43,985 nucleotides of DNA from contig JAJXWQ010000023.1 of assembly GCA_021781555.1 (NCBI GenBank), forward strand, positions 1 to 43,985, read 5' to 3'. This stretch comes from a bacterium. Lineage in GTDB: Bacteria > Cyanobacteriota > Sericytochromatia > S15B-MN24 > VGJW01. This document shows positions 1 to 43,985 of this stretch, piece after piece; positions within the stretch are counted from its first letter, which is position 1; every line of letters starts with the position of its first letter. The notes beneath the pieces are model-generated. The model did no database searches, was not told where the DNA came from, and worked only from the letters and a program-made list of their open reading frames with translations. Made by a program: the position numbers and the translations under genes.

Positions 1-4
1 GGTA

Positions 5-108
5 CTAGAGTGCTCCCGGTTTGAATGGATCGAGCCCGATGAGTCAAACGGGGCCCGGTTGCGCAGCGAAGCGACCGCGCAGAGGGACCCGTTCAAACTG
101 CAAAAGGC
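5..108 (+). repeat. ~104-bp structured intergenic repeat, copy 1
   Basis: First of two identical head-to-tail copies (period 104 bp). The unit begins CTAGAGTGCTCCCGG and ends near CTGCAAAAGGC. The pieces GTTTGA and TCAAAC can pair around an inner ATCG/CGAT stem, AACGGG and CCCGTT can form a second outer stem, and GGTTGC/GCGACC pair inside it. The two ends also carry imperfect inverted termini (GTTTGAA near the start, TTCAAAC near the end). No protein is encoded. Confidence 0.9.
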
Positions 109-212
109 CTAGAGTGCTCCCGGTTTGAATGGATCGAGCCCGATGAGTCAAACGGGGCCCGGTTGCGCAGCGAAGCGACCGCGCAGAGGGACCCGTTCAA
201 ACTGCAAAAGGC
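109..212 (+). repeat. ~104-bp structured intergenic repeat, copy 2 (tandem)
   Basis: Exact second copy of the preceding unit, directly abutting it. It is followed by two short GCCTAGA repeats (211-225), as if the copy boundary had slipped. The neighbouring minus-strand nuclease fragment reads into this copy and meets its stop codon inside it, so the repeat is the likely cause of that gene's truncation. Confidence 0.9.
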
Positions 213-538
213 CTAGAGCCTAGAGCCAGGGAATAGGCGGAAAGCTGACCATCATTGTTGGCCTTGCCATCCTGATAGGCTGCGGATGCGGTCTTGTAAT
301 CAACAATGAGGATTGCCTCGGGATCGTTTTCGGCCAGAAGGAGAGCATCGATCCGGCCCGTAAGCGGCGGAAGGTCATCGCTCAGCTTGATCTCGAATGG
401 CTCCTCGATGCCGACCAGCGTGTAGCCCGCCGGCGGTGGCGTCTCGCCGAACAGGCGCATCAGGCCTTGCCCTTGCTCCAAGAGGCTCGCACCATGGCCT
501 CGCTCGCCTTGCTCGTCTGCGCCATCTTCACGCATCAT
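197..538 (-). pseudogene. RecB/Cas4-like PD-(D/E)XK nuclease, remnant
   Basis: The reading frame keeps the core of a PD-(D/E)XK exonuclease domain: a GRIDALLL strand carrying the metal-binding Asp, an IVDYKTAS strand carrying the D-x-K pair, and a QLSAYSLAL helix with the conserved Gln and Tyr. In family members this domain continues well beyond the QxxxY helix. Here the frame runs straight into repeat copy 2 and stops after about six unrelated residues (GSRPFAV). The N-terminal side is also short, because the upstream secreted-protein gene ends only 18 bp before the first usable ATG. I read this as a both-ends-truncated relic of a RecB-family nuclease of the sort found in defence or repair loci. 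An intact small nuclease is unlikely. Confidence 0.6.
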
Positions 539-555
539 CCCGACGGGTGAGGCCG

Positions 556-1248
556 TCAGAGGATCCAGGCCGCCTTGACCGGAGTGGCGCAGGCCCCCAC
601 GGAGAGCTCCAGATGAGGCAGCACTCGCGCCCCCACCTCGAGCCACGGGATGCCAGACCTGAGCTCGGGCCAGTCGTTCGAGTCGGGGTTCGACACGGTG
701 GACAGCAGGGTTGTGTTCGGGGTCAACCGGATCCGAAGCCAGTGCCATCGGAACTCGTACTGGGCTCCCACGATCGCACCATACGGCTGAGCAGCTGATG
801 GCCTGGACGCACCAACGATGGCAGGCACGGCCCAGTCTGGCTCCGTGTAGCGGTTGGCTCCCGCGAGCCAGCTGACCGAGTTGTGGTCGTCCAACCTGAC
901 GGCGTACCTCGCCCAGAGCGAGAAGGACTGCGGGGAAAGCAGGTCAGCCGAGAGATGCTGCGGGGGCAGGATGCCCGAGAACTGGGCGATGCTCGACCCG
1001 GAGCATGCAAGTCCCCCGAACCGCCAGGGCGAGCCCTGTAGGCCGAGCTCAGCGCCGATGCCGAGGTTCAAGCTAACGTGCCACGGTGGCCCCGAGTAGA
1101 AGTAGGTCGGTAGCAGGCCAATGTTGACGTACCCCTCGACGGGAGCCGCCAGCACGGGTGCAGTACTGGTGAGGGTCGCGAGCGCCGCCAGCACGGAAGC
1201 TAGCTGGACCGGCCCGCACCTTGCGACTGATCGCCCGATGTGATTCAC
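556..1248 (-). CDS. Secreted protein of unknown function, beta-barrel-like
   Basis: A 230-residue protein starting at GTG, with the GTGA overlap to the stop of the upstream nuclease-like pseudogene. The N-terminus has a hydrophobic stretch ending in APVLAAP, a plausible signal peptide. The mature part is rich in alternating aromatic and polar residues (for example YGAIVGAQYEFRWHW) and ends with a short conserved-looking strand, which suggests an outer-membrane beta-barrel or similar all-beta exported protein. I do not recognise the family. It lies among degraded nuclease genes inside the repeat-bounded island, and the translational overlap suggests it was once co-expressed with them. Confidence 0.55.
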   Translation of the reverse strand: MNHIGRSVARCGPVQLASVLAALATLTSTAPVLAAPVEGYVNIGLLPTYFYSGPPWHVSLNLGIGAELGLQGSPWRFGGLACSGSSIAQFSGILPPQHLSADLLSPQSFSLWARYAVRLDDHNSVSWLAGANRYTEPDWAVPAIVGASRPSAAQPYGAIVGAQYEFRWHWLRIRLTPNTTLLSTVSNPDSNDWPELRSGIPWLEVGARVLPHLELSVGACATPVKAAWIL

Positions 1249-1729
1249 GGTGCCGCAATCTCAGGGTGGAAGTCCGAGGATACCAGCACGATGCGGACGT
1301 CCTGGGCGAAATCTGACTCACGGGGCTCCACCCACTTGAGGAACCTGAGCAGCCTTGGTTCGGCCTCCTCTGGTGGCTGCTCAAGTTTCGTCAGGTACCT
1401 GCTGTGGGCCTCGACAGCCTGTCGCCAGGTCATCGTCGAGACCATGGCCGCATACCGGATGGCCTGCAGGTCCACGTGCCCACCGTCTTCTTTGCCTCCT
1501 CAAAGGTGGTTCGCCTCAAGGGCTCTAGCTTGTCGGGTTTGACTTCGACCAAGGTCATGGCCAGCTCCTGCGGGGAAGAGGGCGTCCACATCAAACCATG
1601 AGGGAGAAGGTTGGTTGCATCTTTTACCTGCAAGTTTGGATGCGCGAAGGCGGACGCCCCATCCTCGTTCCTGTGCTCCATGTTGACAAGCTGCCACAGA
1701 TCGGACGGAGCCCAGGATCCTGAGCTCAC
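1245..1729 (-). pseudogene. Nuclease-like protein, frameshifted
   Basis: Two overlapping frames together make one protein. The upstream frame (to about 1478-1490) reads LWQLVNMEHRNEDG, then LPHGLMWTPSSPQELAMT, TLVEVKPDK and TTFEEAKK. The downstream frame continues GGHVDLQAIRYAAMVSTMTW and DFAQDVRIVLVS to the stop at 1245. The two join smoothly if one base is restored near the AAGAAGACGGTGGG stretch. The LVEVK segment looks like the ExK strand of a PD-(D/E)XK fold. The pieces resemble a family of uncharacterised nuclease-like proteins; this assignment is from memory of the motif and is modest. Either the gene is broken by a one-base deletion or the sequence contains an error there. Confidence 0.55.
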
Positions 1730-1814
1730 GCCGTTACGCGGCCTTCCGAGGGTGGTGGATATTGGCCGGACGTCTCACTTGCTGCCACCGCATCAAAGCG
1801 AGCAGCGTAGAAGC

Positions 1815-2465
1815 TTACGGGCGAGCTTCCATTTCTTGAAGAAGGTTCAAAGCCGCCTCGGCAAGCGGCTTGGCCCAATCCGGTGTCTTCCGCATGTCCG
1901 CCGGGTCGAGCGGCCAGGTTATCTGCCCGCCGATCATTTCCAGGACCAATACCGGGTCAGGAACGGCCTCGCCGGAGCGAGCGTCGGTGTTGTTGTCGTA
2001 AACCTTGAGGTGGTCCAGGTGAGGCATGAGCGAGATCAGGTTACAGAGGGCGAGCGGGTAGCGCTCCCGGATCTTGGCCTCGGGGATATCGTGCCCGCCG
2101 CTACCGACCCGGAGCTTGACCCGAGCGATGTGCTGATCGGGTGAGGCCAGCCCACAGAACCAAACGAGGACATCATGGGTGCTCGTGGCAGCCAGAATCC
2201 TCTCGGTGATCGTATGGCCGCCGAGGGTGGTCTCGAAGGCGTGGTTGCGGCCAAGGGCTGTCGCCTCGTCGAGGCGCCGCACGCTCTCATCCCAGGCTCG
2301 GGCATTGGCGGCTTCCTGGTTGCATCCCGTTGCCGCCATCACCTCACGGGCAAAGCTGTCGGGGTTGAACCACGTGGAGCCGGCTTGCTCCAGCAACATC
2401 CCACCAATCGAGCTCTTGCCGGCCCCGTTTACGCCCGCCAGAACGAAGAGGACAGGACGCGGCAT
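1815..2465 (-). CDS. Zeta-toxin-like P-loop kinase
   Basis: A 216-residue kinase-like protein. The Walker A motif GVNGAGKSS lies at about residues 11-19. It is followed by an FETTLGG element near residue 77, an R-x-GSGGHDIPEAKIRERY segment near residues 118-135 typical of zeta-toxin relatives, and a VYDNN motif near residue 154. Zeta toxins phosphorylate UDP-N-acetylglucosamine and so poison cell-wall precursor synthesis; whether this member does so cannot be seen. Its ATG overlaps the stop of the upstream antitoxin-like gene by one base (TGATG), the coupling expected of a toxin-antitoxin pair. The size and motifs look complete. Confidence 0.82.
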   Translation of the reverse strand: MPRPVLFVLAGVNGAGKSSIGGMLLEQAGSTWFNPDSFAREVMAATGCNQEAANARAWDESVRRLDEATALGRNHAFETTLGGHTITERILAATSTHDVLVWFCGLASPDQHIARVKLRVGSGGHDIPEAKIRERYPLALCNLISLMPHLDHLKVYDNNTDARSGEAVPDPVLVLEMIGGQITWPLDPADMRKTPDWAKPLAEAALNLLQEMEARP

Positions 2466-2806
2466 CAGTAACCCGAGCCAGCCTTGAGCTTGCCATGAAG
2501 CTGAGCTGGCGACCCCATGACGGACCGAAGCCGTTGTCCGGCATCGGCACCTTGCAAGGTGGCCAGACGCTCATCAAAACGCCGACGCAGCGCTTCCAAT
2601 TCGGCATCGGCCTTCGACTCGACCTGGTTCATGACCTGTACGATGCGCTCATACTCCTGCAAGGAGAGGATCACCGCCTCGGGCGTGTCGTGATTGGTCA
2701 CGACCACCTTCCCCTTGGGAGCCAAAGTCCGCATGACTCCGCGCCAGCCAAGCTTCTTGACATCTGAAGCTGGCACCCGGGCAAGCGAGTCCATTTCAGG
2801 AATCAT
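2465..2806 (-). CDS. Phd/YefM-like antitoxin
   Basis: A 113-residue protein. The first ~60 residues fit a Phd-type DNA-binding antitoxin: VPASDVKKLGWRGVM, then a TLAPKGKVVVTNHDTPEAVI strand pair and SLQEYERIV. The C-terminal half is charged and helical (QVESKADAELEALRRRFDER), as expected for a toxin-binding tail. The start ATG has a strong ribosome binding site GGGAGGAA about 8 bases upstream. It is the first gene of a two-gene operon with the zeta-like kinase, the usual order antitoxin then toxin. Phd antitoxins usually repress their own promoter, so the AT-rich leader just upstream is the likely operator. Confidence 0.8.
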   Translation of the reverse strand: MIPEMDSLARVPASDVKKLGWRGVMRTLAPKGKVVVTNHDTPEAVILSLQEYERIVQVMNQVESKADAELEALRRRFDERLATLQGADAGQRLRSVMGSPAQLHGKLKAGSGY

Positions 2807-2900
2807 CGTCGGTTCCTCCCTGTGGAGACAGGATACCCTATTTCACCAAACTAGGCTAATTGGATATTTTGGATACTTTGCCCGCATTCATCAAAGCAAG
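2807..2900 (-). promoter_or_regulatory. Probable TA promoter/operator region
   Basis: An AT-rich patch in an otherwise GC-rich window, directly upstream of the antitoxin. On the plus strand it holds three GGATA repeats (GGATAC 2831-2836, GGATAT 2862-2867, GGATAC 2871-2876) and a partial dyad CCAAACTAGGCTAATTGG between them. Such repeats are candidate operator half-sites for antitoxin autoregulation. No clear -35/-10 pair can be assigned. Confidence 0.4.
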
Positions 2901-2925
2901 GCTCAGGCGTCAGCAAGGTGGTGAC

Positions 2926-2947
2926 CTGACCCCATGCTCTGGGTCAG
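2926..2947. other. Perfect 7-bp hairpin
   Basis: CTGACCC (2926-2932) and GGGTCAG (2941-2947) form a perfect stem with an 8-base loop. There is no T-run on either side, so it is not a typical terminator. The remaining gene-free sequence from 2948 to 3034 and from 3142 to 3301 shows nothing else that I can support. Confidence 0.35.
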
Positions 2948-3034
2948 TCGTAACGATGGTCCTCCGCCATTTGGGGCTTCCAATGCTGTCTTCCGGGCGA
3001 ACTCCTCGGGCGGAATCTCTCGATCCGGGACGCG

Positions 3035-3141
3035 CTAGGCCTTTTGCAGTTTGAACGGGTCCCTCTGCGCGGTCGCTTCGCTGCGCAACCGGGCCCCGTT
3101 TGACTCATCGGGCTCGATCCATTCAAACCGGGAGCACTCTA
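3035..3141 (-). repeat. ~104-bp structured repeat, inverted copy
   Basis: Identical to copies 1 and 2 but inverted, so the 2.8 kb between 213 and 3034 is enclosed by perfect inverted repeats. Read on the minus strand, it lies downstream of the HEAT-repeat gene that ends at 3302, in the same orientation as that gene. Confidence 0.9.
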
Positions 3142-3301
3142 ATCCAAGCCTGCTTGACTTATGAGAAACCTAACAATGGCCTTGCGGCGCCAACAAACCC
3201 GACGGATCGGGCGGTTGCGTCCGGTCCCTGCCGGCTGGAGTGACCTGACCTCCGAGACCGCCAAATGGCCCTGCCCCGGGGGAGCGAGGCGGCCCGCGCC
3301 C

Positions 3302-3805
3302 TCACGCCCGCGTCCGCGCCTGAAGCTTGCACGCGGCCATCATGCAGGCCGAGCGCACCGTGACGCCTGCGGCCGAGCGGCTGGCCTCCTGAAGCGGAGC
3401 CAAGGCCGCGGGATCCCCGATCTTGCCCAGTGCCTCGGCCACTGCCTTGAGAAGGAGGTGGTCGTCGCCGCGGGTCCTGAAGAGCTCGAGCAGCGGCTCC
3501 ACGGCCTCTTTGGCCTGCAGGCGCCCCAGCGACGATACGGCCGAGGCCCGCACCAGCTCGGCCTCGTCGGCCAGCCGGGCGCAGATCGCCTCGATCACTC
3601 CAGCTCCGCCGATCTGGCTCAAGAGAAAGACGGATCGGCGCCGGACCTCGGCGGTCTCGTGGCTGGTGAGGGGCAGGAAGGGCGCGCCTGCCGGCAGGGT
3701 GCCAGCCTTCAAGAGGTCGGACATGCGGTTCATGAACCTCTCGTCCGAATCGTTGAAAACGGCGTCCAGCAGCGTGTCTTGCAGATCCAAGGCCTCGGTA
3801 CCCAT
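3302..3805 (-). CDS. HEAT-repeat protein
   Basis: A 167-residue all-helical protein when started at the ATG at 3805 ([11 protein letters not shown]). A longer frame reaches 3856, but its extra 17 residues are low-complexity and unconvincing. Three HEAT-type repeats are visible: [35 protein letters not shown] and [21 protein letters not shown]-lyase/HEAT proteins act as binding scaffolds, so no reaction is predicted. It is transcribed divergently from thymidine kinase across about 120 bp. Confidence 0.7.
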
Positions 3806-3926
3806 CGTCGAAGCGGATGATCCTCGTGTAGGTGCAGTCGGAGGGCGGGAACCCAAGCTCCTGTTTCCATTCTACCAACCGCGCGGGGCGCCCATGCGCA
3901 ACATGCCCTCGGACTCTCGATATAAA

Positions 3927-4565
3927 ATGAGCCACATGTTCGGTTTCTACGCGCCCCCGTTCCCCTCGGGATGGATCGAGGTGGTCTGCGGTTCGATGTA
4001 TTGCGGCAAGACCGAGGAGCTCATCCGCCGGGTCCGTCGAGCCGAGATCGCCCGCCAGAAGGTCCAGGTCTTCAAGCCCATCGTTGACACCCGGTACTTT
4101 GCCGAGGACGTGTCGAGCCACAGCGGCATCCGCTACCGGGCCGTCCGGGCCGAAGGCTCGGGCGAGATCTACCAGATCGTCGATCCGGACGCCCAGGTGG
4201 TCGGCATCGACGAGGTTCAGTTCTTCGACGATGGCATCCTGGACGTCGTCCAGCGCCTTGCCAACGATGGTCGGCGCGTCGTGTGCTCTGGCCTCGACAT
4301 GGACTTCCGCGGAGAGCCTTTCGCGATCATGCCGCGGCTGCTGGCGATCGCCGAGATGGTGGACAAGCTCACCGCGGTCTGCGTCGTCTGCGGCGGGCCC
4401 GCCACGCGCAGCCAGCGCCTGATCCAAGGTGAGCCGGCCCGCTGGGACGATCCCGTCATCCAGGTCGGGGCAACCGAGGCCTACGAGCCCCGTTGCCGCA
4501 AGCACCACCTGGTTCCCAGGCCGCCCGATCCGCAGCTGCCGCTGCTATCCTCCGCCTCGCTCTGA
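3927..4565 (+). CDS. tdk: Thymidine kinase (type II)
   Basis: Phosphorylates thymidine with ATP in the pyrimidine salvage pathway, in the cytoplasm. The 212-residue protein has the P-loop GSMYCGKT (residues 22-29), the DEVQFF motif (95-100, usually DEAQFF) and the [11 protein letters not shown] lasso region. Two zinc-ligand pairs are seen: Cys152/Cys155 in CVVCGG, and Cys190 with His193 in CRKHH. Length and motif order are normal. The ATG at 3927 lacks a ribosome binding site and sits against a TATAAA box; a second in-frame ATG at 3936 is the alternative start. The gene converges on pilQ, whose end lies 33 bp away. Confidence 0.93.
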
Positions 4566-4598
4566 AGCAGGAAAGAGCCTGGATCCGGGCTGGCCGCC

Positions 4599-6161
4599 TC
4601 ACAACCCGCCGAGGCCGGGCAGCTCCTGCTCGCTGGGAGCCAGGCGGGTGGTGATGTGCGGGGTCACCTCGATGAGGATCTCGGAGTCGTCCTCGGATTG
4701 CGTCGTGGTCTGGAACAGCCGGCCGAGGATGGGGATGTCGCCGAGGATGGGCATCTTCTCGACGCTGCTCGTCGTGTTCTTGCTCTCGAGACCGCCGATG
4801 ATGATGCTCTCGCCGTCGCGGACGCGCATCGTGGTCTGGACCGACCGCGAGTCGATGATCGGCACCGGGTTGCCGTCCACGATGACATCGCCGGAATCCG
4901 CCGAGATGGTGGGGTTGAGGTTGAGGGTCACGTAGCCCTTGGTATCGATCCTCGGCGTGATGGTGAGCGACTGGCCGACGTCGACGAAGCCCACGGATGA
5001 GTAGGCGTGGCCGACGGAGTCGACCGCCGTCTGGATGATGGGGTGGCGGTTGGCAATGGTGATGGTAGCCGTCTTGTTGTCCTGCGCCGCCACCTGGGGA
5101 TCGGCCAGGACGGTGGCGTAGTTGTGCTGGATCGCCCAGTCGAGGCGGGCGTTGAAGTTGGCGGTGTAGTTGCCCAAGGCGTTGAAGGTGATCGACGTCG
5201 CGCCGGTCCCGGTGGCAGGGTTGCCGGCCTGGTTGCCCGTGCCGCCGGCCAGCGTATCGGGGTTCTGGTTGTCCCAGGACGCCCCGAACTTGGAGCCGCC
5301 AAACCCGTAGTGTATCCCGAGCTGGGCCTGATCGCCCTTGGAGAGCTCGACCATCTTGACCGAGATGAGGACCTGCGGCGTCGGGATGTCGAGTGCCTGA
5401 ATGAGCGCCTTGGCGCGGTTCACGACGTCCTCGGGCGCCGTGATGAGCAGGCTGTTCGTCCGCTGGTCAGGGATGATCTTGACCTGCTTCTCGTTCGAGG
5501 AGTCGATGATGGCCTGCTTGACCTTGGCCACGATGTCGGTGACCTTGCTGTTGTCGATCCGCAACAAGACGGTCTCCACGCCCCCGTACTCCTTCTTCTC
5601 GAAGACCGCGCGGGTGGCGATCAGAAGCGTGCTGCCGATCCGCTTGGCTTCCAGGTCGTGCATGCGCAGCACCAGGTCGAGCGCCTGGTTGAGCGGGACG
5701 GCCTTGAGCGAAAGGGTCACGCGGCCCTGCACCGAGTCGTCCAGCATCACGTTCATTCCGCCCATCTGAGCCATCTTGGTCAGGAGCTGGCGGATATCGG
5801 CGTCGTTCAGCGTGATCGTCAAGAGGGTCGGGTTGTTGATGAGCTCGGTATCGTCCGTGATGGTCTGGTTGCGCAGTGCCGGCACGTTGGCGCCCGAGGC
5901 GCTGGAATCGCCCGAGAGCAAGTTCGGCAAGGTCGCCCCCCCCTCACTGGCCCCCGGGACCGTCGGGATGCCAACGTCCGCCGTCTGTGCCAGCGCCGGG
6001 AGCGGCAGCGCCAGGACGCATGCCAGCAGGGCCAGACGGCCCATGGCCAGGGGCCCTTGGTGCCGACGGCCTGGCGCCATCCGCCGGCCGCCGCCTGCAG
6101 CTCGCTGCATGACCGCCTGCCAGGGGTGCCTCCGAACCGGGTCGCTGGCGCGAGAGTTCAT
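4599..6161 (-). CDS. pilQ: Type IV pilus secretin PilQ
   Basis: Outer-membrane pore through which the pilus emerges. About residue 90 onward there is an STN/N0-like domain (TLNDADIRQLLTKMAQMGG), then an N1-type domain (VKIIPDQRTNSLLITAP). The secretin core follows, with VLADPQVAAQDNKTATI, GQSLTITPRI, MRVRDGESIIIGGL and the closing ILGDIPILGRLFQ. It is 520 residues, shorter than many PilQ proteins, and no AMIN domain is seen. The 6161 start overlaps the pilP stop (ATGA) and gives a long basic leader before the signal peptide; the ATG at 6044 (MGRLALL) is an alternative that starts right at the signal peptide. It is last in the pil operon. Confidence 0.93.
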   Translation of the reverse strand: MNSRASDPVRRHPWQAVMQRAAGGGRRMAPGRRHQGPLAMGRLALLACVLALPLPALAQTADVGIPTVPGASEGGATLPNLLSGDSSASGANVPALRNQTITDDTELINNPTLLTITLNDADIRQLLTKMAQMGGMNVMLDDSVQGRVTLSLKAVPLNQALDLVLRMHDLEAKRIGSTLLIATRAVFEKKEYGGVETVLLRIDNSKVTDIVAKVKQAIIDSSNEKQVKIIPDQRTNSLLITAPEDVVNRAKALIQALDIPTPQVLISVKMVELSKGDQAQLGIHYGFGGSKFGASWDNQNPDTLAGGTGNQAGNPATGTGATSITFNALGNYTANFNARLDWAIQHNYATVLADPQVAAQDNKTATITIANRHPIIQTAVDSVGHAYSSVGFVDVGQSLTITPRIDTKGYVTLNLNPTISADSGDVIVDGNPVPIIDSRSVQTTMRVRDGESIIIGGLESKNTTSSVEKMPILGDIPILGRLFQTTTQSEDDSEILIEVTPHITTRLAPSEQELPGLGGL

Positions 6162-6844
6162 GGTGAGACTTGACCTCCGATGGTCTTGACATAGCGCTCG
6201 CCTTGGAACTGGAGCGTGACTTGCTGGGGGGTGATGGAGACGACCCGCGACCCGTCGGGAAGGACGTCACCGACACCCGCTGATACGGTGTTGGCGTCGG
6301 GATCGACCAGCAGCACCAGCTGCTGGGAGCCAGTGTTGAGAATTCCCTGGATGGTCCACTGGGGAGCCTCGTGGACGACGACCGGAACGGTGATCCAGCC
6401 CCGTCCGGGCACGTACTTCTTCTGCACCGGCTTGGGCGTCGGCGGGGGCGGGATGTAAACCTCGGGCTTCGGGGTGGGCGGGGGGAGGGGGACGATGACG
6501 TGGGCTTCTGGCAGGGTGAGCGCGACGAAGGGGTCCTCGCGCCCGGAGTTCTCACGCGCTTCCCGGATCAGCTGGTCGGGAGTCGTGCTGAAGATGCGAT
6601 CGGTCGGGCCGGGTGAAGCCGCTCCCGCCGCACCACCGAACTCGGGACTACCCTGGGTCGCACTGCCCGTCGCGGAGTTCCCGGCAGGCAAGGCCGCGGG
6701 GGCCTGGGCAGCCGCAGGCAAGGGTGCGGCCAGCGAGGCGGAGGGGAGCGAAAGCCAGTGGCCGTAGCCGATCAAGAGCGTTCCCAGCCCCGCCAGAGCT
6801 GGCACGACCAGGACTCGCCTTTTTCGCTTGACCGGATGCCGCAT
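6158..6844 (-). CDS. pilP: Type IV pilus assembly protein PilP-like
   Basis: Periplasmic connector between the PilNO inner-membrane complex and the PilQ secretin. This 228-residue protein has an N-terminal membrane anchor (about residues 10-28) and a long Ala/Gly/Pro-rich linker. The GREDPF box typical of PilP lies near residue 101. Two PPPTPKP repeats follow, and then a compact beta domain (WTIQGILNTG, QLVLLVDPDA, GDVLPDGSRVVSITPQQVTL). PilP is usually a lipoprotein, whereas no lipobox Cys is present here, so anchoring appears to be by a transmembrane helix. Its stop overlaps the pilQ start. Confidence 0.82.
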   Translation of the reverse strand: MRHPVKRKRRVLVVPALAGLGTLLIGYGHWLSLPSASLAAPLPAAAQAPAALPAGNSATGSATQGSPEFGGAAGAASPGPTDRIFSTTPDQLIREARENSGREDPFVALTLPEAHVIVPLPPPTPKPEVYIPPPPTPKPVQKKYVPGRGWITVPVVVHEAPQWTIQGILNTGSQQLVLLVDPDANTVSAGVGDVLPDGSRVVSITPQQVTLQFQGERYVKTIGGQVSP

Positions 6845-6859
6845 ACCCTCGTCGTCCCC

Positions 6860-7522
6860 CTAATGGCTCAAGGCGAAGGTCGTGAGGGTGAAGTGCACGT
6901 CGAGCGTCCGGTTGAAGCCAAGCGACTGCACGGCCAGCGACTGGCCATCACCACCGCTCGAAGCTCCGGCACCGCTGTCGCTCGAGTCCGAGCTGCCCCC
7001 CCCGCCGGCCGCAGGAACGATCGACGGGGACTCGACCCGCACGACGCGGTCGTAGCGCGAGAGCTTGTCGAACAGAGCGATGAAGTCCGGATACTCGCCC
7101 ATCGCCTCGATCTTGACGTGGATCCGGCCAAGGTCCTTGACCCCGCCCTCGGTCAATGGCTTGAAGGACGAGGGCTCGAAGCTGACGAGCTGAACGCCGG
7201 TGTCGTGAAACATCTGCGAAAGGTCGACCAGAAGGATCGACAGGATCTGGTTGCGCGGCGGGAACTTGGCCCTCAGGGCCTCGATGCTCTGTACGATCTG
7301 CTGGCGCCGGGCGAGCAACTCGGCGCGGGTCAGGGGAATGCTCCTGGCCTCCTGGATCTTCTCTTGCTGCTGCTCGATCTTCTGGCGGAGCTGCAGGTAG
7401 TTGGAGAACTCGTTCCAGGGCGACTGGCTCATCAAGTAGAGCGTCACCGCGGCGAAGAACAGCGCCGCGATGATGCGCAGCCGCTCGGGCGTGAGCGCGA
7501 GTCCAAAGATCTGCTGGTTCAC
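6860..7522 (-). CDS. pilO: Type IV pilus inner-membrane protein PilO
   Basis: Bitopic inner-membrane protein that pairs with PilN to form the alignment complex. The 220-residue protein has one transmembrane helix (about 17-32, IIAALFFAAVTLYLM), a coiled coil (QLRQKIEQQQEKIQEAR) and a ferredoxin-like periplasmic domain (GRIHVKIEAMGEYPDFIALF). An unusual Gly/Ser-rich insert (AAGGGGSSDSSDSGAGAS) interrupts the last part of the domain at about residues 171-195. The start overlaps the pilN stop (GTGA), which fits translational coupling. Confidence 0.85.
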   Translation of the reverse strand: MNQQIFGLALTPERLRIIAALFFAAVTLYLMSQSPWNEFSNYLQLRQKIEQQQEKIQEARSIPLTRAELLARRQQIVQSIEALRAKFPPRNQILSILLVDLSQMFHDTGVQLVSFEPSSFKPLTEGGVKDLGRIHVKIEAMGEYPDFIALFDKLSRYDRVVRVESPSIVPAAGGGGSSDSSDSGAGASSGGDGQSLAVQSLGFNRTLDVHFTLTTFALSH

Positions 7523-8106
7523 GACCCCGCCCCCGGACTGACGACCGTGGCATGTAGCGTGAAACCGACCACAGGCTGAGAGCCGACGCTCGACATCGAG
7601 ATGGTTCCGAGGACCGGCGCCGCGAAATCGTGCGCGTTCTGCAAGTTGGTGTAGAAGTACGCGACGTCCTTGTAATCCAGCGCCTCACCCGTCAGGTCGA
7701 TGTCGTCGGAGGCCGCCCTCAGCTCGGTCAGCCAGAGATTGGTCGGAGTGAGGTTGCGAAGTTCCTCGAGGGTGCTGGCCCAGTGCCCACCCTGACCGAC
7801 GATCCCCTCCAGTTCCTCGAGATCCTGCTTGCGTGCGTTGACCTCGGCCTGGAGCTCCTTGACCTTGCGACCCGCGCCGTTGTTCCGGTTGATCTGGGCA
7901 GCGAGGTCCTGGCTCTGGGAGGTCGCCGGGTTGAGCAGCACGGTATCGATCGCCCAGGTCACCAGCGGCGGAAGCGCGAGCACGGCCACCAGGCCCCCGG
8001 CGATAACGGCGATCAGGAGGGGATCCAGTTGCTGAGCATCTACCGCCAGCCCGAGGGACAGACTCCGGTCCTCGGGTGCCAGCAGGTTGATCGAGAGTGA
8101 CTTCAT
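7519..8106 (-). CDS. pilN: Type IV pilus assembly protein PilN
   Basis: Inner-membrane partner of PilO; its cytoplasmic N-terminus docks into PilM. The N-terminal SINLLAPED matches the INLLP-type PilM-binding motif. One transmembrane helix follows (about 28-52, DPLLIAVIAGGLVAVLALPP), then a coiled coil (KELQAEVNARKQDLEELEG) and a periplasmic domain that includes LTPTNLWLTELRA. Length (195) is normal. It overlaps pilM upstream and pilO downstream by four bases each. Confidence 0.88.
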   Translation of the reverse strand: MKSLSINLLAPEDRSLSLGLAVDAQQLDPLLIAVIAGGLVAVLALPPLVTWAIDTVLLNPATSQSQDLAAQINRNNGAGRKVKELQAEVNARKQDLEELEGIVGQGGHWASTLEELRNLTPTNLWLTELRAASDDIDLTGEALDYKDVAYFYTNLQNAHDFAAPVLGTISMSSVGSQPVVGFTLHATVVSPGAGS

Positions 8107-9227
8107 CCGCCGGTCGCCCCACGCATGGCCAGGCCGATGGCGGTGGCGACCGTGGGCGCCTGCTGGTTCAGCAGCTCGGGATCGAAGGCGTCCTCGTCGA
8201 CCTCGATCTTGGCGAAGGGGTTGGCGAGTTCGACGCTGAGTCCGAGGCGGCTGGTGAGGAAACGATCCAGGTTCTTGAGGTTGCCGCCACGTCCACTGAT
8301 GATGACGCGGTGAATCGGGTCGGTTCCCTGGGAGAGGTAGAAGTCGAGGGAGCGCCCGATCTCGCCCGTCAGCTCGGCCAGGGCTGGCCGGATGATCTCG
8401 GCCGCCTGCTCCGCCTGCGGCTCACCGCCGGCTGGCCCCTGCGGATCCGTGTCGACCTCGTCCAGCGCGGCCCTCGCAGCTTCCTCATCGAGGCCGAGCG
8501 AGTTCATGACTGCATCCAGGAAGTAGCTGTAGCCGATCGGAATCGAACGCGAGAAGCGCGGAACGCCCGACACCAGGATGTTGATATCGGTGGTCCAGCC
8601 CTGGATGTGCACCAGGGCCACGCTCTGGCCGTCGGCGATCTGGTCCGTGTCAGCGAGCGCCCTCGCCACCGCGAAGGACGCAACGTCGACGATATCGAGC
8701 CCGAGGCCGGCCTCCGTCACCGTGCGCACCAGGGAATTGACGAGGCTCTTCTGGGCGGCCACCAGAATCACGTCGAGCTTGAGGGCGCCGTCCTCCTCGA
8801 CTTCGTTGACGACCTGATGCGCGATGTTGACGTCGTCGATGGCGAACGGGATGTAGCGTTCGGCCTCGTGCGCGATGACCTCGGCGAGTTCGCTCTCCGG
8901 CATCATCGGGAAGCGGACGGGACGGACGATGGTGGACTGGCCCGCCACGGCGCAGACGGTGCTCTTGGCGTTGATGCTGTTCTCGGCCAGGAGCTCGGCG
9001 ATGACCTCGGCCACCGCGACGGGATCGACGATCTCGCCGTCCTGCACCGCGTTGAGCGGGGTGTTGGCCACGGCGATGTTGGCGAGCGCCAGCACGTTGC
9101 GGTTGCGCTTGAGCTCCGCCACCACGATGGTGTCGGAGGTGATGTCCAGACCCACGCGGCTGCCGCCCTTGAGACCCTTCTTGACGGCCTCGACATAGGG
9201 CTTGATGTAATCCATGACCCCGGGCAT
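8103..9227 (-). CDS. pilM: Type IV pilus actin-like ATPase PilM
   Basis: Cytoplasmic actin/FtsA-fold protein that binds the PilN N-terminus and links the motor to the platform. It is 374 residues long. The phosphate-1 motif SRVGLDITSDTIVVAEL is near residue 23, the adenosine-side SVALVHIQGWTTDINIL and the phosphate-2-type region lie in the middle, and VIISGRGGNLKNLDRFL is near residue 310. The start ATG follows the prepilin peptidase stop by only 4 bases, so the two are cotranscribed. Confidence 0.92.
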   Translation of the reverse strand: MPGVMDYIKPYVEAVKKGLKGGSRVGLDITSDTIVVAELKRNRNVLALANIAVANTPLNAVQDGEIVDPVAVAEVIAELLAENSINAKSTVCAVAGQSTIVRPVRFPMMPESELAEVIAHEAERYIPFAIDDVNIAHQVVNEVEEDGALKLDVILVAAQKSLVNSLVRTVTEAGLGLDIVDVASFAVARALADTDQIADGQSVALVHIQGWTTDINILVSGVPRFSRSIPIGYSYFLDAVMNSLGLDEEAARAALDEVDTDPQGPAGGEPQAEQAAEIIRPALAELTGEIGRSLDFYLSQGTDPIHRVIISGRGGNLKNLDRFLTSRLGLSVELANPFAKIEVDEDAFDPELLNQQAPTVATAIGLAMRGATGG

Positions 9228-9231
9228 CGCG

Positions 9232-10173
9232 TCAGCCCCTCAGGAAACCGAGATACCAGGCGAACATGCGATCGCCCCCGAAGATCGAAGCCAGACCCCC
9301 GATAACCAGCGACGGGCCCAGCGGAAATGGCCGGGTCTCGCGGCGCGCTATCGCCCCGAGAGCGGCCCGCAGATTCCAGCGATGGCGGGCGAACTCGACG
9401 CCGACACCGACGAGGCTCCCCACGACGAAACCCACGAAGAGTCCGGCCGCCAGGATGGCAGGGCCCACCCAGGCGCCCAGCATGGCGGCAAGCTTGGCAT
9501 CGCCTCTTCCCATCCCCTCGCGCTTGAGCACGAGCAGGCTCATGCCCTCGATGGCGCGGAACAGGAGATACCCTCCTGCCGCGCCGACGACCGCTGGCGC
9601 GGCGCGAAAGAAAACGGCGTTGAAGATCAGGCCCGCCCAGAGGATCGGCAAGGTGACCGAATCCGGGATGATCATGAAATCGACGTCGATCCAGAAGCAG
9701 ACCATCAAGGCACCCACCAGGACGACAAGGCCGAGCGTGCGGATCGAGGGGCCGAAGTGCAGATACAGGCCCCAGACCAGGATCCCCATCGCGAGTTCGA
9801 CCACCGGATAGCGCACCGAGATGGGGTGGCGACACTGGCGGCAGCGTCCGCCGAGGAGAATCCAGGAGAGCACCGGGATGTTGTCGTACCAGGCGATCGG
9901 CTTGCCACAGGCAGGACACGCCGATGGCGGCAGAGCCAGGTTGTAAGTCGATCGGATCGGGAGCGGAAGCACCACAGAGTGGTCGCCGACGCAGAGCGTG
10001 TGGCGGTTGATCACCGGGAGGCTCACCCGAGGGAATTCCAGGCTCCAGTAACCTTCCATCCGCGGCAGACGGTGAATCACGACATTGAGAAAGCTGCCGA
10101 GGACACAGCCGAAGGCGAAGACCGCCGCCCAGATCGCCTGGGGCGGCAGGCCAAGAGCGGCAACCTGAGGCAA
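9232..10173 (-). CDS. pilD: Prepilin peptidase / N-methyltransferase
   Basis: Polytopic inner-membrane aspartyl protease that cleaves the prepilin leader after Gly and methylates the new N-terminal Phe. The 313-residue protein opens with GCVLGSFLNVVIHRLP. It carries two CxxC pairs (Cys86/89 and Cys111/114), and the catalytic aspartates lie in WIDVDFMIIPD and GMGRGDAKL. It heads the pilM-N-O-P-Q operon, so processing and assembly genes are co-expressed. The substrate in this window is the pilin at 15731-16255. Confidence 0.93.
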   Translation of the reverse strand: MPQVAALGLPPQAIWAAVFAFGCVLGSFLNVVIHRLPRMEGYWSLEFPRVSLPVINRHTLCVGDHSVVLPLPIRSTYNLALPPSACPACGKPIAWYDNIPVLSWILLGGRCRQCRHPISVRYPVVELAMGILVWGLYLHFGPSIRTLGLVVLVGALMVCFWIDVDFMIIPDSVTLPILWAGLIFNAVFFRAAPAVVGAAGGYLLFRAIEGMSLLVLKREGMGRGDAKLAAMLGAWVGPAILAAGLFVGFVVGSLVGVGVEFARHRWNLRAALGAIARRETRPFPLGPSLVIGGLASIFGGDRMFAWYLGFLRG

Positions 10174-10525
10174 GACCCCTCGATGCTCCCGTGGTGGTCA
10201 CCCGCCAGGTGCAATGTACCCGGCAAGAAACGGACAGGTGGATATACCCGCCGGCCCAAGCAGGTTAACCCCTGGAAGCGTGAGGCCCGAGGCGAGGGGA
10301 GCCAGCCGGGCGAGGGACCAGGTGGGGCCTGCGGCGGTGGACGGGGGGCGCTCCGCAAGGATCTCCAGCAGCCCTCGCAGCCTCATATTAACCGCTGCTT
10401 TGGTTAAACATAAGCCCATCTTAAGAAAGATCCTGGGCGGTGGCCGGATAACGAGTTAACCAGGCGTTAGGCAAGATGGTCCTGGTCGCTCTGCGACCCG
10501 GCCCCAGGTGGAAAGAGGTACAAGG
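10174..10525. promoter_or_regulatory. Divergent control region with TTAACC/GGTTAA sites
   Basis: A gene-free stretch between the divergent pil operon and the papain-like lipoprotein gene. It contains GGTTAACC at 10263-10270, a 20-bp dyad TTAACC-N8-GGTTAA at 10388-10407, and GTTAACC at 10454-10460. The repeated half-site in a divergent promoter region suggests an operator for a dimeric regulator. A specific -35/-10 cannot be assigned. A CTTAAG lies at 10430-10435. Confidence 0.45.
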
Positions 10526-11425
10526 TTGCGCTGGCAAGTTGCGGTTCTGGCGACGGCGATCGGTCTGTCTGGCTGCGGTGGCGCGTCCTCGCTCCTGCCC
10601 GAGACCGGGTTCCAGGGACAGGCGTTGAGCCCCATGGCTGCCGAGGCATACCTCTCGCACGGACTCGGCGCCAATCTGGCAGGCGCGCCGACGATCGTCG
10701 ATGACGAGTATTCCGCCCAGGCCCTGGGCAGCGCGCTGCCCAGCACGGTCGATCTGCGCTCGGAGTGCAGCCCGATCGCGGACCAGGGCCGCCTGGGATC
10801 CTGCACGGCCTTTGCCATCGTCAAGGGCCTGCGCGAGTTCTACCTCGAGAAAGAAGGCAACTACCAGCCGCTTTCCCCCGCGTTCCTGTGGTGGGAAGAG
10901 CGGGCGCAAGAGGGAGCGACCAATCAAGATTCGGGCGCGACGGTTGCGATGGGCATGTCGGTGCTGTCGCAAGACGGCGTCTGCCCCGAGACCGACGATC
11001 CCTACTACAGCGCCGCCCAGCAGCAGCTTCCCGAGGCCGAGCTCGACAGCGTCATCGCGACGCCGCCCAGCCAGCAGGCTGTGGCTGACGCGCAGCAGTT
11101 CACCCTGGGACCCGCCAAGTCCGTACGGACCCTGTCGGCAGTCCTGCGCGAGCTCGCAGCCGGCTATCCGGTCGTGATGGGCATCCAGGTCTACTCGAGC
11201 TTCAAGCAGGCGACCGTCGGCGGGATGGTGCCGATGCCGGACACGAGCACCGAGCAGCTGCTCGGTGGGCACGCGGTCATGGCCGTCGGCTACGACCAGA
11301 GCCGGCAACTGCTCATCATGCGCAACTCGTGGGGCCCGAACTGGGGCGATCACGGTTACTTCTACCTGCCCTACGACTACATGCGGGATGGACTCGCCAA
11401 GGACGGCTGGACCGTCGAACAGTAG
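10526..11425 (+). CDS. Papain-like (C1A) cysteine peptidase lipoprotein
   Basis: Predicted lipid-anchored extracytoplasmic protease. The start chosen is the TTG at 10526, which has AAAGAGGT six bases upstream; an in-frame GTG at 10508 would add six residues. The leader reads RWQVAVLATAIGLSGC, so Cys is the lipidation site. The peptidase domain follows a ~70-residue propeptide-like segment: QGRLGSCTAFA carries the nucleophile, GGHAVMAVGYD the His, and MRNSWGPNWGDHGYFYLPY the Asn. All three catalytic residues are present. It stands alone, divergent from the pil operon and convergent with the next gene. Function beyond proteolysis is unknown. Confidence 0.85.
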   Translation: MRWQVAVLATAIGLSGCGGASSLLPETGFQGQALSPMAAEAYLSHGLGANLAGAPTIVDDEYSAQALGSALPSTVDLRSECSPIADQGRLGSCTAFAIVKGLREFYLEKEGNYQPLSPAFLWWEERAQEGATNQDSGATVAMGMSVLSQDGVCPETDDPYYSAAQQQLPEAELDSVIATPPSQQAVADAQQFTLGPAKSVRTLSAVLRELAAGYPVVMGIQVYSSFKQATVGGMVPMPDTSTEQLLGGHAVMAVGYDQSRQLLIMRNSWGPNWGDHGYFYLPYDYMRDGLAKDGWTVEQ

Positions 11426-11432
11426 GCGCCCG

Positions 11433-11446
11433 GGTAGCGGGCTACC
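11433..11446. terminator. Hairpin between convergent genes
   Basis: GGTAG-CGGG-CTACC forms a short perfect stem 8 bases after the peptidase stop and 10 bases before the end of the convergent gene. It has no T-run, so it would be a weak or factor-assisted bidirectional terminator. Confidence 0.35.
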
Positions 11447-11455
11447 ATCGATCCA

Positions 11456-12187
11456 TCACGATCGCCGCCCCCTCAGCCTCGCAAGGGCTCGGGCGGCGAT
11501 CGCCTGCATGCGGCGGTCATGCGCTGCGACGGCATGGCGGTACAGGACTTTCCAGATCGTGCCCGCCAGGCGCCGATGATCCTGCCGCTCGGCCATGCCC
11601 GCCGTCATGCGCAGCCCCGCCTCTTCGAGATAAGGGTCCCGGTAGGGCGGGTGCGACGCGAGGTCCGCGGCCCGCTTGAAGGCGTGTCTCGCCGACGCGT
11701 AGTCGTGCAGGTACAGGAAGCGGACGAAGCCGAGCTGGAAGTCGTACCGCGGCCGCTCGGCGAACGCCGGCCAGCGGCGGTCGCGGGCGATCGCCCGTTC
11801 GAGCAGGGCTTCGGCCTGGCGGGGGTGGCCCGCGTCCGACAGCACCCACGATCCGAAGAGGTAGGCATCCTTGAAATGGGGATCGAGTCCCGTGATCAAG
11901 CGCAGGCCAGCCCATACGTGCTGCCAGCGGCGGGTGGCTGGATTCTCGGAGAGCTTGGCGCCGTCGTACTGCAGGAACTGCAGCCAGAAGGCATCCGCGA
12001 GCACATCCTCGTACCCCGTGGCGACCGCGCGAACCACGCCAGCTCGCGGCACCGGGTACCGCGCCGCGCCCTCGGCCCGATGAAACGCGTCGAGCCGCAC
12101 CGACAGGCCCGCCGCACCGGCCAGCAGGACGGCCGCCGTCACGCCCCACCCGAGCTGCGCGATCGCCCCTTGCAGGCCAGCCGGCAT
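11456..12187 (-). CDS. Membrane-anchored TPR-like protein, function unknown
   Basis: A 243-residue protein when started at ATG 12187 (MPAGLQGAIAQLGWG). A longer frame reaches 12295, but its extra 36 residues are encoded inside the degenerate 104-bp repeat and are unlikely to be protein. One transmembrane helix lies near the N-terminus (GVTAAVLLAGAAGLSV). Helical repeats follow, with TPR-like spacing, such as AEALLERAIARDRRWPAFA and SARHAFKRAADLASHPPY. A DAFWLQFLQYDG motif precedes them. It lies downstream of the ABC-2 exporter genes with a repeat copy in between, so it may be a separate transcript. Confidence 0.6.
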   Translation of the reverse strand: MPAGLQGAIAQLGWGVTAAVLLAGAAGLSVRLDAFHRAEGAARYPVPRAGVVRAVATGYEDVLADAFWLQFLQYDGAKLSENPATRRWQHVWAGLRLITGLDPHFKDAYLFGSWVLSDAGHPRQAEALLERAIARDRRWPAFAERPRYDFQLGFVRFLYLHDYASARHAFKRAADLASHPPYRDPYLEEAGLRMTAGMAERQDHRRLAGTIWKVLYRHAVAAHDRRMQAIAARALARLRGRRS

Positions 12188-12195
12188 CCCGCCCA

Positions 12196-12300
12196 GACCA
12201 CGCGCCGTTCGAACGGATCCCTCCGCGCGGTCGCTGCGCTGTGCAGCCGGGCCGCGTTCGACTCGTCGGGCCCGATCCTGTCCGACCGGGAACACCCTAG
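12196..12300 (-). repeat. ~104-bp structured repeat, diverged copy
   Basis: Clearly homologous to the copies at 5-212 but with many substitutions. On the minus strand it begins CTAGGGTGTTCCCGG, and this CTAG contains the TAG stop of the ABC permease gene. In this copy TCGAACG and CGTTCGA form a perfect 7-bp outer stem, longer than in the unmutated copies. Confidence 0.8.
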
Positions 12301-13055
12301 AACTCCCGCCGGGCGAAGATCAACACCCCGACGACCAGGGCGAAGGCCGTGTAAACGAGGCCGTAGGACGCCGCCACGCACCATTGGGACAGGGAGAACG
12401 GCATCCCGTAGACCACCTGGTTCTTGATGTCCAGGTGGCCGAGATTGGGCAGGACGTCGTAGAGCAGGAGGATCAGGCGCCTTGCCGTCGGTGCGGCCTG
12501 CCTGGCCAGCACGCGCAGACCCTCGAGATTATGACCGATGAGATAAAGGGCGAAGCTGTAGGCCATCGCCATCACCGGCGAGGCAAAGGTGGAGAACATC
12601 AGCGCCAGCGCTATCATCAGCAGGATCTGCAGCCACTCCAGCGCGATCTGCCAGAAGAGGGCGAAGGCGAAGGCGTGCAACGCCACGAGCATGAGGCCAA
12701 AAGCCGCCGTCATGGCTGCCAGGAGGCAGGTGAGCGTGGCGGCGAGCCCGAGGAACTTGCCAAGCATGAATTCGTACCGACGCACGGGCTTGGCCAGGAC
12801 GATGAAGATCGTCCGCTTGTCCATCTCCTTGAACAGCAGGCTCGTGCCGATGAAGATGGCGATCGCCACCGAAAAGAACTCGATGGCCGCCAGGCCGAGA
12901 TCCTTGACGATCTTCTGATCTTCGCCGATGGACAGCGTGCCGAGCAGTATCCCGGCAGCGATCATGGCCAGCGCGAACAGCAAGGCGACATTGAGCACGC
13001 GATCCCGGATCGTCTCCCGGAACGTGTTACCGGCAAGCTGAAGGATCTTGCTCAC
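12297..13055 (-). CDS. ABC-2 type transporter permease
   Basis: A 252-residue inner-membrane protein with about six hydrophobic helices, for example VLNVALLFALAMIAAGILLG, LGLAATLTCLLAAMTAAFGL and the last CVAASYGLVYTAFALVVGVL. The segment EMDKRTIFIVLAKPVRRYEF is characteristic of ABC-2 exporter permeases of the NatB/NosY sort. It pairs with the ATPase encoded 42 bp upstream. The substrate is not predictable from sequence. The stop codon falls within the first bases of the repeat copy. Confidence 0.85.
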   Translation of the reverse strand: MSKILQLAGNTFRETIRDRVLNVALLFALAMIAAGILLGTLSIGEDQKIVKDLGLAAIEFFSVAIAIFIGTSLLFKEMDKRTIFIVLAKPVRRYEFMLGKFLGLAATLTCLLAAMTAAFGLMLVALHAFAFALFWQIALEWLQILLMIALALMFSTFASPVMAMAYSFALYLIGHNLEGLRVLARQAAPTARRLILLLYDVLPNLGHLDIKNQVVYGMPFSLSQWCVAASYGLVYTAFALVVGVLIFARREF

Positions 13056-13097
13056 GTCGGCACCGGATCTCGAGCTGTCACGACGGCGAATCGGACG

Positions 13098-13859
13098 CTA
13101 GGTAGCGCTGGGCTGAGCGACATGCCGCTCGACGGTCTGGACGAAGTAGTCCTCGAGCGACGTGCCTCCCTGCACCAGCTCCTTGACCGTCCCGAGGGCC
13201 ACGAGCTTGCCAGCCAGGAGGATCCCGACGCGATCGCAGATGTCCTCGACGTCGGACAGGATGTGGCTGTTGAAGAAGATCGTCTTGCCAGCCTTCTTGA
13301 GGCCCAGGATCAGCTCGCGCAGCTCCCTGCGGCCCACTGGATCCAGACCCGCCATCGGCTCGTCGAGCAACACCAGGTCGGGGTCGTTGATGAGGGCCTG
13401 CGCGATGCCGATCCGCTGGAGCATGCCCTTGGAGTATTTCCGCAGCTGGACCTTGCGGGCTTGCGTCATGCCCACGGTCTCGAGCAGAGTCTTCACGCGA
13501 TCGTCGAGCGTCCGCCGGGGCAGGCCGAAGAGCCCGCCGCAGAAGCGTACGAACTCCTCACCGGTGAGGTAGTTGTAGAAGTAGGGATTCTCCGGGAGGA
13601 ATCCGATGCGCGCCCGCACGGACGGATCCTCGGGTCCGCGGCCGAAGACCTTGATCGTGCCGCGTGTAGGCTTCATCAAACCCAGGAACAGCTTCTGGCT
13701 GGTCGTCTTGCCCGCACCGTTGGGACCGAGCAGGCCGAAGGTCTCCCCGGGGCGCACCGTCAACGTGAGCCCGTCGAGGCCGAGCTTGGCCGACTGGCCG
13801 ATGACGGCCGGGTAGATCTTGGTGAGGTTGGTAGCTTCGACAATGGCGACGTCGTCCAT
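13098..13859 (-). CDS. ABC transporter ATP-binding protein
   Basis: A 253-residue nucleotide-binding subunit. Walker A is GPNGAGKTT (near residue 44), the signature is YSKGMLQRIGIAQAL, Walker B is DLVLLDEP, and the switch His lies in NSHILSD. The C-terminal tail is typical of ABC-2 exporter ATPases. It is the first gene of a two-gene exporter operon with the permease downstream, and would energise export of an unidentified substrate. Confidence 0.92.
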   Translation of the reverse strand: MDDVAIVEATNLTKIYPAVIGQSAKLGLDGLTLTVRPGETFGLLGPNGAGKTTSQKLFLGLMKPTRGTIKVFGRGPEDPSVRARIGFLPENPYFYNYLTGEEFVRFCGGLFGLPRRTLDDRVKTLLETVGMTQARKVQLRKYSKGMLQRIGIAQALINDPDLVLLDEPMAGLDPVGRRELRELILGLKKAGKTIFFNSHILSDVEDICDRVGILLAGKLVALGTVKELVQGGTSLEDYFVQTVERHVAQPSAT

Positions 13860-13944
13860 CCGTCCTCCGAGTCGTCAGGTGGGATCCTGGCGAAAGCTGC
13901 CGTGGCAGCGGTTGACGATACCTGATTGACCGGCGGGCGGGGTT

Positions 13945-13967
13945 CGGGGTTTCAAGGGAGAGCCCCG
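13945..13967 (-). terminator. Possible terminator hairpin after the glycosyltransferase gene
   Basis: CGGGG (13945-13949) and CCCCG (13963-13967) form a stem extended by one wobble and one A-T pair, about 28 bases after the glycosyltransferase stop on the minus strand. No T-run follows. Confidence 0.28.
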
Positions 13968-13994
13968 CGCCGTCCGCAAAGAGCAGCCCCCATG

Positions 13995-15734
13995 TTACCC
14001 GGTACCGCCGCTTTCTCGCGATCTGCGGGCTCGGGAGTGCCGCGTCGCGGGAGGTTCCAGGAGCCGCACGACGGCGATGTGGGGCGAAGCGACGAAGAGC
14101 ATCTGCGCCAGGTGCCGGCGCAAGAGCTTATGGACCGTCTGGGCCGTGTAATCGTGCCCCTTCCAGTAGAACGGCTGCGCGAAGAGCAGCTTGACGCCGG
14201 CGGCCCGGGCCTGGCGGAGGCCCTGCGGCGTCACGTAAACCTGGCTGTAGCGCCTGGGTGCATAGAAGTAGGCTTGCAGGGGGTACGGGGTGCCGACGGA
14301 GACCTTTGCGGGGATGTGCGCGAGGTAGGCCCCGGCCAGCTCGAGTCCCGACATCCTGTGGGCGAGGCTGCGGGAGTAGGCCTGCTGGTATGAATCGGCC
14401 CTGACGTCGGCCACGACGATCCAGGCGAGCAGGCCGGCACAGGCCACGACGAGCAGGGATTTTCGCAGCGCGCTCAAACCCCGGACCTCGCGCTGGACGG
14501 CATCGAAGGCGAAGGCCAGCAGGAGTGGAGCGACCGGCAGCAACAGCCGGACCTCCAGGTCCCAGCCCAGCGTGGGGAAGGCCCCGGACCACGCCGCGGC
14601 CAGGCCGACCGTGAACAGCGCATAGAGCCCGGCCATGCGGCTCCGGTGCGCCATGGCGGCCCTCACGGTCGCGGCCGTCAGCCCGAGGGCCACCAGGAAA
14701 CCGACGTAGTCGATCGGGGCTCCGGTGGGCTTGAAGGAACCGGTGGTGTGCGCCAGCGTCCCGAGGAAGGGAAGCGGGGCCAGGAGCCCCGGCAGGGCCT
14801 GCGCGGCCAGCCAGTGCAGCCCCCGGCCCAGCAGCAAGGGAGCCGCGGCGCCGGCATCACTCCGCCGGGCATCCAGGAGGTAGCCGCCGGGGCCGTGGAG
14901 GTGGGACCAGACGAGCCAGGGAGCCAGCCAGGCCATGGTGAGGATCCCCAGCGCCACGGCAGACTTCCGCCGCCGGTCGAACCACAGGGTCGCGAAGCCG
15001 GCGGCAAGGGCCATGACCCCGGCATAGCGCAGCAGGATCGTCCATGCCAGCGCCAAACTCGCCACCACGGTCATGAGCGCGGCCCGGCCCAAGGTCGGCG
15101 CTCCGCCCGCGTCGCGGAGCGGCTCCCCGCGGCCTCGCATCCCCTCGATCGCCGCCAGGGCCACGAGACCGAAGAATGCGAAGGGCAGGTCGCTCATGAC
15201 CGCGCTGCCGTACTTCAAGGCCAGCGGATGGAATGCTATCGCCGTGACCGCAAGGAAGCTCGCCAGCCGGCTCGCGCCCCAGACACGGGTCAACAGGACA
15301 TAGGCCAGCAAGCCGAAGGCCATCGCGAGCGCGGCGACCACCACCTCCCACACCCCGACCACGCCGAGGTTTTGCCCGCCCGCCCGCCAGAACCACGACA
15401 GCAGGAGCGGAAAGCCGATGGGGAAGCGAAGGATCAGATGGCTGCCCGCCATGACCGGCAGATCGTAGCGATGGGCCACCGCCAGCTGTCGGGCGGCGAT
15501 CGCGTAGGTCACGTCATCGTTGAAGAGACCGACGTAACCGACCCGCATGGCCACGAGAAGCTCGAACGCCACCGCGACGACGCTGGCCACCAGGATCAGA
15601 TCGGCGTTCTCCCGAAGCTGGCGCCAGGCCGAGCGGGGGGCCGGGGGTTCATGCGCCGAGGCGCCGTAGCTGGGATCCAGCTCGGCGCCTCTCACGGGGG
15701 ACGACTTCAACGGGTCGTGTCGAATCCGGCTCAA
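13995..15734 (-). CDS. GT-C-fold membrane glycosyltransferase, pilin-linked
   Basis: A 579-residue polytopic membrane protein resembling the GT39/ArnT group, which move sugars from polyprenyl-phosphate donors on the outer face of the inner membrane. After a first helix (LILVASVVAVAFELLVAM), the loop GYVGLFNDDVTYAIAARQL carries an acidic pair like the catalytic DD/DE of GT-C enzymes. RFPIGFPLLLSWFW and YGSAVMSDLPFAFFGLVAL follow, and the C-terminus is a soluble periplasmic domain. The TTG start overlaps the pilin stop (TTGA), so translation is coupled to pilin and pilin glycosylation is a sensible guess. The protein is paralogous to that at 23657-25192. Donor and acceptor are unknown. Confidence 0.72.
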   Translation of the reverse strand: MSRIRHDPLKSSPVRGAELDPSYGASAHEPPAPRSAWRQLRENADLILVASVVAVAFELLVAMRVGYVGLFNDDVTYAIAARQLAVAHRYDLPVMAGSHLILRFPIGFPLLLSWFWRAGGQNLGVVGVWEVVVAALAMAFGLLAYVLLTRVWGASRLASFLAVTAIAFHPLALKYGSAVMSDLPFAFFGLVALAAIEGMRGRGEPLRDAGGAPTLGRAALMTVVASLALAWTILLRYAGVMALAAGFATLWFDRRRKSAVALGILTMAWLAPWLVWSHLHGPGGYLLDARRSDAGAAAPLLLGRGLHWLAAQALPGLLAPLPFLGTLAHTTGSFKPTGAPIDYVGFLVALGLTAATVRAAMAHRSRMAGLYALFTVGLAAAWSGAFPTLGWDLEVRLLLPVAPLLLAFAFDAVQREVRGLSALRKSLLVVACAGLLAWIVVADVRADSYQQAYSRSLAHRMSGLELAGAYLAHIPAKVSVGTPYPLQAYFYAPRRYSQVYVTPQGLRQARAAGVKLLFAQPFYWKGHDYTAQTVHKLLRRHLAQMLFVASPHIAVVRLLEPPATRHSRARRSRESGGTG

Positions 15735-16255
15735 TAATTCTTGAGGTAGAGCGCAAAGATCGCGGTGTTGTTCAGCTTGCCGGTGCCGCCCAGATCGTAC
15801 TTGTCGTTGGCGGTGGCGCCGTTGGCGATGGCGTACGAAATGGCGCCGTAGTCCGTGACGGTGGCCGGGGTGGTCACGTTGGGGGCGGTCACGGTGTTGA
15901 TGAACGTGGACACCGTGGCGGTCTCGTCGCCAAACGGGAACGCGATGTCGACGGCCTGCTCGCCGCCCCAGGGCGTACGGGGGTAGGTGCCACCGGCCAT
16001 GTAGCCCTTGTCGGTGACGACGTCGCTGACGAGCTGCCCGGTGTGCGGGTAGACGCCGGCGTTGTCGACGGCGTACTGCTCGATGGCCATCTGCACGCTG
16101 TGGGTGTTGGCCTGCATGGCGGCGTTCTTGGCCTTGTCCTGCGCTCCCATGAAGTTGGGGATGGCGACCGAGGCCAGGATGCCGATGATGACGACGACCA
16201 CCAGCAGCTCGATCAACGTGAAACCGTGTTGATCCCGGACGCGACGACTGTTCAT
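15731..16255 (-). CDS. pilA: Type IV pilin
   Basis: Major-pilin-like subunit, 174 residues. The start at 16255 (MNSRRVRDQHG) is preferred over an upstream ATG at 16282 because a GGGAGGA ribosome binding site lies just before it. The leader is short and basic, cleavage is after Gly, and the mature N-terminus is FTLIELLVVVVIIGILASVA with Glu at +5. A spine helix (AIPNFMGAQDKAKNAAMQAN) is followed by a globular domain that contains YAVDNAGVYPHTG and TPWGGE. No C-terminal disulfide cysteines are seen. It is first in an operon with a GT-C glycosyltransferase. Confidence 0.92.
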   Translation of the reverse strand: MNSRRVRDQHGFTLIELLVVVVIIGILASVAIPNFMGAQDKAKNAAMQANTHSVQMAIEQYAVDNAGVYPHTGQLVSDVVTDKGYMAGGTYPRTPWGGEQAVDIAFPFGDETATVSTFINTVTAPNVTTPATVTDYGAISYAIANGATANDKYDLGGTGKLNNTAIFALYLKNY

Positions 16256-16607
16256 GTTGAGGGTCCTCCCGAATGCGTACATGGTCAGCCCCTCTGCTTG
16301 TCCGCAGCGAGCCGGGGGACGGCTCGGCGGCAGGCGGGCAGCTGCTCTACATCCTACTTCCCGCTGCCCCTTTCGGCTAAACGCCTATCCAGAACTTATT
16401 GTGCGCCGAGAGCCGAGCGCTTCCGGAGATCCGCCCGGTGTAACCATCCGATCCCAAGAGCTCACGATCCATGAAATCTAGATTTAACGCATCCACAACA
16501 AAAAGTCCGCTTCTTTTAAGCGGTCGTTTGGCCGCCAGAAGCCACGGGTATATGCCCATCACGGCCGAGCGGGCGGTTCTCCCAGCCTGAGGACGATCCG
16601 AGCGCCG
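16256..16607. promoter_or_regulatory. Divergent control region, pilin versus flagellar operon
   Basis: Gene-free sequence between the divergent pilin and FliK-like genes. It is AT-richer from about 16480 to 16525 (ATTTAACGCATCCACAACAA). It holds a perfect hairpin CCGCTT-CTTTT-AAGCGG at 16507-16523, immediately followed by an imperfect CGGTCGTTTGGCCG stem. No promoter can be named with confidence; a sigma-54-type pilin promoter was looked for and not found. Confidence 0.4.
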
Positions 16608-17738
16608 GTGGTTCCTGGAGATGTGCACCCGGTGGGAGTCAACTGGAACGGTAGCGTCGGGCAAACCCCCGGCGCCTGGCAGCCCCAGGTAGGGGGCAGC
16701 CAGTACGACCGTTCGGGCGTATCGGCCCCTCCGCCCTCCGATTCCGGCCTCGAGGATGCCGCCCGGCAGCGGTCCGCGGGCCCGCAGTTCTTCGGCTACC
16801 ACAACGACTCTTCGATCTTGGCGCGTCTGGCCCAGCAAGGGATCACCCCCAACGCCGTCAACCTCCGCATCGCGCAGCAGATGCTGCGCTACGGCATGCC
16901 GATCCATGCCGACGTCATCGCCCAGATCCGCCAGCTCTGGCTCGGGCTCGGGGCTCTGAGTCTGGTCGATCTCGAGGCGCTGATCGCGCTCTTCAGCTCG
17001 GGCTTGCCGACCGAGACGGCCAACCTGCAGGCCATGATCCAGCTGCTCTCGGGCGGTCCGGCCAGCCACCTGATGGCCCGGTTGACGATGGCGCTCAAGC
17101 AGCAGACGGCTCCCGGCCAGCTCGAGGCGCTCAAGACACTGCTGGCAAGCTACTGGAAGCTCGGCAACGGCGCCGGGGCTTTCCCCTCCGAGATCGCGCA
17201 GTTCAAGCAGATCACCGACCAGCTGCGGAGCCTGCTCATGGGGTCGGCTCTCCTGGCCGACGGCAGCCTGCCCGCAGAGGTCGCCGCCGAGATCGCGGCG
17301 CTCCGCCAGCTCTTCCAGGCCCAGTCGATGTTCCAGCGGATGCCGCAGAGCACCCTCTACGTCCCGTTCTTCCAGTGGCGGGACCAGCAGCCCATGCCGG
17401 GCGAGTTCCTGGTAGAGACCGAGCGCGACGCAGCCCACAAGGCCGCGCAGTACACGCACCTCACGGTCTCGGTCGACACCCGCAACCTCGGGCGCCTGAC
17501 CATCGATTTCACGGCTCTCCGGGGCCAGCTCGCCCTCAAGTTCGAGGTCCAGGACACGCCGGTCAAGAAGGTGGTCGAGTCCGGCCTGGCGAACCTCAGC
17601 CGCCGCCTGGTCCCCGCCACGGGCTACACCATCGCGGCGATGGGCGTCCACGAGGTAGGGCAGGGGCGCAGCATCTCGGTGCTCTTGCCCAAGCGGCGGG
17701 ACCTCCGCCGGCTGTCGCGGGCGATCGGGGTCATCTGA
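16608..17738 (+). CDS. Flagellar hook-length control protein (FliK-like)
   Basis: A 376-residue protein starting at GTG; GTG codons at 16623 and 16632 are alternatives. The first ~60 residues are Gly/Pro/Ser-rich, the middle is helical (residues ~70-250), and the C-terminal part fits the FliK C-domain: VDTRNLGRLTIDF, then ALKFEVQDTPVKKVVES and a final GYTIAAMGV strand. FliK measures hook length and triggers the export switch through FlhB. Downstream lies an FlhB-C-like gene, the same pairing as ylqG-ylqH of Bacillus, which supports the call. It opens the first flagellar operon, and its stop overlaps the next ATG (TGATG). Confidence 0.72.
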   Translation: MVPGDVHPVGVNWNGSVGQTPGAWQPQVGGSQYDRSGVSAPPPSDSGLEDAARQRSAGPQFFGYHNDSSILARLAQQGITPNAVNLRIAQQMLRYGMPIHADVIAQIRQLWLGLGALSLVDLEALIALFSSGLPTETANLQAMIQLLSGGPASHLMARLTMALKQQTAPGQLEALKTLLASYWKLGNGAGAFPSEIAQFKQITDQLRSLLMGSALLADGSLPAEVAAEIAALRQLFQAQSMFQRMPQSTLYVPFFQWRDQQPMPGEFLVETERDAAHKAAQYTHLTVSVDTRNLGRLTIDFTALRGQLALKFEVQDTPVKKVVESGLANLSRRLVPATGYTIAAMGVHEVGQGRSISVLLPKRRDLRRLSRAIGVI

Positions 17739-17869
17739 TGAAGCGATCGCCAAAAATGCGGAGCGTCCTCCACCCGGTTAGCGACGTCCGAAGCAGCTTG
17801 CCCTCGGCTGGGGGCATGCGGGGGGTCGCACGGCCCCGCGCAGCCACCGCCCCGCAGGGGAGGTGCTGA
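17738..17869 (+). CDS. Small ORF (43 aa) in the flagellar operon
   Basis: Begins at an ATG overlapping the FliK-like stop (TGATG) and ends in a TGA overlapping the next gene's ATG (again TGATG). Its first residues MKRSPKM and its end APQGRC echo MERSPRR and APQGD of the following protein. The nucleotides also match around the start (ATGAAGCGATCGCC versus ATGGAACGATCGCC). It may be a duplicated 5' end of the FlhB-C-like gene retained as a coupling leader. Evidence for a functional peptide is weak: composition is Arg/Pro-rich and no family is recognised. Confidence 0.35.
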   Translation: MKRSPKMRSVLHPVSDVRSSLPSAGGMRGVARPRAATAPQGRC

Positions 17870-18261
17870 TGGAACGATCGCCCAGGCGCACCGGCTGGCC
17901 GGCCGGCGGGGGCCATGCACCGCAGGGGGACGCCCTCTTCGATAGTCTGGCCAAGGTGGCGGAGGCCTACGGCGGCACGCAGGACGTCGCGCGACTCGCC
18001 GGCGTGCTGGCGGGGCTCGAGCTGGGGGATATTCCCCCCGAGCTGTCGGTCGCCGTGGCCGAGACGCTGACCTACGTCTACGCGCTCGACCAGGCCGTGG
18101 AGACGCACGGGTTGCCGGCACCGGAGATCCGGCCCACGCCCGATGCGCTCATCCGGGCGACGCAGCACCTGGGCGAGGCCCTGGGTCAGACGGGATCGAC
18201 GATCATTGGCGCGCTCGGCGGCAAGGGCGCGCTGTGGCCCAAAAGGCGCAAGGAGAGATAA
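17869..18261 (+). CDS. FlhB C-terminal-domain-like protein
   Basis: A 130-residue soluble protein. The start ATG at 17869 has GGGGAGG five bases upstream; a GTG at 17863 is an alternative. The core ALFDSLAKVAEAYGGTQDVA, then LAGVLAGLELGDIPPELSVA and VAETLTYVYALD, fits the cytoplasmic C-terminal part of FlhB after the NPTH cleavage site. Stand-alone versions (YlqH/FlhX type) are known and can partly substitute for the FlhB C-domain in export switching. The GKG near residue 120 and the basic KRRKER tail are not part of that domain. It sits between FliK-like and flgF. Confidence 0.7.
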   Translation: MERSPRRTGWPAGGGHAPQGDALFDSLAKVAEAYGGTQDVARLAGVLAGLELGDIPPELSVAVAETLTYVYALDQAVETHGLPAPEIRPTPDALIRATQHLGEALGQTGSTIIGALGGKGALWPKRRKER

Positions 18262-18264
18262 AGG

Positions 18265-19002
18265 ATGATCAGGGGCATCTACGCCGCCGCCTCGGGCATG
18301 ACGTTCGAGCAGAAGGCGGTCGACATCGACGCCAACAACCTGGCGAACCTCAACACGACCGGCTACAAGCGCGAGGAGCCTATCGCCGCGTCGTTCCACG
18401 ACGTGCTCATCGAGATGGCGAATCGCACTCCGGGGACGGGCGACACCCTGCCCGAGGGCGTGCAGCTGGCCGGGACCTACCGCAACGAGGCCCCCGGAGA
18501 CCTGCGTCAGACGAACAACCGGCTGGACCTTGGCCTGGTCAACGGCGGCCAGTTCTTCGTCACCAAACGCCCCGACGGCACGCAGCTCCTCACGCGCGAC
18601 GGAGCTTTCACCCGCGACCGACAGGGCGACCTGGTCACCTCGGATGGGGCTCAGGTCGAGGCCGAAGGCGGAGGTCCCATCAACCTCCCGGCCGACATGC
18701 GAAACATAAAGATCCACGACGACGGGACGATCACCAATGATGGGACCGTGATCGACAAGATCCTGGTCGTCGCTCCGAACCAGGCCGAACTCTCGCAGTT
18801 CCCCCTGGCCACGGGCGCCCTGACGCCGGCAACCGGCGTCTCGATGCGCCAAGGGTATCTCGAATCCAGCAACGTGAACGCCGTGACCGAGATGGTGCGC
18901 CTGATCGAGGCAAGCAAGATCTTCGCCTTCGAGCAAAAGGCCGTGACCGCTCACGACCAGATGCTACAAGCTGCCACCCAGCAAGTCGGCAAGACGTCAT
19001 AA
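18265..19002 (+). CDS. flgF: Flagellar proximal rod protein FlgF
   Basis: Rod subunit of the FlgF/FlgG family, 245 residues. It begins MIRGIYAAASGM and has the conserved N-terminal ANNLANLNTTGYKR. The LDLGLVNGGQFFVTKR segment and the C-terminal GYLESSNVNAVTEMVRLIEA helix complete the family pattern. It is called FlgF rather than FlgG because the next gene is a better FlgG. It starts 3 bases after the FlhB-C-like stop, with AAGGATG at the junction. Confidence 0.88.
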   Translation: MIRGIYAAASGMTFEQKAVDIDANNLANLNTTGYKREEPIAASFHDVLIEMANRTPGTGDTLPEGVQLAGTYRNEAPGDLRQTNNRLDLGLVNGGQFFVTKRPDGTQLLTRDGAFTRDRQGDLVTSDGAQVEAEGGGPINLPADMRNIKIHDDGTITNDGTVIDKILVVAPNQAELSQFPLATGALTPATGVSMRQGYLESSNVNAVTEMVRLIEASKIFAFEQKAVTAHDQMLQAATQQVGKTS

Positions 19003-19046
19003 GTCCGCCTGGATCGTCCGTCCCACGAGAGAAGGAGTGACCCGCC

Positions 19047-19823
19047 ATGATGCACGCGATCTGGACCGCCGCCACGGGCATGCAAGCCCAACAGATGCGG
19101 ATCGACGCCATCGCCAACAACCTCGCCAACGTCAACACGACCGCCTTCAAGAAGAGTGACGTCGAATTCCAGGATCTCCTCTACCAGGAGGTCCAGAGCC
19201 CCAACGTCGACGACGAAGGTATCCAGCTGGGCTTGGGTGTCCGGCCGACCGCGATCGTCCAGAACCAGGCGCAGGGCAACATGCAGGTGACGAACAACCC
19301 CCTGGATCTCGCGATCGACGGCCAGGGCTACTTCCAGGTCATCCAGAACGATGCATCGGGCACCCCGGCCTACACGCGGGACGGCTCCTTCCAGGTCAAC
19401 GCCACCGGGCAGCTCGTCACGAGCACCGGCCTGCTGTTGAGCCCCGGCGTCCAGATCCCGCAGGGCGCCACCGACGTTACCATCCGGGAGAACGGCCAGG
19501 TCTTCGCCCAGCAACCCGGCCAGACCGAGCAGGTGCCGATCGGCCAGATCAGCCTGTTCACCTTCCCCAATGCGGCCGGTCTCAAGGCGCTGGGCAACAA
19601 CATCTACTCGCCCACCAGCGCATCGGGCGTCGCGGTCGAGGGCAATCCGGGCAGCGCGGGTGGCGCGGGCTTCGTCCGGCAGGGCATGCTCGAGACCTCC
19701 AACGTCGAGCTCGTCACCGAGATGGTCATGATGATCGCCACGCAGAAGGCCTACGACACGTCGTCCAAGGCGATTTCCGTCGCCAGCACGATGATGGACA
19801 CCACCAACCAGCTGGTTAAGTGA
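19047..19823 (+). CDS. flgG: Flagellar distal rod protein FlgG
   Basis: Distal rod subunit, 258 residues. The N-terminus MMHAIWTAATGMQAQQMRID with IANNLANVNTTAFKKS is diagnostic, as are LDLAIDGQGYFQV and the C-terminal GMLETSNVELVTEMVMMI. A strong GAAGGAG ribosome binding site precedes the ATG. It is followed by flgA 10 bp later. Confidence 0.95.
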   Translation: MMHAIWTAATGMQAQQMRIDAIANNLANVNTTAFKKSDVEFQDLLYQEVQSPNVDDEGIQLGLGVRPTAIVQNQAQGNMQVTNNPLDLAIDGQGYFQVIQNDASGTPAYTRDGSFQVNATGQLVTSTGLLLSPGVQIPQGATDVTIRENGQVFAQQPGQTEQVPIGQISLFTFPNAAGLKALGNNIYSPTSASGVAVEGNPGSAGGAGFVRQGMLETSNVELVTEMVMMIATQKAYDTSSKAISVASTMMDTTNQLVK

Positions 19824-19833
19824 GGTTGCAAAC

Positions 19834-20556
19834 TTGAGGGTCCAGTTGGCGTTCCTGGCGGCGATGGCCACGGTCATCTCCGCCCGACCCGCCCTCGCCC
19901 TCACCGAGGCCAAGGTACTGGATTTCGTGCGCAGCGAGGCCGCGCAGAAGTATCAGGTCGGCCTCAAGGACGTCCAGGTCCAGTGGAAGGGTGCTCCGCT
20001 GTCGATGATCACCCACGGGCTGCCCAAGCACCCGCACCTGCAGCTCGGATCCGTGTACACGCTGTCGGGAACCATGCCGGTGCCGATCGAGGTCTGGGAT
20101 AAGGGAAAGCAGATCACGACGATCTTCCCGGAGCTCGAGGTCGACGTCTGGGAGAAGGTTCTGGTCGCCTCGGCTTACATCCCGATGGGTCAGCCCGTGA
20201 GTACCAGCGATATCAAGATCGAGCGCCGCATGATGTCGATGCTCGGCAGCCAGCCCCTGACTTCGGTGCGGAGCCTGGCGGGCGCAGTCGCAGCTCGCGA
20301 TATTCCACCGGGGATGGTCATCATCGGCGGGATGACGTCGGTGCCGCCGCTCATCCGGAGCGGGACGATGGTCAACGTCAAGCTGGTCACGGGTGGTTTG
20401 ACGATCTTCACCACCGGCCAGGCTATGCAGGACGGTCGGGATGGCCAGGCCATCCGCGTGCTCAATCCGGCCAGCAACAAGGATTACACGGGGATCGTGG
20501 TGGGCCGCAATGCGGTCGAGGTGAATCTCGAGGCAGGGGAGGACGACGAGCCGTGA
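19834..20556 (+). CDS. flgA: Flagellar P-ring chaperone FlgA
   Basis: Periplasmic chaperone for assembly of the FlgI P-ring. The start is a TTG with GAGG upstream. A signal peptide ends near RPALAL, followed by the N-terminal domain and the C-terminal SAF domain (VLVASAYIPMGQPVSTSDI, then AARDIPPGMVII and the closing IRVLNPASNKDYTGIVVG). Length (240 residues) is normal. The stop overlaps the flgH start (GTGA). Confidence 0.88.
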   Translation: MRVQLAFLAAMATVISARPALALTEAKVLDFVRSEAAQKYQVGLKDVQVQWKGAPLSMITHGLPKHPHLQLGSVYTLSGTMPVPIEVWDKGKQITTIFPELEVDVWEKVLVASAYIPMGQPVSTSDIKIERRMMSMLGSQPLTSVRSLAGAVAARDIPPGMVIIGGMTSVPPLIRSGTMVNVKLVTGGLTIFTTGQAMQDGRDGQAIRVLNPASNKDYTGIVVGRNAVEVNLEAGEDDEP

Positions 20557-21164
20557 AACGCACTCGTAGCTTGACGTTCCTGTTCGCATTCCTGTATGGC
20601 GTGCTGGTGGCCGTTCCGGCCCTGGCTGACTCGCTCTTCACGGATTCAAACTCCGGCGGATTCATCTCGGATCAGATCGGAGATCGCCGCTCGGCCCTCG
20701 GCCCCGGCGCGCTCATCACGGTCCTGGTCAACGAGAACATCCAGGCTCAGCAGTCGGCCAACACGACCACGAGCAAGGACTCGCACCTCACGACCACCTG
20801 GGATTTTGGTTCGCTCCTGCCCAACTGGTCGGCGTCCAAGATGGACCTCGAGGGCAAGGATCAGTTCACCGGCGACGGTACGACCACGCGGGGCGGGTCG
20901 ATCACGATGTCCGTGGCCTGCCAGGTACAGGACATCCTCCCGGACGGCAGCCTGCGCATCAAGGGCACCAAGGAGCTCGTGGTGAACGAGGAGCAGAGCA
21001 CGGTGGTCCTGTCGGGCATCGTACGGCCCTACGACATCAACTCCCTCAACCAGGTGACGAGCGACAAGATCGCAGACCTCAAGCTCGACTACCAGGGCTC
21101 GGGCCCGAACTCGGCCAAGGCCACGCCAGGCCTCCTGAGCCGGGTGCTCAACTGGATGTTCTGA
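20553..21164 (+). CDS. flgH: Flagellar L-ring protein FlgH
   Basis: Forms the outer-membrane L-ring around the rod; its presence argues for a diderm cell. The 203-residue protein has a signal peptide ending VPALADS and conserved FlgH stretches DRRSALGPGALITVLVNEN, a GGSITMSVACQVQDILPDG region, LRIKGTKELVVNEEQ and SGIVRPYDI. FlgH is normally a lipoprotein. Here there is no Cys near the signal cleavage site, so it appears to be processed by ordinary signal peptidase. It begins at GTG overlapping flgA and ends overlapping flgI. Confidence 0.92.
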   Translation: MKRTRSLTFLFAFLYGVLVAVPALADSLFTDSNSGGFISDQIGDRRSALGPGALITVLVNENIQAQQSANTTTSKDSHLTTTWDFGSLLPNWSASKMDLEGKDQFTGDGTTTRGGSITMSVACQVQDILPDGSLRIKGTKELVVNEEQSTVVLSGIVRPYDINSLNQVTSDKIADLKLDYQGSGPNSAKATPGLLSRVLNWMF

Positions 21165-22294
21165 TGCCTTCTAGCCGCCCGCTGAACTTCTTTCTCGTGC
21201 TCATCGTGGCGCTGTCGGGGCTCCTCCCGACGGCCGCCGGCGCGCAGGTCCTGGTGGGCCAGCCGGTCCGGCTCAAGGATATCGCCGTCATCTCGGGGGC
21301 CCGGGACAACTGGCTCCACGGCCTGGGGCTGGTCGTCGGTCTGGACGGCTCGGGCGATTCCCAGTCGACCGGATTCACGGATCGGGCCCTGCAGAACCTC
21401 ATCGAATCCAGCGGGCTCTTCCCCAACGAGCCGATCCGACCCAAGAACGTGGCGGTGGTGTCCGTGGACGCCAAGCTGCCGCCCTTCGTCAAGCCCGGTG
21501 AACCCATCGACGTGACGGTCTCCTCCATCGGCGACGCCAAGAGCCTGGCCAACGGCGTCCTCATCGCCACGCCACTCAAGGGAGCGGACGACAAGGTCTA
21601 TGCGGTTGCCCAGGGGCCGCTCTCGACCGGCGGCTTCGGCGTCACCTACAACGGCAGCATGGTCAAGAAGAACGACACCCTCGTGGCGAGGATTCCCGAC
21701 GGGGCGATCGTCGAGCGCAGCGTCCCCGTCACGGTCCTCGACGCCAACGGGTTCATGTACATCAACCTGCTCAATCCGGACTTCGTCACCGCGGCCCGGG
21801 CCGCGGCGGCCATCAGCAAGTCCTACCTCGGGGCGGCCCAGGCGATCGATGCCGCCACGATTCGCGTCTACGTGACGAGCCGCTACCGCAACGATCTGGT
21901 CGACCTGGTGGCCCGGCTCGAGAGCCTGGACGTCACGCCCGACGAGGTGGCCAAGGTCATCGTCGAGGAGCGGACGGGCACCATCGTCCTCGGATCGCAG
22001 GTGCGGATCTCGCCCGTGGCCATCAGCAGCGGCGGCCTGATCATCAAGGTCCAGACCACCACGACCGTCTCCCAGCCCTCCGCCCTCTCCTCGGGATCGA
22101 CCCAGGTCGTGCGGAATTCGACGGTCTCGGCCAACGAGCAAAAAGCCAAGACCGTGGTCTTCGACCAGGGCACGACCCTGGGGCAGCTGGTCCGGGCCCT
22201 CAACGCGCTCGGGGTGACCCCCCGCGACCTCATTTCGATCCTGCAAAACATCAAGGCGGCCGGGGCCTTGAACGCCCAGCTAGAGGTGATCTGA
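21164..22294 (+). CDS. flgI: Flagellar P-ring protein FlgI
   Basis: Periplasmic P-ring protein, 376 residues. A signal peptide (ends near AAGAQV) is followed by VRLKDIAVISGARDNWLHGL, then GLVVGLDGSGDSQ, the conserved VVSVDAKLPPFVKPGEPIDV and the C-terminal GTTLGQLVRALNALGV-type end. Overlaps flgH upstream and flgJ downstream by one base each. Confidence 0.95.
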   Translation: MPSSRPLNFFLVLIVALSGLLPTAAGAQVLVGQPVRLKDIAVISGARDNWLHGLGLVVGLDGSGDSQSTGFTDRALQNLIESSGLFPNEPIRPKNVAVVSVDAKLPPFVKPGEPIDVTVSSIGDAKSLANGVLIATPLKGADDKVYAVAQGPLSTGGFGVTYNGSMVKKNDTLVARIPDGAIVERSVPVTVLDANGFMYINLLNPDFVTAARAAAAISKSYLGAAQAIDAATIRVYVTSRYRNDLVDLVARLESLDVTPDEVAKVIVEERTGTIVLGSQVRISPVAISSGGLIIKVQTTTTVSQPSALSSGSTQVVRNSTVSANEQKAKTVVFDQGTTLGQLVRALNALGVTPRDLISILQNIKAAGALNAQLEVI

Positions 22295-22812
22295 TGCCGC
22301 TTGTGCCCCCGCCGCCGCCGCTTCCAGGTACCCCCGGCCGCCCCCGGACGAGCGGTCGCAGTCCCGGTTCGCTTTCGACCCCGGCAACCGGCGCTCCGGC
22401 CACGGACCCCTGGCTGGCGACCCCGACCTCATCGGCGGCCAGATCCGGGTTGACCTCGCCGGCCTCGGAAGTGCCCCCGGAGCCGATCGGCGTCGAGGGC
22501 GAACTCCAGCAGATGCTGGCTTCCGTGCCTCAGCACATGCCGATCGCAAACGCCGCGGATGCCGCAAAGGATTTTGCAGCCGTTCTTTTCGGGTACATGT
22601 TCTCCGAGATGCGGCCTCACGAGGACAAGGATGGGCTCCTGGGGGGCGGCGATTCGGAGATGTTCATGGAGTTCTTTGACGAGGCCATCGGCCGCGACAT
22701 GGCCGACGGGCCCGGCAACCCGCTGGTAAAAGCCCTGATCCAGGAGCTGACTCCCGAGTCTTCCAAGTCCTCCAAGTCCTCCAAGTCCGTCAAGCCGGCC
22801 AAGGGGCGATAG
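22294..22812 (+). CDS. flgJ: Rod-binding FlgJ N-domain protein
   Basis: A 172-residue FlgJ-type protein with only the rod-binding domain (about residues 95-150: KDFAAVLFGYMFSEMRP, EMFMEFFDEAIGRDMA); the muramidase domain of enterobacterial FlgJ is absent. The first 65 residues are Pro/Ser/Gly-rich. The C-terminus has a short tandem repeat (SSKSSKSSKSVK), encoded by 9-base repeats at about 22759-22794. It probably scaffolds rod assembly. The position after flgI is normal. Confidence 0.85.
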   Translation: MPLVPPPPPLPGTPGRPRTSGRSPGSLSTPATGAPATDPWLATPTSSAARSGLTSPASEVPPEPIGVEGELQQMLASVPQHMPIANAADAAKDFAAVLFGYMFSEMRPHEDKDGLLGGGDSEMFMEFFDEAIGRDMADGPGNPLVKALIQELTPESSKSSKSSKSVKPAKGR

Positions 22813-22818
22813 GAGCTC

Positions 22819-23556
22819 ATGGACAAGAACGTCGCCCCGCCCAAGGCCAAGGCGCCGGGCCTCAACGATGAGGCCATCAAGAAGTACACGCCGATGGTCC
22901 GGGCGATCGCGCGGCGCATCTCCACCAAGCTGCCCCGCCACTACGATGTCGAGGATCTGGTGTCGGATGGCATGATGGGGCTCCTGGCGGCCCACGAGCG
23001 CTTTGACCCCGACCGCGGGGTCAAGTTCGAGACCTTCGCGACCTACTACATCAAGGGCGCCATCCTCGACAATCTTCCCAAGCTCCCGACCGTCCCCAAG
23101 AACAAGCAGGTGCAGGCGGCCGAGGAACTCGCACAGGCCGAGGGCGAGTACGGCGGCGAGGGCGAAGGCGACGAAGCCGAGGCCGACAGCGCCTTGCTGG
23201 TCAACAAGATCACCCAGCTCACCTACAGCTACATCCTCAGCCTCGACGCCCCATCCGGGGGAGATGGCGAGGAGGGTTTCTCGCTGCTCAACCAGCTGGG
23301 CAAGTCGGACAAGATCCAGCACGAGATGGAGCTCGAGGAGCTCCAGCAGCTCCTGCGCCTGACCATCGAACAGCTCCCCAACCAAGAGCGGACGACACTG
23401 CGCTACTACTACTTCCACAACATGTCGTTCAACGAGATCGGCCAGAAGCTCGGGCTCTCGGAATCGTGGGTGAGCCGCATCCACCGGCGCGCGCTCGAGC
23501 AGCTGCGCCAGAAGCTCGGCAAGAAGAAGTCCCTCGACGATTTCATCAGCTGGTAG
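22819..23556 (+). CDS. fliA: Flagellar-type sigma factor (FliA/WhiG)
   Basis: Alternative RNA polymerase sigma factor, 245 residues. Region 2 is clear (YTPMVRAIARRISTKLPRHY, then VEDLVSDGMMGLLAAHERFD and FETFATYYIKGAILD), and region 4 ends with the helix-turn-helix LGLSESWVSRIHRRALEQLR. The segment after region 2 is unusual. Family members normally have DELRxxDWVPR there, whereas this protein has NLPKLPTVPKNKQ followed by an acidic insert (about 100-125, EGEYGGEGEGDEAEA). Promoter recognition may therefore differ. It is the last gene of the first flagellar operon and would drive late flagellar genes located elsewhere. Confidence 0.85.
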   Translation: MDKNVAPPKAKAPGLNDEAIKKYTPMVRAIARRISTKLPRHYDVEDLVSDGMMGLLAAHERFDPDRGVKFETFATYYIKGAILDNLPKLPTVPKNKQVQAAEELAQAEGEYGGEGEGDEAEADSALLVNKITQLTYSYILSLDAPSGGDGEEGFSLLNQLGKSDKIQHEMELEELQQLLRLTIEQLPNQERTTLRYYYFHNMSFNEIGQKLGLSESWVSRIHRRALEQLRQKLGKKKSLDDFISW

Positions 23557-23561
23557 CTCGG

Positions 23562-23583
23562 GCCCGCCTCGGTCCGAGGGGGC
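23562..23583 (+). terminator. Hairpin after the sigma factor gene
   Basis: GCCC-G-CCTCG with loop GTC and CGAGG-GGGC forms a stem of nine pairs with one bulged G, starting 6 bases after the sigma-factor stop. There is no T-run. It plausibly ends the first flagellar operon before the glycosyltransferase gene. Confidence 0.45.
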
Positions 23584-23656
23584 GCTGCACGCTCCTGGGG
23601 CAGACCCGCTGCAAACGGGCTCCCGGTTTCCTGGAGCGGCCCTCGCGGCGGTTCTC

Positions 23657-25192
23657 GTGGCCCTGCTGGCCGCGGCGCTGGGAGCCTCGGTCACGCCCTT
23701 CGGGTTCGTGGGCCGGTACAACGACGATTCCCTGTATGCGTCATCGGCCTGGTCGCTGGCTCACCACCTCGGCTACACCTATCCGTTCGGCCCCGTCCTC
23801 CAGGTAGCCTCGCGGTTTCCGCCGCTCTTCCCGCTGCTGCTGGCCCCGCTGTGGCTGCTGGCCCGATCCGGGCCGACCGGCCCGGCCTCGCCCAGGCTCC
23901 CGGTCACCGCCATGCAGATCGAGTGCTTGGCCTTCTTCTTCGCGTTCGCGGTGGTGACGTACGTGGCCTTGCGGAGCGTAGGGGGACTGCCGGCCTGGCA
24001 GGCAATCGCCGGCGAGGCGCTGGTCGCCCTGCATCCGCTGGCGCTGCGATATTCGGGAGCCGTGATGAGCGACGTGCTGGCCGCCTTGCTCGGCTGGATC
24101 GGGATCATCGCGATGGCGCGGGCCGAACGGACCCCGGGGAGCCTCGCTGCAAGACGGTGGTGGGCCGCGACCTGCGCCGCGATGGGGTTGGCGATCCTCA
24201 CCCGCTATGCAGCCCTGGCGCTCCTGGTGGCCATGGTCGCGGCGCTCTTGTGGCACCAGCGCTGGCGCTTGGCCCTGCTGCTCGCGGCGACGGCCGGAGG
24301 GTCGACGATCGGCTGGCTGGTTTTCTCGGTCCACCGCGGTGCGATCGACTACGCGACGCAGATCTCCAGCTGGAGTGCCGCGGCCCTGGCGCCGACGGCT
24401 CGTCTGGCCCTCGGAGCGGGCGTGTCCAGCTTCGTCCTGCCCGCAGTCCTCCGGGGTTACCCCCTCGATCCGCCCGGCGACTGGGCCATGTCGATCGGTG
24501 CGGGGATCACGCTCCTGTGCCTCTACGGCCTGTGGGAGGGCTGGCGGCGGGCCGGTGTCGCGGAGCTCGCAGCCCGGCTTTACGCGGGTATCGTCGTCCT
24601 CATGGCGATCGTCTGGTCTGCGGGCTTTGCCGGGATGGGCGTCGATCTGGTGGGGCGGCTCCTCCTGCCGGCCGCACCGGCCTATATATGGGGATTCGTA
24701 CGGGCCTTCCGCCGGATGACTCCCGGCAGAAAACTCCTGGTTTGGGGGCTCTGGATGCTCGCCGCGCTGGCCGGCTGGCCCGCCGTGGTGGCGCCTGTGG
24801 TGAAAGAGGCGCGGCAGTTCGACGCCTTCTTGCCCGAACATTGGGCCCTGATGGCCGCCATCGACCGGACGGTGCCGGCTGGCAGCGTCGTCGCGACGGT
24901 TCGTCCGGCCACGCTCTGGCTCTATGCCCACCGTCCCGCCGTCGCGACCCCCATCGGCGCCGCGGACCTGGGGCCGGCGCTCGAGCGCCTCGATGTGCGG
25001 TACGTCGTCGGAGAGCCCCTGATCGAGGGCAATACGGACGTCGTGCGGCTGGCCTTCGACCGCTCGTTCGCCCGCGATCCGACCTGGGCGAGAATGATCT
25101 ACGTCACCCCGGGCCAACACCTGGCCCTTTTTGCGGTCCGGGGGGCCGGGCCCGGACAGGGCACTTTGCGTTCCGGCCCTCCCGCGCTCTAG
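23657..25192 (+). CDS. GT-C-fold membrane glycosyltransferase
   Basis: A 511-residue polytopic membrane protein starting at GTG 23657, the only usual start codon after the sigma-factor gene. It closely parallels the pilin-linked protein at 13995-15734: GRYNDDSLYASSAWSL near the N-terminus has the same acidic pair, then FPPLFPLLLAPLWLL and YSGAVMSDVLAALLGWIGI, and it ends in a soluble domain. This fits a GT39/ArnT-like enzyme using polyprenyl-linked sugars at the outer face of the inner membrane. It lies between the two flagellar operons and 9 bp before another GT-C gene. A role in glycosylating surface proteins is inferred from position only. Confidence 0.65.
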   Translation: MALLAAALGASVTPFGFVGRYNDDSLYASSAWSLAHHLGYTYPFGPVLQVASRFPPLFPLLLAPLWLLARSGPTGPASPRLPVTAMQIECLAFFFAFAVVTYVALRSVGGLPAWQAIAGEALVALHPLALRYSGAVMSDVLAALLGWIGIIAMARAERTPGSLAARRWWAATCAAMGLAILTRYAALALLVAMVAALLWHQRWRLALLLAATAGGSTIGWLVFSVHRGAIDYATQISSWSAAALAPTARLALGAGVSSFVLPAVLRGYPLDPPGDWAMSIGAGITLLCLYGLWEGWRRAGVAELAARLYAGIVVLMAIVWSAGFAGMGVDLVGRLLLPAAPAYIWGFVRAFRRMTPGRKLLVWGLWMLAALAGWPAVVAPVVKEARQFDAFLPEHWALMAAIDRTVPAGSVVATVRPATLWLYAHRPAVATPIGAADLGPALERLDVRYVVGEPLIEGNTDVVRLAFDRSFARDPTWARMIYVTPGQHLALFAVRGAGPGQGTLRSGPPAL

Positions 25193-25201
25193 AATCCCTC
25201 G

Positions 25202-27121
25202 ATGCTTGAGCAGCTCGAGCCCACTGCCGCTCCGCCCCGCGCAGGAGCGCCTCGATCCGTCCGGATCGGTATCCTGGCGGCGATCGCCTTGATCTGCGCC
25301 GCGCTGGTCTGGTGGAGCGCATGGGGCCAGTCCGTCACGTCAGACGAGGCCGCGCACCTCCCCGCCGGCTACAGCTACCTGCGCACCGGAGACTTCCGTC
25401 TCAATCCCGAGCATCCGCCGCTGGCGAAGCTCGTCTGCGCCCTGCCCGTCCTCGCGTTCCACCCCAAGGTGCCGATCCCGTCCGTAGCCTGGAAAGAGGA
25501 CGACGAGTGGGCTTTCGGGTGGAAATTCCTGGCCGAGAACAAGGCCATCCTCGTGCCGATGGTCGCCTGGGCGCGCCTGCCGATGGCCTTGCTGACGGGC
25601 CTGCTCCTGTTCGTGACGGGCTGGTGGGTCTCCGAGGTCTTCGGGCTGGGAGCCGGGATCCTCGCGGCCCTGCTGCTCGGCGCCAACCCCGAGATTCTCA
25701 ATCACGGGCGCTGGGTCACGACCGACATGCCGGCGGCTGCGCTGGGGTTCTTTACGCTTTATACCGCCTGGAAGTGGCTGTCCCGGCCAGGCTGGAAGCG
25801 GGCCTCGATCATGGGGCTCACGCTCGGACTGGCGGTCGCATCCAAGGATTCGTGCCTGATCCTGCCCCCGATGATGCTGCTACAGGCCCTGGCATTCATC
25901 TTCTCGGGTCGGGCCCGGCCCAGCTGGCGGGACTGGTCGATCGCACTGGTAGCCTGCGCGGCAGGCCCTGTCATCGTGTTGATGGCCTGCTACGAGTCCT
26001 GGACCGGACCGCTGCGCTATATCAGCGGCATGACGGGCATCAACGCCAACCACCTGGTCTTCTACCTCCGCTACCTGATGGGCCACATCCAGTACAGCGT
26101 CTACCCGCAGTACTTCGTCATGGCCTGGCTCCTCAAGACGCCATTCCCCCTGCTGGTCGCAGCCCTCGTCGGGATCGGAGCCCTGGCGGTGGCGGTCGGT
26201 GCAGCGCTCCGGAACAAGACCGGCCTCGCACCCGACGTCTGGGATGGCCTCGCGCTTCTGGCGGGAGCGGTCCTGGTCTTCGCCTTGATGAGCTGGAAGG
26301 CCGACGACATCGGGGTCCGGTACATCCTGCCGACCGTGCCGATCTTCGCGTGGCTGTCGGCCAGGGCCTTCGCCCGGACGGGTCGGCGCGGCCGCGCCGT
26401 GTTGGTGGTCCTGGCCCTCTGGGGCCTGGTGGACGCCTGGCGCGCCTGGCCAGATCTCGGGGGGGCCTTCGACGAGTTCCTGCCCGGCCCGACCGTCGCC
26501 TATCTGGACGACTCGAACGTCAACTGGGGCGAGGGGCTCATCGCTCTCAAAGCCGAGATGAAGCGACTGAAGCTGGATCGCATCGGTTACGGAGCGCTGG
26601 GTGGCCGGCTCGATCCACGCATCTATGGCCTCAAGCTCGATCGGTCGGTCGAAGGGTTGGCCGGCCTGCCCGAGCCCGGCTGGTACGCCTTCGACCCCAG
26701 CTTCCTGCTCCGCTGCCCGGGCTTTCTCTGGCTCGCCTACCGGCGTCCGGATTTCAACGCCGATGGCTACTGGATCTACCACCTGCAAGGCGACATCCCG
26801 GAGCAGGCGCACCAGGCCTACACCGCGCTCTTGAAGCAACGACCCTACGATCCCTTCCTCTGGTACCACGTCGCGTCGCAGGACGAGGCCGAGGGCAAGC
26901 TCCACAGGGCCGAGAAGGAGCTCGGCATCGCGCTGAAGATCTGGCCGGGGTACCTGGACGCCCGCAAATCCCGAGCTGCCCTCCGCCTGCGCCTGGGGGA
27001 CGCCGCCGGAGCGAAGGCGGACGATGCGATCATCGCCGAGATCGTCAAGTACGTGCTGGCCGGGCTCCGGAACAAGGCGCCCGGTTCCTCCGGCGGTCTC
27101 TGGGCGCCGCTGGGCGGATAG
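25202..27121 (+). CDS. GT-C-fold membrane protein with C-terminal TPR region
   Basis: A 639-residue protein with about ten hydrophobic helices after a first helix at ~25-40. SVTSDEAAHLPAGYSYLRTG with FRLNPEHPPLAKLV is the classic N-terminal loop of protein-mannosyltransferase-like (GT39) enzymes, with Asp-Glu as the likely catalytic acidic pair. TTDMPAAALGFFTLYTAW and VAYLDDSNVNWGEGLI also match that group. The C-terminal ~90 residues form TPR-like helices (AHQAYTALLKQRPYDPFLWY). It probably transfers a glycan or acts on polyprenyl-linked sugars; donor and acceptor are unknown. It is cotranscribed with the preceding GT-C gene (9-bp gap). Confidence 0.7.
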   Translation: MLEQLEPTAAPPRAGAPRSVRIGILAAIALICAALVWWSAWGQSVTSDEAAHLPAGYSYLRTGDFRLNPEHPPLAKLVCALPVLAFHPKVPIPSVAWKEDDEWAFGWKFLAENKAILVPMVAWARLPMALLTGLLLFVTGWWVSEVFGLGAGILAALLLGANPEILNHGRWVTTDMPAAALGFFTLYTAWKWLSRPGWKRASIMGLTLGLAVASKDSCLILPPMMLLQALAFIFSGRARPSWRDWSIALVACAAGPVIVLMACYESWTGPLRYISGMTGINANHLVFYLRYLMGHIQYSVYPQYFVMAWLLKTPFPLLVAALVGIGALAVAVGAALRNKTGLAPDVWDGLALLAGAVLVFALMSWKADDIGVRYILPTVPIFAWLSARAFARTGRRGRAVLVVLALWGLVDAWRAWPDLGGAFDEFLPGPTVAYLDDSNVNWGEGLIALKAEMKRLKLDRIGYGALGGRLDPRIYGLKLDRSVEGLAGLPEPGWYAFDPSFLLRCPGFLWLAYRRPDFNADGYWIYHLQGDIPEQAHQAYTALLKQRPYDPFLWYHVASQDEAEGKLHRAEKELGIALKIWPGYLDARKSRAALRLRLGDAAGAKADDAIIAEIVKYVLAGLRNKAPGSSGGLWAPLGG

Positions 27122-27152
27122 CCCGAGCGTCTTCGACCGCTGGCCGGCCAAC

Positions 27153-27175
27153 CGCTCCACGAGCTTTTCGGAGCG
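27153..27175 (+). other. Hairpin upstream of flgB
   Basis: CGCTCC (27153-27158) and GGAGCG (27170-27175) form a perfect stem with an 11-base loop, about 32 bases after the GT-C stop. It may terminate that transcript. A TATGAT box lies downstream near 27200, ahead of flgB, but no matching -35 is evident. Confidence 0.3.
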
Positions 27176-27223
27176 AATAGTCGGCGTGGAAGCAGGGTAT
27201 GATCCGCCTCGGAGGGACCGGCC

Positions 27224-27625
27224 TTGCTGTTCAGTAGAGAGCTTTCGGGCGTCGAACGGGCGATGGATGGTCTGGCCTTGCGCTTCCAGGCCGAGGCCCA
27301 CAATGTCGCCAACATCAACACGCCGGGCTATCAGCGCCAGAGCGTCCCCTTCGAGGCTTCCCTCCGGGACGCGATCGAGGAGTCCGAGATCCCGATCAAT
27401 CCCGACAATCCTTCCAACGGTCCGATCCCGGATCCCTCCGCCATTCTCAAGGCCTGGACCCCCACGATCACGGTGGACTCGCTGCCGCAGCGCGTAGATG
27501 GCAATTCCGTCTCCATCGAACAGGAGATGGGAGACCTGGCCAAGACCGTGCAGGAGTTCGAGACCGAGACGGAGTGGGTCGCCTCCGAGTACCGGGACAT
27601 CAAGTTCGTCATCGACGCCAAGTAG
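27224..27625 (+). CDS. flgB: Flagellar rod protein FlgB
   Basis: Proximal rod subunit, 133 residues. It starts at TTG with GGAGGG eight bases upstream. The conserved FQAEAHNVANINTPGYQRQS lies near residue 22, and the C-terminal helix (ETEWVASEYRDIKFVIDAK) is typical of the rod proteins. It opens the second flagellar operon. In most bacteria flgC follows directly; here a large lipoprotein gene intervenes. Confidence 0.92.
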   Translation: MLFSRELSGVERAMDGLALRFQAEAHNVANINTPGYQRQSVPFEASLRDAIEESEIPINPDNPSNGPIPDPSAILKAWTPTITVDSLPQRVDGNSVSIEQEMGDLAKTVQEFETETEWVASEYRDIKFVIDAK

Positions 27626-27656
27626 GCGCCGATCTATCCGATTCGAGTCTGCACCT

Positions 27657-29627
27657 GTGAATCGCCGTATCGTCTTCCTCACCTGCGCCTCGCTTCTGGT
27701 CGCCGGTTGCCCGCATGCCAGGGTCTCCGCGACGAGCAACACCCCGGTCGCGGCAACGCCGATGGTCGACCTCAGCGGCACGGTGCGCGTCGGCGCGACG
27801 CCGATCACGGAGCTGACCAACGCGTCTCCGTTGACCGAGGCCGATCCACTCACCAATGCCTCGCCGCTGACCAATGCCTCGCCCCTGGCTCCGGTGCAGT
27901 TGACCAACGCCAGTCCGCTCACCAACGCCTCCCCCTTTCGCGTGCAAGCCACCGCTCCCCAGGTTCTCGTCGAGGCGATCGACTCCGATACCGGAGCGCG
28001 CCTGGCCGCCATCGACGCGGATGCGCAGGGCCGCTATACCTTCTCGCTCCCGTCGAGCACCCTGCGCAAGGCCATCGTGGTTCAGGCCACGGAGTTCAGC
28101 GGAGGCCAGATCGTCGGATTCCTGGCCGCCCCCGCTCCGCTGGCGCCAGACCAATCCGGAGCCCAGACGATCGACCTCACCCCCGCGACCACGGCGGTCC
28201 TGTTTTCCGAGGCTCTCATGGCAGGAGTGCGTACGCAATTCAACGTACACACGGGCTTCCGGGGCTTCCGGTCGCACGAGCTTGCCGATCTCGTCGCACT
28301 CACCAGCCGGTCGAAGGTGGCGAAGCTGGCGCAGCGTCTCGACAACCTGGCCGCGTTCACCCAGGCGCCGTCCTTCGATAGCATCCTGGCCAAGGTCACC
28401 AAGGCCTCGTCGGTCTTGGCCCGCGGCGCGGTGGCCGACGGCATGCAGGCCGGTGGTGCTCCGGTGCCGGCCTTCGTGGCGGGGATGCACGCGGTCATGG
28501 ACGGAGTCGCGAGCGCTCCGCCGCCCTCCGATCCGGTCCTGGCCATCAGCGCCGCGGCAGCGGCGGTGACGCCCGCCATCGTCCTGCAGGAGGAGGCTCC
28601 GATCGCCCAGGAGGTCGCTCAGGCCCCCGAGGCCGCACCCGTCCAGGCGACTCCACCGCCGGGTCCACAATTCGTCGCATTGCCGCAGGTGCAGATCAGC
28701 GGCGCAACCTGGTCCATTTCGTATCTCGGTTCGGATGGCCAGGACCTCTACGCCAACGTCTACAACGCCTCCCAGTCGATGGTCGCCCAGATCGACGAGA
28801 GCACGGCGATCTCGGGGGCCCAGTGGGCTGCCGGCACGCTCCCGAACGGGTCGGCGATCACGGGAATCGGCAATTCGAGTGGCGCTCCTGGAGTGTCCTT
28901 GTTCACCCCTGCAGCGGGCCCGTGGTTCTCGTTCGACGGCATCGCCAAGCCAGTCCCGCCGATGGGCTCTGCCGGGTCGGGCGCCGTTCCGCAGATCCTT
29001 TACTACGACGGTACCACCGCGCTGGGAGGCAGCCCCATGGCGATCCCGGGCTCGATCGAGGTCGACAGCCTGGCGGTCGCGTCGGGGCTCTGGGCCTCGG
29101 CCTCGCTGCCGGTCTCAGGCACATCGAACGCGACCCTCGTGGGTGCCCTGGTGGAGCCGGCCAATCCGGGCATCGCCTGGGCTGGCTTCCAGGACGTAGG
29201 CGGCCTGACCGCGACCGGACCGAGCACGGTGTCGGTCTATGTCTACCGGCTCCCGACCGCGGGCGCGCCCCCGACCCTGACCCCCGTCGGCGCGTTCGCC
29301 GATGCGATCGGCTTCTGGACGCCTGCCGGCGCCTATCTCCTGATCGATCCCCAGACGAACCCCGAGCTCATCGGACTGGCGAACGGCCAGCTGGGCAGCC
29401 CCAGCCCGCTGCCCTTCGGGACTCCCACGATCTCGGCCGATTACGACATGGGGGCCGATGCCAGCTACCTGTACCTATCCCGCAAGGATGGCTTGATCGA
29501 TCGCCGTCCGATCGCGGGAGGCCCCTGGACCCCGTGGGCGTCGTTCTCCGCGGGGGTGGATCAGATCCGGATCGCCCAGGGCCACGTGTTCGTCAGCTCG
29601 GGTGGCACGGTGTACGCCACCCCCTGA
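27657..29627 (+). CDS. Large lipoprotein with TNASPL repeats, unknown function
   Basis: A 656-residue protein started at GTG 27657, 31 bp after flgB. The leader RRIVFLTCASLLVAGC ends in a lipobox, so it is probably lipid-anchored. A segment of TNASPL-type hexapeptide repeats (residues ~53-94) is followed by a CarboxypepD_reg-like or beta-sandwich segment (VLVEAIDSDTGARLAAID) and an Ala/Pro-rich linker. The C-terminal ~300 residues are of beta type and contain repeated strands such as GATWSISYLGSDGQDLYANV, VSLFTPAAGPWFSFDG and ASYLYLSRKDG. The C-terminal part may be a beta-propeller. I recognise no family. Its place inside the flgB-flgC block suggests a role at the cell surface linked to the flagellum, but this is unproven. 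Confidence 0.8.
   Translation: MNRRIVFLTCASLLVAGCPHARVSATSNTPVAATPMVDLSGTVRVGATPITELTNASPLTEADPLTNASPLTNASPLAPVQLTNASPLTNASPFRVQATAPQVLVEAIDSDTGARLAAIDADAQGRYTFSLPSSTLRKAIVVQATEFSGGQIVGFLAAPAPLAPDQSGAQTIDLTPATTAVLFSEALMAGVRTQFNVHTGFRGFRSHELADLVALTSRSKVAKLAQRLDNLAAFTQAPSFDSILAKVTKASSVLARGAVADGMQAGGAPVPAFVAGMHAVMDGVASAPPPSDPVLAISAAAAAVTPAIVLQEEAPIAQEVAQAPEAAPVQATPPPGPQFVALPQVQISGATWSISYLGSDGQDLYANVYNASQSMVAQIDESTAISGAQWAAGTLPNGSAITGIGNSSGAPGVSLFTPAAGPWFSFDGIAKPVPPMGSAGSGAVPQILYYDGTTALGGSPMAIPGSIEVDSLAVASGLWASASLPVSGTSNATLVGALVEPANPGIAWAGFQDVGGLTATGPSTVSVYVYRLPTAGAPPTLTPVGAFADAIGFWTPAGAYLLIDPQTNPELIGLANGQLGSPSPLPFGTPTISADYDMGADASYLYLSRKDGLIDRRPIAGGPWTPWASFSAGVDQIRIAQGHVFVSSGGTVYATP
27813..27938 (+). 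repeat. TNASPL-coding tandem repeats
   Basis: Imperfect 18-base repeats within the lipoprotein gene encode TNASPL, TEADPL, TNASPL, TNASPL, a spacer APVQL, then TNASPL and TNASPF. Codon choice varies between units (AACGCG, AATGCC, AACGCC), so the peptide is conserved more than the DNA, which suggests selection on the protein sequence. Confidence 0.85.
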
Positions 29628-29889
29628 CCCCGTCCAGGGCGGTCGACGGGCGACCCGCAACGCCGACGCTCACCGCGAAAGGCCTGCTGGCTTTAACAAT
29701 CGGGCGCGATGTGCGTTAAATCGGCCCGCTCCTGCTTATCGAATCGATCGAAGACGGGTATAGGAGCCGCGGGTGGCCGCTTGTCTGCAAGCCCACCGAT
29801 TCCTCGCCAGCAGAGTGTCGCCAGCTGCCCTCTCTGTCGGCACTCCGGGAAGAGCCCTGTTCCGGCCGGGACCGCAAGGAGGTTTCCCC
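29628..29889 (+). promoter_or_regulatory. 262-bp leader before flgC
   Basis: Gene-free stretch between the lipoprotein and flgC, locally AT-richer at 29690-29765 with TTTAACAATCG, GCGTTAAATC and a TATAGG box. An internal promoter for flgC-fliE-fliF-flhA is plausible, but no -35/-10 pair is convincing. A strong ribosome binding site AAGGAGG at 29876-29882 sets the flgC start. Confidence 0.35.
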
Positions 29890-30297
29890 ATGGGCATGAT
29901 GAGCGTCTTTGACGTCGGTGGCAGCGCACTGACCGCCGATCGCATGTGGCTCGAGATCATCGCCAACAACCTTGCCAACTCCCAAACCACCCAGACACCG
30001 GAGGGCGGTCCCTACCGTCGCCGTGTGCCGGTATTCTCCGAGATCCTCGACCAGCACACCGGCCAGCCCGCGGGGGTCGAGATGACCGGTATCGCCTACG
30101 ACCAGTCGCCATTCCAGCGCCGCTACGACCCGGGGAATCCGGCCGCCGACAAGAACGGCTTCGTGCTCATGCCCAACGTCAATCCCGTCAACGAGATGGT
30201 CGACCTCATCACGGTGGAGCGGACGTACGACGCCAACACCTCGGTGATCGCGGCCCTCAAGAACATGTCCAACAAGGCCATGGATATCGGAAAGTAA
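29890..30297 (+). CDS. flgC: Flagellar rod protein FlgC
   Basis: Proximal rod subunit, 135 residues. Start at ATG 29890 (MGMMSVFDVGGSAL), with AAGGAGG nearby. The family signature is clear: MWLEIIANNLANSQTTQTPE, GPYRRRVPVFSEIL, then NVNPVNEMVDLITVERTYDA and the C-terminal heptads. It is 7 bp ahead of fliE. Confidence 0.95.
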   Translation: MGMMSVFDVGGSALTADRMWLEIIANNLANSQTTQTPEGGPYRRRVPVFSEILDQHTGQPAGVEMTGIAYDQSPFQRRYDPGNPAADKNGFVLMPNVNPVNEMVDLITVERTYDANTSVIAALKNMSNKAMDIGK

Positions 30298-30304
30298 GCT
30301 GACG

Positions 30305-30700
30305 ATGCTGATCAACTACACGACCATGCCCGGGATGAACCACATCGGGCCGACGCACGGTGCCTTCGGCGACCTCTCCAAGCTCCTGGACAGCCAGCAG
30401 CTGCCGATGCCAGGGATCAACAAGTTCGATGCCGAGTTCCAGGGCGCCGGCCAGGCGCAATCTCCCCAGCCCAGCGTCGGCGACGACTTCTCGAACGTTC
30501 TCAAGAACGCCATCGACCAGGTCGACGAGCAAGATCAAAAGGCCCGCACAGCCGCACTCGACATGTCCCTCGGCCAGAACATCGATCCCCACACCGTGAT
30601 GATCGAGTACGCCAAGGACTCGACGATGATCCACCTTGCCAGCGGCATCTCCACCCGCATGGCCCAGGACTTCACCACCTTGATGAACATGCAGGTCTAG
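30305..30700 (+). CDS. fliE: Flagellar hook-basal body protein FliE
   Basis: Adapter between the MS-ring and the rod, 131 residues. The C-terminal half is conserved FliE: FSNVLKNAIDQVDEQDQKAR, then a helical pair and the AQDFTTLMNMQV end. The N-terminal ~60 residues are Gly/Pro/Gln-rich and not conserved. Normal position after flgC and before fliF. Confidence 0.88.
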   Translation: MLINYTTMPGMNHIGPTHGAFGDLSKLLDSQQLPMPGINKFDAEFQGAGQAQSPQPSVGDDFSNVLKNAIDQVDEQDQKARTAALDMSLGQNIDPHTVMIEYAKDSTMIHLASGISTRMAQDFTTLMNMQV

Positions 30701-30709
30701 GCGCCCTAG

Positions 30710-32632
30710 ATGGGCAATCTCCTCGCCAACCTAAGCCCCCAGCAGCGCCTGATCGCCGCCGGCGGGGCTCTGGTCGTCGTGCTCGCGCTCCTGGTCACCA
30801 TGGTCCTGGCGTTCCGCGGCGGCGGCGGCAACTCCCAGGGGCAAAACAAGGGCCGGGACAAGGGCTACGTGACGATCTTCCGCCACCTCGACCAGAAAGA
30901 GCAGGACGAGGCTGCCGCCGCCCTGGGAGCTGCCCACATCACCCAGTTCGACATCAGCGAAGGCGGCACGTTGATGGTGGCCAAGGACAAGGAACCCGAG
31001 GCCCGCATCGCCCTGGGCGAAGCACAGGTCCCGAAGAACCCCGCCGAGCAGGGTCTCGAGATCTTCAACAAGCAGAACTTCATCTCGACGGACTTCGACA
31101 AGCGGATGGAGTACATCCGCGGCCTGTCGGGCGAACTCACCCGGTGGGTGCGCAAGGTCAACGGAGTCCAGGACGCGGCCGTCCTGGTCAACATGCCGCA
31201 GGACTCGCTGTTCCAGTCCGAGAAGAAGCCCGTCACCACGAGCGTCATGGTCAAGATGCAGCCCGGTCAGCAGCTCACGACCAACGAGGTCGAAGGCATC
31301 CAGCACATGATCGCCTCGGCCGTTCCGGGCGAGACCGTCGACAACGTGACGATCGTCGACAATAACGGCAACCTGCTCTCGAGTGGCATGGAGTCCAACG
31401 CCGGCGGTGCCAACGGCGGCGATGCCATGCTCTCGAAGGAGATCGACGAGCAGAACCGCATCACCCAGGGCATGGAGATCGACCTCCAGAACCGCCTGCA
31501 GGGGATGCTCGACAAGCTCCTGGGCCCCGGCAAGGCCGTCGTCGAGGTCGATCTCGAGCTCGACTTCAGCCACCGGGTCATCCGCAACGTGCTCGAGGCG
31601 CCCGTCACGGCCAACGGCGTCCCCCTGCCCGCCGACCGCACGGTCAAGAACCAGGTTGCGGGCGCAGGCCAGGCCGGCGGCCCGGTGGGGACCGCGGCCA
31701 ACATGCCCACCTATCCGGCCGTGCCACTTAGCACCGGGGGCACGCCCGTCACGAGTCCGGTGACGAAGCATTACGAGACCGACCAGGCGGCCTTCAACAC
31801 GTCCCAGCAGATCGAACAACCCGCATCGGGCGGCATCAAGCGCATGAGCATCGCCGTGATGGTCCCCGATACGGTCGCCGCCGACCAGCTCCCGATCCTG
31901 CAAAATCTCATCGCCACGGCAGCTGGAGCCGACCCTGCGCGTCGCGACCAGGTCACGGTCGATCGCGTCCACTTCGACAACTCGCTCTTCAATTCGCTCA
32001 AGCAGCAGCTTTCCAGCCAGAAGAAACCCGCCAAGCTCAAGGGTCCATCGCTCGGCTGGAAATGGGTCTGGATCATCGGTGGCGTGGTCCTGCTGCTCGC
32101 GCTGATCATCAGCGTCATCGCCCGGAGGCGCCGCCCGGCCGAGAATCCTTTCGAGGCCCTCACGTCGTCGCTCGAGGCCGATTCGCTTCCCGGCGGCTTC
32201 GATCAGGCCTCGGCGCTGGGCGGCTTCGCACCGGATCAGATCCCGGGTCTGGGGCAGCCGCCCGCCGGCTACGGCGCGGATCCGTACGGCGCCCAGCAGC
32301 TTGGCGGGCAGCCCTACGGGGCCGAATCCTTCGGCCAGCCGGGGGGCTTCGCCCCGCCTCCTCCGGGTGGCCCGCAAGAGGGGCCCTTCAACTTCCTCTA
32401 TGAGGTCGCGCCCGAGCAGGTTGCCGAGCTCCTGTCCCAGGAGCGCCCGGCGACGGCCGCCGGCGTGCTCGGGCAGCTCGACAGCAACTTCGCGGAGGCC
32501 GTGATCGCCAACATGCCGCCGGAGATCCAGCAGGAGGTGTTCGGCCGCCTCTCGCAGGGGGCCAGCCTGCCGGCGATGAGCCAGCGCATGGTCTCCCAGA
32601 CGCTCCGTCGCAAGCTCGGCGTTCCCGCCTAG
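30710..32632 (+). CDS. fliF: FliF MS-ring protein with C-terminal FliG-like domain
   Basis: The MS-ring is the flagellar base in the inner membrane. This 640-residue protein has transmembrane helices at ~14-36 and ~449-471, enclosing the YscJ/FliF periplasmic domains (GYVTIFRHLDQKEQDEA, YIRGLSGELTRWVRKVNGV, AAVLVNMPQDS). After a Gly/Pro/Gln-rich linker (~490-555), residues ~560-640 read NFLYEVAPEQVAELLS, AGVLGQLDSNFAEAVIAN and MPPEIQQEVFGRL. These match the repeated helical module of FliG, whose typical signature is EHPQTIALVL, then LP-E-Q-V-RIA. FliF normally ends in a short FliG-binding tail. No fliG gene follows; flhA is next, 34 bp away. Confidence 0.9.
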   Translation: MGNLLANLSPQQRLIAAGGALVVVLALLVTMVLAFRGGGGNSQGQNKGRDKGYVTIFRHLDQKEQDEAAAALGAAHITQFDISEGGTLMVAKDKEPEARIALGEAQVPKNPAEQGLEIFNKQNFISTDFDKRMEYIRGLSGELTRWVRKVNGVQDAAVLVNMPQDSLFQSEKKPVTTSVMVKMQPGQQLTTNEVEGIQHMIASAVPGETVDNVTIVDNNGNLLSSGMESNAGGANGGDAMLSKEIDEQNRITQGMEIDLQNRLQGMLDKLLGPGKAVVEVDLELDFSHRVIRNVLEAPVTANGVPLPADRTVKNQVAGAGQAGGPVGTAANMPTYPAVPLSTGGTPVTSPVTKHYETDQAAFNTSQQIEQPASGGIKRMSIAVMVPDTVAADQLPILQNLIATAAGADPARRDQVTVDRVHFDNSLFNSLKQQLSSQKKPAKLKGPSLGWKWVWIIGGVVLLLALIISVIARRRRPAENPFEALTSSLEADSLPGGFDQASALGGFAPDQIPGLGQPPAGYGADPYGAQQLGGQPYGAESFGQPGGFAPPPPGGPQEGPFNFLYEVAPEQVAELLSQERPATAAGVLGQLDSNFAEAVIANMPPEIQQEVFGRLSQGASLPAMSQRMVSQTLRRKLGVPA

Positions 32633-32666
32633 CCGGCCGGATGCGAGCCCCAAGGTGAGCTAGGCC

Positions 32667-34775
32667 ATGCCTCAGGGCCGCAATCAGCTCATTCCCGATC
32701 TGGTCCTGGCGGGGATCGTCATCCTCGTCTTGACGATCCTGATCATCCCGCTGCCGACGTGGGCCATCGACATCCTGCTGGTCGCCAATCTGATCGCGGC
32801 GATCATCACGATCTTTGTCGCGCTCTACATCGTCAAGCCGCTGGAGTTCGCCTCCTTCCCCTCGTTCCTGCTGATCATGGCCCTGTACCGCCTGGCCATG
32901 AGCGTCGCGACCAGCCGCTCGATCCTGTCCAACGCCGAGGCCGGCAAGGTCATCGCCACCTTCGCCAACTTCGTGGTGGGGGGCAACTACGTCGTCGGCA
33001 TCATCCTGTTCGTCATCCTGGTGGTGGTGAACTTCATCGTCATCACCGAGGGCGCCAAGCGCGTTGCGGAAGTCGCCGCCCGGTTCACCCTGGACGCCAT
33101 GCCGGGCAAGCAGATGTCGATCGACGCCGACCTCGCCGCCGGGCTCATCGACGCCGAAGGCGCCAAGAAACGCCGCTCGGAACTCGAGCGCGAGGCCAAC
33201 TTCTTCGGGTCCATGGACGGTGCCAACAAGTTCGTCCGAGGCGACGCCATCGCCGCCATCATCCTCATCATCGTCAACATCGTGGGCGGCATCCTGATCG
33301 GGCTGTTCCAGAAGGGCATGGACCTTCCCCAGGCGCTGCAAACCTACACCCTGCTCACCGTTGGCGACGGCCTGGTCGGACTCATCCCCTCGCTGCTGAT
33401 CTCGATCTCGGCTGGTTTCGTCACGACCCGCGCCGCGTCAGAGAACAACCTGGCGACCGACCTCAAGAACCAGCTGTTCGGCAGCCCCAAGGTTCTCGGC
33501 ATCGCGGCGTTCGTGATCGGGATGGTCGGTTTCATCCCGGGTTTCCCCAAGCTCGTGATGTTGCCGATGGCCGGAATTCTCGCGTTCGCCGCGTTCATGG
33601 CCTGGCGGCGCGAGAACGCGCCGGCTGCCGAGGGGGGGCCGGCCGAATACGGCATGGCCGGAGAAGAATACGACGACTACGCGCCGGAGAGCGACGAGGA
33701 TCTCAAGAATCCAGAGAACGTCATGAAGATGCTGGGGGTGCCCCCCCTGACTCTCGAGCTTGGACTCGACCTGGTTCCCCTGGTCGATCCGGGGCTTGGT
33801 GGCGAGCTGATGGACCGGGTCGTGCCGATGCGCGTGTCGATCGCCCTGGACATGGGTTTCGTCATGCCTGGCATTCAGTTCAAGGACAACCTCAACCTGC
33901 GGCCCAATGCCTACCAGATCCTGGTCAAGGGCAACGTGGTCGCCTCCGGCGAGTTGCTGGTCGGTTACATGCTGGCGATCCAGCAGGCCAGTACCGATAC
34001 CTCGCAGGAACTGGTGGGCTTCCCCACCGTCGATCCGGCCTTCAACAAAGCGGCGGTCTGGGTGGCCGGCGCGGAGGCCCAGCGAGCCGCCCAGCTCGGC
34101 TACCTCATCCAGGATCCGACGAACGTCCTCACCGCCCACCTCGAGGAGGTCGTGCGATCGCATGCCTTCGAGATCCTGAGCCGCGAGGAAGTCAAGATGA
34201 TGCTCAATCGCCTCCAGGAAAAGGCCCCCATCACGGTCAAGGAGCTCGTCCCTGAGATCCTGGCCCTGGGCGAAGTCCAGCGCGTGCTGCAGAATCTCCT
34301 GCGCGAACGGGTGAGCATCCGGGATCTCGCCACCATCCTCGAGAAGCTTTCGGACTTCGGCAAGATGACCAAGGACACGAACGTGCTCACCGAGCTCATC
34401 CGCCAGGCTCTGGCCCGCAACATCTGCTCGGCCCTGGCCAACGACGAGGGCGTCATCGAGGTCATCACCCTCGACGGGGGCGTGGAGGGTTCGATCCAGC
34501 AGGCCATCCAGCAAGGGCCCCAGGGCCCGACCCTGGCCCTCAACCCGCAAATTGCCCAGCTCATCCTCGCCCGCCTGGCCACGCTCTACAACGATGCCAC
34601 CGCACAGGGCCAGAATCCCGTGCTCCTCACGAGCCCGGCCGTTCGCCCCCATGTCAAGGGCCTGGTGGACCGCAACTTCCCGACCATGTCGGTCATCTCG
34701 TTCGCCGAGATCTCGGCCAAGTTCAAGGTGCAGCAGATCGGCCTGGTCTCGATCGCGGTCGGCGCGACCGCGTAG
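32667..34775 (+). CDS. flhA: Flagellar export gate protein FlhA
   Basis: Integral-membrane component of the flagellar type III export gate, 702 residues. The membrane half has about eight helices and the FHIPEP-type loop SRSILSNAEAGKVIATFANF, AMPGKQMSIDADLAAGLI and the conserved EGAKRVAEVAARF. The cytoplasmic half runs from a charged linker (~350) to VISFAEISAKFKVQQIG near the C-terminus. Length and motifs are normal. The TAG stop lies at the first bases of a downstream 104-bp repeat copy. Confidence 0.95.
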   Translation: MPQGRNQLIPDLVLAGIVILVLTILIIPLPTWAIDILLVANLIAAIITIFVALYIVKPLEFASFPSFLLIMALYRLAMSVATSRSILSNAEAGKVIATFANFVVGGNYVVGIILFVILVVVNFIVITEGAKRVAEVAARFTLDAMPGKQMSIDADLAAGLIDAEGAKKRRSELEREANFFGSMDGANKFVRGDAIAAIILIIVNIVGGILIGLFQKGMDLPQALQTYTLLTVGDGLVGLIPSLLISISAGFVTTRAASENNLATDLKNQLFGSPKVLGIAAFVIGMVGFIPGFPKLVMLPMAGILAFAAFMAWRRENAPAAEGGPAEYGMAGEEYDDYAPESDEDLKNPENVMKMLGVPPLTLELGLDLVPLVDPGLGGELMDRVVPMRVSIALDMGFVMPGIQFKDNLNLRPNAYQILVKGNVVASGELLVGYMLAIQQASTDTSQELVGFPTVDPAFNKAAVWVAGAEAQRAAQLGYLIQDPTNVLTAHLEEVVRSHAFEILSREEVKMMLNRLQEKAPITVKELVPEILALGEVQRVLQNLLRERVSIRDLATILEKLSDFGKMTKDTNVLTELIRQALARNICSALANDEGVIEVITLDGGVEGSIQQAIQQGPQGPTLALNPQIAQLILARLATLYNDATAQGQNPVLLTSPAVRPHVKGLVDRNFPTMSVISFAEISAKFKVQQIGLVSIAVGATA

Positions 34776-34880
34776 CCCTTTCCAGCGGTTTCGCCTGGCA
34801 GGGGCCGGGCCAAGGAGTCAAACGGGGCCCGGTTGCACAGCAAAGTGACCGCGCCGAGGGCCCCGTTCTCACGGCAAGAG
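34771..34880 (+). repeat. ~104-bp structured repeat, diverged copy after flhA
   Basis: The core AGTCAAACGGGGCCCGGTTG matches the other copies and the flanks are diverged. It begins at the flhA stop (GTAG) in the same orientation as flhA. Here AACGGGGCCC (34821-34830) and GGGCCCCGTT (34858-34867) form a perfect 10-bp stem, four pairs longer than in the consensus copy. It lies between convergent genes, a terminator-like place. Confidence 0.75.
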
Positions 34881-34896
34881 ATACAAAGACGAACGC

Positions 34897-36933
34897 TCAG
34901 TGGTTCTTGCGGAAAGCGGCGTCGCTGACGGATTTACGGCCCTCGGCGCCGGTGCGATCCGGGGCCTGGAGCACCACCAACCTCTCGCCGAAGAGCTCCC
35001 GTCGCTCGAGGAGGGTACGGACCGCCGGGTATTCCCCAGGAGCGATCTCGCGCGCCTTCCAGGCCAGCTGCGTACGGAAGGCGAGGGCATCGGTGGCCTC
35101 GAGGTAACGACCCAGGAATTGGACTCCGGCGGCCTCCCCCTGCACATCGGAGGGCACGTAGCGAACCGAGTACCCGGAGGGCAGGTGGATGTCGGTCCGG
35201 TTCACGCTCTGTGAGCGGGAATCGAACCACATCGGGAAGGCGCGCCGAGCTTGCTCGAAATCCGTCATCCCCGGTTCGAAGCCCGGCATCTTGAAGATGA
35301 GGAGATCCCCGGCACGATCCGCAAAGCTCGGAGCCAGGTACGAGTAGCGCACCTCCATCGGCTGATCGAGATTCTCGGGATCGGTGACGTGGTAAGACAG
35401 GAGGCGCCCGCCGGACGTGGCGTCGGCGGCCGCGTCCTGGAAGCTCCGCTGCGTGCGCTCCGGGGAAAGCTGCTGGTAGTGCGATCGGGCCGAGGCCGCG
35501 GCGAGGCCCTCGTACTGGATCGTCACGGACACCGTGGCGTCGCCGCTCGCCCCCAGATCCACCACCTGGTGGGCGGCGACCTCGTTGGCCTGGGCCGAGG
35601 CGACCGGGATCTTGACGAAGCTGGGGCCCTCGGGAAGCGTCACCATGGCCAGCGCTCCTTGATCCATGCCCGGCAGCGTACCGTAGGGGACCAGCTTGCC
35701 GACGCTGTCCAGGAAGGTCAGGCCGCCGGGCAGATCGGCGGCGACGATGCAATGATCGAACTGTAGAGCCGGCGAGTCGGTCACCAGGTGGCCCTCGGGC
35801 GTGGTCTCGAGTAGCGCGTAGTGGGCCTTGATGCCCGCTGCCCGCAACATGGCGAGCAGGAGCGTCGAACCCGCCTTGCAATCGCCGTACTGACGGGTGA
35901 GGACGTCGTTGGCGGACATGCTCTCGAAACCCGTGTACTGCATATCCACGTAAACGTAGCGGATGTTCTTGACCACCCAGTCGTAGATGGCACGGGCCTT
36001 GCGATCGGGGTCCTCGATGCCGCGCGTCAAGCGGGCGACCAGTGCCTGGATCGGCGGAGTGATCCGGGCCTTGCCGCGGTTGACCTTGAGCCACCAGCGA
36101 TCCACGGCCTTCCAGTCCTTGATGGTGGAAACCCAGACCGACGGCTCGAGGTCCGCGGCCGGAGGCATCGTGTTCTCGCTGAGCGTGAAGCCCTGGTTGT
36201 CGATCTCCCAGTGGTAGATCGTGCGCCCCCCCACGGTGCTCCGGGCGAACCGCACGGGCGTGGCCGGGTCGGCGTGATGCACGTGCCAGAAAAGCTCGCG
36301 ACCGGCCGGCATCGAGACGGAATAGGCCATCTTGCGAGCAGGCTCGAAGTCGTAGAAGTAATCGTCGTCGGCAAAATCGTGGTCCAGCGCCGGCCGGTGA
36401 TCCACGAGGGTGACGTGATAGTCGAGGATGGACCCGGGCGTGGTCGCCGGGAAGGTCCAGGTCTTGACCCGGTAATGATCGTAGGTCGGATAATCGGCAA
36501 ACGGCGAATCGTCCCGGATGGCGTTGCGAGCGACCGGCAAGATGTGCCCGTCGGGCTCGATCGTGCGAGCCCAATCGAGGTGCAAGGCCTGGTGGTCCCT
36601 GTCGTAGCCCTCCTGGGCTTCGGACCAGCCATCCTGGCCGCGCTTGTTGAGGATCCGGATGATCTCGCGCTTGGTCTCGGTGTAGGTGCCGTCGGGATGG
36701 ACCGTCACCTGGATATTCTCGAGGAGGTGCTCGATGCCGGCGTTCGGATACTTGCGGACGGCCGACATGTCGCGGAGATCGGCCCGGAGGCTGGCATCGA
36801 GCGGCGGCCCGGCGAGGCCGGACCTGGGCGAGGCAGCCGCCCGAGCCGGTATCGTACCCGCGGCAAGCGCAGGCGCAGGAAAGGCGACGAGAGCCATCGA
36901 CAGGGCGCAAACAGCAACGGGATGCGTGATCAT
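34897..36933 (-). CDS. Exported transglutaminase-like protein (DUF3857 type)
   Basis: A 678-residue exported protein with a signal peptide ending near ALAAG. An N-terminal beta domain of DUF3857 type (residues ~60-280, GYDRDHQALHLDW onward) is followed by a transglutaminase-like core: QYGDCKAGSTLLLAMLRAAG carries Cys352, FDHCIVAADL carries His394, and LDSVG carries the Asp. The triad appears intact, so a protease or amidase-type reaction on peptides or proteins outside the cytoplasm is possible; related proteins are mostly uncharacterised. A further C-terminal beta region follows. It is convergent with flhA and divergent from the histidine kinase. Confidence 0.82.
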   Translation of the reverse strand: MITHPVAVCALSMALVAFPAPALAAGTIPARAAASPRSGLAGPPLDASLRADLRDMSAVRKYPNAGIEHLLENIQVTVHPDGTYTETKREIIRILNKRGQDGWSEAQEGYDRDHQALHLDWARTIEPDGHILPVARNAIRDDSPFADYPTYDHYRVKTWTFPATTPGSILDYHVTLVDHRPALDHDFADDDYFYDFEPARKMAYSVSMPAGRELFWHVHHADPATPVRFARSTVGGRTIYHWEIDNQGFTLSENTMPPAADLEPSVWVSTIKDWKAVDRWWLKVNRGKARITPPIQALVARLTRGIEDPDRKARAIYDWVVKNIRYVYVDMQYTGFESMSANDVLTRQYGDCKAGSTLLLAMLRAAGIKAHYALLETTPEGHLVTDSPALQFDHCIVAADLPGGLTFLDSVGKLVPYGTLPGMDQGALAMVTLPEGPSFVKIPVASAQANEVAAHQVVDLGASGDATVSVTIQYEGLAAASARSHYQQLSPERTQRSFQDAAADATSGGRLLSYHVTDPENLDQPMEVRYSYLAPSFADRAGDLLIFKMPGFEPGMTDFEQARRAFPMWFDSRSQSVNRTDIHLPSGYSVRYVPSDVQGEAAGVQFLGRYLEATDALAFRTQLAWKAREIAPGEYPAVRTLLERRELFGERLVVLQAPDRTGAEGRKSVSDAAFRKNH

Positions 36934-37100
36934 GGGGGTACTTTAGCATGCCGTCGCCGCCCTCAGGTGGCGCCGGGGAGCCCTTTGCGGACCATGCCGC
37001 CAGCTGTCTCCCCGTAAGCAACCTCGCGGTGGAACGGCTCGCCCGACAGGCCAGCGCTGGTTCCGGAGGCTGCTTCCCCGGCATCCGGAGCGATTCCGTC

Positions 37101-37152
37101 GGATCGGGAGCGGGCCGAAGGATTCAAACGGGGTCCGGTTGCGCAGCGCAGG
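37101..37152 (+). repeat. Fragment of the ~104-bp repeat
   Basis: The piece GATTCAAACGGGGTCCGG and GTTGCGCAGCGCAGGG matches the central half of the repeat. Both ends are lost. It lies in the divergent upstream region of the histidine kinase, the only copy not at a gene 3' end. The rest of 36934-37223 shows nothing further. Confidence 0.6.
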
Positions 37153-37223
37153 GCAAGAAACCAACCCGGCCCGACCGCGATTTCCGTGGCGGTCAGGAGC
37201 TTGCCCTTGAAACTCGTTCAGAC

Positions 37224-38858
37224 ATGGCCCAAGATCCTCTTCAGGAAACGGGGGATCTACGCTCCATGCTCTCAAGCCTGCACCGGGCCGGCTGGGGCTT
37301 CGCTGCGGTCGCGTTCGCGAGCTTCCTGGCAATCCTGGGTTGGCAATTCTATCCGGCCTTGGTGCTGGCAGGTTTCAGCATCGATCGCCTCATCCGGTAC
37401 CCGGGGGCCTTCAGCCTGTGCGCCGAAGGCATCGGGGGACTGCTCATCGCCTGGAGCAAGGCCCGCTCCCGGGTCGCCCTGCTGCTTCTGGCGCTCGTTC
37501 CTGGTGGCGTCGGCCTGATCTCCGTGACCCGGGCTGCGATCACGAACTGCGGCCTGACGCTTCCCCGGCTCCTCGTCTGGCCGCAACTCGCCGTGGTCGC
37601 CCGGGAGGGATCGGTACCGGCGGTTGCCGCCATCAGCCTGCTGGCCGGCGCCTTCGGGCTTGCCAGTCGCGCCTTGGGACGGCGGACCTATGGCGGGCTC
37701 GCCGTCGCCGGAGTGGTCCAGGCGGGGATCGGGCTGACATCCTCACTCAACCAGGCCCTGGGCCTCGGGTTCTTCGCCACGATCCCCGGCGTGCCAGATA
37801 CGGGGATCACACCCCTGGGAGACGCGCTGACGATCCTCTGGGGGTCCTCGGCGATCGCCTTCGCGTGGAGCCAGGACCTGGGCGAGGGCAACCTGGTGCC
37901 GGCCTGGTCCTGGCTCGTGGGGTCGATCCTGGCCGGGATCCTGCTGGTCGGGGGGGACACGGCGGCCCGACTCGATGCCCCGTCATCGCACGTCGTCCCG
38001 GTCATCGTGGGTGTCCTGGGTACCCTCGCCGTGGGCGCTTTGATCATGGTGCTCCGGCGCCTGCAGGTCCAGCACCTGGCCCTGGTGCGCGCCGAAGCGG
38101 AGGTCACGGTGCGAAATGCCGAGTTGCAGGCCAGCAACGCCGAACTCCGCAAGTCCGACCGCTACAAGGATGAGTTCCTCTCGGTCATCAGCCACGAACT
38201 CCGGACGCCGTTGAACTTCATATCCGGGTTCGCCAGCATCCTGGAAGACGACGTCGAGGAGCCGCTGAGCGCCCGTCAGCTGGACTGGCTCCGGCGAATC
38301 GACGCGGGGGCGGACCGCATGCTCCGGCTGGTCAACGACCTGCTGGATCTGGCCGTGATCCAGTCGGGAAAGCTCCGGCTCGAGCGCCGTCTTTGCGATT
38401 ACGGCGAGGTCGTGAGTTCGGCTATTCACCAGGTCGAGCCTCTGGCGGGCCAGAGAAGCATCCGGGTGCTCGGCGAGGCGATCGCTCCCGTCTCCATCGA
38501 CGAGGGGCGCATCAATCAGGTGCTGATCAATCTTCTTCAGAACGCCATCAAATTCACTCCCGACGGCGGCGAGATCTCGGTCTGCGTGCGGTCTCGCGGT
38601 GACGAGTTCTTGACCGAGGTGAGCGACACGGGAATCGGCATCCAGCCGGCGGACATCCCCAAGCTTTTCGCCAGGTTCCGCCAGCTCGATATGGGTTCGA
38701 CACGCCTGGCCGGCGGTGCGGGCCTGGGCCTTTCCCTCTGCAAGGGCCTCGTGGAGGGGCACGGCGGGCAGATCGGGGTCCAGAGCGAACCGGGCCAGGG
38801 TAGCGTCTTCTGGTTCACGCTGCCGCGAGGCGCGCCGGTCGAAAAGCCGGCACCCTAG
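37224..38858 (+). CDS. Sensor histidine kinase, multi-pass membrane
   Basis: A 544-residue sensor kinase when started at ATG 37224; ATG 37263 is an alternative, while the upstream open frame is low-complexity and partly in a repeat fragment. The N-terminal ~280 residues form seven or so hydrophobic helices, an unassigned membrane sensor domain. A coiled coil (ALVRAEAEVTVRNAELQASN) leads to the H-box SVISHELRTPLN (His324). N-box NLLQNAIKF, G1 DTGIGIQPADIPKLFARFR and G2 GAGLGLSLCKGLVEGHGG follow. No response regulator is adjacent, so its partner is unknown. Its TAG stop is inside the first bases of a repeat copy. Confidence 0.9.
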   Translation: MAQDPLQETGDLRSMLSSLHRAGWGFAAVAFASFLAILGWQFYPALVLAGFSIDRLIRYPGAFSLCAEGIGGLLIAWSKARSRVALLLLALVPGGVGLISVTRAAITNCGLTLPRLLVWPQLAVVAREGSVPAVAAISLLAGAFGLASRALGRRTYGGLAVAGVVQAGIGLTSSLNQALGLGFFATIPGVPDTGITPLGDALTILWGSSAIAFAWSQDLGEGNLVPAWSWLVGSILAGILLVGGDTAARLDAPSSHVVPVIVGVLGTLAVGALIMVLRRLQVQHLALVRAEAEVTVRNAELQASNAELRKSDRYKDEFLSVISHELRTPLNFISGFASILEDDVEEPLSARQLDWLRRIDAGADRMLRLVNDLLDLAVIQSGKLRLERRLCDYGEVVSSAIHQVEPLAGQRSIRVLGEAIAPVSIDEGRINQVLINLLQNAIKFTPDGGEISVCVRSRGDEFLTEVSDTGIGIQPADIPKLFARFRQLDMGSTRLAGGAGLGLSLCKGLVEGHGGQIGVQSEPGQGSVFWFTLPRGAPVEKPAP

Positions 38859-38956
38859 CGTGCTCCCGGTTTGAGTGGAGCGGGCTCGAGGAGTCAAACG
38901 GGGCCCGGTTGCGCGGCGCAGCGACCGCGCCGGAGGACCCGTTCCCGCTGCAAAAC
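38855..38956 (+). repeat. ~104-bp structured repeat, copy after histidine kinase
   Basis: A near-complete copy beginning CTAGCGTGCTCCCGG, where the CTAG includes the kinase stop codon, and ending CTGCAAAAC. The GTTTGA/TCAAAC, AACGGG/CCCGTT and GGTTGC/GCGACC stems are kept, although the inner loop differs. Confidence 0.85.
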
Positions 38957-38963
38957 ATAAGTG

Positions 38964-38992
38964 GGCCCGGAGTAAGGGGGATACTCCGGGCC
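38964..38992. terminator. Strong hairpin between convergent genes
   Basis: GGCCCGGAGTA (38964-38974) and TACTCCGGGCC (38982-38992) form a perfect 11-bp stem with a 7-base loop. It lies just after the repeat copy, between the histidine kinase and the convergent PucR-type gene. On the minus strand it is followed by a weak TTATGTTTT run, so it may end the regulator transcript. Confidence 0.6.
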
Positions 38993-39113
38993 GGGTGTGG
39001 GGGCAGTAAGCGTCGAACAAGGGTCAAGGGCAGGAAATGACACGTCCAAGCAGCGAATAGAGTGCGAATCCGGGCGCAGGCAAGGGGAAGGAGGCGAAGG
39101 GTCAGAGAAGCTT

Positions 39114-40835
39114 TCAGAGGCCGGCCTGGACCGACAGGATCTGGTGCATCTTCAGGCCGAGGTGGAGGATGAGCCGGTTCTCGGAATCATCGAGATCGAT
39201 CTGGGTGATGTCGCGGATACGCTCCAGACGGTACTTCAAGGTGTTGCGGTGGATGTAGAGCCGCTCGGAGGTCTCGGTCAGGTTGCCGTTGCACTCGAGG
39301 AAAGCTGCCAGGGTCTTGACCAGCTCCTTGTCGGCCTGCTGGTCGTACTCGAGCAGCCGCTCGAGAGCCTCGGAGAAGAACTCGCTCGGGTTGCGCGAGC
39401 TGGCGAACTGCAGCAGCATCCGGTAGATCCCCAGATCGGCGAAACTGTGGATCTGGCTCGAGCCCTTGAGGGCGCGGCCGATCTTCACGGCGTGGCCGGC
39501 CTCGCGGTAGCTCTTGGGTATCGAGAGCAGGTCGTTGTAGAGCATCCCGATGCCCATCGAGACGGTCCAACCGGGGCTCGTCTGACCGATCTTCTGGCGG
39601 ATCGTCTCGGCCAGTTGCTTGATCTTGTCGAGGCTCGGCTGGCCCTCCTTGACCGGGTACAGGATGGTCGCGCCCTGGGCTTCCGAGACGACCAATGCCT
39701 GGCGGAAGGAGAGCAGCGCGTTGAGGGTGCTCACGAGCTGCTTGAGCTGCTCGGGGAGCGCGTCCTCGCTGGGGACGGTATCGAACTCCACGACGATCGC
39801 CCAGTAGGCGGATGACAGGGAGTACCCGAGGTAGCTCGCCCGCCGGTGAAGGGTCTCCTGCGACATCGAGTAGTTGGCGAAGAGGAGATCGCGGAAGAAG
39901 TCCCGGCGCATCTTCTGCTCGGACTCGGCGACGCCTCCCTGCTTGAGGAACTCGACGCCGATGGCGATAGCAGCGGCCGCCAGGCGAGCCACCACATCGT
40001 CGGACAGGTGCCCATCGGCTTCGAGAATGGACATGAAGCCGTGGATCTCGTCTCCGATCGCCACCGGGTGGATGTGGCGACCGATGGAATGGACGCTGCC
40101 GCCGGGCAGGTAGATCCCCGCCTTCTCAGAGCGCAAGGAGCGCGTCAAGCCCCGCTCCTCGAAGGTCTTGAGCGCCTCGACGGGGGTGCCACCCGCGGCG
40201 ACGATCTCGTCGAAGACATCGCACGATGGCCCTGGATTGGCCGCGGCCAGGAGGTTGAACTGCCGATCCTCGACCAGGACCGGCACGCCCAGTCCGGCGG
40301 CGATGGCTCTCGCCATCTCCTCGAAGCCGGCCCCGGCGATCGCCTGGGTGAACAGGCCGCGCTGCCAGTTGAGGCTGTGGCGAAGCTGGGCCAGGCTGCC
40401 GCCCTCGATCGCCCGGGACAAGGCAGACATCAAGCGGGTCAGGTCGGGCGGTGCCGGCATGGAGAGCAAGAGGAGGCCGTGGTCGTGGGCGGTCTGGATC
40501 GATGCCGAGTCGACCTTGGAACAATCCCGGCCGACCAGGACCAGCAAGCCGGCGGCCTTTCCCTCGGCCAGGTTGGTGATCCAGGGGGAGCCTTCCTGGG
40601 CCAGGAGGGTGCCGGTCGTGACGACCAGTTCCCCGCCGCGAAGCCAGTTCTGGGGCTGTACGGAGTCCACGACGACGGCCGCGGTCAGCTGGCGATCGGT
40701 GGCGGTTCCCGCGAGGATCTCGACATGCGCGAGGTCGTCCAGGGCCAGGAGGTGGGCGAGCGTCGCACCTGCCGGCAAGATCGCCTGCACGTCCCGTGGG
40801 ACGACCGTATCAGGGGTGTAGAAGCTGACGTTCAA
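39114..40835 (-). CDS. PucR-family transcriptional regulator
   Basis: A 573-residue regulator. The PucR N-terminal domain is clear (ATLAHLLALDDLAHVEILAG, then RGGELVVTTG). A GGDEF-like middle domain follows, and the C-terminal helix-turn-helix is LTETSERLYIHRNTLKYRLE with RIRDIT. Such proteins regulate purine, amino-acid or carbohydrate catabolism genes, and the target here is unknown. It starts at TTG with AGGAGA seven bases upstream, and diverges from clpB across a ~475-bp gap. Confidence 0.9.
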   Translation of the reverse strand: MNVSFYTPDTVVPRDVQAILPAGATLAHLLALDDLAHVEILAGTATDRQLTAAVVVDSVQPQNWLRGGELVVTTGTLLAQEGSPWITNLAEGKAAGLLVLVGRDCSKVDSASIQTAHDHGLLLLSMPAPPDLTRLMSALSRAIEGGSLAQLRHSLNWQRGLFTQAIAGAGFEEMARAIAAGLGVPVLVEDRQFNLLAAANPGPSCDVFDEIVAAGGTPVEALKTFEERGLTRSLRSEKAGIYLPGGSVHSIGRHIHPVAIGDEIHGFMSILEADGHLSDDVVARLAAAAIAIGVEFLKQGGVAESEQKMRRDFFRDLLFANYSMSQETLHRRASYLGYSLSSAYWAIVVEFDTVPSEDALPEQLKQLVSTLNALLSFRQALVVSEAQGATILYPVKEGQPSLDKIKQLAETIRQKIGQTSPGWTVSMGIGMLYNDLLSIPKSYREAGHAVKIGRALKGSSQIHSFADLGIYRMLLQFASSRNPSEFFSEALERLLEYDQQADKELVKTLAAFLECNGNLTETSERLYIHRNTLKYRLERIRDITQIDLDDSENRLILHLGLKMHQILSVQAGL

Positions 40836-41131
40836 AGGGTTCTCCTAACGTTCGTTCGGGGCGGCTGGGGGTTCGAGCGCGGTGGCCAGTTTGGCCTTGC
40901 GGCCCGAGGGCGGTGTACAGGGACCCGGGAATACTGCGTCTCAGCCCTGGTCGATGGCCGATGGCCTGGTTCGCTGCGCTGGACATTGGATGCGGTCGTG
41001 CCGTCTGTTTATATTTCTTAACACCACATGGCCTACCCTGTCTTGCCTTCCCCTCAAAAAAGTTCATTAAGATGACTTTTCCACCGTCGGTTGTTTAGTA
41101 ATGTAAATCAGACGCGAGCAACCGCAAAGCT

Positions 41132-41152
41132 CTTGACAACACCTGACTCAAG
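41132..41152. promoter_or_regulatory. HAIR-like operator (HspR-type) at the clpB promoter
   Basis: CTTGACA-N7-ACTCAAG matches the HspR operator HAIR (CTTGAGT-N7-ACTCAAG): right half perfect, left half with two mismatches, spacing exact. It covers the -35 and the first part of the promoter spacer. An overlapping dyad GACAAC-N11-GTTGTC (41135-41157) is an alternative operator. Confidence 0.55.
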
Positions 41153-41163
41153 TTGTCTATAAT
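41133..41163 (+). promoter_or_regulatory. clpB promoter
   Basis: TTGACA at 41133-41138 and TATAAT at 41158-41163 are perfect consensus hexamers with a 19-bp spacer, two longer than ideal. This is the clearest promoter in the window. Long spacers suit regulation by MerR-type proteins, the family that includes HspR. The start site would lie near 41170. Confidence 0.8.
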
Positions 41164-41310
41164 GCCAACCAGCTTCGAGAGACCGCCGGAGCAGCGTCGG
41201 CAACAGGTCGCGGCGGATGCCCGAGGTGCCATCGCGAGCCCGGGACGACGGGCGAATTGGCGCGTGGAGCCGCCAACGCTCACACGGTGGATAGCAAGAA
41301 GGGATCGAAG

Positions 41311-43977
41311 ATGCGGCTGGACAAGTTGACGCTCAAGGCCCAGGAGGCCCTGGCCGAGGCGCAGGGCCTGGCCGAAACGCGCAGCCAGCAGGAGGTCGAC
41401 GCCCTCCACCTGCTCTCGACACTGCTCACCCAGCCCGAGAGCATCGTGCCGGCCCTCTTCCAGCGGCTCGAGATCGCTCCCGATAGCCTGCAAAAAGAGG
41501 TTGCCGCGGCTCTCGACCGCCTGCCGCAGGTACACGGCACGACGGACGTGTACATGTCCACGAGCCTCAAGCAGGTTCTCGATCGGGCATTCATCGAGGC
41601 CAGCGGGTTGAAGGATGACTTCGTATCCACCGAGCACTTCCTGCTCGCCCTGACCGACGATTCGGTCAAGGGATCGGCGGCCGATCTTCTGCGGGGACAC
41701 GGCCTGCGTCGCGATCGCCTGCTGCAGGCCCTGTCCCAGGTTCGCGGCAGCCACCGGGTCACCGACCAGAACCCCGAGGCCAAGTACCAGGCGCTGGAGA
41801 AGTACGGACGCGACCTGACGGAGATGGCGCGCCGCGGCAAGCTGGATCCGGTGATCGGACGCGATGAGGAGATCCGCCGCGTCATCCAGGTGCTCTCGCG
41901 TCGCACCAAGAACAACCCGGTCCTCATCGGCGAGCCGGGCGTCGGCAAGACCGCCATCGTCGAGGGCCTGGCCATCCGGATCGTGAACAGTGATGTCCCG
42001 GAGGGGCTCAAGGGCAAGCGTGTGGTGGCCCTCGACCTGGGGGCGCTGGTGGCCGGCACCAAGTACCGGGGTGAGTTCGAGGATCGGCTCAAGGCCGTTC
42101 TCAAGGAGATCTCGGATTCCGAAGGTCAAATCATCCTCTTCATCGACGAGCTCCATACCCTGGTCGGGGCCGGCGGCGCCGAGGGTGCGGTGGACGCTGG
42201 CAACCTGCTCAAGCCGGCCCTGGCCCGGGGCGAGCTCCGCTGCGTGGGCGCGACCACCCTCGACGAGTACCGCAAGCACGTCGAGAAGGACGCCGCCCTG
42301 GAGCGCCGGTTCCAGCCCATCCACGTCGGTGAGCCCACGGTGGAGGACACGATCTCGATCCTGAGAGGCCTCAAGGAGCGCTACGAGGTGCACCACCGTA
42401 TCGAGATCGCGGACAGTGCCTTGGTGTCCGCCGCGGTCCTGTCCCACCGCTACATCGCCGATCGCTTCTTGCCGGACAAGGCGATCGACCTCGTCGACGA
42501 GGCCGCCAGCCGGCTCCGTATCGAGATCGACTCGATGCCCTCGGAACTGGACGAGGTCGAGCGGCGGCTCCGCCAGCTCGAGATCGAGCGTGCCGGTTTG
42601 CTCAAGGAGAGCGAGTCCGAGGGTGCGGACGGCCGCGGTCCGGCGGGCTATACGCGCGATCGGCTGGCCGCCGTGGACCGCGAGGTCGCGGATGCGACCG
42701 AGCGACGCGACGCCCTGACCGCCCAGTGGCAGCGCGAGAAGGGCATCGTGCAGCGCATCGCGCAGGTCCGCGCCCAGCTCGAGGATACGCGTACCGCCGA
42801 GCAGCAGGCCGAGCGCCAGGGGGATCTCGCCAAGGCTGCCGAGCTGCGCTACGGGCGCATGCCGGCCCTGCAGTCCGAGCTCCAGGCGGCGATGCAGGAT
42901 CTAGCTGCGGTCCAGAAGGAGCACCGCCTTCTCAAGGAGGTCGTCGACGACGAGGACATCGCCGAGGTCGTCTCCAAATGGACGGGCATTCCGATCCGCC
43001 GGATGCTCGAGTCCGAGATCCAGAAGCTCCTGCGCATGGAGGACCGGTTGAAAGAGCGCGTGGTCGGCCAGGACGAGGCGATCCGCGCGGTCTCGGACGC
43101 GGTCCGGCGGGCGCGGGCGGGTATCGCCGACCCCAACCGCCCGATCGGCTCGTTCATCTTCCTGGGCCCGACCGGCGTGGGCAAGACCGAGCTGGCCCGA
43201 GCCGTCGCCGAATTCCTCTTCGACGACGAGAACAACCTGGTGCGGATCGACATGTCGGAGTACATGGAGAAGCACGCCGTCGCCAGGCTCATCGGGGCGC
43301 CGCCCGGCTACGTGGGCTTCGAGGAGGGCGGCCAGCTTACCGAGGCCATCCGCCGCCGGCCCTACGCGGTCGTCCTGTTCGACGAGATCGAGAAAGCCCA
43401 CCCCGACGTCTTCAATATCCTGCTCCAGATCCTGGACGATGGCCGCCTGACCGATTCGCAGGGCCGCACCGTCGACTTTCGCAACACCGTCATCGTCATG
43501 ACGAGTAACATCGGCAGTCCGATCCTGCAGGAACTCGGAGCGCTGGCCGAGCAGGACACCGGGGCCTGGCCCCTGGCGGAGCGGGTCGCGACGGCCAAAG
43601 CTCGGGTTCTCGAGGAGCTGCACCACCACTTCAGGCCCGAGTTCCTGAACCGCGTCGACGACATCGTGGTCTTCAACAGCCTGCAGCTTGCTCAGATCAA
43701 GCAGATCGTCGACATCCAGCTGGCACGGGTATCCAGGCGCCTGGAGCAGAAGGGCATCACCTTGTCGCTCTCGGACGAGGCCAAGGCGTTCCTGGCCAGA
43801 GCCGGATTCGATCCGGTATTCGGCGCCCGCCCGCTCAAGCGAGCGATCACCGCCGAGATCCTCAATCCACTGAGTTCGAAGATCCTGGCGGGCGAGGTCG
43901 CGACAGGCTCCGGGGTGGAGGTCACGGTCGCGGGCGATCGCCTGGCCTTCGCGGAGCGTCAGCAAGTCGGGGCCTAG
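41311..43977 (+). CDS. clpB: ClpB disaggregase
   Basis: Hexameric AAA+ chaperone that rescues aggregated proteins with DnaK. The start at ATG 41311 ([17 protein letters not shown]) is preferred over an in-frame TTG at 41257. The 888-residue protein has the Clp N domain (~1-150), NBD1 with Walker A GEPGVGKT (~207-214) and Walker B ILFIDELH (~275), and a coiled-coil M-domain (~405-540, [17 protein letters not shown] onward). NBD2 follows, with Walker A GPTGVGKT (~619-626) and [11 protein letters not shown] (~690), and then the C-terminal D2-small domain. The gene is complete, ending 8 bp before the window edge. Confidence 0.96.
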
Positions 43978-43985
43978 GGGCGCCC

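Follow-up and report, generated by a model that had tools for sequence, protein, structure and literature searches.

A FliF protein ending in a FliG middle domain in a second flagellar system of the Sericytochromatia

Can a flagellar switch complex be organized around an MS-ring protein that itself ends in a piece of FliG? The question is raised by a gene at positions 30710..32632 of the window, by which we mean the whole stretch of 43,985 nucleotides that was analyzed. A preliminary description, made from the DNA letters and their translations, had read this gene as fliF with a FliG-like module at residues ~560-640, behind a long Gly/Pro/Gln linker, with flhA directly after it and no separate fliG beside it, and had supposed that the switch complex may be organized differently.

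The fused protein and its conservation

The gene, here called fliF2, encodes 640 aa and was assigned by profile searches, AlphaFold2 (AF2), and Foldseek as an MS-ring protein FliF with a C-terminal FliG_M; it and all other features of the window given below are on the + strand. Its score against the NCBIfam model TIGR00206 (fliF) is 192.1 bits, above the equivalog cutoff of 129.75, and without its tail it matches FliF structures in the PDB (6scn, E 4.6e-31). RBM1/RBM2 (YscJ_FliF, residues 51-224; 30860..31381) are matched by Pfam PF01514 (E 2.5e-48), with a genome search match in the same place, and the C-terminal periplasmic part (RBM3/collar, residues 267-422; 31508..31975) by PF08345 (E 3e-22). 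In the AF2 model these periplasmic domains are flanked by transmembrane (TM) helices at residues 10-35 and 449-474, the second of which (32054..32131) is also evident as a hydrophobic stretch, and Foldseek relates the model to Salmonella FliF (E 2e-22) and to RBM3 structures (E 7e-11).

After the second TM helix comes the expected Gly/Pro/Gln linker of about 80 residues (about 474-556; 32132..32377), which is disordered (AF2 pLDDT <50) and is also apparent from the alignment and from comparison with the C terminus of FliF1, the other FliF of this genome. The FliG-like module had likewise been recognized correctly. Residues 568-636 (ARM_M; 32411..32617) match positions 1-69 of the 76 in the Pfam FliG_M profile (PF14841) with 43-48 bits (cutoff, 25), the E value being 4.9e-11 for the whole of FliF2 (43.1 bits) and 1.9e-12 for the tail alone. 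In phmmer comparisons of the tail with the PDB, the significant matches are to FliG structures only (3ajc, E 5.5e-7; 1lkv, E 7.3e-7), and AF2, from a 16-sequence alignment, builds six tail helices at 561-636 (pLDDT 77-89). Among the best 50 Foldseek matches of the full model there were ring proteins only (FliF and EscJ type), and the tail gave no match of its own.

That the tail is instead an MgtE_N-type or other armadillo-like domain with a function unrelated to FliG is hardly credible. It does score weakly against MgtE_N (19.9-21.3 bits), but this is under the Pfam cutoff of 25.9 and far under the FliG_M score, and its PDB matches are all FliG except one that is insignificant. When the 16 aligned tails found in the class were compared by hhalign with 10 FliG1 sequences and with one MgtE of the class, the results were 97.9% (E 3.7e-13) and 39.6% (E 3e-4), respectively, so that FliG_M, PDB, and hhalign comparisons agree. 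The tail also sits at the FliF C terminus, which is where FliG normally docks.

Only one small FliG-like module is present, as had been proposed. FliG_N and FliG_C gave no Pfam match in FliF2, and the score against the FliG equivalog TIGR00207 (29.6 bits) is under the cutoff of 226.7. Judged by its domain content, FliF2 itself is not a FliG, as it carries FliG_M but no FliG_N or FliG_C. In known motors a short C-terminal helix of FliF binds FliG_N. FliF1 and the FliF proteins of the sister class have a C-terminal helix that reads '..ARLVRTWM' or 'EKIKSWIE' ('..EEVARLVRTWMMDD', 'EDAAEKIKSWIE'), and FliF1 has a weak match to residues 534-567 of PDB 12dr (E 0.14). Comparison with FliF1 shows that the canonical FliG_N-binding helix is absent from FliF2 and that the linker and FliG_M are in its place.

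The survey comprised tblastn searches over 98 relatives and a FliG_M profile search over 18 genomes of the class. Fused FliF2 was recovered in 16 of the 18 (G000 to G014 and G017; ORFs of ~610-657 aa), and every one of these orthologues, distant families included, ends in a FliG_M domain. The tails share the consensus F.FLY.V.PE.VA.LLS.ERPAT.AGVLAQLD...AE.VI..L.PEIQ.EVF.RL.....LPAMTQRMVSQ.L+RKLG, with 12 invariant residues (F560, F562, A572, E578, L587, A595, Q607, R613, L620, P621, L632, and L636); the linker is poorly conserved in length and sequence, with almost no invariant residues in the 16-sequence alignment. Since 16 genomes of the class share the join of fliF2 to FliG_M, and JAJYIO010000020.1 (MAG: bacterium isolate DBS2-1.bin124), an independent contig, has a copy of 97% identity, the join is not an assembly artifact. 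A frameshift or assembly fusion to a downstream fliG was considered and rejected, because flhA is the gene directly 3' and all 16 genomes show the same fusion.

For distribution beyond the class, the sister class and published papers served as evidence; a scan of contigs gave a single match, the near-identical MAG contig just mentioned. In the sister families, large genomes have no FliF matches and genomes of 1.7-2.3 Mb have one canonical FliF, a pattern that suggests a Sericytochromatia-like class of the Cyanobacteriota, whose uncultured members are probably non-photosynthetic. The FliF tree places FliF1 (100/99) apart from FliF2 (71/73), which is consistent with two old paralogues; because of this separation, the split seems to predate the families sampled.

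Two flagellar gene sets in one genome

The window holds one cluster of what we call system 2. It runs, in order, from a fliK-like hook-length gene at its head (16608..17738; PF02120, E 8e-8) through flgF2 (rod; 18265..19002; PF00460/PF06429), flgG2 (distal rod; 19047..19823; similarity to conserved cluster members), the P-ring chaperone gene flgA2 (19834..20556; PF13144, E 3e-23), the L-ring gene flgH2 (20553..21164; PF02107, E 6.5e-41), the P-ring gene flgI2 (21164..22294; the sole FlgI of the genome), a gene for a FlgJ-type rod-binding protein (22294..22812; PF10135, E 2.7e-4, below cutoff), and fliA2, encoding a sigma-28-type sigma factor (22819..23556; Sigma70_r2/r4, conserved in the cluster). 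These are followed by the proximal rod genes flgB2 (27224..27625; weak PF00460, conserved position) and flgC2 (29884..30297; PF06429/PF00460), fliE2 (30305..30700; PF02049, E 6e-13), fliF2, and the export gate gene flhA2 (32667..34775; PF00771, E 1.8e-243), which also follows fliF2 directly in the relatives examined. As fliE2 lies 10 bases upstream of fliF2 and flhA2 starts 34 bases downstream, in agreement with the preliminary description, no fliG adjoins fliF2.

Within 23657-29627 of the window, two large probable membrane proteins are encoded between fliA2 and flgB2, and a long protein with TNASPL repeats is encoded between flgB2 and flgC2. The window's genome differs here from most of the relatives read, in which flgB2 and flgC2 adjoin or nearly adjoin. 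In G007, a divergent flagellin-domain gene lies directly after flhA2 (L059:13409-14398) and is a candidate for the system-2 filament protein; G008 has two flagellin-domain genes near flhA2.

A second system-2 cluster, on contig C128 and in relatives, consists of flgD, flgE, fliM2, X464, fliN2, fliO, fliP, fliQ, and fliR, the order of the flgD-flgE part being taken from the window's genome only. Because the two clusters are on different contigs, we infer that they form one system from the conservation of their gene order and from the sets of paralogues. Neither cluster contains fliG, and FliH, FliI, and FliJ of system 2 were not found in the stretches read.

Profile searches of the window's genome found three FliG_M, two FliF, two FlhA, two full-length FlhB, and five FliMN_C. 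A full-length fliG, together with fliM and fliN, is among its genes, in a separate canonical system (system 1) on contigs C66 and C134, which has its own FliF1, FliG, FliM, FliN, and MotAB. Its gene order is flgB-flgC-fliE-fliF1 / fliF1-fliG1-fliH-fliI-fliJ-fliK-flgD-flgE-flbD-motA-motB-fliL-fliM1-fliN1-fliO-P-Q-R-flhB-flhA, with genes assigned by order and sequence and, for fliF, fliG, fliM/N, flhA, and flhB, also by Pfam models. The lack of a fliG noted earlier therefore holds for the locus and for system 2 but not for the genome, which encodes the full-length FliG of the canonical system and, in addition, a membrane-anchored FliG chimera (FGtm, described below).

Each genome has one FlgI gene (two neighboring ORFs in G017), always in the system-2 cluster where that cluster was read. 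System 1 (L014, L015, and L013) has no adjoining P-ring gene, and the flgA2-flgH2-flgI2 stretch of the window lies at 19834-22294. System 1 may borrow the P-ring or be periplasmic.

Other copies of flagellar domains were also seen. G013, G011, and G010 encode a second, divergent stand-alone FliG outside the flagellar clusters (L095:7257-8324, L096:7352-8422, and L097:6121-7119, respectively), which in G013 adjoins an enoyl-CoA hydratase-like gene. A small protein with a signal-like N terminus and only the FliF_C/RBM3 region is encoded at L049:9067-9777 (G000:C152) and L050:4237-4962; hhalign relates it to FliF2 (99.2%, E 1.7e-19).

Switch components and the route of torque

The idea of a differently organized switch is supported by the components of system 2, which, with no fliG in either cluster, has its own divergent FliM2, X464, and FliN2. 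CheY binds FliM within the first ~50 residues. FliM2 (X299) aligns by hhalign to residues 52-320 only of FliM1 (98.5%, E 1.7e-15), and the G017 orthologue is above the Pfam FliM cutoff (E 1.1e-9), so that FliM2 is a FliM minus the CheY-binding N terminus. Between fliM2 and fliN2 lies the gene for X464 (L016:9796-11190 and orthologues), which has a conserved polytopic membrane part followed by FliMN_C (E 4.9e-12). AF2 predicts several long membrane helices with good confidence and a poor C-terminal half; the membrane half has no convincing PDB match, and the SpoA part is the sole, weak resemblance to known structures. On this sequence evidence, X464 is a new kind of multi-spanning membrane protein whose C terminus is a FliN (SpoA) domain. 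FliN2 is an ordinary FliN.

ARM_M is the part of FliG that normally contacts FliM. We consider it somewhat more likely than not that the fused ARM_M serves, in place of FliG, as a covalently attached platform on which a C-ring of FliM2, X464, and FliN2 docks. FliF2 has lost the FliG_N-binding helix and carries instead a single ARM_M on a flexible linker. Because ARM_M is attached to each FliF2 chain, the FliF2 ring would display it covalently, replacing recruitment via FliG_N. ARM_M would then bind FliM2 or X464, the C-ring would rest on FliF2 without FliG1, and X464 may help to anchor it. Since the system-2 clusters lack the piece of FliG that normally receives the push of the motor, the switch ring must be assembled, and may also be powered, in an unusual manner. 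Against this platform stand the divergence of the FliM-contact motif, which is EHPQT in FliG1 and ERPAT, ERLPT, or EKPQS in FliF2 tails; the GGPG loop of FliM1, which has no recognizable counterpart in FliM2 by sequence comparison; and cluster membership, which is inferred. Given the diverged motif and the unrecognizable loop, the ARM_M-FliM2 interface may differ from the usual one, and tail and FliM2 have probably co-diverged there.

The platform is also challenged by a free FliG1, which most of these genomes encode and which could join the FliF2 ring. FliF2 rings might recruit FliG1, the fused ARM_M intercalating through ARM_M-ARM_C contacts so that a mixed switch ring keeps FliG_C. The presence of FliG1 with FliG_C in most FliF2-bearing genomes is in keeping with such recruitment, as is the existence of a second stator, MotA2B2, which needs a torque partner. 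However, the helix that would bind FliG_N is gone from FliF2, and the FliM and FliN of system 2 are diverged copies of its own. Furthermore, when FliG_C was counted over the whole class, none was found in the two family-f7 genomes, G015 (87% complete) and G017 (74% complete), whose incompleteness makes the absence suggestive rather than proof, and no FliF1 was found in them at this completeness; both have system-2 genes, FliP of the system-2 type only, and a single MotA. We thus regard recruitment of FliG1 as rather unlikely.

A further source of FliG_C for the FliF2 rotor could be FGtm, the third FliG-type protein of the window's genome (contig C4), which combines an RBM3-like periplasmic domain, a TM helix, and FliG_N/FliG_M/FliG_C. 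The chimera occurs in the window's genome, G001, G002, G003, G006, and G009 (L017:9679-11838 [G000:C4], L091:7392-9587, L092:8302-10143, L089, L090, and L093), and its periplasmic domain resembles FliF RBM3 (hhalign, 96.4%, E 1.2e-9). A contribution of FGtm is nevertheless very unlikely, since G005, G007, and G012 (91-98% complete) all have full FliF2 with a single FliG_C, which is that of FliG1, and since its gene in G006 and G009 adjoins those for MotA3B3 and for two proteins predicted to be secreted or in the envelope, rather than flagellar genes. The association of FGtm with its own MotA/MotB and two conserved proteins in these two genomes points to a rotary motor that stands by itself, with no flagellum.

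The MotA proteins form three groups: MotA1 (beside flbD and, where read, fliL), MotA2, and MotA3. MotA2 is paired with MotB2 and is nearly class-wide, in most genomes unlinked to flagellar genes, and MotB2 retains the membrane aspartate (YADMITLL; YGDLVTNL in G017) and an OmpA-type domain. As MotA2B2 occurs with these MotB2 features intact while the system-2 clusters have no FliG_C, system 2 may have a stator without an obvious FliG_C. The second MotAB pair leaves a purely structural role for the ARM_M platform incomplete, and, given this pair, the system-2 motor may rotate. In the strongest form of this idea, system 2 would be a MotAB-driven flagellum whose rotor lacks any FliG_C, the force being taken by, for example, FliM2 or X464. 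We hold this to be unlikely; if true, such a rotor would be an exception to the rule that FliG_C transmits the torque of flagella.

Alternatively, system 2 may be a nonrotating, export- or appendage-only system in which ARM_M does no more than hold a static C-ring or sorting platform in place and MotA2B2 has another use. The lack of FliG_C in system 2 and of a CheY-binding N terminus in FliM2 would fit, as would the f7 genomes G015 and G017, in which Flagellin_N gave no match, and the precedent of the chlamydial fusion (PMC4768692), which may be static too. Yet rod, hook, FliK, P- and L-rings, and sigma-28 are all kept, flagellin-domain genes accompany flhA2 in G007 and G008, and MotA2B2 is class-wide with the MotB aspartate and OmpA part intact, which makes a static system doubtful.

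Comparison with known systems

FliG is commonly seen as a torque and switch protein that no flagellum can do without. In the present case, a deeply conserved and seemingly complete flagellar system appears to have FliG reduced to a FliM-docking domain welded to the membrane ring, together with a FliM unable to bind CheY in the usual manner and a new switch-ring protein embedded in the membrane, so that it can now be tested how much FliG suffices for C-ring building and export and whether torque must pass via FliG_C. Within the same genome, system 2 shares with canonical system 1 a FliF ring, the ARM_M-FliM logic, and FliN. System 1, in contrast, has a separate FliG, with FliG_N and FliG_C, bound through the C-terminal helix of FliF, has a FliM with the CheY-binding N terminus, and has no membrane protein with a FliN domain. 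Two flagellar gene sets per genome also occur in Bradyrhizobium, Cereibacter, and Shewanella; to our knowledge, both sets keep a separate FliG in these bacteria.

Against NF004606 (PRK05934; cutoff, 297), which we take to be the chlamydial FliF-like family, FliF2 reaches 28.9 bits over two stretches, and the tail weakly touches the C terminus of this profile. By these scores, the two share an architectural idea but are not the same family. Our literature search found no paper on flagella of this class, no natural FliF-FliG fusion beyond the chlamydial one, and no description, in this class or within any full flagellar system, of FliF joined to FliG_M.

Artificial or mutant fusions of full FliF and FliG are known from Salmonella gene-fusion mutants (references in PMC4768692) and from Vibrio FliFG (PDB 8z4d; PMC11481574). 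As in FliF2, these have FliF and FliG in one chain, and the Salmonella and Vibrio fusions assemble MS-rings; unlike them, FliF2 has ARM_M only, in place of all or most of FliG, and is a natural, conserved state.

That rare natural fusions exist, as the preliminary description had stated, is confirmed by the Chlamydiaceae, in which a FliF of ~330 aa with a reduced periplasmic part is fused to the FliG M region, only FliF, FliL (the paper's spelling), and FlhA are present, and the bacteria are not thought to be flagellated (PMC4768692, Bergeron 2016). Both cases are natural FliF proteins whose cytoplasmic C terminus is a homologue of the FliG middle domain, with no full FliG attached. However, FliF2 is full length, with RBM1-3, and occurs amid rod, hook, P/L rings, FliM, FliN, and a sigma factor, with a second canonical flagellum alongside. 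FliF2 is thus a FliF by family with a chlamydia-like C terminus in a novel switch context, and the hitherto isolated chlamydial FliF-FliG fusion gains a parallel within a full flagellar setting.
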